Virus record (IMG/VR): IMGVR_UViG_3300042450_000877
Location: 1-50,969 of that record
Source of the DNA: a virus
DNA: 50,969 nt
Reading direction: 5' to 3' (one strand)
Each line of letters begins with the position of its first letter. The stretch's first letter is position 1. The translations under genes were made by a program, and so were the position numbers. The notes under the pieces are model-generated. The model had not been told where the DNA came from. It saw only the letters and a program-made list of their open reading frames with translations, and ran no database searches. This document shows positions 1 to 50,969 of this stretch, piece by piece.

Positions 1-590
1 GTATCCATGAAAGTCAATGAAGTCGTATCATTAAATGAAATTCTACGAATTTGAGTCTGCCCTGTTCCGTAAACTAAACGGCATTGATAACCATCCCATT
101 GGTTGACTCTCCATTTCTTTGTAGAGTCTGCAATAGATACAGTTGTTGTAGTATTTGTAGTTGTGGTGATAACACCAAAGTCTGCTATTTCTGCATCTGC
201 TAGTTCAGTAATGGTTCGTTCTTGTCCTGCCCCTTTACCTGCAATAATACGAATTTTAATATTATCAGGAAGATGCGAATGGCGACTAAATCCTGCTACA
301 GTAATAGTAGTAGACGATGCTGCAACAGCATGACCACGATATCCAGAGTATGCTGAATATTTCAGACTCACTGCTGTAAGTGGTGGGATATTGGGACCAG
401 CACACTCTTGCCATGTATCAGAATAGGTATCATATCTCCACATTGCTGGACCAACAAGATAGTACATATATCGTGCATATGTATCACTTGCTGCAAGAGT
501 AGAAGTTGCAATACTTGTTGCTGGAGCAAAGCGCATCCATTCAAATACTGGTTGATCTACTTGTGTTTTTAATAAATTTGTTACTGCCAT
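1..590 (-). CDS. Putative virion structural protein, 3' end outside window
   Basis: The reading frame opens with ATG at 590 (MAVTNLLKTQVDQP), preceded by an AAGGAA ribosome site, and stays open to the window edge for about 196 residues, so the C-terminus is missing. The visible part is rich in Ser, Thr and aromatic residues, has no membrane segment, and looks like the beta-rich virion proteins of aquatic T4-like phages. It follows the 605-1228 gene on the same strand and is probably co-transcribed with it from the late box near 1245. I do not recognise a specific family. Virion structural is inferred from composition and from the fibre genes beside it. Confidence 0.7.
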   Translation of the reverse strand, partial: MAVTNLLKTQVDQPVFEWMRFAPATSIATSTLAASDTYARYMYYLVGPAMWRYDTYSDTWQECAGPNIPPLTAVSLKYSAYSGYRGHAVAASSTTITVAGFSRHSHLPDNIKIRIIAGKGAGQERTITELADAEIADFGVITTTTNTTTTVSIADSTKKWRVNQWDGYQCRLVYGTGQTQIRRISFNDTTSLTFMD

Positions 591-604
591 ATTATTTCCT
601 TAAA

Positions 605-1228
605 TTATGTAAATGAAAGTTTGGATCGAATTGCGGATGCATAACAGGCTTGAGCGTCATTGGCTACACGCCATAATTGATGAAGTGGACCTTCTGAAAC
701 CAATGCTACTACCTGTGATGTTGATAGAGTATATGGATTTACTGCTGAGTTGTTGAATGTTGTAGCAGTTACAGCATTGTTCACATTTGCGGTAACTGTT
801 CCCGAAACAGGAATAGTTGTATTAACTTCAGTTGAGTTGGCTGAATTGTTTGCGCCAATTGCTTCAATCGTAACTCTTTGTCGAAGTTTGCTATCTACAA
901 CAGCATTGCTTTCGAGCAATTTATTCATACGACGAAGAAGAGTAGCAAGACTCTCTTCGTAACTCTCAACATCAATGTAAATTTGCAATGCATCAGTTGC
1001 ATTCATGGAGACTGAATTATAATCCAAAGTCAGTACATTGTTAGCAAAACTTACTGCACCATTGGTTGGATCTGCAAAATTATAAATTATTGTGTTTGCA
1101 GTGGTATTCGTGATGAGAAGAATATTTGCAAGTGTAATAGTATATTGAAGACCTGTAAAAGTTATGGTCTTGGCTGCTGGATCAAAGATGTATCCACCTA
1201 CTATATCTGTTCCGACTAATCTTTTCAT
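605..1228 (-). CDS. Putative virion structural protein (207 aa)
   Basis: Complete 207-residue frame starting MKRLVGTDIVGGYIFDP. The first half reads like alternating beta strands. Residues about 90-120 (ESYEESLATLLRRMNKLLES) could form a short helix or coiled coil, as in trimeric fibre or baseplate proteins, and the Asn/Thr-rich second half is fibre-like. A perfect T4-type late box (TATAAATA, 1242-1249) lies upstream inside the end of the fibre gene, followed by an AGAGGAA ribosome site, so late expression is well supported. The exact role is unknown; a fibre or tail-surface accessory protein is my inference. Confidence 0.7.
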   Translation of the reverse strand: MKRLVGTDIVGGYIFDPAAKTITFTGLQYTITLANILLITNTTANTIIYNFADPTNGAVSFANNVLTLDYNSVSMNATDALQIYIDVESYEESLATLLRRMNKLLESNAVVDSKLRQRVTIEAIGANNSANSTEVNTTIPVSGTVTANVNNAVTATTFNNSAVNPYTLSTSQVVALVSEGPLHQLWRVANDAQACYASAIRSKLSFT

Positions 1229-1241
1229 TTGTGTTCCTCTC

Positions 1242-1249
1242 TATTTATA
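1242..1249 (-). promoter_or_regulatory. T4-type late promoter box TATAAATA
   Basis: Exact match to the T4 late -10 octamer on the - strand. It lies 14 nt before the ATG at 1228, inside the 3' end of the collagen-like fibre gene. In T4 this element is read by RNA polymerase carrying gp55; a gp55 gene is present at 12460-13032. Confidence 0.6.
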
Positions 1250-3797
1250 GCACAGTTGCCATAGCAATTACAAACGCAGCATTTACACCACCGCCACCAG
1301 AAGATGCAATTGTAAGCGTATTACCTGCTGGAGTTATAGTAATATTTGTACCGGCTACAAAATTTACATTACCTGTGAGTCCATTGAATGTGATTACATA
1401 ATCAGTTGGTATTGCACCAGTTGCACCAGTGTTTCCTTGTGGACCAGTACCACCAGTGTTACCAGTAGTTCCCTGAATACCTTGTGGACCAGTACCACCA
1501 GTGTTCCCAGTTACACCTTGAATACCTTGAGATCCAGTACCACCAGTATTACCAGTTACACCTTGAATACCTTGTGGACCAGTACCACCAGTGTTACCAG
1601 TAGTTCCCTGAATACCTTGAGAACCAGTAGCACCAGTAGCACCAGTTACACCCTGAATACCTTGAGAACCAGTAGCACCAGTAGCACCAGTTACACCTTG
1701 AATACCTTGAGGACCAGTGCCACCAGTGTTACCAGTGACACCTTGAATACCTTGAGGACCAGTACCACCAGTGTTACCAGTAGTACCATTGTTACCAGTA
1801 TTACCAGTTACACCTTGAATACCTTGAGGACCAGTACCACCACTGTTACCAGTTACACCTTGAGAACCAGTAGCACCAGTATTACCTTGAGGACCTGTTG
1901 CACCAACGGATCCTACATTAGTAGGTTGAATCCATTGATTACTGTTGCCATCATTCACATAAACATATTCAATACCAGTATCGGAAGACATCCACCGATC
2001 ACCTTGAGTTGCACCAGCAGCAGTAGTTATACCATAGGTGAAATTATTAGCAGCAGTACCACCACCAGAAGAAGCAATAGTAATTGTGTTACCAACTGGA
2101 GTAAGAGTAATATTTGCCCCAGCTGCAAGAGTTACACCACCCGTAAGACCATTGAAAGATGTTACTGCACCAGTTAAAATTTCAGCAATGGCAAGATTAG
2201 AATCAATTTGAAAATTGTTTCCAAGCAACATATCTTGATTAGCTAAAGTATTAGTAAAAGAAGGCGGTACTTCTGAATATAAAGATTTAGCAAGATCATC
2301 AATACGAATTCTGCGCATATTTGCTGCAGCACCATCTACAAGTCCTTTATTCCGTTCAAGTAATAACCAATCGCTAACAAAAGCAGCAGTAACACCTGTT
2401 ACTCCTGTTGATGTAAAATGAGATTGAAAAAAGTATGTATTACCGACTACATAATATGTTATACCTTTTCCGGCTACAAAATTAATTGCACCAGTTACGC
2501 CATTAACTGAAGGAACGCCACCAGTTCCACTTCCACCGGATCCACCAGCAATACTAATATCAATATTTTTTCTTCGTTTGGTGATTGTAATATTATCACC
2601 AATAAAATTAATCGTATTGGGATTACGAATAATCTTATCACCATTCAAACTTACATCAATACCACCACCACCACCGGGAGTTGTAAGTAAACCAATACGA
2701 TCTATGGCTTTTTGAATATCATCATTTTTAAATTTATCCAGAATATTTGTAACGTGTTCTGAATGAAATGACAACACTCCATTGTCTAATACTAGAGGAA
2801 ATTCTGCTTCAATTACTGGAGATTCTCCAGCAGGACCTTGAGGACCTACGAGCCCATCTTTGCCTCGTTCGCCCTTTGCACCATTAGAACCCTGAATGCC
2901 CACAGGTCCTCGATCACCTTTTTCTCCTTTTTCACCACGAATACCTTGCAAACCAACGGGGCCTTGAGGTCCAATCGGACCTTCAGGACCAACTCTACCT
3001 TGCTTACCTTCTGTGCCTTGAAGACCTTGTGGACCAACCAATCCCTGAATGCCCTGATCGCCTTTATCACCCTTATCTCCTTGAATGCCTTGCTTACCCT
3101 GTGCTCCCCGTGCACCAACTTCTCCTTGTGGACCAACTTCTCCTTGAGGACCAATTTCACCTTGTGGACCAACTTCTCCTTGAATACCACGATCTCCACG
3201 AAGACCTTGAATTCCCTGCTTACCTTGAATACCTTCATCACCCTTGAAACCCTGAACACCCATAACAGGTGTAGATTCTTTAATTATAGTTCGTTCTATA
3301 ATTTCAATTTTAGTCTTTGGTGCAACTGTCTTTACTTCTGGTGCTTGTACTGGTACAACAATTTCTTCAAACAGATTTTTAATCTGATGAGAGTTACCAT
3401 AAAATTTAATTACTTTATTTGTATTTTTTTGAATAAAATAATATTCACTGACACCATGACCTAATTGCATCTTTTCATCATAAGGACATGATGAAATTTC
3501 TTTTAGTACTTGATTTTGTAACAAAGAACCAATAGGTCTTTTAACTTTGAAAGAAGTTCCTTGAAGTCCTTCAAAGGTTTGAATTGGAACAAACAACTCT
3601 TTAATCTTAGAAGAATTACCTTCAATTAAATATTCTTCACCATCAGAATTTCTTAGATATAATTGTGATATACCAGAACCAACTCTTACAACTTTTGGAT
3701 TTGTGAGATATTCAACAATGTGATATTCACAGCCTTGCAGCAGTTCTGGGTGCTGTTTTGTCAGTTTTAAAGATGTTTTGTTTTTACCAAAAAACAT
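1245..3797 (-). CDS. Collagen-like modular tail fibre protein (850 aa)
   Basis: Large modular fibre. Residues about 39-72 and 112-146 are two copies of one N-terminal motif (G-x-S-x-x-Y ... GNSxxIKxLF). Residues about 180-324 are uninterrupted Gly-X-Y triplets rich in charged residues ([10 protein letters not shown] type). Three copies of an (F/V)NG(L/V)TG...AG..IT module follow, near 430, 548 and 804. A W-x(5)[16 protein letters not shown] motif near 602-623 is common in aquatic phage fibres. Residues about 629-795 are a second collagen stretch dominated by G-X-Thr triplets in a 15-residue repeat. A short glycine-rich C-terminus ends the protein. Collagen repeats in phage fibres usually form rigid triple-helical shafts. 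It probably forms a distal receptor-binding fibre; the receptor is unknown. Confidence 0.85.
1413..1913 (-). repeat. 45-nt tandem repeats encoding G-X-Thr collagen domain
   Basis: About nine imperfect 45-nt units (15 residues, five Gly-X-Y triplets) encode variants of [15 protein letters not shown], with S/P, V/T and N/A substitutions between copies. One irregular insert near residues 668-676 breaks the period. The DNA is nearly identical between units, which favours gain and loss of units by recombination. It lies inside the fibre gene and is not a CRISPR array. Confidence 0.85.
2826..3260 (-). repeat. Charged collagen-like Gly-X-Y region of fibre
   Basis: About 48 consecutive Gly-X-Y triplets (fibre residues about 180-324). 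X and Y positions are rich in Lys, Glu, Asp, Gln, Pro and Ile, and almost no Thr is present. This differs sharply from the Thr-rich collagen region near the C-terminus of the same protein. Confidence 0.85.
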
Positions 3798-3803
3798 AAA
3801 ATG

Positions 3804-4007
3804 TTATGACAATATAACGTTTGGAGTATAATTTGTTATATTTTTAATTGTAGTTACTGGAGTTAAAATTTGAGTTGGTGTTAGTGAGGAATCAGTAATA
3901 TTTATTACAGGTATAGAAGGCACAGAAACTGTTAATTCTGGAATTGTTTCTATAATAAACCCTCTAATAGTTAAAGAAGGGTATATTTGTTTATTGATAT
4001 ATGACAT
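3804..4007 (-). CDS. Small hypothetical protein (67 aa)
   Basis: A 67-residue frame starting MSYINKQIYPSLTIRG sits tightly between the 134-residue gene upstream and the fibre gene downstream (gaps under 10 nt), which supports translation. It is rich in Ile, Thr and Pro, with no membrane segment or cysteine. I recognise no family. Its place in the fibre operon suggests a small virion or fibre-assembly protein, by position only. Confidence 0.55.
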   Translation of the reverse strand: MSYINKQIYPSLTIRGFIIETIPELTVSVPSIPVINITDSSLTPTQILTPVTTIKNITNYTPNVILS

Positions 4008-4010
4008 TAC

Positions 4011-4412
4011 TTATATTCTAGTTACATCTGGTAAAACAGTCAACGAACCACGTAAAACAGTTTGTATACTGTTGTCTGTTGGATTTTTGATTTGAATATC
4101 ATATTTTGCTGTAGCTTCTGAAACTAATTGATTGGTATATGAAGATCCTAAAGAAATGTATACCGTTCCACCTGTTGCAGAAGCTGAAAGACCACCAATC
4201 AAACCTTCTGGGTAAGATGCTGGTGTACTTCCAACAGGAACATGTGTTTGATAAGTAGAAATCAAAATGGCTGGATAATATCCTTTTCTTACTTGCATAG
4301 ACAAAGTGCAGCCAGATAGGTTATATCCTGTAGTCCCTGTAGGATTTTGGAGATAGAATAAAAATTTTAAAGTATCCCCTTGTACCACCGAGGTATCGTA
4401 GTTTGATGCCAT
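4011..4412 (-). CDS. Hypothetical beta-rich virion protein (133 aa)
   Basis: I choose the ATG at 4412 (MASNYDTSVVQGDT): a TTGGAG ribosome site lies 6 nt upstream, whereas the in-frame ATG at 4439 falls inside a hairpin. The pattern 'QGDTLKFLFYL...' followed by '...CTLSMQVRK' and a C-terminal '...AKYDIQIKNP...VLRGSLTVLPDVT' resembles the small Ig-like N-terminal domains of phage baseplate and fibre proteins. That comparison is by eye. It probably belongs to the fibre operon and has a late box at 4457-4463. Confidence 0.65.
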   Translation of the reverse strand: MASNYDTSVVQGDTLKFLFYLQNPTGTTGYNLSGCTLSMQVRKGYYPAILISTYQTHVPVGSTPASYPEGLIGGLSASATGGTVYISLGSSYTNQLVSEATAKYDIQIKNPTDNSIQTVLRGSLTVLPDVTRI

Positions 4413-4426
4413 AATAATCTCCAAAA

Positions 4427-4453
4427 AATAATAGCCCATAATAGGCTATTATT
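4427..4453 (-). terminator. 10-bp hairpin with T run after GT2 gene
   Basis: Perfect 10-bp inverted repeat AATAATAGCC / GGCTATTATT with a 7-nt loop. On the - strand it is followed by a run of T residues. It lies between the stop of the GT2 gene (4477) and the 4412 start. It could end GT2/regA transcripts. However, the CTAAATA box at 4457-4463 is upstream of it, so late transcripts would carry it in their leader. Confidence 0.55.
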
Positions 4454-4456
4454 AAT

Positions 4457-4463
4457 TATTTAG
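4457..4463 (-). promoter_or_regulatory. Possible late promoter box CTAAATA
   Basis: CTAAATA on the - strand, between the GT2 stop and the fibre operon. The same heptamer occurs upstream of the major capsid gene and others in this window. Its position suits late transcription of the 4412-1 operon. Confidence 0.35.
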
Positions 4464-4476
4464 ATGTTTTTAACTA

Positions 4477-5712
4477 TTAAAGTTTTACAGATTGTAATTT
4501 ACTCAAATTTTTAGAAAATGTTGTTTGATCAGCATATTTCTTGATTGTTTCATCAATCTTTTTTTGTTGCTCAACAACTGGTTGAAGTTGTTGTTTTTGA
4601 ATATCTTCTATAATCTTTATATAAACATCCTTATTCTTTTGAATTCGGTCTCTATGCTCATTAGGTAGATATGGTTCAGAAAGAAGCTTTTCACATGCGG
4701 CAAGACCCATATGATATTTTTGCACATGAAATGCTGTTGTAGCAATTTCATCTAAGATACCCCATTGGTAAACGGAATGATCTACGAATAGAATATCATT
4801 ACCATCTGGATTCATTCCAAGACCCTGAACAGCCATTAGAAATGCTGCTTTAGGTCTATTAAATTGGCGGTAGGTGCAGGACAACTGATATAGTGGTTCT
4901 GCTCTATTTGGACGTGATTCATATGACTTCAAAAATGCATCAGCAATCTCTTCCAAAGGTTTACCTTGAATAGCACGACAAATACCCACACGCATCCATG
5001 AATAGAAAACTTCTTCAGGCCAAGAATCCATTTGTGCGCGTTTAATATATTCTTTTTCTGCAACTTCATAAAGTTGAGAATCGAATGCTGATTGTGCAGC
5101 ATAGAATTGTTTTCTTGGTTGATTAGGATCCTTATCCAAATATGTTTTCAATAAGAAATAATCCTTAACATACTTTTCTCTATCACTACTAGAAGATCTT
5201 GATCGGCATCCTTGAGTTCTTACATGCCAAGCATAATCGCCTTCTAACTTCTGAACATCCATTGGAGTTTCACAGCATGCATATTCATGCAATGGTTCTT
5301 CGTATCTCCATGGCTTCTTAGCAAGATTAAAAATTTGTGCACGATACCATACCATGGGTTCACGAACAATCTTGACAACATACCCATCTAAATTATCATC
5401 AAAGGTATCTACAGAAGGTAGAGTTCCCTTGATATAATCATCTGCATCAATCATCAATGCCCACTTTGTTTTACCTTGGCAGTGTGCTAATACCTTTGAA
5501 CGATTTGTTCCAAAGTCTTCCCATGGGTGATCAAGAATTTCACCCGGAATATTCTTTGATTCAAAGAAAGTTTTAATAAGTTCTTTAGTATTATCTATTG
5601 AACCCGTATCAGCGATTACATAATAATCGATATATGGTGCGACAGATTCCAAGCACTCTAAAATATTGGGTGCTTCGTTTTTCACAATCATTGCTAATGT
5701 AAGCTTATGCAT
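4477..5712 (-). CDS. GT2-family glycosyltransferase with C-terminal helical repeats
   Basis: The N-terminal GT-A fold begins KLTLAMIVKNEAPNILECLE, typical of GT2 enzymes. 'DTGSIDNT' and the metal-binding 'MIDADDY' (DxD-like, near residue 90) support nucleotide-sugar transfer. From about residue 190 the protein is helical with TPR-like pairs, often seen in this GT2 subgroup, and a Gln-rich tail follows. I prefer the second Met (5712): the AAGGA site overlaps the regA stop and directly abuts the first ATG at 5718, but is correctly spaced for the second. It sits between regA and the fibre genes and outside the main glycan island. The acceptor is unknown; a virion protein is possible. Confidence 0.8.
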   Translation of the reverse strand: MHKLTLAMIVKNEAPNILECLESVAPYIDYYVIADTGSIDNTKELIKTFFESKNIPGEILDHPWEDFGTNRSKVLAHCQGKTKWALMIDADDYIKGTLPSVDTFDDNLDGYVVKIVREPMVWYRAQIFNLAKKPWRYEEPLHEYACCETPMDVQKLEGDYAWHVRTQGCRSRSSSSDREKYVKDYFLLKTYLDKDPNQPRKQFYAAQSAFDSQLYEVAEKEYIKRAQMDSWPEEVFYSWMRVGICRAIQGKPLEEIADAFLKSYESRPNRAEPLYQLSCTYRQFNRPKAAFLMAVQGLGMNPDGNDILFVDHSVYQWGILDEIATTAFHVQKYHMGLAACEKLLSEPYLPNEHRDRIQKNKDVYIKIIEDIQKQQLQPVVEQQKKIDETIKKYADQTTFSKNLSKLQSVKL

Positions 5713-5720
5713 AGTCATCC

Positions 5721-6146
5721 TTATGAATTAAAAAATTTACGTAGTGAACCGGTGTTAAATTTAGGAATCAAATCCCAATTATCTTTTTCTGTGTGTTTAA
5801 TGATTTTGATACCGTTGATTGGCATACAATCTTTAAGTTTATCTTTATCTAGTACTTCTAACAATTCCCAATCTTCTAATAGTTTTACAATTGCATTTCG
5901 TCTTTGTAAATCTTCAGTTGATACATTAGATGGAAGATCATCTAATGCAAATAGTTCTTTGAAGTGTGCAATAATATATACTTCATCTTTATGAATTAAG
6001 TGACACGATTGATATAGAACATTCTTTCCCTTTGGAGAAACACCAATTCGAGAAAGAGTTTCACGAACAACCATGAAATCTTCTTCATCAAAAAGATTAA
6101 TATGAATGCCAATATTTTTAAATGTTTTATCAGATATATCAGACAT
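5721..6146 (-). CDS. regA: RegA translational repressor
   Basis: Matches T4 RegA along its length (141 versus 122 residues): 'VRETLSRIGVSPKGKNVLYQSCHLIHKDEVYIIAHFKELF', then 'RRNAIVKLLEDWELLEV' and C-terminal 'WDLIPKFNTGSLRK'. RegA binds translation initiation regions of many early phage mRNAs and blocks ribosome loading. The gene lies just downstream of 62-44-45, exactly as in T4, where RegA represses genes of this cluster. N- and C-terminal extensions account for the extra length. Confidence 0.9.
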   Translation of the reverse strand: MSDISDKTFKNIGIHINLFDEEDFMVVRETLSRIGVSPKGKNVLYQSCHLIHKDEVYIIAHFKELFALDDLPSNVSTEDLQRRNAIVKLLEDWELLEVLDKDKLKDCMPINGIKIIKHTEKDNWDLIPKFNTGSLRKFFNS

Positions 6147-6163
6147 AACAAATCCTTACTAAA

Positions 6164-6544
6164 TTACCTCACACCACCAGTATCAAGGGCTTTGCGTATT
6201 GATTGCAAATCCTCAGTACTCAGTATATTTAGTACTTCCCTAGCCTTGGATTCTGTGTACCCATATGCCTGCTTTATAAGAGTTACATTCTCTTCAGTGT
6301 CTTTACGTAACCAAGGAGAAAACCGCTTCTTTTTACGAACAGCAAGCCTATAGAAATCAAATTGACTCTTGTTGTCTAGCCAAGGAGAACAATTCATCTC
6401 GTTTGCATGAAACAAGGTATCTGCAAAATAAGACAAACACCGATTAACTACAAACGGTGTATATGCCTTTACTGCACTCTCATCTGTATCGAGTAGAGGT
6501 TTTTTGTCATGGTTTATGCTGGATAGAAAGTCTTTTAGTTGCAT
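6164..6544 (-). CDS. 62: Sliding clamp loader small subunit gp62
   Basis: A 126-residue frame starting MQLKDFLSSINHDKK, between gene 44 and regA as in T4. Its ATG overlaps the gene 44 stop (TGATG), which suggests translational coupling so that subunits are made in proportion. The central 'VVNRCLSYFADTLFHANEMN' and 'FDFYRLAVRKKKRFSPWLRK' segments are typical of gp62. It is shorter than T4 gp62 (187 residues), as in many aquatic T4-like phages. With gp44 it loads the gp45 clamp on DNA. Confidence 0.88.
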   Translation of the reverse strand: MQLKDFLSSINHDKKPLLDTDESAVKAYTPFVVNRCLSYFADTLFHANEMNCSPWLDNKSQFDFYRLAVRKKKRFSPWLRKDTEENVTLIKQAYGYTESKAREVLNILSTEDLQSIRKALDTGGVR

Positions 6545-7494
6545 CAGTTAAATTCACAGTCCATCATAAGTTGAACAATCAATGCCATGGTATTAATTTC
6601 TTGGTCTGCTGCAAAGGCAGACTTATATTGATACTCAGCAATGATTAGAATAGCCTGTGGTACAGACGGATTCTTAAGAGATGTATATAGTTCAGTATAC
6701 AAACGCTTATAAAAATCGGATGTATTCAGATCTAGATTCTGTACTACCCACTTACGGCATGATACAAAATCCTTGTTCTTCATAAATCCTAGAAGTTCCT
6801 TATAAGATTCACTGCTACCCTGACCAAGAACTCCGATATCAATACTACCTGCAGAGGCATATCTCTGTAGTTCATTGATAATACGGCGAAGATCGGGAAA
6901 ATGTTTCTTAACAAGATTTACAATTACTGTCTTCTCATATGGAATCTTCTCTTGTGCAAGAATATATTCCACACGCTTCATCATTGCAGATGCAACTGCA
7001 GCCTTCTCAGCAGTAGGAACTGTAAAATCAATACCGGTGCAACGAGAGTGCAATGGTTCAATGATACGATTCTTGTAATTGCAAGTCATGATAAATCTGC
7101 AGTTCTTTGCAAATTCTTCAATGGCTCCACGAAGAGCAGGCTGAATTGATTGTGCATTAGCATAATCAAACTCATCCAAAATTACAACCTTAAGATTTCC
7201 ACTTAGGGAAACCGTTGAGGCGTAATTACGAATCTTCGTGCGAAGTGTATCAATACCGTTCTCTTCAGAACAGTTAATAATAATACTTTCGGCACCGATG
7301 TCATTGGCAAGAGCACGGGCTACGGTTGTTTTTCCCGTACCCGCCTTGCCGTAGAGCATCATATTAGGAATTGTACCTTCCTTGATCATACCATTAAAGA
7401 TAGTGGTAAGATCAATAGGGAGAATACAATCAGATAATGTTTTTGGTCTGTACGCTTCTACCCAAAGTAGACTATTAATATTTGACACAATCAA
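6544..7494 (-). CDS. 44: Sliding clamp loader ATPase gp44
   Basis: AAA+ ATPase of 316 residues. Walker A GKAGTGKTT is at about 49-57, Walker B 'VVILDEFD' at about 103-110 (DEFD as in T4 gp44), and the arginine-finger 'SRC' at about 150-152. The C-terminal clamp-loader helical domain follows. The start is not ATG: the frame begins with TTG at 7494 overlapping the gene 45 stop (TTGA), or with GTG at 7488, so expression is probably coupled to the clamp gene. It forms the pentameric loader with gp62. Confidence 0.93.
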   Translation of the reverse strand: MIVSNINSLLWVEAYRPKTLSDCILPIDLTTIFNGMIKEGTIPNMMLYGKAGTGKTTVARALANDIGAESIIINCSEENGIDTLRTKIRNYASTVSLSGNLKVVILDEFDYANAQSIQPALRGAIEEFAKNCRFIMTCNYKNRIIEPLHSRCTGIDFTVPTAEKAAVASAMMKRVEYILAQEKIPYEKTVIVNLVKKHFPDLRRIINELQRYASAGSIDIGVLGQGSSESYKELLGFMKNKDFVSCRKWVVQNLDLNTSDFYKRLYTELYTSLKNPSVPQAILIIAEYQYKSAFAADQEINTMALIVQLMMDCEFN

Positions 7495-8162
7495 CCCCGC
7501 TTGATAGCGATGTAGTAAGCAAGTTCCAGACTCTTATGAGTAAACTTAGAGATAATGGTATCACTCAATTCCACAGTATACGAACCAGGAATAAACTTAA
7601 TCTCTGATACATTCAAAGTACCCTCAAAATCCTTACCAGTATAGTTCTCATCCAAAACAATCTCAAAACTATTGGTAGTACTCTGACTAGAATCGTCAAC
7701 CATAATACGGAAAGAACCTTCTCCACCAATCATACGAAGATCACTTACCTGTAGAATGCTTGCTGCCTTCAAAATTTCATTTAGATCTTTTTCATCAAGA
7801 TCAAACTTAATTGTGGTCTTTGGCATCTTTAGTTCTCTAGTAGGAACCGTCAGGAGGCTCGGTTCCGAGTAATAGTATGTAACACTCGATCTACCGTTAG
7901 AAACGACTACATGGGTATCGTGGAACTCTAAATCGGGGTTTGAGAACATACTCACAACACCCAAAAACTTGTTCAAATCCCAAACAGGAACTTCAACATC
8001 AAAGTCTTCTGAGATTGTAGCCTCAACGTAAATATTCTTACCAGGAGAAATAGTCTTTAGGACATTTCCTGGTGAAATAAGAATATTTGAATTGATTGCT
8101 GCAAAATTCTTGAGAATGTTATAGGTATCTTTGGAAAAACGCATTTTTGTCACAGTTGTCAT
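7491..8162 (-). CDS. 45: DNA polymerase sliding clamp gp45
   Basis: A 223-residue frame, essentially T4 gp45 length (228). Beginning with MTTVTKMRFSKDTYNILKNF, it has the two-domain beta/alpha arrangement of the trimeric clamp, including 'FDVEVPVWDLNKFLGVVSMF' and the C-terminal 'LSDTIISKFTHKSLELAYYIA'. The clamp gives processivity to the replicative polymerase. In T4 it also activates late transcription by tracking along DNA and contacting gp55 and gp33, which ties it to the late boxes in this window. It heads the 45-44-62-regA block. Confidence 0.92.
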   Translation of the reverse strand: MTTVTKMRFSKDTYNILKNFAAINSNILISPGNVLKTISPGKNIYVEATISEDFDVEVPVWDLNKFLGVVSMFSNPDLEFHDTHVVVSNGRSSVTYYYSEPSLLTVPTRELKMPKTTIKFDLDEKDLNEILKAASILQVSDLRMIGGEGSFRIMVDDSSQSTTNSFEIVLDENYTGKDFEGTLNVSEIKFIPGSYTVELSDTIISKFTHKSLELAYYIAIKRG

Positions 8163-8179
8163 ATAAATCTTTCTAAAAA

Positions 8180-8332
8180 TTATTCACGTTCTTTACGATA
8201 AACGCTATCGTTAAGTTGCTGCTTCTGTTCGTGGCGATCACCACGCTTACTTCTCTTCTGTTGCTTCTTCCCTAGACCGGATGGCTTATTCTTGCCTCGG
8301 TTACTAAACTTCTGAAAACTTTCCTCGTTCAT
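8180..8332 (-). CDS. Small basic hypothetical protein (50 aa)
   Basis: A 50-residue frame from ATG at 8332 to TAA at 8180 starts MNEESFQKFSNRGKNKPSGL. It is highly charged and rich in Lys, Arg and Gln, without hydrophobic segments, so probably a nucleic-acid-associated or disordered protein. It fills the gap between gene 45 and the 8363-8647 gene; T4 carries small genes (45.1, 45.2, rpbA) in the equivalent place. A GGAG lies 13 nt upstream, rather far, with a closer AGGG. I recognise no family. Confidence 0.6.
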   Translation of the reverse strand: MNEESFQKFSNRGKNKPSGLGKKQQKRSKRGDRHEQKQQLNDSVYRKERE

Positions 8333-8362
8333 AGCCCTAGTATATCTCCTGTATTGAAATAG

Positions 8363-8647
8363 TCAAACCGAAATCCATTGAGATCCATTAGAATCTTTGT
8401 ACCAAATATACATTATGCCCAAATCATTAATCCACAATTGATTTTCTACGGGATTGATTGGTGCATTTGTTCCTCTATAAGGCTCTGTAAGACCACTATT
8501 AATCCAACTGGATTTTTCTTGTTGTGGGCTTTTTTGTGTAGTACGTTTGCACGCATACATTCTACCTTGGTCAACTACAACATCTCCCTTTTTATAAGTT
8601 TGGGGAGTACCGTTTGAATTTTTAAATTGAAATTGACCTCGAAACAT
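8363..8647 (-). CDS. Small fibre-domain-like protein (94 aa)
   Basis: Starts MFRGQFQFKNSNGTPQTYKKGDVVV, resembling carbohydrate-binding modules of the 'Y-x-x-G-D-V-V-x-x-x-G-x-x-Y' type. It ends with 'NQLWINDLGIMYIWYKDSNGSQWISV'. That ending matches a motif in the 850-residue fibre here (W...[16 protein letters not shown]) and is common in aquatic phage structural proteins. A virion or receptor-interacting role is therefore likelier than a replication role, despite its position between genes 45 and 46. A CTAAATA late-like box lies only 7 nt upstream of its ATG. Confidence 0.65.
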   Translation of the reverse strand: MFRGQFQFKNSNGTPQTYKKGDVVVDQGRMYACKRTTQKSPQQEKSSWINSGLTEPYRGTNAPINPVENQLWINDLGIMYIWYKDSNGSQWISV

Positions 8648-8653
8648 TTTAAA

Positions 8654-8660
8654 TATTTAG
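8654..8660 (-). promoter_or_regulatory. Possible late promoter box CTAAATA
   Basis: CTAAATA on the - strand, ending 7 nt before the ATG at 8647, in the short gap after gene 46. If used, it would produce an mRNA with almost no leader. It would also explain late expression of a fibre-like gene embedded in the replication block. Confidence 0.35.
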
Positions 8661-10378
8661 ATATTTGTCTTTATCTTTGAAAAATTATTCTTCTTTTCAA
8701 ACTGCAGACTTTGATCAAACTTATCTACTAGTTGATCTGCCTTGTGGCTGATGATATAGATAGAACACTTGTTTGTCATTTTATTTAAAATTTTCATAAA
8801 GGCTTCAGTACCAGCAGCATCTAGAGATGAATCAAGAATCTCATCAAAGATCAATAGGTTGCAATTAAGACTATTCTTCATTCGTGCAACTTCACGCCAA
8901 GTTAAAAGGATTGCCAAATCAATTCGTTGTTTCTCACCCTCTGAGAAGGAAGAGTAGGAGAATGCATCTCGGTATCGTGATTTGATTGTTTCCTTGAACT
9001 CTTCGTCGATGGTGAAATCAACATAGAGATTAAGCTTTCCGAGGAACTTGTTAACGAGTCCATTGATGATGGGAACATAATGTGCAATAATCCGGCTTTT
9101 AAGACCGCCATCTTTGAGTATATCATAGACAATATCATGGTGTATTTGTTTTGTAATCAATGCGTCCAATTGACTAGTAGCATTTTGCTTCTCTAGTTCT
9201 GCATCTTTGATTTTTTGTAATAATGTATTTTCATTTTCATTCACCAACTTCTTATTCTTTTCTTTTTTCATAAAACTAAGAGAAGATTGATTGCTGATAA
9301 TTTGATATGAGATATCGTTATTGTCTGACTGATATTTTTGTTTGAGTGTCTTCAAGCCTTCTATTTCATTTTGAAGTTCTAAAAGTTCTGCATTCTTTTT
9401 TGTGGCAATAGCAATAGCCTTACGACAATCTTCCAACTTAGATTCTTTATCTTGAATATGCTTTTCTTTTTGAAACTTAGGTAGATTCTGACCACAGCAT
9501 TTACATAAGGCATTTTCTTTAAGAGATACAATCTCTTCAACCAAAGTTGTTTCTAATACCTCTGCCTTGGTTAACATAGCAGGAACATCTTTTAGAGCAC
9601 TTAGGCTCGTTAACTTATTGGTTAGTTTAGCCGATACATCTTTTAAATTCTTTTCATGTTTTGCTTGAAGAACATTATCATTTGCAATCTTAGATGTATA
9701 ATCTTGAATAGAAGATTCGATAGCCTTTATCTCTTCGACTGCAGTAGTTTGAATTGTTTCTAAGACTTCTTTTTGTGACTTAATCTTTTCGTGTACAATC
9801 TTTAACATGCTTTCTTGTTCACCAAGAGACAGTTTTAATCCTGATAGTTGACCCTTAACATATAGATTCATATCAGCAAGAATATCAAGGTTCAAAAGAC
9901 CTTCAATGATCTTACGTCTTTCAGCAGGAGTCAATTGCATGAAAGGAACAAAGTTAGACTTACCAAGAATAACTACCTGCTTGAATGCTGCATAATCAAA
10001 TCCAAGAATATTTTCTTCAAACATCTCTTGGTAGTCTTTAGTCTTGGCATTCTGATCAAGCATTTCTCCATCTTTATAGATCTCAAATAGTTTGGGTGCG
10101 AGACCACGGCGAACTAGAAAATGGCAGTTCGACTTCTTAAATTCAATTTCAACAACACATTGCTTGGCATTAACTGTGTTGATCAGTTGTGGAATGTTAA
10201 TTGGTCTGAATGGCTTACCAAACAAACCAAAGCAAAGAGAGTCTAATAGAGCAAAAGACTTACCGTTTCCATTGGTACCAGTAACTAATGTGGTCTTGTA
10301 ATTATCGAGTTTGATCTCAGAAAAATTATTACCAAATGAACCAAAGTTTTTAAAACGAACTGTTAGAAAATCTATCAA
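8657..10378 (-). CDS. 46: Recombination endonuclease ATPase subunit gp46 (Rad50/SbcC-like)
   Basis: SMC/Rad50-type ATPase, 573 residues (T4 gp46: 560). N-terminal Walker A 'GTNGNGKSFALLDSLCF' near residue 34. Long coiled-coil arms flank a zinc-hook-like 'CKCCGQNLP' near residue 295. The C-terminal ABC signature region reads 'YSSFSEGEKQRIDLAILLTW', followed by Walker B 'NLLIFDEILDSSLD'. With gp47 it resects DNA ends for recombination-dependent replication and helps degrade host DNA. Gene 47 starts upstream and the two overlap by a few bases, so they are coupled. Confidence 0.93.
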   Translation of the reverse strand: MIDFLTVRFKNFGSFGNNFSEIKLDNYKTTLVTGTNGNGKSFALLDSLCFGLFGKPFRPINIPQLINTVNAKQCVVEIEFKKSNCHFLVRRGLAPKLFEIYKDGEMLDQNAKTKDYQEMFEENILGFDYAAFKQVVILGKSNFVPFMQLTPAERRKIIEGLLNLDILADMNLYVKGQLSGLKLSLGEQESMLKIVHEKIKSQKEVLETIQTTAVEEIKAIESSIQDYTSKIANDNVLQAKHEKNLKDVSAKLTNKLTSLSALKDVPAMLTKAEVLETTLVEEIVSLKENALCKCCGQNLPKFQKEKHIQDKESKLEDCRKAIAIATKKNAELLELQNEIEGLKTLKQKYQSDNNDISYQIISNQSSLSFMKKEKNKKLVNENENTLLQKIKDAELEKQNATSQLDALITKQIHHDIVYDILKDGGLKSRIIAHYVPIINGLVNKFLGKLNLYVDFTIDEEFKETIKSRYRDAFSYSSFSEGEKQRIDLAILLTWREVARMKNSLNCNLLIFDEILDSSLDAAGTEAFMKILNKMTNKCSIYIISHKADQLVDKFDQSLQFEKKNNFSKIKTNI

Positions 10379-11421
10379 TCTTCATCCTTTGACATTGCAG
10401 CATTATACGCTGAGTTTATAATATCAGCAAGCACATTTTTATTAATTGATTTTTCTGTAACTGTATCAATCTCTTCATGAAGTAACTGTAATGTATCTTT
10501 ATGAATGTCAACAGCCACTAGGTCTGGGTTTGCAGTTACATCTTCTGTTACGGCTAACTCTGCTACTCCTGCTTCATAGAACTTATCCAAGTACTTCTCA
10601 AAGGCTGGGCCTTTAGTTCGGTTCTTAATAAAGATCTTAACATATGTATCTTTAAACTTTGAGTAGTCTAACTTTTCTGGGTTGGTTTCATCGTAGTCAA
10701 ACGTATAGAAAAGCCTTTTTGGATTCTCAATAAATTCAAGCGTTCTTGCTGCAAAATCAAAGACATGAAACCCTTTGGCTTCCCAAACGTCTGAGAAAGC
10801 CATTTGATACTGAGATCCCAGGTAATGTATATTATCCCGGCTAGATTTAATGTGATAATGCCCAGTAAGAACATATTCAAATTTGTCAAAATGTTTTGGG
10901 TCATAGCCATGCTCAATAAAAATACCACGAATACTCTGAAAGCCACACAACTCTAAATGTCCTAGTAGTAGAGAGCACGTGGTGTTGGTAATAAATTCTG
11001 CCGACTGAATCTCATTCTCTGGGTTAATCCAAGGCAATAGTGCTACACAACCAGCAGAAGTTTGAATCTCTGTTGGTTCTGAGTGGATCTCCCAATTTGA
11101 ATACTGTTGTGCAATTTCTTGTAAAGAATTTACTGTATTATTGTTCTTGTAATAAGTATCATGATTACCACAGATAGCAATACACTTTACGCCAAGTTCT
11201 TGAAGTGGTTCAAAGAACCTTGTGCGAACTTGTTGAAGAGTCTTAAAATTAATATATTTTCTACGGTCAAAGACATCACCTAGATGAAAGATAGTCTTAA
11301 TATCGTTCTCTTTAATATATGGAAATAACTGTCCCTCAAAGAAGGACAGAAAGTATTCCAAGACTATTGGGGAATCTGCTTTATACCCAAAGTGGGTATC
11401 GTTAAGAATGACTGCCTTCAT
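10375..11421 (-). CDS. 47: Recombination endonuclease nuclease subunit gp47 (Mre11/SbcD-like)
   Basis: Calcineurin-like metallophosphoesterase. The motifs appear in order: 'LNDTHFGYK', '[15 protein letters not shown]', 'CGNHDTYY' and '[11 protein letters not shown]', supplying the two-metal centre. I place the start at ATG 11421 ([14 protein letters not shown]) because the metal motif begins within a few residues and an AGAAAG site precedes it; an upstream in-frame start at 11448 would add nine Lys/Arg-rich residues. It pairs with gp46 as the phage Mre11-Rad50 complex. Its start lies within the end of gmd. Confidence 0.93.
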
Positions 11422-12463
11422 ATATCTTTCTAGTTTCTTTCTTTTCAATTAAATGATGAACTAAAAATTCTTTCTTTGCTAACTCAACATCTTGATCAAC
11501 CATCATCTTAGCAAGTTCATACACAGATACTTTTGGTTCCCAGTTTAATACTTGTTGAGCCTTAGTTGAATCTCCAAGAAGCTGATCAACTTCAGTAGGT
11601 CTATAATATTTTGGATCAATTACTACATAATCTTTATAATTTTTTCCAATCAATCCAAAAGCATAATCACAAAATTCTCTAACAGAAATCATCTGCCCAG
11701 TAGCAATAACATAATCATCTGGTGTATCTTGCTGAAGCATCATCCACATGGCTTCAACATAATCCCCAGCATATCCCCAATCTCTTAATGAGTCAATATT
11801 TCCCAGTCTCAATTCTTTTTGAAGTCCTTGAGAAATTCTACCAACAGCCCTGGTAATTTTTCTAGTTACAAATGTTTCACCTCTACGAGGGCTTTCATGA
11901 TTGAATAGAATACCACACGAGGCATGCATATCGTAACTTTCGCGGTAATTTACTGTCATATAGTGACTATATGCTTTGGCACAACCATATGGGGATCTAG
12001 GATAAAAGGGAGTAGTTTCTTTCTGAGGAACTTCTTGAACCTTTCCAAACATTTCACTACTTGATGCTTGGTAGTAACGAATTTTATTGCCACTATGATC
12101 TTGGTATGATCGTATAGCCTCCAATACATTCGTTGTTCCTATAGCATCTACATCCCCAGTATATACTGGCATATCAAAAGATAATCTTACATGGCTCTGT
12201 GCTGCAAGATTATAAAGTTCTTTAGGATGATATTTTAAAAGAATATTATATATACTTGTAAAATCATTCATATCTCCATAATGAAGAAATAATGTTTTAT
12301 TGTAAACTTCTGGGTTTTCAATATGATGTTCCAATCTTCCAGTATTAAAGGAAGAACTTCGACGAATTAGTCCATGAACTTCATATCCTTTAGATAATAA
12401 AAAATCAGTCAGATAACTTCCGTCTTGTCCAGAAATTCCGGTAATTAATGCTATTTTTTTCAT
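11402..12463 (-). CDS. gmd: GDP-mannose 4,6-dehydratase
   Basis: Extended SDR enzyme, 353 residues. The N-terminal '[28 protein letters not shown]' is diagnostic for GMD (GxxGxxG NAD(P)-binding plus GQDGSYL). Also seen are '[13 protein letters not shown]', the catalytic '[15 protein letters not shown]' (Tyr-x3-Lys), and '[20 protein letters not shown]'. It converts GDP-mannose to GDP-4-keto-6-deoxymannose, the precursor of GDP-fucose and related sugars. It lies between gene 55 and gene 47, separated from the main glycan island by gene 55, and overlaps both neighbours. The fucose-synthase-like SDR at 13054-13836 could take the next step. Confidence 0.93.
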
Positions 12464-13032
12464 ATATCGAGTGTTGGTTTTTTAGATTTGCGAGTTCTTT
12501 TAGCTTTCTTGGGAGTTAGCATTTCATCGAATCTAGTCATATCAAGATCAGTAAGACCAAAAAAGTCTCTACGACCTATATCAATACCAGCATAGGTTTC
12601 ATTGAACCAATGATGAAAGTCTTTATCATTCTGCTGTTCTGCATACTTGTATTGAGTGTACTTCTCTCGTTTTTCTTTGTTTATAATACGAACAAAAGAA
12701 AACCAGCAGATTTGAGTTAGATAACCAAAGGGACTGCTGGACTTTTCTGGATCAAAGTTATCAATATATGTAACACAGTTTAAAACTGCATCAGATACCA
12801 TTTCTTCTCTATATGGATAGTTTGCAAAATTAGGGCGATATGAAAGTCTAGAAGCAATTTTTAAGATACATTCCCCTATAAAATCTGGAAGTTTTGGCTT
12901 TTTACGACCAATATTTTCTGCATCTTCTTTTTTTTGTTTATAACCAATTAATGCATCTAAAAGATCTTGATTACTCACGTAATCAGCATCTGAAGCTGCT
13001 TTGTTTTTTCTTTTCTTTTTAGGTTGTTGCAC
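12460..13032 (-). CDS. 55: Late transcription sigma factor gp55
   Basis: Resembles T4 gp55 in size (190 versus 185) and sequence: '[14 protein letters not shown]', then the sigma2-like '[50 protein letters not shown]'-type region, given here only as landmarks [10 protein letters not shown] and FGYLTQICW. gp55 directs host RNA polymerase to TATAAATA late boxes, many of which occur in this window. The start codon is GTG at 13032; no ribosome site precedes it, but a good promoter does (13038-13066), implying a leaderless message. N-terminus is Lys-rich ([10 protein letters not shown]). Confidence 0.9.
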
Positions 13033-13037
13033 AGCTT

Positions 13038-13066
13038 ATTATATCACAATATATCAAATAATACAA
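13038..13066 (-). promoter_or_regulatory. Sigma70-like promoter for gene 55
   Basis: On the - strand: TTGTAT (13061-13066), a 17-nt spacer and a perfect TATAAT (13038-13043). Only 5 nt separate the -10 box from the GTG start of gene 55, so the transcript would start at or next to the start codon. It overlaps the 3' end of the preceding SDR gene. It would let gene 55 be expressed apart from the glycan island upstream. Confidence 0.6.
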
Positions 13067-13836
13067 CTATTATTTTTAATTATTTTATAGGTATTCAATA
13101 TACCGTGTTCTAATCCTATTGTTTTTATAGGTAAGTTGCTGTTACCACAATAAAATTCTAAAACATCTTTATTTTGAATATTTAAAGTTACCTTATGTGT
13201 AGATAGATTATTAATAAAATTTGCTATATTTACAAGTGTACTTTTTGTTTCATATGAACAATTTAGTGTTTTAGTAGGGTTTTCCGTATTAATATAGTAT
13301 TCCACTAATTTTGCTAAATCTTTCATATAAAAAAAGTCCATTATTTTATTGGTATGTATAATTAATGGTTCTTTATTAATATATCTAAGAATATTTGCTT
13401 TAATAAATCTTGTGTTCAATTCATTTTCATCAAAAACACTAAAAATTCTTAAATTATAAACGTTATCTGTAGAACAAATTAATTCATTTATATTTTTTTT
13501 ACTGGTACCATAAAAAGTAGCTGGATTAAAAATTTCTGCACCAGATCCAAAGTATATCATTTTTTTAAAATGAGATTTGCAAGATATAATATTATTATAT
13601 AATGCCACATTTTCATCTAATACAGAAATATCATCTGTTCTAAGTCGACTCCCACCAACTGCAGCAGTATGAATAACTACATCAAAAAATTTATTTTTAA
13701 ACCAGTTTAAACAATCTTGTTTATTAGTTATATCAAAATCATTTCTTGAAATGCTTCTGACATTATAATTTTTTTTTAAATGATGACAAAGACTCTTACC
13801 AATATAACCATTACCACCTGTAATTAAAATATTCAT
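13054..13836 (-). CDS. NAD-dependent epimerase/reductase, GDP-fucose-synthase-like
   Basis: Short extended-SDR protein (260 residues). It has N-terminal 'ILITGGNGYIGKSLCHHL' (GxxGxxG), 'FDVVIHTAAVGGSRLRTDD' and 'FGSGAEIFNPATFYGTSKKN' with Tyr-x3-Lys. The AAxVGG segment and 'DITNKQDCLNWFKN' recall GDP-L-fucose synthase, which converts GDP-4-keto-6-deoxymannose to GDP-fucose. That would complement gmd at 11402 and the fucosyltransferase-like genes upstream. The family is broad, and the protein is shorter than typical fucose synthase (about 310-320), so another nucleotide-sugar reductase is possible. It is the last gene of the island, ATGA-coupled to the transketolase-like gene. Confidence 0.72.
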   Translation of the reverse strand: MNILITGGNGYIGKSLCHHLKKNYNVRSISRNDFDITNKQDCLNWFKNKFFDVVIHTAAVGGSRLRTDDISVLDENVALYNNIISCKSHFKKMIYFGSGAEIFNPATFYGTSKKNINELICSTDNVYNLRIFSVFDENELNTRFIKANILRYINKEPLIIHTNKIMDFFYMKDLAKLVEYYINTENPTKTLNCSYETKSTLVNIANFINNLSTHKVTLNIQNKDVLEFYCGNSNLPIKTIGLEHGILNTYKIIKNNSCII

Positions 13837-14315
13837 TTTTTAAGATTAATATAAGTTGGACAAGGATCATTTATAATACTATTAAAATTAATTTGTAATT
13901 GATCACTATCTATTGGATGCATTTTTCTAATATTTTTGAATGACTGCATAATTTTTTTATCATCATCTGCCCAATGTGAAAATCCAAGATAACCATAATC
14001 TTTGTCTCTACCACCACCAACAATATTTACTGAAATATTTTCATGATCAATGTAATTTCTAATCATTTCAAATGGGCGATATATCGCAAATGGTGTAATA
14101 GAATATACAAATGGAATTTTACCTTCCATAGCCAATCCAATTCCCATGCCCATCATGGTCATTTCTGACGATCCTATATTTAAAAATCTACCTTTATTTT
14201 GAAATTTATCTCTTATTTTATCCCATAAACCATACCCCAAATCAGCAGTTATTAAGTAAACATTTTTATTTACTTCCATCTCATTATATAATAATTCTGC
14301 AAAGTCTTTTCTCAT
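13833..14315 (-). CDS. Transketolase-like pyrimidine-binding subunit (short)
   Basis: The 160-residue sequence aligns by eye with the central PYR domain of transketolase: 'LITADLGYGLWDKIRDKF' (like ADL), 'RFLNIGSSEMTMMGMGIGLAMEGKIPFVY' with the Glu of GSSEM in the place of the cofactor-activating Glu, and 'FAIYRPFEMIRNYI'. The C-terminal third domain of transketolase (about 130 residues) is absent. With the gene upstream (14323-14946) it forms a split, minimal thiamine-diphosphate enzyme. Two-carbon ketol transfer onto a sugar is the family reaction; the substrate here is unknown. It overlaps the SDR gene by 4 nt. Confidence 0.8.
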   Translation of the reverse strand: MRKDFAELLYNEMEVNKNVYLITADLGYGLWDKIRDKFQNKGRFLNIGSSEMTMMGMGIGLAMEGKIPFVYSITPFAIYRPFEMIRNYIDHENISVNIVGGGRDKDYGYLGFSHWADDDKKIMQSFKNIRKMHPIDSDQLQINFNSIINDPCPTYINLKK

Positions 14316-14322
14316 TTTATCC

Positions 14323-14946
14323 TCAATTATTTAATGATTCAATTCCCTGATTATAATTCTCTTCATTCATTATATGATAATGTGCATTCAATCCTTTTAA
14401 AAACGGAAATGCTTCTACAGAAGTTTTATGAATTATTATAGAAGGTAAAAAACATTTAAGTCTGGTTATAAGATAATCTTGATCAATTTCCATATATGCA
14501 GCATATCCATTTACATTTACATGTATTTCAATATTACAAATATTTTGTTCATAAATTGTTTTTAATGTTTCCCACACACTTCCTTCTGCACATTCTCCAT
14601 CACTAATGAGAACATAAACTTTTTTATTTGGATCAGCAATAGCTCTTCCTAAAGCTATACTAATACCAAGACCTAAACTTCCAGTAGAACAATAAATTTT
14701 ATTTTGTTCATCCCAATGTGGGTGACCTCCATGCTTTAAGAATAATGCCTCTGCATTAATATCATAATGCTTTTCAAGACATGCATATAATGCAACAGCT
14801 GCATGACCTGATGACAGAATAAAAATATCGTCTTTATTCATTTTAGAATAAATTGAATCAATTATATCTACAGAAGAAAAATAACTACCTAAATGACTCA
14901 ATTTATTTTTATATGCAATATTTAATATAATTTTTTTTAAATTCAT
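14323..14946 (-). CDS. Transketolase-like thiamine-diphosphate-binding subunit
   Basis: N-terminal transketolase domain as a separate protein (207 residues, versus about 270 in split transketolases). Landmarks: 'HLGSYFSSVDIIDSIY', 'FILSSGHAAVALYACLE', 'GGHPHWDEQ', 'STGSLGLGISIALGRAIA' and the ThDP/metal motif 'VLISDGECAEGSVWETL', with the closing Asn in 'HVNVNGYAAY'. Key His and Asp-Gly-Glu positions are kept. It sits 7 nt before its partner. Placement among deoxy-sugar genes suggests sugar-nucleotide modification rather than central metabolism. A 129-nt gap upstream holds no convincing gene. Confidence 0.83.
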   Translation of the reverse strand: MNLKKIILNIAYKNKLSHLGSYFSSVDIIDSIYSKMNKDDIFILSSGHAAVALYACLEKHYDINAEALFLKHGGHPHWDEQNKIYCSTGSLGLGISIALGRAIADPNKKVYVLISDGECAEGSVWETLKTIYEQNICNIEIHVNVNGYAAYMEIDQDYLITRLKCFLPSIIIHKTSVEAFPFLKGLNAHYHIMNEENYNQGIESLNN

Positions 14947-15075
14947 TTGATTTGGCTTTCAATCTGGTATTATATAGAATACCTTTAATCAATATATTTT
15001 CACGATGTATACCAGACATAATTCAAAAACATTATCCACCACCAAATAATCCACTTATTATTTTTAACATATAAT

Positions 15076-16029
15076 TTACCAAATAAAATTGTTTTTATAG
15101 TAATCTGCAATACTTTGAATTTCGGTATCAAAGTTTTCTTCTGGTTTCCATCCAAGTGATGTTAATTTAGAATCATCTAAGGCATAACGAACATCTTGAC
15201 CAGGACGGCTGTATGAATAATCAATATGACGATATATATCATTTTCTTGAATACCCAATGAAACTAAAAGTTTGTGTATTGTACTTATATTACTTTGTTC
15301 ATACCCACCACAAATATTAAAAATTTCATTTTTTGCATTGGATTCAATTATAGTAATAACTGCTCGTGCGGTATCTTTTGCATGTAACCAGTTTCTAATT
15401 GGGGTTCCACCATTGTGAAGAGGAATTTTTCTTCCTAAAGTGATATATTTGCAAGTTTTTGGTATTAATTTTTCTACATATTGACCAATACCATAATTAT
15501 TTGTTGGACGCAAAATTATATATGGTAAGTTATACGTTCTTGACCATGCCATTATTAACATATCTGCAGCAGCTTTTGATGCAGAATATGGATTCGATGG
15601 TTTCAAAATATCTGTTTCTATGTGGGCTCCTTCAGTAATATCACCGTACACTTCATCAGTACTAAAATGTATTAAAGTTGGAACCTTGCCATTTTCTTGT
15701 CTATAATTTTTTATCATCTCTAAAAGATTATGTACACCGTTTATATTTGATAATATAAAATCATCACTATTAACAATAGAGTTTCCTACATGAGTCTCTG
15801 CTGCAGTATTAATTATATAATCACAATCATATAAAAATGTCAAATCATTAATGTCGCATTTAACAAATGAAAAATTTTTATGTGCTTGAAATTCTTGCAA
15901 AAGCTGATCATTAGCTGCATATGTTATCTTGTCAACTCCTTTTACAAACCAACCTTTATCTAAGCATAAACGAGTTACATATGATCCTATAAATCCTAAA
16001 CAACCTGTAATATACACCACTTTAGTCAT
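15076..16029 (-). CDS. RmlB-like nucleotide-sugar 4,6-dehydratase
   Basis: Extended SDR, 317 residues. It has 'VYITGCLGFIGSYVTRLCLDKGW' (GxxGxxG) and 'IINTAAETHVGNSIVNSDDF', with 'NINGVHNLLEM' next. 'HFSTDEVYGDI' is the hallmark Thr-Asp-Glu catalytic triplet of dTDP-glucose 4,6-dehydratases. Then come 'NPYSASKAAADMLI' with Tyr-x3-Lys, 'LRPTNNYG', and 'GGTPIRNWLHAKDTARA'. It probably makes an NDP-4-keto-6-deoxyhexose; dTDP-glucose is the usual substrate, but the nucleotide cannot be read from sequence. Its product type is what the RfbH-like enzyme at 18835 would act on. It overlaps the upstream glycosyltransferase by 8 nt. Confidence 0.87.
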   Translation of the reverse strand: MTKVVYITGCLGFIGSYVTRLCLDKGWFVKGVDKITYAANDQLLQEFQAHKNFSFVKCDINDLTFLYDCDYIINTAAETHVGNSIVNSDDFILSNINGVHNLLEMIKNYRQENGKVPTLIHFSTDEVYGDITEGAHIETDILKPSNPYSASKAAADMLIMAWSRTYNLPYIILRPTNNYGIGQYVEKLIPKTCKYITLGRKIPLHNGGTPIRNWLHAKDTARAVITIIESNAKNEIFNICGGYEQSNISTIHKLLVSLGIQENDIYRHIDYSYSRPGQDVRYALDDSKLTSLGWKPEENFDTEIQSIADYYKNNFIW

Positions 16030-16831
16030 AAATTTCCATTGCTTTTAAATTTGGGTTTATTGCCCGAGAAAAATAGTTAACATTAGATGGACCACAGCAA
16101 AATAAATAATCAACATTTGACAAAATGTATGATTCAACAATAACATCCTCGGCAATTTTATATTGATATTCAAAAGATCTATTACGAGTCCATCTTTGTT
16201 CATACCAAGGCATATGTAAAGGCGTTCCGTCGTTAAAACTTCTTATTGCATCATAAGATATTACCTTAGCACCATAATAACTTTTTGCAATTTCAAATCT
16301 ACTATTTTCGTCAGAGCAAATAAAAATTTTATCGTAATTGTTCACTACTTTATCAATTTCAAAAAAATAATCTTTCATATTTTTTTTCTGAGGGTGATCT
16401 GTACCACGAAAATGTAAACCAAGTATTTTAAGATTTGTAAAATTTTCTTTTACAAAATTATCAATTTTAATTTTAATATTAGTATTTAACACAAAGTATT
16501 GTTTAATAATTGAATTAAACATTATTCTTCTATTATGAATTTCTTCAAATGTTTGAGGTAAAATATCTCGCCATATATATTCTGTAGTTTGACTATTAAT
16601 TAATCCAACTCCTTTTAATATGTTATCTTGGGTGGGATAATTTACTGAATGTGGTTGTTCAAAAAAATAATTCCATATATTATCATCAGGATTTACTTTA
16701 TATATACTGTCTGTAAAATCAATATAATATTTTTGATTTGGGTGATGTAAAATAGCTCGGATTACCTGCCATAAACATCCACCCATTCCACAAAACTCTT
16801 CTGGTTTAATTATTATAAATTTATCACTCAT
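16022..16831 (-). CDS. Fucosyltransferase-like GT-B enzyme with HxRGTD motif
   Basis: A 269-residue protein with 'GGCLWQVIRAILHHPNQKYYIDF' near the N-terminus and 'ILGLHFRGTDHPQKKN' in the middle. The H-x-R-G-T-D signature is shared by NodZ/FUT8-type alpha-1,6-fucosyltransferases and protein O-fucosyltransferases, where the Arg contacts GDP-fucose. C-terminal 'IAEDVIVESYILSNVDYLFCCGPSNVN' matches the usual downstream motif. Donor GDP-fucose is suggested by family and by gmd in the same region; the acceptor is unknown. It overlaps both neighbours by a few bases. Confidence 0.72.
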   Translation of the reverse strand: MSDKFIIIKPEEFCGMGGCLWQVIRAILHHPNQKYYIDFTDSIYKVNPDDNIWNYFFEQPHSVNYPTQDNILKGVGLINSQTTEYIWRDILPQTFEEIHNRRIMFNSIIKQYFVLNTNIKIKIDNFVKENFTNLKILGLHFRGTDHPQKKNMKDYFFEIDKVVNNYDKIFICSDENSRFEIAKSYYGAKVISYDAIRSFNDGTPLHMPWYEQRWTRNRSFEYQYKIAEDVIVESYILSNVDYLFCCGPSNVNYFSRAINPNLKAMEIYD

Positions 16832-17502
16832 AGTTCAATAGTATTTAACAATTTATTCTTTTCCTGAAATTGATGATAAAAACCATCAGTATGTAAATCT
16901 TCTGGTCGTCCTTTTCCATGAAAACCAAAACAATTGTTCAAATTTAGTTCGCATTCGGGAATGTTAGATTCCAAAGAAAACTTCATAGCAACTTCTACTG
17001 GAGCATATTTACAGTTATTTTGAATAAAATAGTCATAATAGGTATTAGTTAACTCACCATCGTCGCACGTATTCATAAATGTAAGATGCTTGGTTAATTG
17101 TATAAATTTATTACTTTTTAAAACAAATCCACCATTTCCAACTCGATTTCGTCTTCCTTCCCACTTCCAAGGAGCTCCAATATAATCATATTTGAGAAAT
17201 TGGTCTGACCATAAATGTGGGTTAATTACAAAACCGTCATCATGTATTCCTAGATAATAATCACTTTTTATTATATCAGGTAATTCTGTATACGTGAATC
17301 TAGAACTATCCAAATAACTTTTTAGTTCAGTTTTAATAAATTTAATATTACTTGGAAGTTTATCTGGTTTTTTATTGCTTACTAATATCATTTCAGCAAA
17401 ATCAATATCCTTAGAACTATATAAAAGAGCTTTTATACTCTGTATGGGATTTACACAGTTATAAGAAAGAATAGTAATGTTTTTTAATTGCAACTTATTC
17501 AT
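16828..17502 (-). CDS. DUF5672-like putative glycosyltransferase
   Basis: A 224-residue protein containing 'YDYIGAPWKWEGRRNRVGNGGFVLKS', given here by its landmarks YDYIGAPW and RVGNGGF, which are typical of DUF5672 proteins found in polysaccharide clusters. 'YYLGIHDDGFVINPHLW' could supply the Asp pair that binds the nucleotide sugar. No membrane segment is seen, so it is cytoplasmic. ATG overlaps the downstream neighbour in the usual 4-nt manner. Transferase activity is inferred from family context, not demonstrated. Confidence 0.72.
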   Translation of the reverse strand: MNKLQLKNITILSYNCVNPIQSIKALLYSSKDIDFAEMILVSNKKPDKLPSNIKFIKTELKSYLDSSRFTYTELPDIIKSDYYLGIHDDGFVINPHLWSDQFLKYDYIGAPWKWEGRRNRVGNGGFVLKSNKFIQLTKHLTFMNTCDDGELTNTYYDYFIQNNCKYAPVEVAMKFSLESNIPECELNLNNCFGFHGKGRPEDLHTDGFYHQFQEKNKLLNTIEL

Positions 17503-18194
17503 ATATAATTTTTAAAACATTCATTAAAAATACGTACACGTTCATTATTTGGAAGCCCAGTAGCATGCACCAAAAAATCACCGGGGTTCCATGGACGTGG
17601 TGGTGTTGGTTTATTTCCCCAAATTTCTTTTTTTACTATATCAACTGAAGGAACAGCATTTAAAAATTTATGTTCCAACACTTTTATGTATGGTTTAATA
17701 TCAGGAATTAAGTACATTGCATTTATTGTTGCCTGTTCTTCCGGCATAGAATAATTTTTAGAAATTTTATAAAATACATCTATAAATGACATTGTATGTG
17801 GTGTATTTTTTAAAATAAAATTACCAGTATTTAAACTATAATAGCCATTCCAATCATAAGAACAATAAAAAATAGAATTATCAATTTCAAAATTTTCTAT
17901 AGCTATATTTGGATTTGTTACTAGCGCATCTGCATCTATCCACATGATATAGTCATATTTTTCAATATTCTCAAAAACTCTTAATATTCTTAGATATCCA
18001 ATTTGTGTAGGATTGTATTTGCCAGATCTATCTGTACCAAATCCGTTTAGAGATAAAAAATCATAACCATGTTTTTTAGCATACTTTACTTTAGATTGAA
18101 AAGTTATATCAAATACTTCTTCCACGGTGTTATCGTTAGAATTTACAGAGTGGATTGAATCAGTATATCCTGTTATTATTAATGTACGTTTCAT
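17499..18194 (-). CDS. GT34-like (GMA12/MNN10-type) glycosyltransferase
   Basis: A 231-residue GT-A protein. It begins MKRTLIITGYTDSIHSVNSN, followed by 'ITFQSKVKYAKKHGYDFL'. The metal-binding 'YDYIMWIDADALVTNPNI' has the D-A-D triplet near residue 98. 'LNTGNFILKNTPHTMSFIDVFY' and 'PEEQATINAMYL' match the GT34 alpha-galactosyl/xylosyl transferase pattern, and a C-terminal 'PGDFLVHATGLPN' provides the expected His. The donor is probably UDP-galactose or similar. It belongs to the tightly packed island, overlapping the DUF5672 gene by 4 nt. Confidence 0.77.
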   Translation of the reverse strand: MKRTLIITGYTDSIHSVNSNDNTVEEVFDITFQSKVKYAKKHGYDFLSLNGFGTDRSGKYNPTQIGYLRILRVFENIEKYDYIMWIDADALVTNPNIAIENFEIDNSIFYCSYDWNGYYSLNTGNFILKNTPHTMSFIDVFYKISKNYSMPEEQATINAMYLIPDIKPYIKVLEHKFLNAVPSVDIVKKEIWGNKPTPPRPWNPGDFLVHATGLPNNERVRIFNECFKNYI

Positions 18195-18196
18195 AC

Positions 18197-18826
18197 TTAT
18201 TTTTCAAATACAAAAATACTACAACCATTCCACCAACCTTCTGCGTCTTCTTCACCATAAAAGCTTACCTGTAAGGATACTTTTAAATTAAGTTCTTTTA
18301 TTGCTCTAATGGTACCCATCTGAACTTTTGGCCAGCACCAATCATCTACCATATAGATAAATGATTTTGACATACTTAAATAATAATATTGAAGTGCCAA
18401 ATAATGGTCTAGTTCTTCATGATTTCCATCATAAAAATATGCATCTACGTCTTTAATATTTTTTTGTTGAAGATTTATTTGAAAACAATCCTCATCAATT
18501 AAATTTGGATTAGTTCCAATATTGTCTTTCCAATTATTTAAAAAATCTTCTTTTGGTGAGCCAAATTGAGAAAAATTATCTACAACCCAATAATTTAATT
18601 TATCTGTATTCCCGTGCAATGCTGCTATAGCAGTTGAACCATGCCATACACCAATTTCTAAGTAATTCTTAATAAGTTGATCTGATAAAAGACGATTGGC
18701 AAATCGTTTATAATCTTTACCAGAAAAACCTTTAATTTCTAAGATTTTATCAGTAATATTTGCTGGGTTTTCATTATTCAAAGCTTTAAAAACAGTATTT
18801 TTTAATTGTTCAGTTCTTGTAGTCAT
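18197..18826 (-). CDS. Class I SAM-dependent methyltransferase
   Basis: A 209-residue protein with SAM-binding motif I 'YLEIGVWHGSTAIAAL', acidic motif II 'YWVVDNFSQFG', and 'DAYFYDGNHEELDHYLALQYY' and 'YMVDDWCWPKVQMGT'. It resembles the Methyltransf_24 group found in polysaccharide clusters. It probably O- or N-methylates a sugar of the glycan. AAGGA lies before the ATG (18826). The start is only 8 nt from the stop of the RfbH-like gene, so they are probably one operon. The target sugar cannot be told. Confidence 0.8.
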   Translation of the reverse strand: MTTRTEQLKNTVFKALNNENPANITDKILEIKGFSGKDYKRFANRLLSDQLIKNYLEIGVWHGSTAIAALHGNTDKLNYWVVDNFSQFGSPKEDFLNNWKDNIGTNPNLIDEDCFQINLQQKNIKDVDAYFYDGNHEELDHYLALQYYYLSMSKSFIYMVDDWCWPKVQMGTIRAIKELNLKVSLQVSFYGEEDAEGWWNGCSIFVFEK

Positions 18827-18834
18827 TTTTATCC

Positions 18835-20142
18835 TTATATTAGTTTAAAAAAATTATTTAACGTCACTTCAATGTAATTCAATTGCTCTATTGTTATAAC
18901 TGGACTAGTTCCTAAGAAGAATGTATCTGTAGTAACCTTTCGAGCATTTGGGTAATTATTTATAACATCTTCAGTATCCATCATATTTTCATATGCAGGT
19001 TGTAACATAATATTTCCTGCAAAATATGGTCTTGTTTGAATTTTATGATCCTCAAAATAATTGATAATATCTTTTCTCTTAAATCTATTATTATCTTTTA
19101 TAGTTATAGCAAATGCAAACCAACTAGGATCAGAATGTTCAGTTGCTTTTGGTAAAATAAAATATTCTTCATATTTTGAAAATATATTATATAATCTTTT
19201 ATGATTAGCTTTTCTAAGTTCATGTATCTTAGGAAGCTTTTTCATTTGAGCAAGTCCAATGGCTGCTTGCAATTCGATTGGTTTTAAATTGTAACCAATT
19301 TCATCATAGACATACTTATGATCAAAAGTTTCATCTGGTAAGGAAGGTAACCAATTTGAAAATCTTTTTCCACAGCATCCATTCTTTAGTGTATTTGCTT
19401 TTTGACCAACGCAAAAGCAACCTCTTCCCCATTCACGAAAACTTCTAATTACAGTTTCTTGTTCTTGTGTATTACATGCAATAAATCCACCTTCACCCAT
19501 TGTCATGTGATGAGCAGGATAAAACGAGCAACTAGACATAATACCAAATGAACCTAATGGGTTTCCTCTGTATGATGAACCTAAAGCATCACAACAATCT
19601 TCTAAAAGAATTAAATTGTACTTATTCACTATATCCATTAATCTATCCATATTGGGTGGATTACCTAAGACATGTGCAAAAATAAGTACCTTGCATCCTT
19701 CTTTTGCTTTTTGTTCTACTTGATCTAAATTTAAATTTAATGTATCTAAATCAATGTCAACAAAAACAGGCTCAAATCCAACTTGAAATATAGGATTGAT
19801 GGTTGTTGGAAATCCAGCAATTGGGGTTATTACTTTTGTTCCTTTAGGAAGATTATATAATCGTTTTGATGTCAATGCCGAGAACATCAATAAATTAGAA
19901 CTACTTCCGCTATTTGTTAAAATACCAAATTTTTTATTAAAAAGATCTGGAAATGTATTTTCAAATTTAATACCATTTTGCCCTAAAACTAACCACCCTT
20001 GCAATAAAGCTGATATGGCTTCAACATATTCTTCTGAATCAAAATAAGGTCCAGCATACTGGACCCAATCGTGACCTGGAATCCATATCTTCTTTGGTTT
20101 TTGATTAATATAATTTTCTACAGCTTTTAATATATCATCCAT
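18835..20142 (-). CDS. RfbH/E1-like PMP-dependent 4-keto-6-deoxysugar 3-dehydrase with Fe-S ligands
   Basis: DegT/DnrJ/EryC1-fold protein of 435 residues, matching RfbH/E1 in length. 'CSFYPAHHMTMGEGGFIAC' has His where aminotransferases have the PLP-binding Lys, the signature of PMP-dependent 3-dehydrases (E1, RfbH, ColD). 'GRGCFCVGQKANTLKNGCCGKRF'-type region (landmarks GRGCFCVG and NGCCGKRF) carries Cys residues matching the [2Fe-2S] ligands of E1, which ColD lacks. 'LTNSGSSSNLLMFSAL' and 'VLIFAHVLGNPPNMDRL' complete the fold. E1 removes the C3 hydroxyl of CDP-4-keto-6-deoxyglucose together with reductase E3; no E3 is seen here. The nucleotide carrier in this phage is not known. Confidence 0.88.
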   Translation of the reverse strand: MDDILKAVENYINQKPKKIWIPGHDWVQYAGPYFDSEEYVEAISALLQGWLVLGQNGIKFENTFPDLFNKKFGILTNSGSSSNLLMFSALTSKRLYNLPKGTKVITPIAGFPTTINPIFQVGFEPVFVDIDLDTLNLNLDQVEQKAKEGCKVLIFAHVLGNPPNMDRLMDIVNKYNLILLEDCCDALGSSYRGNPLGSFGIMSSCSFYPAHHMTMGEGGFIACNTQEQETVIRSFREWGRGCFCVGQKANTLKNGCCGKRFSNWLPSLPDETFDHKYVYDEIGYNLKPIELQAAIGLAQMKKLPKIHELRKANHKRLYNIFSKYEEYFILPKATEHSDPSWFAFAITIKDNNRFKRKDIINYFEDHKIQTRPYFAGNIMLQPAYENMMDTEDVINNYPNARKVTTDTFFLGTSPVITIEQLNYIEVTLNNFFKLI

Positions 20143-20182
20143 ATAAGTCTCAATATTATATCGTGTATTATGTAATATGCAA

Positions 20183-20860
20183 TTAAATTAGTTGCAATTC
20201 TTTATTTGATTGAAGTTCTATACCATTTAGATCATATATTTTGTTAAATGTACCAGTATGTGTATAAGAATATTTTGATGTATCATCTAAATTAAAATAA
20301 TCTTCTAATTTTGTTGGACAAACACATTCAAAATTTTCTAATCGTACTATTATATTATCTACCGGACCATCATAACCATTTTTTTCAATATATGCACACA
20401 ACTTTTGAGCTCCAGTTTTTGTAATACAATATGCTGCTAAACCCTCACACATATAATTTTTAAATTTATTAATATGTTTTAAATTTTGATCCCAGTTAGT
20501 ATAATCTAATTTATTTAAAACATCAGTTTTACTTTGATAATGTGCTGTTATTGCCTGTAGATATAAAAAATCAATTTTAGTATAATCAAAAGTTTTTAAA
20601 TTTTCCATTTTAAATGTATCAGATGGTAAACAATCATCTTCACATATTAAATATACCATTTCATCAACTTCTTTGGCTATCTCTTTCCATAGTCTGTAAT
20701 GAGCCATAAGTGCGGCTATTTCTCCAAATCTAACCCATGTTCGATTTGTATACTTCATCATATTAGTTTTATTGATAAAAAAGGATAAATTATCAAATAT
20801 ATAATATGGAATATCATCTTGATAAAATACTATATCATTTGGAGATACCCCCATTACCAA
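20183..20860 (-). CDS. GT25-like glycosyltransferase, N-terminus continues upstream of ATG
   Basis: From ATG at 20860 the protein is 225 residues. It contains 'GEIAALMAHYRLWKEIAKE' and 'MVYLICEDDCLP', the GT25 core with an acidic D-D motif, and later 'CEGLAAYCITKTGAQKL'. The same frame continues upstream for 28 codons and reads K-T-K-IISLPGATERQEKIK, the usual N-terminus of GT25 enzymes, but has no ATG, GTG or TTG at the expected place (see 20861-20944). A TTG lies two codons before the ATG. The true start may therefore be a rare codon, or the gene may be damaged. Role: transfer of a sugar, often galactose, in LPS-type glycans. Confidence 0.75.
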   Translation of the reverse strand: MVMGVSPNDIVFYQDDIPYYIFDNLSFFINKTNMMKYTNRTWVRFGEIAALMAHYRLWKEIAKEVDEMVYLICEDDCLPSDTFKMENLKTFDYTKIDFLYLQAITAHYQSKTDVLNKLDYTNWDQNLKHINKFKNYMCEGLAAYCITKTGAQKLCAYIEKNGYDGPVDNIIVRLENFECVCPTKLEDYFNLDDTSKYSYTHTGTFNKIYDLNGIELQSNKELQLI

Positions 20861-20944
20861 ATCATAATCTATATTTTTAAAATTTGTTTTAATTTTTTCT
20901 TGCCGTTCTGTGGCACCTGGTAACGAAATTATTTTAGTTTTTAT
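20861..20944 (-). other. In-frame coding extension of GT25 gene without canonical start
   Basis: The 28 codons read ISLPGATERQEKIKTNF and onward, in frame with the downstream ATG. At the natural start (20942-20944) the codon is ATA, preceded by ATT; with ATG there the protein would begin MKTKIISLPG. An AAAGGA ribosome-site-like sequence lies 9-12 nt upstream. The next in-frame stop upstream is a TAA inside the preceding gene. The upstream gene's stop overlaps the ATA, mirroring the ATGA overlaps elsewhere in the island. Confidence 0.6.
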
Positions 20945-21807
20945 AATGATATAACATCCTTTAATTGTTTTTTAATATTATTCAAAGATTCAACAACATC
21001 ATAATTGAATAGTGGTGCATTTTTTATTTTAAGATATAAATCTTCGTTTGAATCAATATATTTTACATATTCTAAACATTCTTCAAATGATTTAAAATGG
21101 TTTACGTAAATAAAACAATCTGGATTAAAATCATGAAGAACATATTCATCACCCCAATAAATTGGAATACATCCTGCTGTTTTTGCATGTAAAAACTTTT
21201 CAGTAACATATCCTATTTTATGTGTATTTTCAAACGCCATAGAAAATCTATATTTACATATAGCATCATATTTTGTTTGTTCGTTTCTTTGTGTGTCACC
21301 GTTACCAAATGGTAAACCAAATCCAGCTGTTGGTTTGTGTGTATTAAGCAGTTGAAGAAATTTAACTCTATTATTGTGAATAGCAGAAAAAGGAGCTATA
21401 CAAAATTCATCTTTTGGTGCGTGTAACCATTTATTGTTATCAAGTTCACTTGGGGTTAGAACTGGTATCGGGTTTTTTTGATTTTGCAAATTATAAAAAT
21501 TAATATAAAAATACCAAATAGGAAATCTAACATTTTTTAAATCGTATCTAAATGGGTCAAAAGATAAATGATAATCACCATCTTTATATTGAACCTCTTT
21601 TGGTTCTGGCATGCATGTTAAGATTTTAGTTTTAGATCGATCTATCTCTTTTGGAACATAATTTTCTGCAACTAAACATAAATTACAATCATGTATATTA
21701 TTTGTTAATACTAAATCATCACCATAGATATCTTTTAATAAAGACAATAAAAGATTTTCTTCATAATTAAAATCAGGCCAAAAATTATTAATACTTAATC
21801 GAATCAC
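20941..21807 (-). CDS. GT10-like alpha-1,3/4-fucosyltransferase
   Basis: A 288-residue protein whose C-terminal half has the GT10 donor-binding signature: 'YRFSMAFENTHKIGYVTEKF' followed by 'HAKTAGCIPIYWGD'. The first half carries the variable acceptor domain. GT10 enzymes transfer L-fucose from GDP-fucose. Start is GTG at 21807, with GGAG 5 nt upstream. It is followed by the GT25 gene and preceded by another GT10-like gene, which it overlaps by 20 nt. No membrane anchor is visible, as is usual for bacterial GT10 enzymes. Confidence 0.82.
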   Translation of the reverse strand: MIRLSINNFWPDFNYEENLLLSLLKDIYGDDLVLTNNIHDCNLCLVAENYVPKEIDRSKTKILTCMPEPKEVQYKDGDYHLSFDPFRYDLKNVRFPIWYFYINFYNLQNQKNPIPVLTPSELDNNKWLHAPKDEFCIAPFSAIHNNRVKFLQLLNTHKPTAGFGLPFGNGDTQRNEQTKYDAICKYRFSMAFENTHKIGYVTEKFLHAKTAGCIPIYWGDEYVLHDFNPDCFIYVNHFKSFEECLEYVKYIDSNEDLYLKIKNAPLFNYDVVESLNNIKKQLKDVISL

Positions 21808-22618
21808 AAATACTCCTATAAATCATATCATCTGCGCTGTTTAATTGACAGACACGATCAAAATTAATTTTTACAGCTTCAGCCATTGACTTATAAAGAT
21901 ATGAATTCAATAAATCAAAAGACTCAAGTTCTTCAATAAAAATAATTCCATTTAAATCAAAATCCTCACCTATGGATTTATCACCATAGTATATAGGGAT
22001 GGTACCAGTAGCAAAACAATCTGTTATTTTTTCAGTATAATACTTTGGATATATACTATTTTCTACAACAATAGAAAACATATAATCTTTTAATCCATCC
22101 AATTTATCAGGAATAAACTTATAATCTCTTCCATAAATGTGATCTTTTATTTGTGGATTATTTTTTAATTGTTCAAATAATTCCATTCTTTTAATATGAC
22201 CAGATGTAAATTTTTTAAAACTTGTTATATACGAACATAATTGTGTTTTTTCAAATATATGAGGATTTTTAATCCATGGCATATTTGATGCAGGTGGATT
22301 ATATTTAAAAAAATCTGGATCAATACTTATTATTCTATGATCATTGGTAAAAATATTTTTATATTTTGATTTTAAAACATCTTTATTAGTTGTAATTCCC
22401 ATCAATAGTTGTGGAATTATTTCTGATGATTCACCTAACCATCCATATTTTGGTCCACTATAGCCATCATTCATATATCTAAAAATAGAATTATCAAAAT
22501 AAACAACTGGTGAATTATCATTGGGATAAGAATTAAAAATCCATTCAAAAGTTTTTGGGGGATTATTTAAACACGACCCACCAGTAAAAGCTTCAGTAAA
22601 AATATGTAATTTATTCAT
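21788..22618 (-). CDS. Second GT10-like fucosyltransferase
   Basis: From ATG at 22618, which overlaps the GT11 stop as ATGA and is therefore preferred over the in-frame ATG at 22639. The C-terminal part 'YMFSIVVENSIYPKYYTEKI' and 'CFATGTIPIYYGDKSI' is the GT10 signature. The N-terminal part is unlike that of the 20941 protein, so the two probably use different acceptors. 'FDNSIFRYMNDGYSGPKYGWLGE' is a conserved-looking aromatic segment I cannot assign. Probable donor: GDP-fucose. Confidence 0.78.
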   Translation of the reverse strand: MNKLHIFTEAFTGGSCLNNPPKTFEWIFNSYPNDNSPVVYFDNSIFRYMNDGYSGPKYGWLGESSEIIPQLLMGITTNKDVLKSKYKNIFTNDHRIISIDPDFFKYNPPASNMPWIKNPHIFEKTQLCSYITSFKKFTSGHIKRMELFEQLKNNPQIKDHIYGRDYKFIPDKLDGLKDYMFSIVVENSIYPKYYTEKITDCFATGTIPIYYGDKSIGEDFDLNGIIFIEELESFDLLNSYLYKSMAEAVKINFDRVCQLNSADDMIYRSICDSIKY

Positions 22619-23403
22619 ATAATGATCCAATTTTTGCAATAAATATCAGACCAATTTTTTGGCATTCCTTGTGCAGCACCAAACCACTGACTTGGTGCAA
22701 TCACTTTTTTACTTTCACTGAGCCATGCTCCCCACCAACTAAAAGAACTATTTGCAATTATATGATAATCGCACATAGTCATTAAACACATATCAATATT
22801 TTGATTTTTTGTATCTGGAATACAAAAAGGTCTTTTTAAATCTTTAAAAAGTTCTGCAGCTTTTTCATTATCATCACTAATAATATAAAGAAAAGCATTT
22901 TCTGGAATGTTGTTTAACGCTTCTTCATAATATTGCATAGTACATATAGGATGCTTATCTGTTAAATTGGTATAATCACCTAACCGTATATGCATGGCAA
23001 CTGCTAATTTTTTACCAATTTGCCGTATTATCTCTGCTTGAGTTTTAATTTGTGGAGTAAATTCAAATTCTTTTAATAAATCTTGTCTATAATCAATAAA
23101 ATATTTTTCACTTTGAAAATATCCAACAATATCAGTATTGTCAGATATACCAAATATACCAGCATTATATGTAAAATTATGTTCTTGGGCTCTATTAATA
23201 TTTTTAATTTCTGAGCTATCTTTTGCAGTTAAATTTAAAAAAGCATCATCCAAACAAAAATTTAAATATGGATTATTTGATTTAGATTTATATGGAATAC
23301 CATATTCGTATCCTCTAGTTTTAGCAATAGCAAATAATGTTGCATATTGAAACATCTGATTTCCCATACGCCCATAATTACCAAGTCTATTAAAAGTAAT
23401 CAT
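22615..23403 (-). CDS. GT11 alpha-1,2-fucosyltransferase
   Basis: Clear GT11 protein, 262 residues. The N-terminal 'GNYGRMGNQMFQYATLFAIA' is the donor-binding G-x-GNQxFQYA motif. 'AMHIRLGDYTN' gives the HxRxGDY motif. 'DYHIIANSSFSWWGAWLSES' is the third conserved motif. It transfers L-fucose from GDP-fucose onto galactose-type acceptors through an alpha-1,2 link. Coupled by 4-nt ATGA overlaps to the genes on both sides. With gmd and the SDR at 13054 it strongly implies a fucosylated glycan. Confidence 0.92.
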   Translation of the reverse strand: MITFNRLGNYGRMGNQMFQYATLFAIAKTRGYEYGIPYKSKSNNPYLNFCLDDAFLNLTAKDSSEIKNINRAQEHNFTYNAGIFGISDNTDIVGYFQSEKYFIDYRQDLLKEFEFTPQIKTQAEIIRQIGKKLAVAMHIRLGDYTNLTDKHPICTMQYYEEALNNIPENAFLYIISDDNEKAAELFKDLKRPFCIPDTKNQNIDMCLMTMCDYHIIANSSFSWWGAWLSESKKVIAPSQWFGAAQGMPKNWSDIYCKNWIII

Positions 23404-24035
23404 TGAAAGTTAGAATTTCTATTCTGTAAAGGCTTATCTGTTAACGTTTGCCACTTATTAGCATTTTCACGATCATTAGATTGGTACACAAGGGGGCTAT
23501 TTGGTGTGTAGACCTTATATTGATATTGAATTGAAGCAGTTCCCACATCCCATGGTTTATCTAATTCATATAAACAATGTTGACCAACTTCAGACATGTG
23601 TTTACGGAATTGTGGTGTAACATACAAAATTGCATGAGCAGCTAATATTCCACCAATACGTAAATAATTTTGATGAGCCTGAGAAGTATGATAAAAAACA
23701 TTTCCATGCGAAATACCCAAATATACTCCATCGGAGTCATCTGGAATTTCAATAACTGGATTAAAATTTTCTACAAATTCAACATCATCTTCCAAAATTA
23801 AAAGAGGTGACGTGTGTTGCATATTTTCTAATATGTCAATATGTGACTGACCACAACCTCTATAATGGGCAATAGTAGGATCAGTTCCTTGGGGGGGTGG
23901 AATAATCAAACCAGATTTTCTATGAGTATTTTTAAACCCATATTTTTCAAATCTTTGTTTCATAGTTTCTGCATTTTTTGTAGCAGAATCCAAATTAATC
24001 CAAACGACTGGTATTTCTCGTAAATCAATAATCAT
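23400..24035 (-). CDS. GT25-like glycosyltransferase, first gene of glycan island
   Basis: A 211-residue protein: 'IPVVWINLDSATKNAETMKQRF' resembles the GT25 N-terminus, 'GCGQSHIDILENMQHTSPLLILEDDVEF' (landmarks GCGQSHIDILE and LILEDDVEF) the core motif with its acidic pair, and 'GGILAAHAILYVTPQF' the later conserved stretch. It probably transfers a hexose onto the glycan. It is the promoter-proximal gene of the island: TTGACA-16 nt-TATATT (24050-24077) lies just upstream with a GAGG ribosome site. Confidence 0.75.
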   Translation of the reverse strand: MIIDLREIPVVWINLDSATKNAETMKQRFEKYGFKNTHRKSGLIIPPPQGTDPTIAHYRGCGQSHIDILENMQHTSPLLILEDDVEFVENFNPVIEIPDDSDGVYLGISHGNVFYHTSQAHQNYLRIGGILAAHAILYVTPQFRKHMSEVGQHCLYELDKPWDVGTASIQYQYKVYTPNSPLVYQSNDRENANKWQTLTDKPLQNRNSNFQ

Positions 24036-24049
24036 ATAACCTCGTGTTA

Positions 24050-24077
24050 AATATAATGCAACTTATAAAGATGTCAA
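24050..24077 (-). promoter_or_regulatory. Sigma70-like promoter of glycan island
   Basis: On the - strand: TTGACA (24072-24077), a 16-nt spacer and TATATT (24050-24055), with a GAGG ribosome site and ATG (24035) close behind. It is divergent from the uvsY promoter, and the two -35 boxes are 9 bp apart. Confidence 0.65.
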
Positions 24078-24086
24078 GTTATTTAG

Positions 24087-24114
24087 TTGACATTTTCTTG
24101 ACTTACACTATACT
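24087..24114 (+). promoter_or_regulatory. Sigma70-like promoter of uvsY-uvsW
   Basis: TTGACA (24087-24092), a 16-nt spacer and TATACT (24109-24114). The uvsY ATG begins 6 nt after the -10 box, at the expected transcription start. The gene 32 promoter has the same 16-nt spacing and the same TATACT box. Confidence 0.7.
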
Positions 24115-24120
24115 GTCTTT

Positions 24121-24558
24121 ATGAATCTAGAAGACCTTAAACTCAATATTTCCAAAGACGCTTCTGTTGACTCTTCAGAACTAGGAAATGAGGCTATTAG
24201 AACTCCTCAACTACACAGTAAATACCTATGTCTTCATGCAGACTTTAAACTGATTCTATCTAAGCAGGTAAACGATCTAGCAATTCTTAAACTTCGTAAG
24301 TGGAAGATCTTCACAGGTAAGGCTAGTCGTGAAGAGTTGGAAACTTGGGGAGAGGACCCAAATGGATTAACTCTACTAAAGACTGATGTAGAAAAGTTCA
24401 TAGAAGCAGATCCTAAAGTTATTGAACTAAAATTGAAGATTGCTGTTATTGAAGTTAAGGTTAAGATGGTTGAAGAATTTTTAAAAGTTCTCAATAATAG
24501 AAACTTCTCTATTAAGTCCGCTATTGACTGGTTTAAGATGACTCAGGGCATTGTATAA
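24121..24558 (+). CDS. uvsY: Recombination mediator UvsY
   Basis: A 145-residue protein (T4 UvsY: 137). MNLEDLKLNISKDASVDSSE and 'NEAIRTPQLHSKYL' match the UvsY N-terminus, and the rest is alpha-helical with 'IAVIEVKVKMVEEFLKVLNNRNFSIKSAI' (landmark LNNRNFSIKSAI) corresponding to the T4 C-terminus. UvsY loads the UvsX recombinase on gp32-coated single-stranded DNA. The conserved N-terminus fixes the ATG at 24121. The promoter -10 box ends only 6 nt before it, leaving no room for a ribosome site, so the message is probably leaderless. Confidence 0.88.
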   Translation: MNLEDLKLNISKDASVDSSELGNEAIRTPQLHSKYLCLHADFKLILSKQVNDLAILKLRKWKIFTGKASREELETWGEDPNGLTLLKTDVEKFIEADPKVIELKLKIAVIEVKVKMVEEFLKVLNNRNFSIKSAIDWFKMTQGIV

Positions 24559-24576
24559 TCTTACCATAAATATTGA

Positions 24577-26079
24577 GTGGATGTAGAAGTTGAATCTGTA
24601 GACGAAGTTCGTTACTATATAAAAACAGAAAAGGGAGTCAAACAAGAACTGAGAGATTATTTCTCGTTCATGATTCCTGGTGCTGAGTATATGCCATTGT
24701 TTAAACGGCGTATATGGGATGGTAAGATACGATTATTTGATATTTTATCTTCCACCCTACCAAGAGGTCTTAAATCTTACCTGAGTAAGTTTTGTAAAGA
24801 TCGTCAATATACTTTAAATATTAAAGAAAGCAAGAATCCCCTATGCATAACGGAGGAGAAACTTCTGGACTTCTACAATACCCTAAAAGTTTCTGTAAAA
24901 AAACAGCGGGTCAAAATGCACCCCCACCAAAGCCAAGCAATTCTACACGCTATCAACGCTCACCGGTGTGTAATAATATCTCCGACAGGTTCTGGAAAAA
25001 GTTTAATAATCTACGTCTTGCTCCGGTATCTACTATCCGTAATAAAATCAGACAGAAAGATTTTAGTTTTGGTTCCAACGGTAGGGCTGGTTACACAGAT
25101 GGAAACCGACTTCTTTGATTACTCAAAAGCAGATCCTTCCTGGCTATCAAGAAAATATATTCATAAAATTAGTGCAGGGCTTGAAAAAGATAGCAACAAA
25201 CAAATAATTGTTTCTACTTGGCAGTCTATATACAAGTTACCACGAGAATGGTTTGATCAGTTTGATGCTATCTTCTTTGATGAGTGTCACCAAGCCAAGG
25301 CAGAATCAATTAACTTAATTGGTCAGAAGTTAACCAAAGCGTGGTTTCGTATTGGTACTACAGGCACCCTAGATCAAACACAAGCACATCGTCTGAGCAT
25401 AGAAGGCATTCTAGGACCTGCTGTACAATTTATTCAGACAAAGAGCCTAATGAACAAAGGATTGCTTGCTACTCTTGCTGTTGACTGTATTGTACTCAAG
25501 TACACAGATCAAGAGAAGCAGGATATGAAAAAGCAAAAATATCCTGATGAAATCAAGACTATAATAAGTAATACTAGGAGGAATGAATTTGTCAAAGAAC
25601 TCGCAATTCACACCAAAGGCAATACACTTATCCTCTTCAACTACGTCGAAGGACACGGGAAACCTCTCCACGCTCTCATTGAGGCAGCAGGAACAGATAA
25701 GAAGGTATATCTTATTCACGGAAAAACAGAAAGTGAAGCAAGAGAATCTATTCGCCGCATCGTGGATACACAAACTAATGCCATATTGGTTGCGAGTTAC
25801 GGTACTACTAGTACTGGCATTAACATTGTCAACATTGATAATCTTATACTCGCCTCTCCTACTAAATCTGTAATTCGTTTACTGCAGAGTATTGGTAGAG
25901 GTTTACGAGTATCTTCTAAAAAGAAAACTTTGAAAGTTTATGACATTGTTGATGACCTTTGTTACAAGTCATACAAGAACCATGTTTATAGGCATTTTGA
26001 AGAACGAATCAAAATTTATAAAAAAGAAAAATTTGATTACAGAATAATGTCCATGCCACTACCTTCCGATGATAAATAA
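24577..26079 (+). CDS. uvsW: Recombination helicase UvsW
   Basis: SF2 helicase of 500 residues (T4 UvsW: 503). The N-terminal domain contains 'LFKRRIWDGKIRLFD', as in T4. Helicase motifs in order: Walker A SPTGSGKS near 135-142, 'LVPTVGLVTQM', DECH near 235-238, 'GTTGTLD', and motif VI 'LLQSIGRGLR' near 440. It unwinds branched DNA and R-loops and drives the switch to recombination-dependent replication. GTG at 24577 is the only start before the conserved N-terminus, since a TGA lies directly upstream. It follows uvsY with an 18-nt gap. Confidence 0.93.
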   Translation: MDVEVESVDEVRYYIKTEKGVKQELRDYFSFMIPGAEYMPLFKRRIWDGKIRLFDILSSTLPRGLKSYLSKFCKDRQYTLNIKESKNPLCITEEKLLDFYNTLKVSVKKQRVKMHPHQSQAILHAINAHRCVIISPTGSGKSLIIYVLLRYLLSVIKSDRKILVLVPTVGLVTQMETDFFDYSKADPSWLSRKYIHKISAGLEKDSNKQIIVSTWQSIYKLPREWFDQFDAIFFDECHQAKAESINLIGQKLTKAWFRIGTTGTLDQTQAHRLSIEGILGPAVQFIQTKSLMNKGLLATLAVDCIVLKYTDQEKQDMKKQKYPDEIKTIISNTRRNEFVKELAIHTKGNTLILFNYVEGHGKPLHALIEAAGTDKKVYLIHGKTESEARESIRRIVDTQTNAILVASYGTTSTGINIVNIDNLILASPTKSVIRLLQSIGRGLRVSSKKKTLKVYDIVDDLCYKSYKNHVYRHFEERIKIYKKEKFDYRIMSMPLPSDDK

Positions 26080-26094
26080 ATTAGGAGGGTTACT

Positions 26095-26769
26095 ATGTCT
26101 GACGAAGTACAAGAAACTCCCTTTGGTGGTATTGTTCGAGTTGTTAAACTTATCAATGGCGATGAACTAATTGGTTTAGTTCGAGACGCACAATTAGATA
26201 AAATTTTAATCTTATTTCCAGCCAAAATTGAAACTGCATTATCACGTGATGAAAATGGTGAGCTAATTGAATATTTTAAATTAACTAACTACGCAGCTAA
26301 TCTACAATTATCTGAAATTTCAATCAATAGAACTTCTATATTATATACTGGAACTCCTGCTGATGATCTTTCTAAGATGTATGATATATTTTTTCAAGCA
26401 ATGCAAACAGACCCAAAGTCAATAATGAACAATATTAGTGAAGATATTGTGGTTGGTCCAGAGACTGGACTTATGATGCTAAATGAACTCTTCAATAATG
26501 AAGATTTTGTAAATTTTGTCAACGATATGATCGACACCTATGAAGGTGCTGAAATTATGATAGATGTTGATGATGATGGAGAAGAAATAGAAGAAGCTGA
26601 GAAGCAGGAACCCTCTGTAGAGGATTTGTTGATCGAGGAGTCTCCGAAGCCACCTAAGCCAATAAAACGCCGCACAATGAATCCTGAGACGAAGAAACTA
26701 CCTTATAAACCAGATGGCGACCCAAATAAAGCTGAAAGTTGGTCAGATGACCCTTCTGAGTACTTTTAA
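26095..26769 (+). CDS. Hypothetical acidic protein (224 aa)
   Basis: Begins MSDEVQETPFGGIVRVVKL after an excellent AGGAGG ribosome site, so it is well translated. Residues about 10-90 look like a small beta-barrel ('VRVVKLINGDELIGLVRDAQ' is reminiscent of Sm-like folds, by eye only). Residues about 155-175 are strongly acidic (DVDDDGEEIEEAE), and the tail is Pro/Lys-rich, probably disordered. It follows uvsW by 15 nt, so it is co-transcribed with the recombination genes. I do not recognise a function. Confidence 0.7.
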   Translation: MSDEVQETPFGGIVRVVKLINGDELIGLVRDAQLDKILILFPAKIETALSRDENGELIEYFKLTNYAANLQLSEISINRTSILYTGTPADDLSKMYDIFFQAMQTDPKSIMNNISEDIVVGPETGLMMLNELFNNEDFVNFVNDMIDTYEGAEIMIDVDDDGEEIEEAEKQEPSVEDLLIEESPKPPKPIKRRTMNPETKKLPYKPDGDPNKAESWSDDPSEYF

Positions 26770-27300
26770 TTAAATTTGATTCAATAAATTAGACTCAGCA
26801 TCAGGAATCATACTATAATAAGAGTACGCAAAAGATGCATTACATTTTACCAAATTTACATCACTGTTATCAGTCTGGAAAGCCAATCCACCTAAACTGG
26901 TTGGTATAACATTGTGGAATGTAAAACTTAAATCTACAGTATTACAATTAATTGGATTTAGAATATCTAAAACTGCTTTAATATGCCATTTTTGATATGT
27001 AAGATTGTTATTGTTATCATCATCAATATTTGATATATTTCTTATCCATGAGTATATACTTTTCCAATTAGTCAAATCGTTATCAACTATAAAATCAACC
27101 TTTAACGGTTCAAAGTTTGCTGCTAGAGTTGGAATAGGAATAGTTGTACCAAGAGTAGTGGGTTGTTTAGTTTCACCAATACTGAGACCTGGTAATGTTA
27201 CACGTTGACACATAAGTTCAAATTGACTTGTTCCTCTGGAAAAAGTTAATCTGAAATAGTTGTTATAAAGTGGGTTTATATTATTTTTACATACTGTCAT
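26770..27300 (-). CDS. Tail-tube-fold structural protein (gp19-like)
   Basis: A 176-residue protein: 'YFRLTFSRGTSQFELMCQRV' followed by 'TLPGLSIGE' is the opening strand-turn of tail-tube and baseplate-tube folds ('...xRVxLPGLS...'). 'LKVDFIVDNDLTNWKSIYSWI' is also typical, and the tail has 'ASFAYSYYSM'. It differs from the two gp19 tube proteins at 34066-35132. It may be a baseplate tube component or a minor tube paralogue. It lies directly downstream of the capsid gene terminator and has its own AATAAATA late box. Its stop directly abuts the convergent 26095-26769 stop. Confidence 0.68.
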   Translation of the reverse strand: MTVCKNNINPLYNNYFRLTFSRGTSQFELMCQRVTLPGLSIGETKQPTTLGTTIPIPTLAANFEPLKVDFIVDNDLTNWKSIYSWIRNISNIDDDNNNNLTYQKWHIKAVLDILNPINCNTVDLSFTFHNVIPTSLGGLAFQTDNSDVNLVKCNASFAYSYYSMIPDAESNLLNQI

Positions 27301-27305
27301 AAAAT

Positions 27306-27313
27306 TATTTATT
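27306..27313 (-). promoter_or_regulatory. Late promoter box AATAAATA
   Basis: NATAAATA match on the - strand, ending 5 nt before the ATG at 27300. It sits just after the capsid-gene terminator, so the tube-like gene would have its own late promoter and almost no leader. Confidence 0.5.
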
Positions 27314-27321
27314 TAAAATGA

Positions 27322-27349
27322 AAGACCTCCCCATTTCTGGGGAGGTCTT
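27322..27349 (-). terminator. Strong hairpin terminator after major capsid gene
   Basis: Perfect 11-bp stem AAGACCTCCCC / GGGGAGGTCTT with a 6-nt loop, 25 nt after the capsid gene stop. The trailing T tract on the - strand is interrupted (TTTCATTTT). Its GC-rich stem in AT-rich surroundings makes it the strongest hairpin in the structural module. Confidence 0.8.
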
Positions 27350-27374
27350 CGTGTTACTTATACATGGTCAGTTT

Positions 27375-28784
27375 TTAGAACTGAGTATTACCATGTAGAT
27401 TTGTTACAGCAGTGAAACGGTAGTACTGATTAAGACCAGCAGTTAGGCTATCACCATCGGGGGTAGCACCATTAAGAACGTATGGGTTAGCAACAACACC
27501 ATAACGAGTCTTAAAGGCAATACGTGGTTGGAACGTATTAGGATCAACAGCTCGAACCATTTGGAGCGGAACGTATGGGCAGTAGAACAGACCTGCATCA
27601 TATGGAGACTCACCCTTATATCCACAGACAAAGAAGTTTACTCCGGCTGGGCTATATGGATCGATATAAACCTTAATCTTGCCACTTAGTACACCAGCAA
27701 AGGTGCTTTGTGTGTCATCAACGTTTAGTTGAGGAGAAATAGCAGGACTGAGACTCATGAAACCTGACATAGCAAGGGCAGCTGCAGTATCACTATCAGT
27801 GATGATGAAGTTACCGCGACCACGACGAGTTTCCTTGGCGATTGCATTGCATTCACGCTCGATTTGGAAGCTAAGACCACGGAAACGTTCCGCAGACCAA
27901 CGACCATCAGAATCTTGGTCAAGATCGTAGAATCCAGGACTAGCAAGATCTTTTTGTTGTGATCCTGGTTTTGCAACATAATAGATGCTACGGACGATTT
28001 CGCGATTGATTTCAGCAAGAATTTCAGTGCTGAGAAGATTTGCGAGTTCGGCTTCAGCGTCTAGACCGTGAACAGCCTTAAGATCTTGTGCCAATTCAAC
28101 TGTGTAATTGCTGCTAAGAGCACGAGTCTTAGCTTGGACAGCAACACGGTCAATCGAGAAAGCCATTTGATTAAAGGTTTTATACGGATCAAGAGCATTT
28201 GCACCGCCACCAAGACCTTCACCGTTATTTGTAAGCATACCACGGTAAGTTGATAGTGCTGGATTACCTGCACGAATTTGCGTTGGGTCAGAACCACCCG
28301 AAGTACCGCAAAGACCTCTAAGAGCTCTCTCTTGTGCACTCAAGGTATAACCAGAACCACTCCACGATGGACTTGGCTCTTGGAACATAGCTTCCATATA
28401 GCTTGAACCTGCACCGTATGTTCCACCAGTTTGATATTGTGCACGCATGGCAAAGATAAGACCTGTTGGAGCGGTCATTGGTTGAACGCCACAGATATCA
28501 TAGGCCATTAGATTTGGCATTGCACGGCGAACCAAGCTGATGAGTACTGGGTCATAACCAGAAACTGCACCAGTGTTGGTGAACGAAGAAGGCATTCCAA
28601 GATTATTGGAACTCATGTCTTCGCTAAGATGTTGCGAACGGATTGCTTGCTCTTCGTTTTCGAGAAGAACGGCAGTCACTTTACGACGGTATTCATCTTT
28701 AATTGTTGGAAGTGCATCATGGTTTAGAACCGGATTCCACTTCTCAGTTAAGATGTCATAAGGGGTTTGATCTTGAAAATTCAT
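27375..28784 (-). CDS. 23: Major capsid protein precursor gp23
   Basis: A 469-residue protein with the N-terminus 'ILTEKWNPVLNHDALPTIKD' typical of gp23. The HK97-like capsid body includes 'LVRRAMPNLMAYDICGVQPM', 'PTGLIFAMRAQY', 'GRGNFIITDSDTAAALAMSG' and 'KIKVYIDPYSPAG'. A candidate gp21 cleavage site (L-S-E) lies at residues 53-55, so the mature protein would start near residue 56; T4 loses 65 residues. It forms the hexamers of the head. A CTAAATA box and a CAGGAGA ribosome site precede it; a strong hairpin follows it. Confidence 0.96.
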   Translation of the reverse strand: MNFQDQTPYDILTEKWNPVLNHDALPTIKDEYRRKVTAVLLENEEQAIRSQHLSEDMSSNNLGMPSSFTNTGAVSGYDPVLISLVRRAMPNLMAYDICGVQPMTAPTGLIFAMRAQYQTGGTYGAGSSYMEAMFQEPSPSWSGSGYTLSAQERALRGLCGTSGGSDPTQIRAGNPALSTYRGMLTNNGEGLGGGANALDPYKTFNQMAFSIDRVAVQAKTRALSSNYTVELAQDLKAVHGLDAEAELANLLSTEILAEINREIVRSIYYVAKPGSQQKDLASPGFYDLDQDSDGRWSAERFRGLSFQIERECNAIAKETRRGRGNFIITDSDTAAALAMSGFMSLSPAISPQLNVDDTQSTFAGVLSGKIKVYIDPYSPAGVNFFVCGYKGESPYDAGLFYCPYVPLQMVRAVDPNTFQPRIAFKTRYGVVANPYVLNGATPDGDSLTAGLNQYYRFTAVTNLHGNTQF

Positions 28785-28811
28785 TTTATTAGTATCTCCT
28801 GTAATTAAAAT

Positions 28812-28818
28812 TATTTAG
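28812..28818 (-). promoter_or_regulatory. Late promoter box CTAAATA of capsid gene
   Basis: CTAAATA on the - strand, in the gap between the scaffold stop and the gene 23 ATG (28784). It leaves a leader of about 20 nt that contains the CAGGAGA ribosome site. Its position before the most abundant virion protein supports CTAAATA as a late box in this phage. Confidence 0.5.
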
Positions 28819-28823
28819 TAATT

Positions 28824-29942
28824 TTAAACTTTCTTGTTAATGCGTCCCAACGCAGATGCGTAACCTTCTACCAAAGTCGTTGGGACTTCTTTAACCTTGG
28901 AAAAAGTTTGTTCTTCGTGCATAATTCTTGGTGCAGAGTATTGTCTTGCATTATTCAAGTAACTATCTTTAATTGCACTTAATTTGTTTCGATATTCTTC
29001 TGGTCCACCAAAAGAAACGTTCTCCATCAAGGCTTGAAGTTTGGCAACTTGTGTATCTGCGAGATCTTTGGTCTCCGCTACAAAAATTCCTGCACATTCA
29101 GTGAGTGCAACTTCTTTCTTGAGGTTAATGTTATCATTCATTCTTTGATTGAGTTGTTCATGTAAGCCCTTGTTCTGAGCATATAATTCGTCAAGAACAT
29201 TATATTTTTCAGCAGGAACATCGATGTAATGATTCTCAAAGAGATTCTTCAAACCAGTAATGAAGTTTTCTGCAATTTGGGTTTTGATACCTTGTTCGAC
29301 AGCAACTGCATTATCAGTCATCCACTCTTCAACAACATACTCCAAATAATCGTCAACTTTTTCAACCAAATTATTTGTTACGTTTGAAAGATATGTTTTG
29401 ACGTTTTGATCAACTTCTTCCAAGACGATAGAAACATTCTTTTCTACACGGTCTTGAACAGCTGCTTCAAATACACCTTCGAGTTGTTCGACAAGGCTAG
29501 AAGAAACATTGGAGTCACCAAGAAGACTGATGATTGAATCACGGAATTGTGACTTATAACCTTCAGCCATAGCATCTTCTGTATTGTCCATATCTTCTTC
29601 CTCTTCTTCTTCAACCTCATCAACTTCTTCTTCTTCTGGTGGTTGTTGCATACCAGAATTGAAACCAGAACCATATGCAGATCTTGGATCAACTGCACCA
29701 CGAACAGGAACCTGTGATGTTGCACGGTTCATCATGTAGGTATCGATTGCTGAAGGAACCATATCAGTTTTACCATCTGGAAGATATGATCCACCATTGG
29801 CTGCACCACCTGCACCCATTGGCATACCCATTTGTGGCTGTTGCCCCATTTGTGGTTGACCCATTTGTGGTTGACCCATTTGTGGCTGTTGTCCCATTTG
29901 TTGAATTGTTTCTTGTAATGATTTTTTGTTGTTTTTCTTCAT
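28824..29942 (-). CDS. 22: Prohead core scaffolding protein gp22
   Basis: A 372-residue protein next to gene 23 as in T4. The N-terminus has short QMGQPQ/QMGQQP repeats (near residues 15-40, DNA about 29820-29905). A run of Glu/Asp follows at about 100-117. The rest is long alpha-helical, coiled-coil-like ('FRDSIISLLGDSNVSSSLVEQLE' region, then Lys/Glu/Asn-rich helices). Such composition is typical of gp22, which builds the inner scaffold and is degraded by gp21. A perfect TATAAATA late box lies upstream. The acidic run could weakly resemble other disordered proteins, but order fixes the call. Confidence 0.88.
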   Translation of the reverse strand: MKKNNKKSLQETIQQMGQQPQMGQPQMGQPQMGQQPQMGMPMGAGGAANGGSYLPDGKTDMVPSAIDTYMMNRATSQVPVRGAVDPRSAYGSGFNSGMQQPPEEEEVDEVEEEEEEDMDNTEDAMAEGYKSQFRDSIISLLGDSNVSSSLVEQLEGVFEAAVQDRVEKNVSIVLEEVDQNVKTYLSNVTNNLVEKVDDYLEYVVEEWMTDNAVAVEQGIKTQIAENFITGLKNLFENHYIDVPAEKYNVLDELYAQNKGLHEQLNQRMNDNINLKKEVALTECAGIFVAETKDLADTQVAKLQALMENVSFGGPEEYRNKLSAIKDSYLNNARQYSAPRIMHEEQTFSKVKEVPTTLVEGYASALGRINKKV

Positions 29943-29966
29943 ATCAATATATCCTTGACCTTTAAG

Positions 29967-29974
29967 TATTTATA
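29967..29974 (-). promoter_or_regulatory. T4-type late promoter box TATAAATA of gene 22
   Basis: Perfect octamer on the - strand, 25 nt upstream of the gene 22 ATG. The leader contains an AAGGTCAAGGA ribosome-site-like stretch. Confidence 0.65.
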
Positions 29975-29980
29975 AATTGT

Positions 29981-30577
29981 TTATAGTTTAATATTTCCAG
30001 CACCAGATGCTATCTGTTTTGTCTGACGTTTTCCTAATTGTGATAGTTGATCAGAAACATAATCAACTCCCATAACTTTAGTTGCATAATCTAATGGATC
30101 CACACCCATAGCGGTTAGATATGGTAATTTTCCTGCTATGCTTTGACCGAGTGGTCCCATAAAACTTAGTGCAGCTCCAGCAAGTCCAGCTCCAGCTACT
30201 CCAGCTATAGCATCTTTAACCAGAGATTCTCCACCACGCATTCCAGTCTGTGCATTAGGATCTAATTTATATCCAAGTCGTCTCTTAGCAGTTCCGAGTG
30301 CACCAAGAAAACCTAAACTAGGTTGACCAGAAGTTTCTTTATTTAAATCAATATCAGAACCCAGAGCAGTTTGTAGCGCATTTTTGTAATATAATGATTC
30401 TGATTCTTTTTTCTTTTTCTTAGTTTTTCCAGTAACTGGATTTATTTCAGTATCAGAAGGATCATATGGTGCAATAGTTGACCCATAACCTGGAGTCATT
30501 CCAACACCACCACCCATAGAAGTTTCTTCTCTAAGAGTATAAAGTAAAAAATCTTTTGTATTTTTGTTTAAGTACAT
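29981..30577 (-). CDS. Hypothetical protein between protease and scaffold (198 aa)
   Basis: I start it at ATG 30577 (MYLNKNTKDFLLYTLREETS), one base after the gene 21 stop; an in-frame ATG at 30604 lies within gene 21. It has a Lys-rich patch (KTKKKKKE) and a Gly/Ala-rich hydrophobic stretch ('DAIAGVAGAGLAGAALSFMG') near the middle that could be a membrane or assembly helix. It ends 'QIASGAGNIKL'. Position between genes 21 and 22 suggests a head-assembly component. I recognise no family. Confidence 0.65.
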   Translation of the reverse strand: MYLNKNTKDFLLYTLREETSMGGGVGMTPGYGSTIAPYDPSDTEINPVTGKTKKKKKESESLYYKNALQTALGSDIDLNKETSGQPSLGFLGALGTAKRRLGYKLDPNAQTGMRGGESLVKDAIAGVAGAGLAGAALSFMGPLGQSIAGKLPYLTAMGVDPLDYATKVMGVDYVSDQLSQLGKRQTKQIASGAGNIKL

Positions 30578-30578
30578 T

Positions 30579-31223
30579 TTAGATGTTCTTGAAAAAATCT
30601 TCAAAGATTTTTACAACATTCTTATTTAAGTTTCTAGAAGATGAATTTTTTACAATGCGTCTTGCATTTTCAAGTTGATGTTCAGACCACATACCATTTT
30701 CCATGATCCATTCTCTACCTTCCATGATTCCATTTACGAAAGCATTTGGGGCTGAAGGATCTGCTACAATATCAATTGCAGCCAACATAAAGTCTTCTTG
30801 AACTTCTTGGTAACCATTCTTTGCTTTAAGAGATCCCATACCACGAGTTGATACACCTAATTGTGCACCTTCGTCAATGAGATTTTTTACAATCTTTCCC
30901 ATTGGTGTATCAAGAACTTTTGCCTTACCATAGATACTTTTTCCATTTTCATAGAGTTCTTTCACAATATGAGATACTCTATCAAGATTTACCGTAGGAC
31001 CTGTTGGGTGATTTAACTCACCCAAGGCTCTACCTTTATTCACATATTCATTAATGTATCGATTAGTTTCTTTGGCTAGAGTATTCTTTGGATAAATTCT
31101 ACCATTGCGGTTCTTTACATCAGATTGCATAAAGACACCTTCAATGAAATAATTCTTATCTCCATTGCCGACATTCTCTTTAATATATTTGATGTCTTCA
31201 GTTAGTTCTGTAATTAATTTCAT
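30579..31223 (-). CDS. 21: Prohead core protease gp21
   Basis: A 214-residue S78-type serine protease (T4: 212). 'YFIEGVFMQSDVKNRNGRIYP', the catalytic His in 'ALGELNHPTGP', the Ser in 'GAQLGVSTRGMGSL', and 'LAAIDIVADPSAPNAFV' are all present. It cleaves scaffold and capsid after L/I-x-E during head maturation. An AATAAATA late box lies 26 nt upstream. Confidence 0.94.
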   Translation of the reverse strand: MKLITELTEDIKYIKENVGNGDKNYFIEGVFMQSDVKNRNGRIYPKNTLAKETNRYINEYVNKGRALGELNHPTGPTVNLDRVSHIVKELYENGKSIYGKAKVLDTPMGKIVKNLIDEGAQLGVSTRGMGSLKAKNGYQEVQEDFMLAAIDIVADPSAPNAFVNGIMEGREWIMENGMWSEHQLENARRIVKNSSSRNLNKNVVKIFEDFFKNI

Positions 31224-31248
31224 TGTTTTGATATCTTTGTTATTTACC

Positions 31249-31256
31249 TATTTATT
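31249..31256 (-). promoter_or_regulatory. Late promoter box AATAAATA of gene 21
   Basis: NATAAATA match on the - strand, 26 nt before the gene 21 ATG and overlapping the end of the upstream small gene. Confidence 0.5.
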
Positions 31257-31593
31257 TCAAACCATATTCAAATGCATCAATCCATTTTCCATCAATTAAA
31301 ATATACCACGTTCCATTATTAAATTTAAATTGGTAACCCTGCCAAATATAAGTACGCTTTGGGTTAGGCGTTCCTCTATCCCAAGGTGCAGCATTATCAC
31401 CAGACTGTATTTGATCCCCAACTGTTAAAGTTGGTTGAATCATATTATTAGCGGAAGTGTCTGCACGTACTTGATTTAGCCCACCACCAGCTGCTGCTGT
31501 TGCATCCATTTCATAGAGGCATTGTTTAAGATGGTTAATACGAGCCTGAAGTTGTTCTGCAAGATTTTTATAATGTGTTACTAGGTAATTCAT
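31252..31593 (-). CDS. Hypothetical protein with C-terminal W-rich module (113 aa)
   Basis: Residues 1-35 form an amphipathic helix (NYLVTHYKNLAEQLQARINH). A low-complexity linker follows, then a C-terminal 'TYIWQGYQFKFNNGTWYILI' segment with repeated aromatic beta strands, like the small W-rich domains of virion decoration proteins. It lies between two prohead genes and gene 21. A head-associated role is inferred from position only. Confidence 0.6.
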   Translation of the reverse strand: MNYLVTHYKNLAEQLQARINHLKQCLYEMDATAAAGGGLNQVRADTSANNMIQPTLTVGDQIQSGDNAAPWDRGTPNPKRTYIWQGYQFKFNNGTWYILIDGKWIDAFEYGLK

Positions 31594-31618
31594 TGTATTT
31601 CTTTCTTAGTAAAATAAA

Positions 31619-32083
31619 TTAGTGAGGAGGAACTGGTGGAGCAAAAGGTGGAGCAACAGTTCCATTTTCACTAGCTCTTTGTCTTAGATATGCTAAAAAT
31701 ACTTCTGCGCTTGCCATAAATGGTGGAGAATTTGGACGATTCCATGCAGATGGATTATTATAATTCGCAATTAAATAATTCCATCCCGCCATAAATGCGT
31801 TTCCTTGCGGTGTACTCCAAAAAACATTTGTAGGATCATACAAGGATCCCATATATGCAGGGTCAGTAGCTACAGCAGTTTGTCCATTTGGTTGACCAGG
31901 AATACGTTGAACGTCTGGAGCACGATCATCAAAATCTTCAAATAACTTTTGTGAAATTTCAACATACTTTTCACTTAAAACATTTCCAACTTTATTAAGA
32001 AGTACCCGTGATGTTGTTTCTTTAAAAGAAACAGCATTTTCTTCAATTACATTCTTAATCATTTCTCGTACTGTATTTTTCAT
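31619..32083 (-). CDS. Putative prohead core protein (gp68-like N-terminus)
   Basis: The first 50 residues ('NAVSFKETTSRVLLNKVGNV' then 'LSEKYVEISQKLFEDF') have the helical 'F...V...L..KV...L.....IS..LF' pattern of gp68-type prohead core proteins, which sit between genes 20 and 21 in T4. The rest is Pro/Asn/Ala-rich with 'MAGWNYLIANYNNPSAWNRP' and a Pro-rich tail, unlike T4 gp68, so it may be an extended version. It overlaps its upstream neighbour by 4 nt. Confidence 0.6.
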   Translation of the reverse strand: MKNTVREMIKNVIEENAVSFKETTSRVLLNKVGNVLSEKYVEISQKLFEDFDDRAPDVQRIPGQPNGQTAVATDPAYMGSLYDPTNVFWSTPQGNAFMAGWNYLIANYNNPSAWNRPNSPPFMASAEVFLAYLRQRASENGTVAPPFAPPVPPH

Positions 32084-32490
32084 CTGAAAAGTCCTTTAGC
32101 GGTATTGTAAAAATCTATATGTTGTTTAAAGTTGTTTGAAGATTCAAAAATAGTAGTTACCATTTGTTTTCTACTTTCTGTATTCAAATTATCAAACAAT
32201 CGTTTTAGTGAAGTAATATCATTTTCTGTAATATTTATAATACTTCCATCTTTTAGATGAAGTTTATCTTTAGATTCTAGAATATTTAAAAAATATTGAA
32301 GATCTTTAGAATTTTCTATTGATTCGTGCGTTAAAAAAAGATTCTTATTAGTTTCTTCTAAAACACCAGAAATAGCATCATTAAGTTTAATTGATAGACT
32401 TTGAACTATATTTTTTTTAAAATAATCCTCTTCTCTTTCTAAAAGAGCCTGAATACCATTTTTTAAAAGTTTATAGGAAATATCTGTCAT
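32080..32490 (-). CDS. Putative prohead core/assembly protein (136 aa)
   Basis: All-helical 136-residue protein beginning MTDISYKLLKNGIQALLERE, directly after gene 20 with a 4-nt overlap. It shares with the next protein a helix of the type 'NIVQSLSIKLNDAISGVLEE', so the two may be related core components. T4 has genes 67 and 68 at this place. No catalytic motif is seen. The assignment rests on position and helical pattern. Confidence 0.55.
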   Translation of the reverse strand: MTDISYKLLKNGIQALLEREEDYFKKNIVQSLSIKLNDAISGVLEETNKNLFLTHESIENSKDLQYFLNILESKDKLHLKDGSIINITENDITSLKRLFDNLNTESRKQMVTTIFESSNNFKQHIDFYNTAKGLFR

Positions 32491-34055
32491 TTTTGTTCTT
32501 CTTCTGGAGGTACTAGTCCCAATTGTTGTTGTTGTGCAGCAAGTGCAGCCTGTTCAGCCTGTAACTTCTGTTTATCTGCTGCCATTTGATTATCAATTAC
32601 TTTAATTTCTTCTTCAGTTTGTTTCAAAATCTTACTTCTAACATAGTCAACTGAAAAATATTTACCAACATATGGTTCAATGAAAGACAGAGTTTTCATA
32701 CGTTCACCTAAAATTTCTGATTCTTTTAGATCCCAGAAATAATTATCACTATTGAATACAAATCTAATATCTTTCTTTAACTCATTATAATCATTTTCTG
32801 TTACAACACCTTTTAGAATTAATTGAACACGTAAAAAATCAGAAAACATCCGTGCAAATTGGTGTCTAAGTCTTTCAACAAACTTATAAAATTTTACTTC
32901 TTCTCTAGTAATTTCAACAGAACGACCTAAATTAAATCCAGTCTGATCTGCTGCTAAACGACTCAAAGGTACATTTAAAGATGCGTAAAGTTTCTTTTTA
33001 AAGTAATCTACATCTTCAATTTGTGACATGGCATTACCACCTGGAAGGGTAGTGATCTCGGTTCCTCTTGAACCTTCTCTACGTGGCAACCAATAATCTT
33101 CTAAAACTGATAGATTGTTACGTTCATCACGAACTTCACCAGTAGATTGGTTATATGTGAGTCTATTTCTAAATCTGCTCATCATATCACGCATATACTG
33201 TTCGGCTTTTTGTTTTGGTAATTGACCAACATCCACATAAAATACTCTGCGTTCTGGAGCACGGGCTACACGATAAACTAAAAGAGCATCTTCGAGCTGA
33301 CGAAGCATGTTTAGTGGTCTGATTGCTTTATGAAGATACCCTAGTACTCTTTTAGTATTCAGATCTACAACACCAGATGGGCAATAAACGACACTATCAA
33401 GAGATAAGTGTAAACCACTGGGTCCAGTAGATAAAAAAGTATCTTTCTCAGTATTAGTATAAAGATAATATTCTTCAATATCTTTAACAACAGAAACTGA
33501 TTGATTTTCTACACGTTCCATTTCCTTCTTGACTTTTCTGATTTTTTTAATCTTCAGAGGATCAATTGGAATAATCTCTTTTATACCATCGCCCGGTAAA
33601 TCTCTATCAATTACAATATTATAAAAAATACGAGAATCGATATACCACCGTCTAAAGATTTCATAAGCTTTATTATTAAAATCCATTAAATGTACAACTC
33701 TATCAAATTCTTTATATATTTTTATTTTGATAGCTTCTGGAAGAGGTACATCTTTCAAATCAATTTTAACAACTTTACGATCTGTACCAAATACAATTGC
33801 TGCATTTACAATTTCATCAACAGCATTGTCAACTTCTGGAAAAACTGACATATTTCGGTATTGGATTACAGATGTATTTTCATCACGAAGATTTACACCA
33901 TAATCTAGAGCAGTACCAAAAAACCCGCCTGCTTCTACAGTTACAGTACCATCAAACATCTCGGGAACCGTAAACGATTGAAGAAGCTTATCTTCTTTTT
34001 TTTGTTTAGATGGTTCTTTTTTACCGAATTGAAATCCAAAAATATCAAGTTCCAT
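32487..34055 (-). CDS. 20: Portal vertex protein gp20
   Basis: A 522-residue portal (T4: 524). 'VDNAVDEIVNAAIVFGTDRK', 'RRWYIDSRIFYNIVIDRDLP', 'APERRVFYVDVGQLPKQKAE' and 'LPGGNAMSQIEDVDYFKKKL' are typical of the gp20 family, with a Gln/Ala-rich C-terminal tail. It forms the dodecameric DNA gate at one head vertex, starts head assembly and docks the terminase and neck. AAGGAC lies before the ATG. A CATAAATA late box lies 28 nt upstream, inside the end of the tube gene. Confidence 0.95.
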   Translation of the reverse strand: MELDIFGFQFGKKEPSKQKKEDKLLQSFTVPEMFDGTVTVEAGGFFGTALDYGVNLRDENTSVIQYRNMSVFPEVDNAVDEIVNAAIVFGTDRKVVKIDLKDVPLPEAIKIKIYKEFDRVVHLMDFNNKAYEIFRRWYIDSRIFYNIVIDRDLPGDGIKEIIPIDPLKIKKIRKVKKEMERVENQSVSVVKDIEEYYLYTNTEKDTFLSTGPSGLHLSLDSVVYCPSGVVDLNTKRVLGYLHKAIRPLNMLRQLEDALLVYRVARAPERRVFYVDVGQLPKQKAEQYMRDMMSRFRNRLTYNQSTGEVRDERNNLSVLEDYWLPRREGSRGTEITTLPGGNAMSQIEDVDYFKKKLYASLNVPLSRLAADQTGFNLGRSVEITREEVKFYKFVERLRHQFARMFSDFLRVQLILKGVVTENDYNELKKDIRFVFNSDNYFWDLKESEILGERMKTLSFIEPYVGKYFSVDYVRSKILKQTEEEIKVIDNQMAADKQKLQAEQAALAAQQQQLGLVPPEEEQK

Positions 34056-34065
34056 GTAGTCCTTT

Positions 34066-34596
34066 TTATGTCACGTTCTGTATATTTATGTAGTCATAAA
34101 CCATCACAACATCAAATACATTCAAAGCATTTGGTCTATTCATATTAAAATTAATAGGATTAATAGCCTTTGGCCAGCAACCAAACAAAGTAATTTTTTT
34201 CAGTGGTGTATCTTCATCACCATTTAGGTTCATGTGATTAATAGTCCAAGTCGATTTAAAAGTTTGTGTTTGGTGATTTAAAACTGAATTATTAACACTA
34301 TTGGCATCATGGTTATTTAAAGCATTTTGCCACTTTTGAAAACCAGTCCATAGATCACCTGGAGAATTATCATCCAGTACAGTTATAGACCAAACAGGAT
34401 ATTGCTTTTCTCCTGGATAGTGTGATTTTCTACCTCTATAATCATAACTTAAAGTCTGTGTTTGAAGTTGTGGAATAGCAGAAGCACGTATATGAAATTT
34501 AGATGCACTTTGTCCAGAAAATGGAATACTTCCTGTAACAAAAAATCTGTTTAGTCTAGCTCCACCTTTGAAATTTTGTTTAAAATCATTTAGCAT
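34066..34596 (-). CDS. 19: Tail tube protein gp19 (copy 1)
   Basis: A 176-residue tube protein. 'FKQNFKGGARLNRFFVTGSI' then 'HIRASAIPQLQTQTLSYDYRGRKSHYPG' (landmarks HIRASAIPQ, YRGRKSHYPG) and 'YPVWSITVLDDNSPGDLWTGF' define the gp19 fold, and 'MNLNGDEDTPLKKITLFGCWP' the C-terminal strand pair. Polymers of gp19 line the tail inside the sheath. The next gene upstream is a clear paralogue with the same layout, joined by a TAATG overlap, so the phage has two tandem tube genes next to its sheath gene. Confidence 0.88.
   Translation of the reverse strand: MLNDFKQNFKGGARLNRFFVTGSIPFSGQSASKFHIRASAIPQLQTQTLSYDYRGRKSHYPGEKQYPVWSITVLDDNSPGDLWTGFQKWQNALNNHDANSVNNSVLNHQTQTFKSTWTINHMNLNGDEDTPLKKITLFGCWPKAINPINFNMNRPNALNVFDVVMVYDYINIQNVT
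34083..34090 (-). promoter_or_regulatory. Late promoter box CATAAATA of gene 20
   Basis: NATAAATA match on the - strand inside the 3' end of the tube gene, 28 nt before the gene 20 ATG. Confidence 0.45.
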
Positions 34597-35132
34597 TAGT
34601 TTATATTTACAATGTTTAAGTAATCAAAGGTTAAAGTAACACGAAATACTGAAGGTTCAGTTGAACCCATATCCATTGTTAAAGCTCCAATTTCACTCGG
34701 CCAACATTTATATAAAATAATTTTTCTAAGTTGGTTTCCATTTAAATCAAGTTGTTGAATATTCCATGTAGTTTGTAAATTAGCATAAGCATAATCATTG
34801 TTGTATACTTTATGAGTTTGGTGACCATCTAATAGTTCTTTCCACTTATTAAAGGCTTTCCATATATTTCTATCACCACTGTCATCAAATACATCTACAG
34901 ACCAGTTAGGATATTGACGATCTCCTGGTAAATAATATGCTCTTCCTCGATATGGTATAGAAATTGTTCCTACTTCTGATCGCGGAAACGATGATGCAAA
35001 TATTTTAACATTAAGATCTTTATTATTTGGTTTAAGTACGCCAGATGGCCAAAAACCATTGACTTGAAATCTGTTGGCTCTTGTGCCTCCATTAAATCCA
35101 TTTTTAAAATCTAATATTGAATTATTTGCCAT
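34596..35132 (-). CDS. Tail tube protein gp19 paralogue (copy 2)
   Basis: A 178-residue protein with the same order of motifs as the next gene: 'FKNGFNGGTRANRFQVNGFW', 'IFASSFPRSEVGTISIPYRG', 'YLPGDRQYPNWSVDVFDDSG', 'LDLNGNQLRKIILYKCWPSE' and a C-terminal 'RVTLTFDYLNIVNI'. The two are clearly homologous but only moderately similar, so this is an old duplication. One copy may form the main tube; the other may be a terminator, a minor tube variant or a baseplate-proximal ring. Which is which cannot be told from sequence. Confidence 0.85.
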   Translation of the reverse strand: MANNSILDFKNGFNGGTRANRFQVNGFWPSGVLKPNNKDLNVKIFASSFPRSEVGTISIPYRGRAYYLPGDRQYPNWSVDVFDDSGDRNIWKAFNKWKELLDGHQTHKVYNNDYAYANLQTTWNIQQLDLNGNQLRKIILYKCWPSEIGALTMDMGSTEPSVFRVTLTFDYLNIVNIN

Positions 35133-35137
35133 GTATA

Positions 35138-36448
35138 TTAACTCGTTAGTGTGATATTTATTACAAACTGATCAACACCCAACAATGGTTGTATAATTAA
35201 ATCGATATTTAAGGTAGTAGCATAATCTGTATTATTAGCATTGCTGCAGATAACTTGTGCTGTAGATCTAACCATTGCATAAGAATATTGGTCTAAAATA
35301 CTATTGACTTCTGATACAACAGAATCTCTAGTTGATTGAATATTCAATTCAAAAAGATATTTAACACCAATTTGAGTTATTTGTTGAGTTAAAACTCTTT
35401 TTAAATATGCTGCTCCAAAACGTTCAGAAACTGTAACATCAGATGCAGATCCCGTAGCTCCAACCAAATCTGAACCTAAGAATTTGGGCGTATAATTTAC
35501 ATAAAAATTAACACGATTTGATCTTAATGTTGTTTTAAGTGCATCAGTCCAATTAATTGAATTTATAATACCTCTATTAAGAATAGTAGATCTATCCAAT
35601 CCACCAACAGTTAAAAAGATCTGATCCAAGTTTTTTGCTGCATTAAATGCACCCGCAACATCTGCTACAGCTGGAATTTGATAATTCAATTCAGTTCCAG
35701 TTGCTAGAGTCGTTGCCGAATATGTAACACCATTCACACCATAAATGTTAAAAATTCTATCTGCAACCGTAGCTCCAGATGTAAAGTTTACACTTGCTGG
35801 AGCACTAAAATATGTTGCAAAGTTATCAGCAGTAATACCGTTTCCAGCATTACTGGATGGAAATATGCCAATCATAGCTGGTTTATTTTCAATATATTTA
35901 GCCAGAGATCCATTAGCAGTATTTCCAATAAGTACTTCGATACTTGTATTATTAGCAGTTTCATAGGTATCTAAACCAGAAGTCGTACCACTAATAATTA
36001 ATCTACCGCCGTAAGCAAGATAATGCATACAATGTAAGAAATCATTTCCTTGAGGTCCTCTTGTAGTAATAGTAGTTGTATTCGTTTGTTGGAATAGACC
36101 CCATGTACCACCACTTCCAGTAAATGCTACGAGGGCACTAGTAATACCAGAAAGTTTATTTAAATCACCAACAAATGATCCAGGATTACTATAAACAATG
36201 TATGAATCTGTTGTAGTTCCTATAACAGGTGATGATTTATAGTTTCTTGCATATATTAACCAACCAAATAGTCCACCTGGATCTTTTTCTGCTGATCCTG
36301 CTGCACCAGGTGCATTACTTGAAAAAAGTGGTAGGTTAAATGTCAAACCAGTTACAATTGCGGCTACCAATGGATTACCAGAAGTTACATTGGTATTATA
36401 TTGGCTTGAATTTAAAAATGATCCTAAAGTCGGAATTGCGTTGGGCAT
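35138..36448 (-). CDS. 18: Tail sheath protein gp18
   Basis: A 436-residue protein between tube and terminase genes. The C-terminal half has the conserved sheath domain: 'RGIINSINWTDALKTTLRSN', 'VNFYVNYTPKFLGSDLVGAT', 'RFGAAYLKRVLTQQITQIGV' and '...LNIDLIIQPLLGVDQFVINI'. It is shorter than T4 gp18 (659), lacking part of the surface domains, as in other aquatic T4-like phages. A perfect TATAAATA late box and an AAGG ribosome site precede it. It contracts to drive the tube through the host envelope. Confidence 0.9.
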   Translation of the reverse strand: MPNAIPTLGSFLNSSQYNTNVTSGNPLVAAIVTGLTFNLPLFSSNAPGAAGSAEKDPGGLFGWLIYARNYKSSPVIGTTTDSYIVYSNPGSFVGDLNKLSGITSALVAFTGSGGTWGLFQQTNTTTITTRGPQGNDFLHCMHYLAYGGRLIISGTTSGLDTYETANNTSIEVLIGNTANGSLAKYIENKPAMIGIFPSSNAGNGITADNFATYFSAPASVNFTSGATVADRIFNIYGVNGVTYSATTLATGTELNYQIPAVADVAGAFNAAKNLDQIFLTVGGLDRSTILNRGIINSINWTDALKTTLRSNRVNFYVNYTPKFLGSDLVGATGSASDVTVSERFGAAYLKRVLTQQITQIGVKYLFELNIQSTRDSVVSEVNSILDQYSYAMVRSTAQVICSNANNTDYATTLNIDLIIQPLLGVDQFVINITLTS

Positions 36449-36470
36449 AGGGTACCTTATCTATTAGAAA

Positions 36471-36478
36471 TATTTATA
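36471..36478 (-). promoter_or_regulatory. T4-type late promoter box TATAAATA of gene 18
   Basis: Perfect octamer on the - strand in the gap between the gene 17 stop and the gene 18 ATG (36448), with a leader of about 15 nt. It is the clearest late promoter in the structural module. Confidence 0.7.
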
Positions 36479-36484
36479 CTTTTT

Positions 36485-38140
36485 TTAAGTAGGATACCAA
36501 ACGACCTCGCCATCTGAAAATTGTTCTTTATCTTCTGCGTGCTCACTATTTTCCATAAAAAGCACATTATCATCATTTACATTTTCAGGTTTAGCATAGG
36601 AAAACTTTGCACTTTCAATCAAATCGTTGTAATATTCTTGTCTGGACAACCAAGAAAAGAACACTAAGGTCATAACTAAATCATCATGTTGACCTTCTTC
36701 TGCCTTATATGTGTTGGATCTGGAAATAAATGACATCAATTCTTGTATAATTCTGTCATCATTTAATAAAAGTTTATCTTCTTCTACTAAACGCTTTAAT
36801 ATTGCACACCCAAGTTTTTTAGTTTGTGCCGTTGTACGAATTCCCATTTCATTTTTTCCAACTCCACCAAAGCCCTGAGATAAAACTTGACCTTTTCTTC
36901 CCATAACTTTTGTCATGAGTAGATTTTCATAACCAAGTTCATTATACAGCACATGGGAAACCTGTGCACCAAGATCGTTTGTTTCGACCAAGACAAAAGC
37001 ATTATTATATTTTTCACCAGCAGCTTTAATTACTTGTGGAAAATTAAAAGGACTAATAGTATTGTTTTTATATGTGGCAACAACTTTATATGGACTTTCA
37101 GACCCTTCTATAATTGAAAATGCAGAATAATCAGCACCCTGTCCTCTTGATACATCTGCCTGTAAAAAGTATATTTTATCTTTTATCGGTTCTTCAAAAA
37201 TTCGTAAACCTTCTGCATTTTCAGATAAAAATTCTTCTGCTGCTAATAAATTTAATTTTGTTGATGAAATCAGTGTATTAGAAGATCCTAAGAAACTACA
37301 ACCATACTCCTGGTTGAACTGTTCTTGGCTGGTGTTTGCAATCTGTTCTTCAGCCCATTCAGCATTTCGCCGTGGTCCACCTGGAGTGATGGGAACCTGA
37401 GTCCAATCAACTTCAATAGGTACAAATCTATTTTTAAGTTTATGACCAACTGGACGGTTAGCATCTACCCAAAGTTTATGAAAATGGTTCATACCATTTG
37501 GAGTAGATACAATTATGAGTTTGGTAGTTAAACCTGCTGAAATGGTCGGATATGTGGAAGAATAGAATTCTTCAGCAATATGTGAAGGTAAGAACGCATA
37601 CTCATCTAACAACAATAGGTTATACGAGCCACCACGGATCGCTGAAGAGGATGTTGCATCACAAACCACCCTAGACCCGTTTTCTAATTTAAAACTCGTC
37701 TTGTTCCATTCTACTACGCCTTGTTGTAGAAAATGTGGTAGATTTTCATAGGCTAATTGAAGTTTGGCAAACAATTCATCTTTTGCTGTCTTTAATTTAT
37801 TTGCAAGAATAGCACAACTAACAGACTGGTTAAAGGTCACGTAATGTGCAATATACCCGATAACGGATGTTGATTTTCCAGACTGACGAGGCCATTTAGA
37901 AATAGTAAACCTATTATCATGTATTTTCTGTACAAAATTTTCTTGATAATCATACAACTTGAAAGGCATAATACCTTTATCAAGTGTTTTAACTTTTACA
38001 TATTTGGTACAAAAATATACAGGGTCCTTAGCACACTTTATATATTCTTCTAATTGCTCTTTGGTATATTGTAATTCTATACCAGGAGGTTTTAGTTTTG
38101 GGTTATTTCTATACCCTTGATTTTTATTATTTAAGCTCAT
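36485..38140 (-). CDS. 17: Terminase large subunit gp17
   Basis: A 551-residue DNA-packaging motor. The ATPase domain has Walker A 'SKWPRQSGKSTSVIGY' near residue 85, 'NKLKTAKDELFAKLQLAYEN', and Walker B 'YNLLLLDEYAFLPSHIAEEF'. 'KLIIVSTPNGMNHFHKLW' is the coupling motif. The C-terminal RNase H-like nuclease has acidic residues in 'FLQADVSRGQGADYSAFSII', 'VLVETNDLGAQVSHVL' and 'GQHDDLVMTLVFFSWL'. It cuts concatemeric DNA and pumps it into the prohead through gp20. It overlaps gene 16 by 14 nt, which couples the two subunits. Confidence 0.96.
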   Translation of the reverse strand: MSLNNKNQGYRNNPKLKPPGIELQYTKEQLEEYIKCAKDPVYFCTKYVKVKTLDKGIMPFKLYDYQENFVQKIHDNRFTISKWPRQSGKSTSVIGYIAHYVTFNQSVSCAILANKLKTAKDELFAKLQLAYENLPHFLQQGVVEWNKTSFKLENGSRVVCDATSSSAIRGGSYNLLLLDEYAFLPSHIAEEFYSSTYPTISAGLTTKLIIVSTPNGMNHFHKLWVDANRPVGHKLKNRFVPIEVDWTQVPITPGGPRRNAEWAEEQIANTSQEQFNQEYGCSFLGSSNTLISSTKLNLLAAEEFLSENAEGLRIFEEPIKDKIYFLQADVSRGQGADYSAFSIIEGSESPYKVVATYKNNTISPFNFPQVIKAAGEKYNNAFVLVETNDLGAQVSHVLYNELGYENLLMTKVMGRKGQVLSQGFGGVGKNEMGIRTTAQTKKLGCAILKRLVEEDKLLLNDDRIIQELMSFISRSNTYKAEEGQHDDLVMTLVFFSWLSRQEYYNDLIESAKFSYAKPENVNDDNVLFMENSEHAEDKEQFSDGEVVWYPT

Positions 38141-38573
38141 CTTTATTTACTATTTCAGCTTCTATAATTTTTTCAGTACTTCGATCTTTATTTAATAAAT
38201 TTTGAAGATCTTTTGTAGAACCAACAAATACTGAATTATTGGTTTGATTCAATTGAACTTTTTGCGCAGTAGTATCTTTAGCTTTTTTATGTATATCTAA
38301 CATATTGTTGTTTAAATCAGACATAGTTTTAAGTAAAATTGCAACAACTTCAAATGCTCGTGGAGAATCAGATTCAGTTGCAACTTTAAGAGCACTTTCA
38401 AGTGCTATAGTACCAGAACCTAATAAATTTTTATAATTAGACTGTGCTAATTCATAATCCTTTTGAAAATTATTATTATCAAAAGTACCACCAGTAGTAT
38501 TCTTTTCTACTATTGGTTTTTCCGAAGGTTCGGAAACATTAAAAAAATTAGACAAATTTTTATTTATATTCAT
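38127..38573 (-). CDS. 16: Terminase small subunit gp16
   Basis: A 148-residue protein (T4: 164) directly before gene 17 and overlapping it. 'FQKDYELAQSNYKNLLGSGT' and 'IALESALKVATESDSPRAFE' followed by 'VAILLKTMSDLNNNMLDIHK' form the central helices that make the gp16 oligomer in T4-like phages. It regulates gp17 ATPase and nuclease and selects phage DNA for packaging. Confidence 0.88.
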   Translation of the reverse strand: MNINKNLSNFFNVSEPSEKPIVEKNTTGGTFDNNNFQKDYELAQSNYKNLLGSGTIALESALKVATESDSPRAFEVVAILLKTMSDLNNNMLDIHKKAKDTTAQKVQLNQTNNSVFVGSTKDLQNLLNKDRSTEKIIEAEIVNKDELK

Positions 38574-38588
38574 AACAACTAACTAATA

Positions 38589-39269
38589 TTAATTATAATC
38601 AAAATCAAACGTTATTCCAGGTGCATCTACACCAGTAATTACACTCTTTGTCTCAACATTACCAAAGATATATGATTTTGCAACAAAACTAAAACTTGAA
38701 ATATTGACTCTACGATTTCCAAAATCACCATCATATCGTTCACTTATATTATTACTTAGCATAGTTATAGGAATTCTAACATCACTTTGTGCACTATTCA
38801 TGTCAATTGTTATAATATGATCTGGATTAAAATAAGGAATAATTTGTTCTACAATTTGTAATGTATCATTTAAATGGCGTGTATATACAAACAATGAAAA
38901 AGAAACATTTACTGGTACTTCTTGTGTTATAATACCAGCAGTAGAACCGGTACAGTTACCAGCTGTGCCAGCCATAGTTTTAGTATTATTAGATTTATTT
39001 CTTCTTCTAGATGGATCAGGGGTAACTGATGACATCATGTAACTTAATCTAGGAAGTTGATTTTCAATACGAGTACCATCATTTATTGAAGAAGTTTCTA
39101 ATAATCTTCTAATAAATTTTTCTTGAGGTGCATAAGTAATGGGAACACGAATTGTTAAGGGAGTAACAGCATCATCGGGATTGGTGTGTTGTACATCAAT
39201 ATTACTGAAGAGCGATCCAAATCCAACTACAAGTTTTCTTAAATTTTGATTATAAAAGTAATTAAACAT
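38589..39269 (-). CDS. 15: Tail sheath stabiliser and completion protein gp15
   Basis: A 226-residue protein whose start 'MFNYFYNQNLRKLVVGFGSL' parallels T4 gp15 (MFGYFYN...LFSNI). 'LTIRVPITYAPQEKFIRRLL' and 'FSLFVYTRHLNDTLQIVEQI' with 'IPYFNPDH' are the other shared landmarks. It caps the tail tube and sheath at the head-proximal end. Position between genes 14 and 16 is as in T4. It is shorter than T4 gp15 (272). Confidence 0.92.
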   Translation of the reverse strand: MFNYFYNQNLRKLVVGFGSLFSNIDVQHTNPDDAVTPLTIRVPITYAPQEKFIRRLLETSSINDGTRIENQLPRLSYMMSSVTPDPSRRRNKSNNTKTMAGTAGNCTGSTAGIITQEVPVNVSFSLFVYTRHLNDTLQIVEQIIPYFNPDHIITIDMNSAQSDVRIPITMLSNNISERYDGDFGNRRVNISSFSFVAKSYIFGNVETKSVITGVDAPGITFDFDYN

Positions 39270-39280
39270 TTATCTTCCTA

Positions 39281-39922
39281 TTAGCACGGTTCATTTTTAT
39301 CAACATTAAACAAGTCTGCTTCATCATCTATAATATCATTTATTCCAGCAGTTGTACCTAGAATATTATTAAGAGGAATTATTACACCACCAGATAGACC
39401 CTTAGTTGTCTTAGATACATTATCAAGAGCTGTAATATTAGTATTAATCTTTTCATAGCTATAAGTGAATAGTTCAGCAGTTATATAATATGAATACAAT
39501 TTTCCCAATGGATAGAATGGATTTTCATGTTCTACAAAGTTTATTTCAAATAAAGATTTTGATGCAGGAAAATATATAAGATCACCTTCACGGGGTCTAG
39601 TAATTGTTGTATCATTAATAGTAACTTCTTCACTAAACCGTTTTCTTGCAAATACCAAAGTAACTTTGTCTTTAATTTCAATTCCAAATTGAGATATGAT
39701 ATCAGTACCTTCAAATCCTTTATAAGACTGCAAATACATTTCTAGTGTATATGTTTTAGTAAATGATGAAGCTGGATTTTCACCAAATATTTTATCTATA
39801 TTCAGATACTGTCTAGGAACATATAAACAATCTTGACCAGTTGCTTTTATGATTTCAATAGTCATATCTTCAACAAGATTTTGTTCATTTCCGTAATTAT
39901 AAAAATAAGGATTGACTGCCAT
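39281..39922 (-). CDS. 14: Neck protein gp14
   Basis: A 213-residue protein matching T4 gp14: 'VEDMTIEIIKATGQDCLYVP' followed by 'RQYLNIDKIFGENPASSF', 'QSYKGFEGTDIISQFGIEIK', 'REGDLIYFPASKSLFEINFV' and 'ENPFYPLGKLY'. The neck ring joins the portal to the tail. It follows gene 13 with a 1-nt gap. The C-terminus is Asp/Glu-rich. Confidence 0.93.
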   Translation of the reverse strand: MAVNPYFYNYGNEQNLVEDMTIEIIKATGQDCLYVPRQYLNIDKIFGENPASSFTKTYTLEMYLQSYKGFEGTDIISQFGIEIKDKVTLVFARKRFSEEVTINDTTITRPREGDLIYFPASKSLFEINFVEHENPFYPLGKLYSYYITAELFTYSYEKINTNITALDNVSKTTKGLSGGVIIPLNNILGTTAGINDIIDDEADLFNVDKNEPC

Positions 39923-39923
39923 T

Positions 39924-40754
39924 TTATCCTATCATTGGGTCCACAGGTAGTTCCTGTGTTTTTAGGAGAGTGAGTTCAATTTCTCTAAGTTCTGATACGG
40001 CTTCATTTAATATTGCTGCAGCATTTAACATAGCCCCACCAGGTAAAGGAACTCCTGAGAATTTAATTAAATTTTGACCCCATTGTTTCTTTAATAATGC
40101 AGTATAATATCTTTTAAATATTCTGTCATTCCAAACTTTTTCATATTTATATGGATCAATCTGAACATATGCTTCAACCATTAAATATTTTCCATTTGAC
40201 ATTGACGAATAATCTGTATCCAAAAATAATGTATCGGTTGTACGAGTATATGTGTAAGACACTGGATAATTAAAAACATCATTAATAAGCTTAACATAAC
40301 TCATGGCTTCCAGATATGTTGCCATAGGTCCAGATGGAGTAGCAGATTGGTTATTATAAAGACCAAAGAAATCAAATAAAGTCATCTGATATCTTAAATC
40401 AAACATATAATCACCAACCTCATTAGTTGGTGTAAAAACTTTAGTTATTGTTCTTATATCTGTTGCAGCAGGCCAATATCCTGTAGAACCATCTTCATTG
40501 CTTTTTACTTTAGCACCTAATGCATTTCCAAAAGTAGTAGTATTAAAAGATTTGGCAACAATATCTTCAGGAGTTATAAGATATACGTAAAGTGCTCTCT
40601 GATTGAAGTCAAAATGACGTTCAAACATATATTCTAAGGCTTCATCCAATCTATCTTCAGCTTGCTGGGGATCTATATTAATCTGTAATACAGGAGCTCC
40701 AAGAGATCTAAAACAATAGTTGATAAATTCTTGTCTTGTCGTGGGTTTCGCCAT
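39924..40754 (-). CDS. 13: Neck protein gp13
   Basis: A 276-residue protein beginning MAKPTTRQEFINYCFRSLGA, followed by 'PVLQINIDPQQAEDRLDEAL' and 'YMFERHFDFNQRALYVY', diagnostic of gp13 in aquatic T4-like phages. 'EAYVQIDPYKYEKVWNDRIF' and 'LLKKQWGQNLIKFSGVPLPG' complete it. gp13 binds the portal and, with gp14, closes the filled head. A CATAAATA late box lies 9 nt upstream of the ATG. Confidence 0.93.
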   Translation of the reverse strand: MAKPTTRQEFINYCFRSLGAPVLQINIDPQQAEDRLDEALEYMFERHFDFNQRALYVYLITPEDIVAKSFNTTTFGNALGAKVKSNEDGSTGYWPAATDIRTITKVFTPTNEVGDYMFDLRYQMTLFDFFGLYNNQSATPSGPMATYLEAMSYVKLINDVFNYPVSYTYTRTTDTLFLDTDYSSMSNGKYLMVEAYVQIDPYKYEKVWNDRIFKRYYTALLKKQWGQNLIKFSGVPLPGGAMLNAAAILNEAVSELREIELTLLKTQELPVDPMIG

Positions 40755-40762
40755 TATACAAA

Positions 40763-40770
40763 TATTTATG
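40763..40770 (-). promoter_or_regulatory. Late promoter box CATAAATA of gene 13
   Basis: NATAAATA match on the - strand, ending 9 nt before the gene 13 ATG and overlapping the end of the upstream gene. The transcript would have a leader of only about 3 nt. Confidence 0.45.
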
Positions 40771-41206
40771 AATTCTCTATAATTTTATTTACCTCGGCTA
40801 TCAGATTTTCTTTTTCTTCTGATCTACCCACAGTTACCTGTATTAAATCTAATAAGTCTGTATCAAAATTTTCAATTTGTTCTTTTCTTTCTGGTGAAAG
40901 AATAGAATTTGGATCATAGTTAGTAAATCCAGGTAATTGTAATGGACAATTTAAACTAGGGTAGTCTAATTTGGCATATTCCCCGTCAGCTTTTATTAAC
41001 CAAGTATTACTATTATCACCACAACCGCAACCACCACAATAAAAGTATTCAGATGTGTTACTTTTTCTTAAATTGTGACAAGGAGAAATATCCCCATACC
41101 CAAAACAAGCAACTGTTCTAATTTTTTTAGTTATTAAATCAGTCTTATTATTTGTTAAACCGCGACTAGCTAGAGCCATAGCTAATGAAACCATTTTTTT
41201 AAACAT
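40766..41206 (-). CDS. Cysteine-rich hypothetical protein (146 aa)
   Basis: Cysteines occur in 'TVACFGYGDISPCHNL', 'YFYCGGCGCGDNSNTW' and 'SLNCPLQLP'. The C-x2-C-x-C cluster with outlying Cys and His could bind zinc or an iron-sulfur centre. The C-terminal third is helical and acidic ('RKEQIENFDTDLLDLIQVTV'). The N-terminus is weakly hydrophobic. It lies between the gene 13 neck protein and a wedge protein, so a virion or baseplate-assembly role is plausible. I do not recognise a family. Confidence 0.7.
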   Translation of the reverse strand: MFKKMVSLAMALASRGLTNNKTDLITKKIRTVACFGYGDISPCHNLRKSNTSEYFYCGGCGCGDNSNTWLIKADGEYAKLDYPSLNCPLQLPGFTNYDPNSILSPERKEQIENFDTDLLDLIQVTVGRSEEKENLIAEVNKIIENS

Positions 41207-41208
41207 TT

Positions 41209-41829
41209 TTATACACTTTCATAAACTACAGTCATTCCTGCTGGAATAACATGTTCAGACAAAAATAATTTATGCTTCTCTAATACATTGGCTTTTATAT
41301 TTACTACACCGGGAGCCGAAGTATATACTTCGGTTGTTGAATACGGCATATCTAATAAAGATGTTAAAACATATTTTATAGCTTTATGTGTTCCTTTTAT
41401 ATCAAAATACGAACCATGTACTTGAATTGAGAATCGTCTTATATTTGGTAATGTATCAGATAACGCATCACTTGAAAAATCTGCTGTAGGAAAATAACTT
41501 TCAGCAATACCTTGTAATAATTTATAATCAATACTCATACCACAACGAATATTTTCCCAATCTAATTGAGCACCATATCCATATTTAAGACTAAAAAGCC
41601 ATCTAAGATAATTTTTAAATAATGGAATAACCAATACATTTTCAGTATTGTCATCATATTCTTTAATAATCCATGAGGGAAATAAAGATTTTATAGTTAG
41701 ATTATCACCAAACCAGTATTCGCCTTGAATATTATAAAATTCAGAGCCATAATATTTAATTACCTTTTCGACAAATTTGTCAACTTTGACTTTTAAAGAT
41801 ACTGGAAGATGATGAAATAATAAAATCAT
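41209..41829 (-). CDS. Putative baseplate wedge protein (206 aa, gpI-like)
   Basis: A 206-residue protein immediately downstream of gene 6, with which it overlaps. 'FKNYLRWLFSLKYGYGAQLD' and 'GSYFDIKGTHKAIKYVLTSL' recall P2 gpI/tail-collar wedge proteins (tryptophan-rich segment, then a 'KGT..AI...L' helix), which pair with baseplate J proteins. 'IKANVLEKHKLFLSEHVIPA' ends with a strand similar to that of gp6. A wedge role (gp7- or gpI-like) is inferred from these patterns and gene order. Confidence 0.65.
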   Translation of the reverse strand: MILLFHHLPVSLKVKVDKFVEKVIKYYGSEFYNIQGEYWFGDNLTIKSLFPSWIIKEYDDNTENVLVIPLFKNYLRWLFSLKYGYGAQLDWENIRCGMSIDYKLLQGIAESYFPTADFSSDALSDTLPNIRRFSIQVHGSYFDIKGTHKAIKYVLTSLLDMPYSTTEVYTSAPGVVNIKANVLEKHKLFLSEHVIPAGMTVVYESV

Positions 41830-42896
41830 AGGGTATAATTAATTGTTATTCCGGCTGGACCTATATTAGATAAAAATGTTAATAATGATGTTTGATCTGC
41901 TGGTGACAATGAAGCGTTTACATAAACATTTACTGAATATGGAGTTACTCCATTTGAAACAGTAATTGAACTTTCATCATCTGTGCCAAAAATTCCAGAA
42001 GACATTATAGCGTATTTAAGATCATTTAATGTGACCCAACGTTTTCTACCGTTGCCATTAAATAATACTGTTGCTCTAGCACGTTCTACACTCAAATTAT
42101 CATAACCACCAGATGGTGTAGGGTTGCTTACAAATATAGTAGAACTTAGTGGAGTTATTGTTGCATCATTACCTTTACTACCATTAGTAGTCAATCCAAT
42201 AACTTCAACACGTACATTTAAATCAATTGGAGTAGAATTAATAAAATTATTAGTAACCATGTAACCACTAGGTCCATTGATTACTGTAAAATAATTACCA
42301 GAAGTAGTTGCTTCTGAACCCCTATCAACTCTTGTGTAAGCAGTCATCACATTAGTTGTAACATTAGTAGTAACAAAAGTAATTGTACGTGGATCAACAG
42401 TTAATGGAACCATTATATACTGACCCTCAAAATTATAATCAGTATAACTTACAGCCTGTGTACCAGAATATAAGGTATATACATTGGTACCTATAGCAAT
42501 ATCTTCAATATTAAAAAATAATATATTAGTTCCATCTATGGCTTGTGATGAAAATGAAGTATATGCAGGAATAACTGCTGAAGCTTCTAAAGTTATATCT
42601 GTGTTTGCTGATTGAATAAATGGTAATACAATAGATTCATTTGCAGCTAATCCAGAAAATGATTCTAGATTTTGTGCAGAAATTTTAAATGATTCATTAA
42701 ATCCAAAATAACTATAAGCACCATTATAGGCAGTAGCTGTAGCCAATATATTAATAAACATATTTGCTGCACTAGAAGAATTTTTAAAATCAATACTAGA
42801 TAAACTTGGTTGTGCCGATAAAAAACGAGTTAAAGAATTTACTATATCAGTAAAGTCTAAAGAAGAAACATTCAAATCTTTTGTATTATATGCCAT
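41826..42896 (-). CDS. 6: Baseplate wedge protein gp6 (baseplate J family)
   Basis: A 356-residue protein with the N-terminal 'LSSIDFKNSSSAANMFINIL' and 'AYNGAYSYFGFNESFKISAQ', the central 'GVTPYSVNVYVNASLSPADQ' and the C-terminal 'FLSNIGPAGITINYTL'. This last strand is typical of baseplate_J domains, as is 'SVERARATVLFNGNGRKRWV'. It is shorter than T4 gp6 (660), keeping the conserved ring-forming part. gp6 dimers form the wedge ring that controls the baseplate switch. ATG overlaps the gene 25 stop by one base. Confidence 0.88.
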   Translation of the reverse strand: MAYNTKDLNVSSLDFTDIVNSLTRFLSAQPSLSSIDFKNSSSAANMFINILATATAYNGAYSYFGFNESFKISAQNLESFSGLAANESIVLPFIQSANTDITLEASAVIPAYTSFSSQAIDGTNILFFNIEDIAIGTNVYTLYSGTQAVSYTDYNFEGQYIMVPLTVDPRTITFVTTNVTTNVMTAYTRVDRGSEATTSGNYFTVINGPSGYMVTNNFINSTPIDLNVRVEVIGLTTNGSKGNDATITPLSSTIFVSNPTPSGGYDNLSVERARATVLFNGNGRKRWVTLNDLKYAIMSSGIFGTDDESSITVSNGVTPYSVNVYVNASLSPADQTSLLTFLSNIGPAGITINYTL

Positions 42897-43276
42897 TATA
42901 TGTTTACCTCAATATTGCAATATATATTGCCTTGTAATTTTATTCCATCAAAATAACCAAATTTAACTTTAAACTGCAATATACTTTGAGTATAAGAAAA
43001 TAACTCAACAGTAACATCTGTTACACCTTGAATAGAGGCTTGAATATAATGTGACATAGTATTTTCTAATACTTCTTTATTACTAATAGGGTCAAATATA
43101 TAAACATAATAATCTGAACCAAAATTTTTATCAGATGTTAATTCTCCCTTATTAGTATTAAATAAATGGGATATCTTTTGTACAATACTATTATAGCCAC
43201 TTACCATAGCGATATCAGTAGTGCTATTAGTAGTTGGTATTTTTTCAAGGAGTATTGAAAAATCTGTATTCTGCAT
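42896..43276 (-). CDS. 25: Baseplate wedge protein gp25
   Basis: A 126-residue protein (T4: 132) of the gp25 family related to lysozyme-like baseplate proteins and type VI secretion TssE. 'SGYNSIVQKISHLFNTNKGE' and 'LTSDKNFGSDYYVYIFDPIS' correspond to the conserved 'I..LL.T..GE....FG....' core, and 'TDVTVELFSYTQSILQFKVK' to the C-terminal strands. It initiates sheath polymerisation from the baseplate. The usual Glu-Pro-Arg triplet is not evident. A GATAAATA late box is just upstream. Confidence 0.85.
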   Translation of the reverse strand: MQNTDFSILLEKIPTTNSTTDIAMVSGYNSIVQKISHLFNTNKGELTSDKNFGSDYYVYIFDPISNKEVLENTMSHYIQASIQGVTDVTVELFSYTQSILQFKVKFGYFDGIKLQGNIYCNIEVNI

Positions 43277-43281
43277 TAAAA

Positions 43282-43989
43282 TTATTTATCTGGAATCTGA
43301 GTTACAGTTAAAGCTGTCTCGTGTGTTCCACCACTATTTAAGATATGTTTAACAGAAAGTATCATATATAACCCCGAAAATATAGACTTACCGGTATTTA
43401 TAGGGGTTCGAGTTGGATGGTCTACTAATAGTTCAACTATAAACCCCGGTCTTATATTATAATCACCAGCAACAGTCAATTCAATTTTTGTTTGATATTT
43501 TAATCCATCCAAAAATTCTCTTCTATCTACTGGGACTTTAACTGGGGTTTTCCAAAAAGTAGCAACATTTAATCTGTGTTTTAGGTATGCAGCATAGTTA
43601 TCACCAACTTCTGGGCATACACAACTAAACGGTGCTTCTGGAGTTCCCCACAGACAACCTAACCAGGAAGGTCCTAAAGATGACTTTATACCTTCGCATT
43701 CTCCACCAGTCAAACCAGTTAAAAGATCTCTTAATACCAGAGTTCCCTTTGGTGCAACAGTCCCAGTAGGTCCCGTCCACAAAGTTGATGGAGTAACTCC
43801 CAGTCCTTCTGAAATTTTCTTAATTGCTGGAAAATTATCAAAACATGCTTGTAAAGTTGGAGGAGATGATGTTAAACCTCGTGTTATTTCAGAATTGACA
43901 CAATCATAACTGTCACGTGATGTAACAGGTGTTAGTGCATTTTTAGCAATAGTATACGGATATATTTTTATTTGATTTGTATTAGGCAT
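43282..43989 (-). CDS. Putative baseplate hub component (235 aa)
   Basis: The C-terminal part ('YNIRPGFIVELLVDHP', 'SGLYMILSVKHILNSGGTHE', 'TALTVTQIPD') resembles the closing beta-barrel of gpD/gp27-type hub proteins, where 'G..Y.V..V.H......G....L.L.R' is conserved. The middle has several Cys ('GGECEGIKSS', 'SWLGCLWGTPEAPFSCVCPE'). It follows the 645-residue hub-like protein by 9 nt. Together they may correspond to one hub protein split in two. Confidence in the exact role is moderate. Confidence 0.62.
   Translation of the reverse strand: MPNTNQIKIYPYTIAKNALTPVTSRDSYDCVNSEITRGLTSSPPTLQACFDNFPAIKKISEGLGVTPSTLWTGPTGTVAPKGTLVLRDLLTGLTGGECEGIKSSLGPSWLGCLWGTPEAPFSCVCPEVGDNYAAYLKHRLNVATFWKTPVKVPVDRREFLDGLKYQTKIELTVAGDYNIRPGFIVELLVDHPTRTPINTGKSIFSGLYMILSVKHILNSGGTHETALTVTQIPDK
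43283..43290 (-). promoter_or_regulatory. Late promoter box GATAAATA of gene 25
   Basis: NATAAATA match on the - strand, ending 7 nt before the gene 25 ATG (43276). It overlaps the stop of the upstream hub gene. Confidence 0.4.
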
Positions 43990-43998
43990 AATATGGTA

Positions 43999-45936
43999 TT
44001 ATGTTGGACATGTTCCATCTAAGATATTTTCTGCAGTAAAGTAATATAAATATTTCCCATCATATGATGAACTGTACTCAGTTACTGGTACACCTGCAGT
44101 ATTAATAATATCTTTCCATGATCTTTTATACATTTTTACCACATGCTTTATAGGTGCAGTACTTGCAGGAACCCATGTTGTTAAAACACCTATTGGTCTA
44201 TATTGAAACCCCGAAGGTGGAGCATTCCATCCTGGAGCATATCTTGCATCAGTTCCAGTAACACTATTATTTGCTTCATTTAAATTAATTGCATAAGTAT
44301 CAACATTTGCTGCAGATGGAGTTGGTGCAGATTTTATATTTGGATCTAATACCCAGTGTGATAACTCCATAATATCTTTTGGAGTATAGAACTGATTTGG
44401 ATCATTAGTGACAGTAACAGGAGAAAAATTAATTTTATTCCAACCATATATCCATTTAACTCCAGATCCTCCACCAATAGCAGAAGGATTTTCACTAACT
44501 GATGTCAATACTGCAAAGAATGAATCGTCACTATCATTCCCCATACAACATAAAGAATACATAACAAAATTTTGTAATTCTATTTTTCTTATTAATTCTA
44601 ATTGATTATTGGCAGTAGACCCAGAAACACGAACTAAAGAATTATATTTTATATCTAAAACTTTTTGTAAGTTACTACCAGAAGCATCATCCGATGATGG
44701 TGTCTGTGTAGGATAATATGGATCTAAAGGAGTTAAATCAAATACATTTTTCCACATTTCACCATTATCAATAAATTCATAGGCTCCTGAAACTCCAGCA
44801 AGGTTAAATGCTTTATAAGATTTTTCTACTCCATATTGATTTGACATATATGTAGATACTGAATTTTTATTAGATCCCAAACCATCATCTACATATCCCC
44901 ATTCTCCAGAATATTCTAATTCTTCAGAGCCTTTTGCAAATCCATTTATACCCGAAGTATTTCCTACTATATCAATATTATATTTTAAACCTTCATCTAG
45001 AAATTGATAAGCCAAATCACTATATGTGTTTCCACCTGTTCTAGGAAGATCTAAAATTTTTGGAGTTTTTCTTACATAATAATATTGTTTAGTTATAAAC
45101 TGTATACCTTGGTTGGTGCTGTAATTGTATATTTTTTTATATACATTACCGTTCATTGCTTGTTGTGACTGATCACCAGAATAAATTGCATAACGCAAAT
45201 TATAATCGTTTAAAGCCAATTTTCCCTCAACATCATCTGCAACTGAAGATATATATTTTAAATTAAGATAATTACCCCAATTGGTCCAAAATACATATCT
45301 TGGTTTATTACTATAACTAGAATAAACACCACTAGTTAATGGAACAGAATAATTAGTAAGATAATTTAAATATTCTGGAATATTATCTGCAGGGACTTCA
45401 GTTCCATCTAATTTAGGATTTAAAGCCCTATAACACATATAATTATCTGTTGGAGATATAATTCCACCAGTTTGTAAATACGGGTTTCCAACTTTTTGAA
45501 TAATTTCTTCAAAAAACTTATCTATTCTGTATACTTTAGATTTTGGATTATTTAAAACAGTTGCTAAAGTATTTTCTTGACAATAAAAGTAAAATTGATT
45601 ACTAAACTGTATAGAAGCATATGATTCTTCAGTGGCAGATGCAGCATTATTTAAATTGGCAACAGCATGAATTCTAAATGTATCTGTTCCACCACTTTCA
45701 TAAACAAATTTTATATAATTGATACCATATTGATCAACTCTAGAAATAAAATCGGCTTTATCTTTTACAATTAAAACACCAGAAGGAAAAACATCAAATA
45801 AACTTTCTGTTAATTCTAATCTATGATATTCACATTCTTCATTACTTGTGAATATGTTTAATGATGTGCTAGCATCATCATTTTGTAAAAATATCCCAAC
45901 TAAAGGGGAATTAAAAGGATTTGATTTAGGATTCAT
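43999..45936 (-). CDS. Putative baseplate hub protein (gp27-like, 645 aa)
   Basis: A 645-residue protein. The N-terminal 'VFPSGVLIVKDKADFISRVD' and 'GTDTFRIHAVANLN' resemble the first tube-like domain of gp27-type hubs. 'VYRIDKFFEEIIQKVGNPYL' is the conserved helix. 'RYVFWTNWGNYLNLKYISSV' matches the later hub domain. The tail carries 'PIKHVVKMYKRSWKDIINTA'. The hub trimer connects the tail tube to the central spike. T4 gp27 is 391 residues, so this version is enlarged. A CTAAATA box lies 9 nt upstream. Hub identity is an inference from pattern and order. Confidence 0.7.
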   Translation of the reverse strand: MNPKSNPFNSPLVGIFLQNDDASTSLNIFTSNEECEYHRLELTESLFDVFPSGVLIVKDKADFISRVDQYGINYIKFVYESGGTDTFRIHAVANLNNAASATEESYASIQFSNQFYFYCQENTLATVLNNPKSKVYRIDKFFEEIIQKVGNPYLQTGGIISPTDNYMCYRALNPKLDGTEVPADNIPEYLNYLTNYSVPLTSGVYSSYSNKPRYVFWTNWGNYLNLKYISSVADDVEGKLALNDYNLRYAIYSGDQSQQAMNGNVYKKIYNYSTNQGIQFITKQYYYVRKTPKILDLPRTGGNTYSDLAYQFLDEGLKYNIDIVGNTSGINGFAKGSEELEYSGEWGYVDDGLGSNKNSVSTYMSNQYGVEKSYKAFNLAGVSGAYEFIDNGEMWKNVFDLTPLDPYYPTQTPSSDDASGSNLQKVLDIKYNSLVRVSGSTANNQLELIRKIELQNFVMYSLCCMGNDSDDSFFAVLTSVSENPSAIGGGSGVKWIYGWNKINFSPVTVTNDPNQFYTPKDIMELSHWVLDPNIKSAPTPSAANVDTYAINLNEANNSVTGTDARYAPGWNAPPSGFQYRPIGVLTTWVPASTAPIKHVVKMYKRSWKDIINTAGVPVTEYSSSYDGKYLYYFTAENILDGTCPT

Positions 45937-46796
45937 ATACCAGAATATTTAGGTGTCACTAGAGTAGATAAAGATGAAGGTAAATCTAAAGAAGAAATGA
46001 CATTAATTTGTTTTGTTTCACTTGTAATCTCTTGATTTACTGTAATGTTATTACTACCAGTAAGAGATGAAGTTATAAAATTACTTACAGTATCAACTTT
46101 TTCTCCACCACGTGTAGTAAAAATTTGTTTATCATTTTTAGTACTAACTTGTTTTTCTGTACTATCAGTAAATTTAATACTATTATTAGCATTTACACTA
46201 TTAGCAGTAGAAAAATAAGTATCGCCACTATATAAAAATGTCAAATTGGTTACAGGTGTGGGGGATGGGTATATAAGTGGTGATTCTCCATCTCCCGTTA
46301 AATAACCAGGTTTTACTGTTGTAGACGTGTTATAAGAATTTGATTTTTCAACAAGAGCAAAACTTCCATTTAAATTAAAATTACCAACATAAGAATAATC
46401 CCACGGATTTCCCGAGGTTGATCCAAGATATTCTGTTAGTATACTTCCTGCTGGAGGATTAAAGGTAATACCTGAAGGAGAAAAACTGGTTGATGTAACT
46501 GTTATAGGGTTAAATGAGGTTTTAACTTCATTCTCTGCAATATATGTTGTAGCATTTTCTTTAGTTAATTCAAACGGGTTTATTTTATTATTTGAATGTA
46601 AGAAAACCCATAATGAATCAGGATCATTAAATGCAGACAATGATGCTTCAATTAAAGTAGTTTGATTATCAATAATAATATTGATTTGTCTTTTATTATC
46701 TAAGTTTTTATTATAAAAACTATAAAAATCACATAAATTAATATCTCCTATTGGAGTGCTATATGTTCTTTTTGGTAAATTAGTAAAAAATTTCAT
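45933..46796 (-). CDS. 53: Baseplate wedge protein, gp53-like N-terminus
   Basis: The first 75 residues contain 'LCDFYSFYNKNLDNKRQINI' and 'AFNDPDSLWVFLHSNNKINP', the gp53 pattern in which a helix is followed by 'P.LYW.LL..N...P....' (T4: PQLYWVLLMCNDNYDP). The remaining 210 residues are Ser/Thr-rich, fibre-like and not present in T4 gp53 (196 residues), so this may be gp53 fused to a surface domain. It overlaps the hub gene by 4 nt and follows gene 48. Confidence 0.7.
   Translation of the reverse strand: MKFFTNLPKRTYSTPIGDINLCDFYSFYNKNLDNKRQINIIIDNQTTLIEASLSAFNDPDSLWVFLHSNNKINPFELTKENATTYIAENEVKTSFNPITVTSTSFSPSGITFNPPAGSILTEYLGSTSGNPWDYSYVGNFNLNGSFALVEKSNSYNTSTTVKPGYLTGDGESPLIYPSPTPVTNLTFLYSGDTYFSTANSVNANNSIKFTDSTEKQVSTKNDKQIFTTRGGEKVDTVSNFITSSLTGSNNITVNQEITSETKQINVISSLDLPSSLSTLVTPKYSGI
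45946..45952 (-). promoter_or_regulatory. Possible late promoter box CTAAATA of hub gene
   Basis: CTAAATA on the - strand, 9 nt before the hub gene ATG (45936), inside the 3' end of the gp53-like gene. Confidence 0.35.
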
Positions 46797-46812
46797 ATTA
46801 AACTCAATTTAA

Positions 46813-47616
46813 TTATTGTGCATATCCAAAAGTATTATATGAGACTTCCGATTTAGACCAAATATAATTTGCTGATGGTACAAAGGTACCGGTTTCAAAC
46901 TCTACAAAAACTAAAGACATTAGAGTATATGAAGAAGCACCGTTTGGTAAAAATCTTACAATAGGATCAACTCTATCATTCTTTTTAACGGTTACACTTT
47001 GTAATACACATGGTAAAGGTTCGCCAAGCCATACTTCAGTTAAGTTTTCAAATGATGATGGCTGAGATCCCTTAGTTACTACAATTGTCCATAAATTTTG
47101 CGGATATGTTCTTTCAGGAAAGTCAGCAATTGCTGGATAAGACCATTTTCTAAAAGACGCTACAATATTTTCTACAGCTACACTCTCACTAGCATTATGT
47201 GGAGCAAAGATATAATCAAACTGATAAGTTTTTCTTGCTTCACTGATCATGGACAATTCAGTAATATTTGAAAAACGTCTATATGTTGATGTGGCAAATT
47301 GCTTTTCAGAATAAAACTGTGCTGGTTGCAATGTACGATCAAATAATGTATCAAACTTACCAAATCCACCAGAGTTTGCTACACCACCCATACTCAAAAC
47401 AGGTCCAACTGGATTGTCAGATTGTGCAAAATCGTGATTTGCTGAATATCCAGGTTCTTTGGGTAAAGGTAGTCGGATTCTTCCAAAACTTCTATTAACA
47501 ATACCTGATCTAGTTCTTTCAAAATTTTTCAAAGAATATGGTGCAGTATAGAAGTTAATCCATAAAGGTTGTTCTGCAGCATAAGATCCTAATGGGTATT
47601 GTGCAAAGTATGCCAT
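46813..47616 (-). CDS. 48: Baseplate tail-tube cap protein gp48
   Basis: A 267-residue protein with 'EARKTYQFDYIFAPHNASES' followed by 'VAVENIVASFRKWSYP', the typical gp48 helix after a strand, and 'FLPNGASSYTLMSLVFVEFE' near the C-terminus. The order 48 then 53-like and hub genes supports it. gp48 sits on the hub and begins the tail tube. It is shorter than T4 gp48 (364). A CATAAATA late box on the - strand lies 9 nt upstream, back-to-back with the promoter of gene 4. Confidence 0.82.
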   Translation of the reverse strand: MAYFAQYPLGSYAAEQPLWINFYTAPYSLKNFERTRSGIVNRSFGRIRLPLPKEPGYSANHDFAQSDNPVGPVLSMGGVANSGGFGKFDTLFDRTLQPAQFYSEKQFATSTYRRFSNITELSMISEARKTYQFDYIFAPHNASESVAVENIVASFRKWSYPAIADFPERTYPQNLWTIVVTKGSQPSSFENLTEVWLGEPLPCVLQSVTVKKNDRVDPIVRFLPNGASSYTLMSLVFVEFETGTFVPSANYIWSKSEVSYNTFGYAQ

Positions 47617-47624
47617 ATTAATAA

Positions 47625-47632
47625 TATTTATG
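47625..47632 (-). promoter_or_regulatory. Late promoter box CATAAATA of gene 48
   Basis: NATAAATA match on the - strand in the 34-nt divergent gap between genes 48 and 4. It is 5 bp from the + strand GATAAATA box at 47638-47645. Confidence 0.5.
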
Positions 47633-47637
47633 ATTTT

Positions 47638-47645
47638 GATAAATA
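47638..47645 (+). promoter_or_regulatory. Late promoter box GATAAATA of gene 4
   Basis: NATAAATA match on the + strand, 5 nt before the preferred gene 4 ATG (47651). It drives the + strand segment 4 to 49979. Transcription would start at or beside the ATG. Confidence 0.45.
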
Positions 47646-47650
47646 TTTTA

Positions 47651-48070
47651 ATGGCGTATAGAACTAAATATGTTCCTTTAAATCAACAAAAATATGTGGG
47701 GAATCCAGATTCTATCCATTGCCGTTCTTTATGGGAACGCAGCGTATGCAAATTTTGTGATGGAAATGAGAACATTGTAAAATGGTCATTTGAAGAAATT
47801 ATGGTTCCGTACCATAATCCGGTAGATAATAAGATTAGAAACTACATTCCTGATTTTCTTGTTCAAATCAAAAACAACGATCAAGTTGAATCGTGGATGA
47901 TAGAAGTAAAACCAAAAAAACAAACTATGTTAAAAGAAAATGCATCTAAAAAAGAAAAATTAACATGGATTGTCAATGTTGCCAAATGGAAAGCAGCAGA
48001 GTTATACTGCCAGAAACACAATTTTGTGTTTAAACTTTTAACAGAAAAAGAATTATTCTCCAATGCCTAA
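47651..48070 (+). CDS. 4: Head completion nuclease-like protein gp4
   Basis: I start it at ATG 47651 (MAYRTKYVPLNQQKYVGNPD); an in-frame ATG at 47630 would add seven residues (MILINIL) and overlap the promoter. 'HCRSLWERSVCKFCDGNENI', 'VKWSFEEIMVPYHNPVDNKI', 'NYIPDFLVQI' and 'WMIEVKPKKQT' show the TnsA/PD-(D/E)xK nuclease-like core (Asp of PDF, Glu-x-Lys) of T4 gp4/50. gp4 completes filled heads before tail joining. It begins a late + strand operon. Confidence 0.9.
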   Translation: MAYRTKYVPLNQQKYVGNPDSIHCRSLWERSVCKFCDGNENIVKWSFEEIMVPYHNPVDNKIRNYIPDFLVQIKNNDQVESWMIEVKPKKQTMLKENASKKEKLTWIVNVAKWKAAELYCQKHNFVFKLLTEKELFSNA

Positions 48071-48629
48071 TTTAGATAATACCATATCAAGTTTAAAAAA
48101 TTATTTTACTCAACATAAAGGTATTCAAAGACCTAACAGATATTCAATATCATTTTTGAATACACCAAGTTCTCCCTTTTTAGATCCAGAATACGTAGTA
48201 GATGAATTTCTTTTAAATCAACGAGCCATAGATCATGTTGCTGACGATTTATCCGGCTATGGTGTTGGACGATTGATTCCAAGAAGCCAAAGTTTTGCAC
48301 ATGGGTTTGCTATAACATTTCCAGTAACCGGTGATAATAGAACGTTATTGTTTTTTAACGATTGGTTTAATGCTATCTATAGTGGTGGTTATTCTGTAGG
48401 AAGTTATAATACTCCATTTAAATTAGCATACTATGATGATATTGTAAAAAACTGTAAAGTAATATTAAATTTATTAGATTTGAATGGAAATAGAGTTTCT
48501 AGGTATACCTTTAATGAAGTGTTTCCTGTTGAAACAACTCCACTCAGAGTTAGTAGCGTTGCACCAGATCCATATTTGCGTTACACGGTAGTGTTTAACT
48601 ATAGAGATTATAAAAACGAAAGATTATAA
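48063..48629 (+). CDS. 54: Tube-fold protein, probable tail tube initiator (gp54-like)
   Basis: A 188-residue protein with the tube fold: 'RPNRYSISFLNTPSSPFLDP', 'RLIPRSQSFAHGFAITFPVT', 'DNRTLLFFNDWFNAIYSGGY' and C-terminal 'VAPDPYLRYTVVFNYRDYK'. It is distinct from the two gp19 copies. Its place next to gene 48 (across the divergent promoter) and 26/51 suggests the gp54 tube initiator, which is longer in T4 (320). A minor tube protein is the alternative. It overlaps gene 4 by 8 nt. Confidence 0.65.
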   Translation: MPNLDNTISSLKNYFTQHKGIQRPNRYSISFLNTPSSPFLDPEYVVDEFLLNQRAIDHVADDLSGYGVGRLIPRSQSFAHGFAITFPVTGDNRTLLFFNDWFNAIYSGGYSVGSYNTPFKLAYYDDIVKNCKVILNLLDLNGNRVSRYTFNEVFPVETTPLRVSSVAPDPYLRYTVVFNYRDYKNERL

Positions 48630-48634
48630 TTATT

Positions 48635-49300
48635 ATGAATTTATTAGATGAATTGAATGTATATTTTCCAAAATACGAAGTAGTATTACCTGTAAGTAAA
48701 TTAAAAGTATTATTTACACCATTTAAAGTAAAAGATGCTAAAAATCTTTCTATTATTTTACAAGAAAATAATAAAAAATTAGCTCTAATTGCTCTTCATG
48801 AGATTATAAAAAATAATACCAATAATATTGATATTAATGAATTATGTATTGCAGATGCAGAATATTTGTTTTTACATATTAGATCAAAAAGTGTAGATGA
48901 ACATATATCGGTTATATTTGAAAAAAACAAATATGAATTAAATATCTCAGATATAGTTTGTGTAAATTCATTAAATAAAAAAATTGTTAATATAAACAAT
49001 AATATTTTAATTGAATTAGAGTCACCTATTTTTTCTGATCTTCTTAAATTAAATTCTTTTGAAACTAATGATTTTTATAAAGTTTGTATTAAAAAAATAA
49101 TTGTTCAAAAAGAAATTTATGACTTTAATAAATTTGTACCAGATGAAATTAAAGAAATAATAAACAACCTTCCAATATCAGTGTTAAAAGAATTTGATAA
49201 CTTTTTATCAAATCAACCTAGACTTACAGCCACAATCAAATTACTAGACGGTTCTGAAAAGGAGGTAAATGGGGTATTAGATTTTTTTATCTTTCGGTAA
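48635..49300 (+). CDS. 26: Baseplate hub assembly protein gp26
   Basis: A 221-residue protein of the T4 gp26 baseplate family: 'VSKLKVLFTPFKVKDAKNLS', 'LCIADAEYLFLHIRSKSVDE' are the diagnostic stretches. A gp26-type protein is an assembly factor for the baseplate hub. The last codons (GAT TTT TTT ATC TTT CGG TAA) hold a slippery run of seven T (49282-49288), and the stop codon lies within a perfect hairpin. A -1 shift would extend the protein by 67 residues into the gp51-like frame (49288-49491), giving a 285-residue product. The gene is strongly AT-rich. Confidence 0.88.
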   Translation: MNLLDELNVYFPKYEVVLPVSKLKVLFTPFKVKDAKNLSIILQENNKKLALIALHEIIKNNTNNIDINELCIADAEYLFLHIRSKSVDEHISVIFEKNKYELNISDIVCVNSLNKKIVNINNNILIELESPIFSDLLKLNSFETNDFYKVCIKKIIVQKEIYDFNKFVPDEIKEIINNLPISVLKEFDNFLSNQPRLTATIKLLDGSEKEVNGVLDFFIFR

Positions 49301-49318
49301 GATACTTTGATCTTACCG
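49282..49318 (+). other. Programmed -1 frameshift signal at end of gene 26
   Basis: Slippery heptamer T TTT TTT (49282-49288, in the correct phase for gene 26), a 6-nt spacer, then a perfect 9-bp hairpin: CGGTAAGAT (49295-49303), loop ACTTTG, ATCTTACCG (49310-49318). The zero-frame UAA stop is inside the 5' arm. The -1 frame then stays open to 49491. This matches the architecture of known bacterial -1 frameshift sites. Confidence 0.8.
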
Positions 49319-49491
49319 ATTATTATAAATCAAATTTTAAATTAATAAATACGTTTTCTTGGAATATTACAGAAATAGAAAACATGATGGTATGGGAGAG
49401 AGAAATCTATATCAATTTATTATTAGAAAATTTGCAAACACAAAATTCGTCACAATCAAATAATAACCCATTTAATATAATAAATCAATGA
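49288..49491 (+). CDS. 51: gp51-like C-terminal extension reached by -1 frameshift
   Basis: Frame -1 relative to gene 26, 67 codons. It reads 'YLSVRYFDLTDYYKSNFKLI', then 'NTFSWNITEIENMMVWEREI' and 'YINLLLENLQ', with a short polar tail. The 'EIENMMVWEREIYINLL' helix is typical of small gp51 proteins and of the T part of lambda-like tail chaperones. Its TGA stop overlaps the next ATG (ATGA at 49488), the coupling seen between real genes. An internal ATG at 49384 could give a 35-residue product, but no ribosome site precedes it, so frameshifting from gp26 is favoured. Confidence 0.75.
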   Translation, partial: YLSVRYFDLTDYYKSNFKLINTFSWNITEIENMMVWEREIYINLLLENLQTQNSSQSNNNPFNIINQ

Positions 49492-49979
49492 ATCCAGATA
49501 TAAACCAAAACACGTTTGATTTAGATTTAAGAGCTGAACAATCAAATTTTGATCAAGCATTAAATACTTCAACCAATTCAGAACAAAGATCTTATGTGTT
49601 TGAAATGGATCAAATCAAACAACCAGAAAATAATGTTGTTTCACTAACAGCACAATCACCAAGAATTCCAGACAGAGAAGTTATAAATCCGATGCAATCT
49701 AGTATGGCATCGTATGTTTCATTAAATACACCGATTGTACAAAGTGCTGAGACTATTCAATCAGGAATTCTTAATAGGGCATCCGGACAAGAAGAAATAT
49801 ATTCTGAAATGAATGGAATGTATAGTGCGATGCAAGAATTAAATTCTAAAATTGGTATGAAACAAGATTTAGTAAGCAATGATGTAGGTCGTACAGAATC
49901 ACGAACAACAAATATGCAAAAGAACGTAATGTTCTTTGATCGATTGGATAGAACTTTATCTCGTCCTTCATGGGGATAA
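49488..49979 (+). CDS. Hypothetical protein after 26/51 (163 aa)
   Basis: A 163-residue Gln/Asn/Ser-rich protein starting MNPDINQNTFDLDLRAEQSN, with helical stretches ('EEIYSEMNGMYSAMQELNSK') and no hydrophobic core. It is the last gene of the + strand late operon, coupled to the 51 frame by an ATGA overlap and followed at once by a strong hairpin terminator. In tailed phages, tape-measure genes often follow the frameshift pair, but this protein is far too short. Function unknown; tail assembly or virion role by position. Confidence 0.65.
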   Translation: MNPDINQNTFDLDLRAEQSNFDQALNTSTNSEQRSYVFEMDQIKQPENNVVSLTAQSPRIPDREVINPMQSSMASYVSLNTPIVQSAETIQSGILNRASGQEEIYSEMNGMYSAMQELNSKIGMKQDLVSNDVGRTESRTTNMQKNVMFFDRLDRTLSRPSWG

Positions 49980-50004
49980 AAAAAGCCCCTTGCGGGGCTT
50001 TTTT
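49979..50004. terminator. Bidirectional terminator between converging operons
   Basis: AAAAAAGCCCC, loop TTGC, GGGGCTTTTTT: a GC-rich 5-bp core flanked by A and T runs, so it acts as a Rho-independent terminator in both directions. It ends the 4-54-26/51 operon and gene 32. The stop codons of both genes touch it. Confidence 0.92.
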
Positions 50005-50861
50005 CAATCATTCTCCATTTCGGAGAAGTACTTTAGAGGATCCTTTTCCTCAATATCTTCACTGACTACCGTATCAGTGACATCATCTTCAATACTCTTT
50101 GACTCGGTGAACTGAGCACGAATATCGTCTCCGGTTGCCTTCTTGAGTCGTGCCTTGAGTTCATCATAACTCTTGAACTGACTCTTGTCGGTAAACTCCT
50201 TGAGGGCGTATTGCTTCTTCCAAAGTTCTTCTAGCTTTTTATCATCACCACCAAGAAGAGGAGCAGGAGCAGCAAACTCTGAACGATCATAATTCACGTA
50301 TCCACCGACATTGCGAATCTTAATCTTGAAATCTGCACCAGTCCAAAAGTTGAATGGATCAATTGCAGTCTCATCCTTAAATTCGGGATGAGCAAGTGCT
50401 TGAATCTTCTGGAAGATCTTGGTGCCATACTGATAAAGGAAAACCTTTCCTTTATTCTCTGGATTTGCTGGATCTTCAACAACAAGAATGTTTGAAATGT
50501 AAGTCAACTTACGCTTACGATTACGTGCAATATTCTTGTCATCCTCAATACCACTATTCCACAGTTCGGTATTTGCTTCACAAACAGGGCACTTCTCTCC
50601 AAGAGTCGTTGGGCAGTTTTCAAACAACCAACCACCCTTGCCCTTAAAGGCATGGCTGTAAACTGAAACAAAGGGACTATCTTCTCCTGCAATCTCAGGA
50701 AGGAATCGAATTACTGCATAACCGTTTCCAGCCTTGTCAATACCAGGCTTCCAAAGACGATCATCTTTGTAACTCTCCTTTGATGTGAGCTTATCCATAC
50801 GCTCGGTTAGGGATGCGACTGAGTTCTTACTCTTCTTCTTGAAATCTGAAAAATTTGCCAT
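50004..50861 (-). CDS. 32: Single-stranded DNA-binding protein gp32
   Basis: A 285-residue protein (T4: 301). The basic N-terminus 'MANFSDFKKKSKNSVASLTE' holds the LAST-type motif for cooperative binding. The zinc-binding residues are His70 and Cys83, Cys91, Cys94 ('ENCPTTLGEKCPVCEANTEL'), as in T4 (His64, Cys77, Cys87, Cys90). The OB fold follows, and the tail is acidic ('SIEDDVTDTVVSEDIEEKDP') and contacts other replication proteins. It coats single-stranded DNA in replication and recombination with UvsY, UvsX and UvsW. It has a strong early promoter and a leader hairpin. Confidence 0.96.
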   Translation of the reverse strand: MANFSDFKKKSKNSVASLTERMDKLTSKESYKDDRLWKPGIDKAGNGYAVIRFLPEIAGEDSPFVSVYSHAFKGKGGWLFENCPTTLGEKCPVCEANTELWNSGIEDDKNIARNRKRKLTYISNILVVEDPANPENKGKVFLYQYGTKIFQKIQALAHPEFKDETAIDPFNFWTGADFKIKIRNVGGYVNYDRSEFAAPAPLLGGDDKKLEELWKKQYALKEFTDKSQFKSYDELKARLKKATGDDIRAQFTESKSIEDDVTDTVVSEDIEEKDPLKYFSEMEND

Positions 50862-50870
50862 TGTATTTGC

Positions 50871-50887
50871 CCGAGGGTCTACCTCGG
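50871..50887 (-). promoter_or_regulatory. Leader hairpin upstream of gene 32
   Basis: On the - strand CCGAGG, a 5-nt loop and CCTCGG form a 6-bp GC-rich stem in the untranslated leader, 9 nt before the gene 32 ATG. In T4, gp32 represses its own translation by binding a pseudoknot and the unstructured leader. This stem could serve that role, but no second stem is obvious. Confidence 0.5.
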
Positions 50888-50900
50888 CCTTTCTGTGTTT

Positions 50901-50928
50901 AGTATACGTCTACAAATCAATTAGTCAA
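50901..50928 (-). promoter_or_regulatory. Sigma70-like promoter of gene 32
   Basis: On the - strand TTGACT (50923-50928), a 16-nt spacer and TATACT (50901-50906). The transcript would have a leader of about 33 nt that carries the hairpin. The -10 box and spacer length are the same as at the uvsY promoter. The remaining bases to 50969 show no gene. Confidence 0.65.
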
Positions 50929-50969
50929 TAGGTAGTTTACTATTTTTATTTGTTTCTTTGATAAAATGA

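Follow-up and report, generated by a model that had tools for sequence, protein, structure and literature searches.

The programmed frameshift that yields two forms of a tail assembly chaperone is widely conserved in long-tailed phages, with T4 as an exception according to a 2016 review (PMC5009743). In phage lambda, G and GT are a short chaperone and a minor, −1 extended form, absent from the virion (PMC5009743), and G and T directly precede the tape measure gene H. Phage P2, which has a contractile tail, makes a short form, E, and, through slippage into the −1 frame at the poly-T heptamer T_TTT_TTG (NC_001895), an extended form, E+E′; its tape measure gene T follows immediately. In the E. 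coli gene dnaX, the signal is composed of three parts: an upstream Shine-Dalgarno site, a slippery heptamer and a downstream hairpin (PMC5600365).

Tail-assembly-chaperone genes of T4-like phages were identified by Vladimirov, Gautam and Davidson (2022, Virology 566:9–15), a study which PMC10885494 cites for the presence, in some T4-like phages, of a short copy beside a long, fused one, and which PMC12846349 cites for poly-T −1 signals in such phages. From the homology described below, we infer that these genes are 26 and 51. T4 gp51 is required for assembly and is not part of the virion (PMC3004832).

Here we analyse the 26/51 locus of an uncultured T4-related virus, using the whole of IMG/VR record IMGVR_UViG_3300042450_000877 (50,969 nucleotides, hereafter the window). 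The locus is an instance of the mechanism already reported for T4-like phages, as cited in the two papers above. The original prediction, made from the window's letters alone, held the signal to be undescribed in these phages, which does not stand, poly-T −1 signals being already credited to Vladimirov et al. in PMC12846349. Compared with the genes described there, as far as these citations present them, the window represents a new uncultured lineage with T_TTT_TTT, a strong hairpin and a conserved Shine-Dalgarno-like element.

Gene 26 (48635–49300, + strand) encodes a zero-frame product of 221 aa, the putative short form and N part of a tail assembly chaperone. It matches PF12322 (T4_baseplate; 8.7e-26) and phrog_150 (1.3e-26), and its AlphaFold2 model is confident (pLDDT 88.6). 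The gene ends in GAT TTT TTT ATC TTT CGG TAA, which includes the heptamer T_TTT_TTT (49282–49288) in phase with the reading frame and the stop codon TAA (49298–49300). The −1 frame is open from 49288 to 49491, with 67 codons followed by TGA (49489–49491), and overlaps the ATG of the next gene (49488) as ATGA. In profile searches with just this extension, the match is to phrog_634 (8.5e-18), the family of gp51, annotated as baseplate hub assembly catalyst; a Pfam scan returned just weak matches to unrelated families. The 67-codon frame, its gp51-like character and its overlap had been noted in the original prediction. The predicted long form, 48635–49288 joined to 49288–49491, has 285 aa. Its alignment with phrog_150 runs from 10 to 280 of 282, nearly end to end, and phrog_150 therefore already includes full-length fused members.

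Downstream of the heptamer lies a hairpin whose core, CGGTAAGAT-ACTTTG-ATCTTACCG (49295–49318), has two perfectly paired 9-bp arms (49295–49303 and 49310–49318), a 6-nt loop and a 6-nt spacer, as originally predicted; with the flanking T-A pair the stem (49294–49319) has 10 bp and the spacer (49289–49293) 5 nt. The zero-frame stop is located in the 5′ arm. The minimum free energy is −13.5 kcal/mol, compared with −4.9 ± 2.2 for shuffled sequences (z −3.87), and none of 200 dinucleotide shuffles was equally stable. The entire window contains 198 in-phase X_XXY_YYZ heptamers, in 59 ORFs, and we screened each for a following hairpin at least as stable as −10 kcal/mol and for an open −1 frame of 50 codons or more. 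Only the heptamer of gene 26 is accompanied by both. A helicase-like ORF (24577–26079, + strand) carries an in-phase A_AAA_AAA at about 24897 with a 71-codon open −1 frame and weak structure, probably by chance.

Relatives were collected from IMG/VR with the whole fusion (22 relatives, 55–100% identity) and with extension profiles (the best 80 of about 600, plus 28 of the window's clade, mostly the same contigs again). The heptamer was not used in the query of the extension searches. Together with cultured phages these provide 110 distinct junctions. At 137 of 140 loci the extension is −1 relative to gene 26, the other loci being T4, where it is in-frame, and two truncated contigs in which the gp26 profile matches the extension itself. 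All 53 aligned extensions match phrog_634. Every one of the 110 junctions carries an in-phase T_TTT_TT(C/T/A) heptamer (TTTTTTC in 83, TTTTTTT in 20 and TTTTTTA in 7), and 51 is always −1 with respect to 26. The codon preceding the two T-rich codons is AGT, GAT, AAT, TCT or GCT; the residue varies (Ser, Asp, Asn or Ala) and the final T is constant. The overlap between 26 and 51 is only 13 nt in P-HM1, ACG-2014i and one further relative (L050), barely longer than the heptamer itself, and 10–16 nt in Aeromonas 65, PX29, Moby, Melnitz-2 and RHph_I34. The arrangement at gene 26, unique among the heptamers of the window and kept at all these junctions, is not due to chance.

We also read the 26/51 junction in a further nine cultured phages of other groups. 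T_TTT_TTN is present in eight: Aeromonas phages 65 and PX29, Stenotrophomonas Moby, Acidovorax ACP17, Cronobacter LPCS28, Sinorhizobium phiM7, Rhizobium RHph_I34 and Methylophilales Melnitz-2. The ninth, Vibrio phage K476, retains the −1 relation with an imperfect heptamer, CTT TTT G (about 2705–2725), ahead of a 51-like −1 ORF with a TAATG overlap, and may use single-tRNA slippage or reinitiation.

These observations make it very likely that gene 26 of the window produces a short and a long form of a tail chaperone by a −1 slip on T_TTT_TTT. The majority of ribosomes would terminate at TAA 49298 and yield the 221-aa gp26. A predicted minority would step back one base on the heptamer with the assistance of the downstream hairpin, and would translate 67 more codons to give the 285-aa gp26–gp51 fusion.

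An improbable alternative is that gp51 is a separate short protein, made by reinitiation or from a start of its own after gene 26. This is how 51 is annotated in databases for many cyanophages, and some relatives have an ATG just past the stop (TAAGTATGG in S-CAM7 and P-SSM5, for example) or a TGATG/TAATG junction (Moby and K476). In the window, the earliest ATG, GTG or TTG of the −1 frame is at 49384, within a conserved motif, which leaves 51 there with no start codon that it could use, as the original prediction had claimed; initiation from 49384 would leave a fragment, and a separate start codon in the window is ruled out. In 62 of the 110 junctions there is likewise no such codon in the −1 frame ahead of the conserved NF motif. 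Moreover, reinitiation has no need of an in-phase heptamer, and T4 gp51 is itself a full-length fused form. Slightly less probable still is transcriptional slippage, in which RNA polymerase would slip on the T run and mRNAs with an extra T would encode the fusion. The window's seven consecutive T in an AT-rich genome would suit this; in most relatives, however, the run stops at six T, with a C next, and the phase, the preceding T, the hairpin and the Shine-Dalgarno-like element, none of which a polymerase would need, are all kept. That the overlap reflects a pseudogene, a sequencing error or chance has almost no probability: although a single base would suffice to join the frames, the two are related in the same way at 110 distinct junctions, which come from many samples and include cultured phages, and this refutes it.

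Ribosomal frameshifting, the preferred reading, leads to the question of which flanking elements are under selection. The original prediction named a conserved slippery run and hairpin at the junction as features to look for in relatives. The run is universal among the distinct junctions; a strong hairpin is not, and some relatives have no clear stem. Others form differing stems at a similar position, which suggests a selected structure. We used synonymous shuffles that preserve the −1 protein and local codon frequencies. With kin sequences counted as independent, so that p-values overstate independence owing to shared ancestry and are to be read loosely, the RNA after the heptamer folds more stably than these shuffles in the window's clade (mean z −2.99; control +0.07) and among all relatives (mean z −1.77, against −0.41 for the control stretch). 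In the clade, the peak excess of synonymous-codon identity falls on codons 214–229 of the reading frame, that is, on the heptamer and hairpin. Covariation adds nothing beyond conservation: two-sided changes number zero in the clade and one in a cyanophage group, and the case for the hairpin thus rests on energy and synonymous constraint.

A third element, overlooked in the original prediction, lies upstream. The Shine-Dalgarno-like sequence AAGGAGGT (49259–49266, + strand) ends 15 nt before the heptamer and is the sole copy in the window. AAGGAGG is present in 16 of 17 clade members, read as AAG GAG G, and GAG makes up 18% of the Glu codons of this genome; the remaining member has GGAGGG at 8 nt from the heptamer. 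Outside the clade, GAGGG or GGAGGG occurs 9 nt upstream of the heptamer in 50 of 93 other relatives, closer than the 15 nt of the clade, and in non-clade relatives GAG accounts for 68% of the Glu codons at this site, compared to 28% elsewhere in the gene. Under the same loose reading of significance, anti-Shine-Dalgarno pairing of the upstream 30 nt is better than expected from synonymous shuffles in the clade (mean z −3.52; control region +0.40) and among all relatives (mean z −1.21; control +0.22). We considered AAGGAGGT as the start signal of a short ORF beginning at ATG 49269. Within the clade this ATG is not kept, and it is out of frame with both 26 and 51; the idea was dropped. Pairing of AAGGAGGT with 16S rRNA would probably also assist the slip, as in E. 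coli dnaX. Like dnaX, the locus combines an upstream Shine-Dalgarno-like site, a slippery heptamer and a downstream hairpin; in contrast to dnaX, to which the gene is unrelated, the predicted shift lengthens the protein and the upstream spacing in the window's clade is longer. No description of such an element in 26/51 genes was found in the open-licence papers searched.

In T4 itself the two forms are encoded differently. Genes 26 (208 aa) and 51 (249 aa) are separate and divergent, and gene 26 ends in GAG TTC TTT GAG, with no heptamer. Both products match PF12322 (8.8e-64 for gp26 and 3.9e-52 for gp51), and gp51 also matches phrog_150 and phrog_634 (1.2e-23). In an hhalign comparison, the extension profile aligns with residues 207–244 of T4 gp51 (E 0.00096). 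The T4 proteins are thus homologous to those of the window, with 51 carrying the same C-terminal extension, but come from two divergent genes devoid of a frameshift site where the window has one gene with a site. By sequence, the T4 pair are paralogues, gp26 being the short form and gp51 the long one, each from a gene of its own. In 1334 phage records, matches to T4 gp51 cover 80% or more of the protein, almost always in one piece among the matches listed.

The two-gene layout is also found in Aeromonas 44RR and Shewanella Thanatos-1, and the frameshift layout in KVP40, Aeromonas 65, PX29 and LPCS28, likewise Straboviridae. In a tree of 20 gp26/gp51 domains, the 26 proteins of the two-gene phages form one group and the 51 proteins another; the tree is midpoint-rooted with long branches and does not settle the ancestral state. 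The simplest reading would be a single gene duplication that replaced the frameshift. T4 and its close kin would in this way obtain the same two forms from separate paralogous genes, 26 for the short and 51 for the long. We regard as evenly balanced the combined proposal that the 26/51 frameshift depends on a three-part signal of the dnaX type, with a selected internal Shine-Dalgarno at about 9 nt in cyanophages and 15 nt in the window's clade, and that the T4 layout arose by duplication of the gene, with one short and one long copy as the outcome.

What the two products do can be approached by analogy. They would share a common N part, as do the short and −1 extended forms of lambda-, P2- and HK97-type chaperones. 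Judged by the signal, the two-form output and the family, gp26 and gp26–gp51 are most likely the tail or baseplate-hub assembly chaperone pair of T4-like phages, equivalent to lambda gpG/gpGT and P2 gpE/E+E′. The original prediction claimed a part-for-part match to these two systems: the anatomy agrees, including the poly-T heptamer shared with P2, whereas a relation in sequence was not recovered. In hhalign comparisons with P2 E, P2 E′ and lambda T no alignment was obtained, a weak test with one sequence each for P2 and lambda. The proposed equivalence of gp26/gp51 as a chaperone pair is supported by analogy: the product would work like a tail assembly chaperone by its anatomy, and in sequence no link to P2 or lambda chaperones was recovered in these comparisons. 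A sequence search of gp26 against solved structures returned no match. For the gp26 model, the most probable solved structures were the HK97 chaperone 2ob9 (probability 0.47–0.57; E 0.5–0.7, partial) and 3fgx (0.54), weak matches with E from 0.5 to 1.2 overall. Foldseek with the extension model found no match.

The genetic context appears to differ from those of lambda and P2. At this locus no recognised tape measure gene directly follows the window gene; on its 3′ side are the 163-aa ORF (49488–49979, + strand) and then gp32 on the opposite strand. The 163-aa protein is kept in the clade (L009 and L014), has no Pfam or PHROG match, ends in SRPSWG and is perhaps a tail protein of the window's lineage. 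It is followed by AAAAAGCCCCTTGCGGGGCTTTTTT (49980–50010), a terminator-like inverted repeat between two convergent genes. Directly 5′ of gene 26 is a tail-tube-like protein (48063–48629, + strand; phrog_45, 1e-14), and KVP40 has a similar neighbour 5′ of its 26. Elsewhere, this T4-like phage contig encodes a probable fibre protein of 850 aa that carries long stretches of collagen-like Gly-X-Y repeats (1245–3797, − strand), and a run of ORFs (11402–24035, − strand) that by eye resemble sugar-nucleotide, glycosyltransferase and transketolase-like genes.

From a single gene, the virus very probably produces two versions of a tail-building helper, a short one and a long one, by a −1 ribosome slip. 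This would account for the annotation of gp51 as a small gene of its own, or its absence from the annotation, in hundreds of cyanophage and marine genomes, where it would be the end of a longer protein. T4 gp26 and gp51, hub chaperones with a long unclear role, would also take their place beside the tail chaperones of lambda and P2. The relatives collected here may offer a natural set in which to test the influence of an internal Shine-Dalgarno site and of a hairpin on the ratio of short to long forms.
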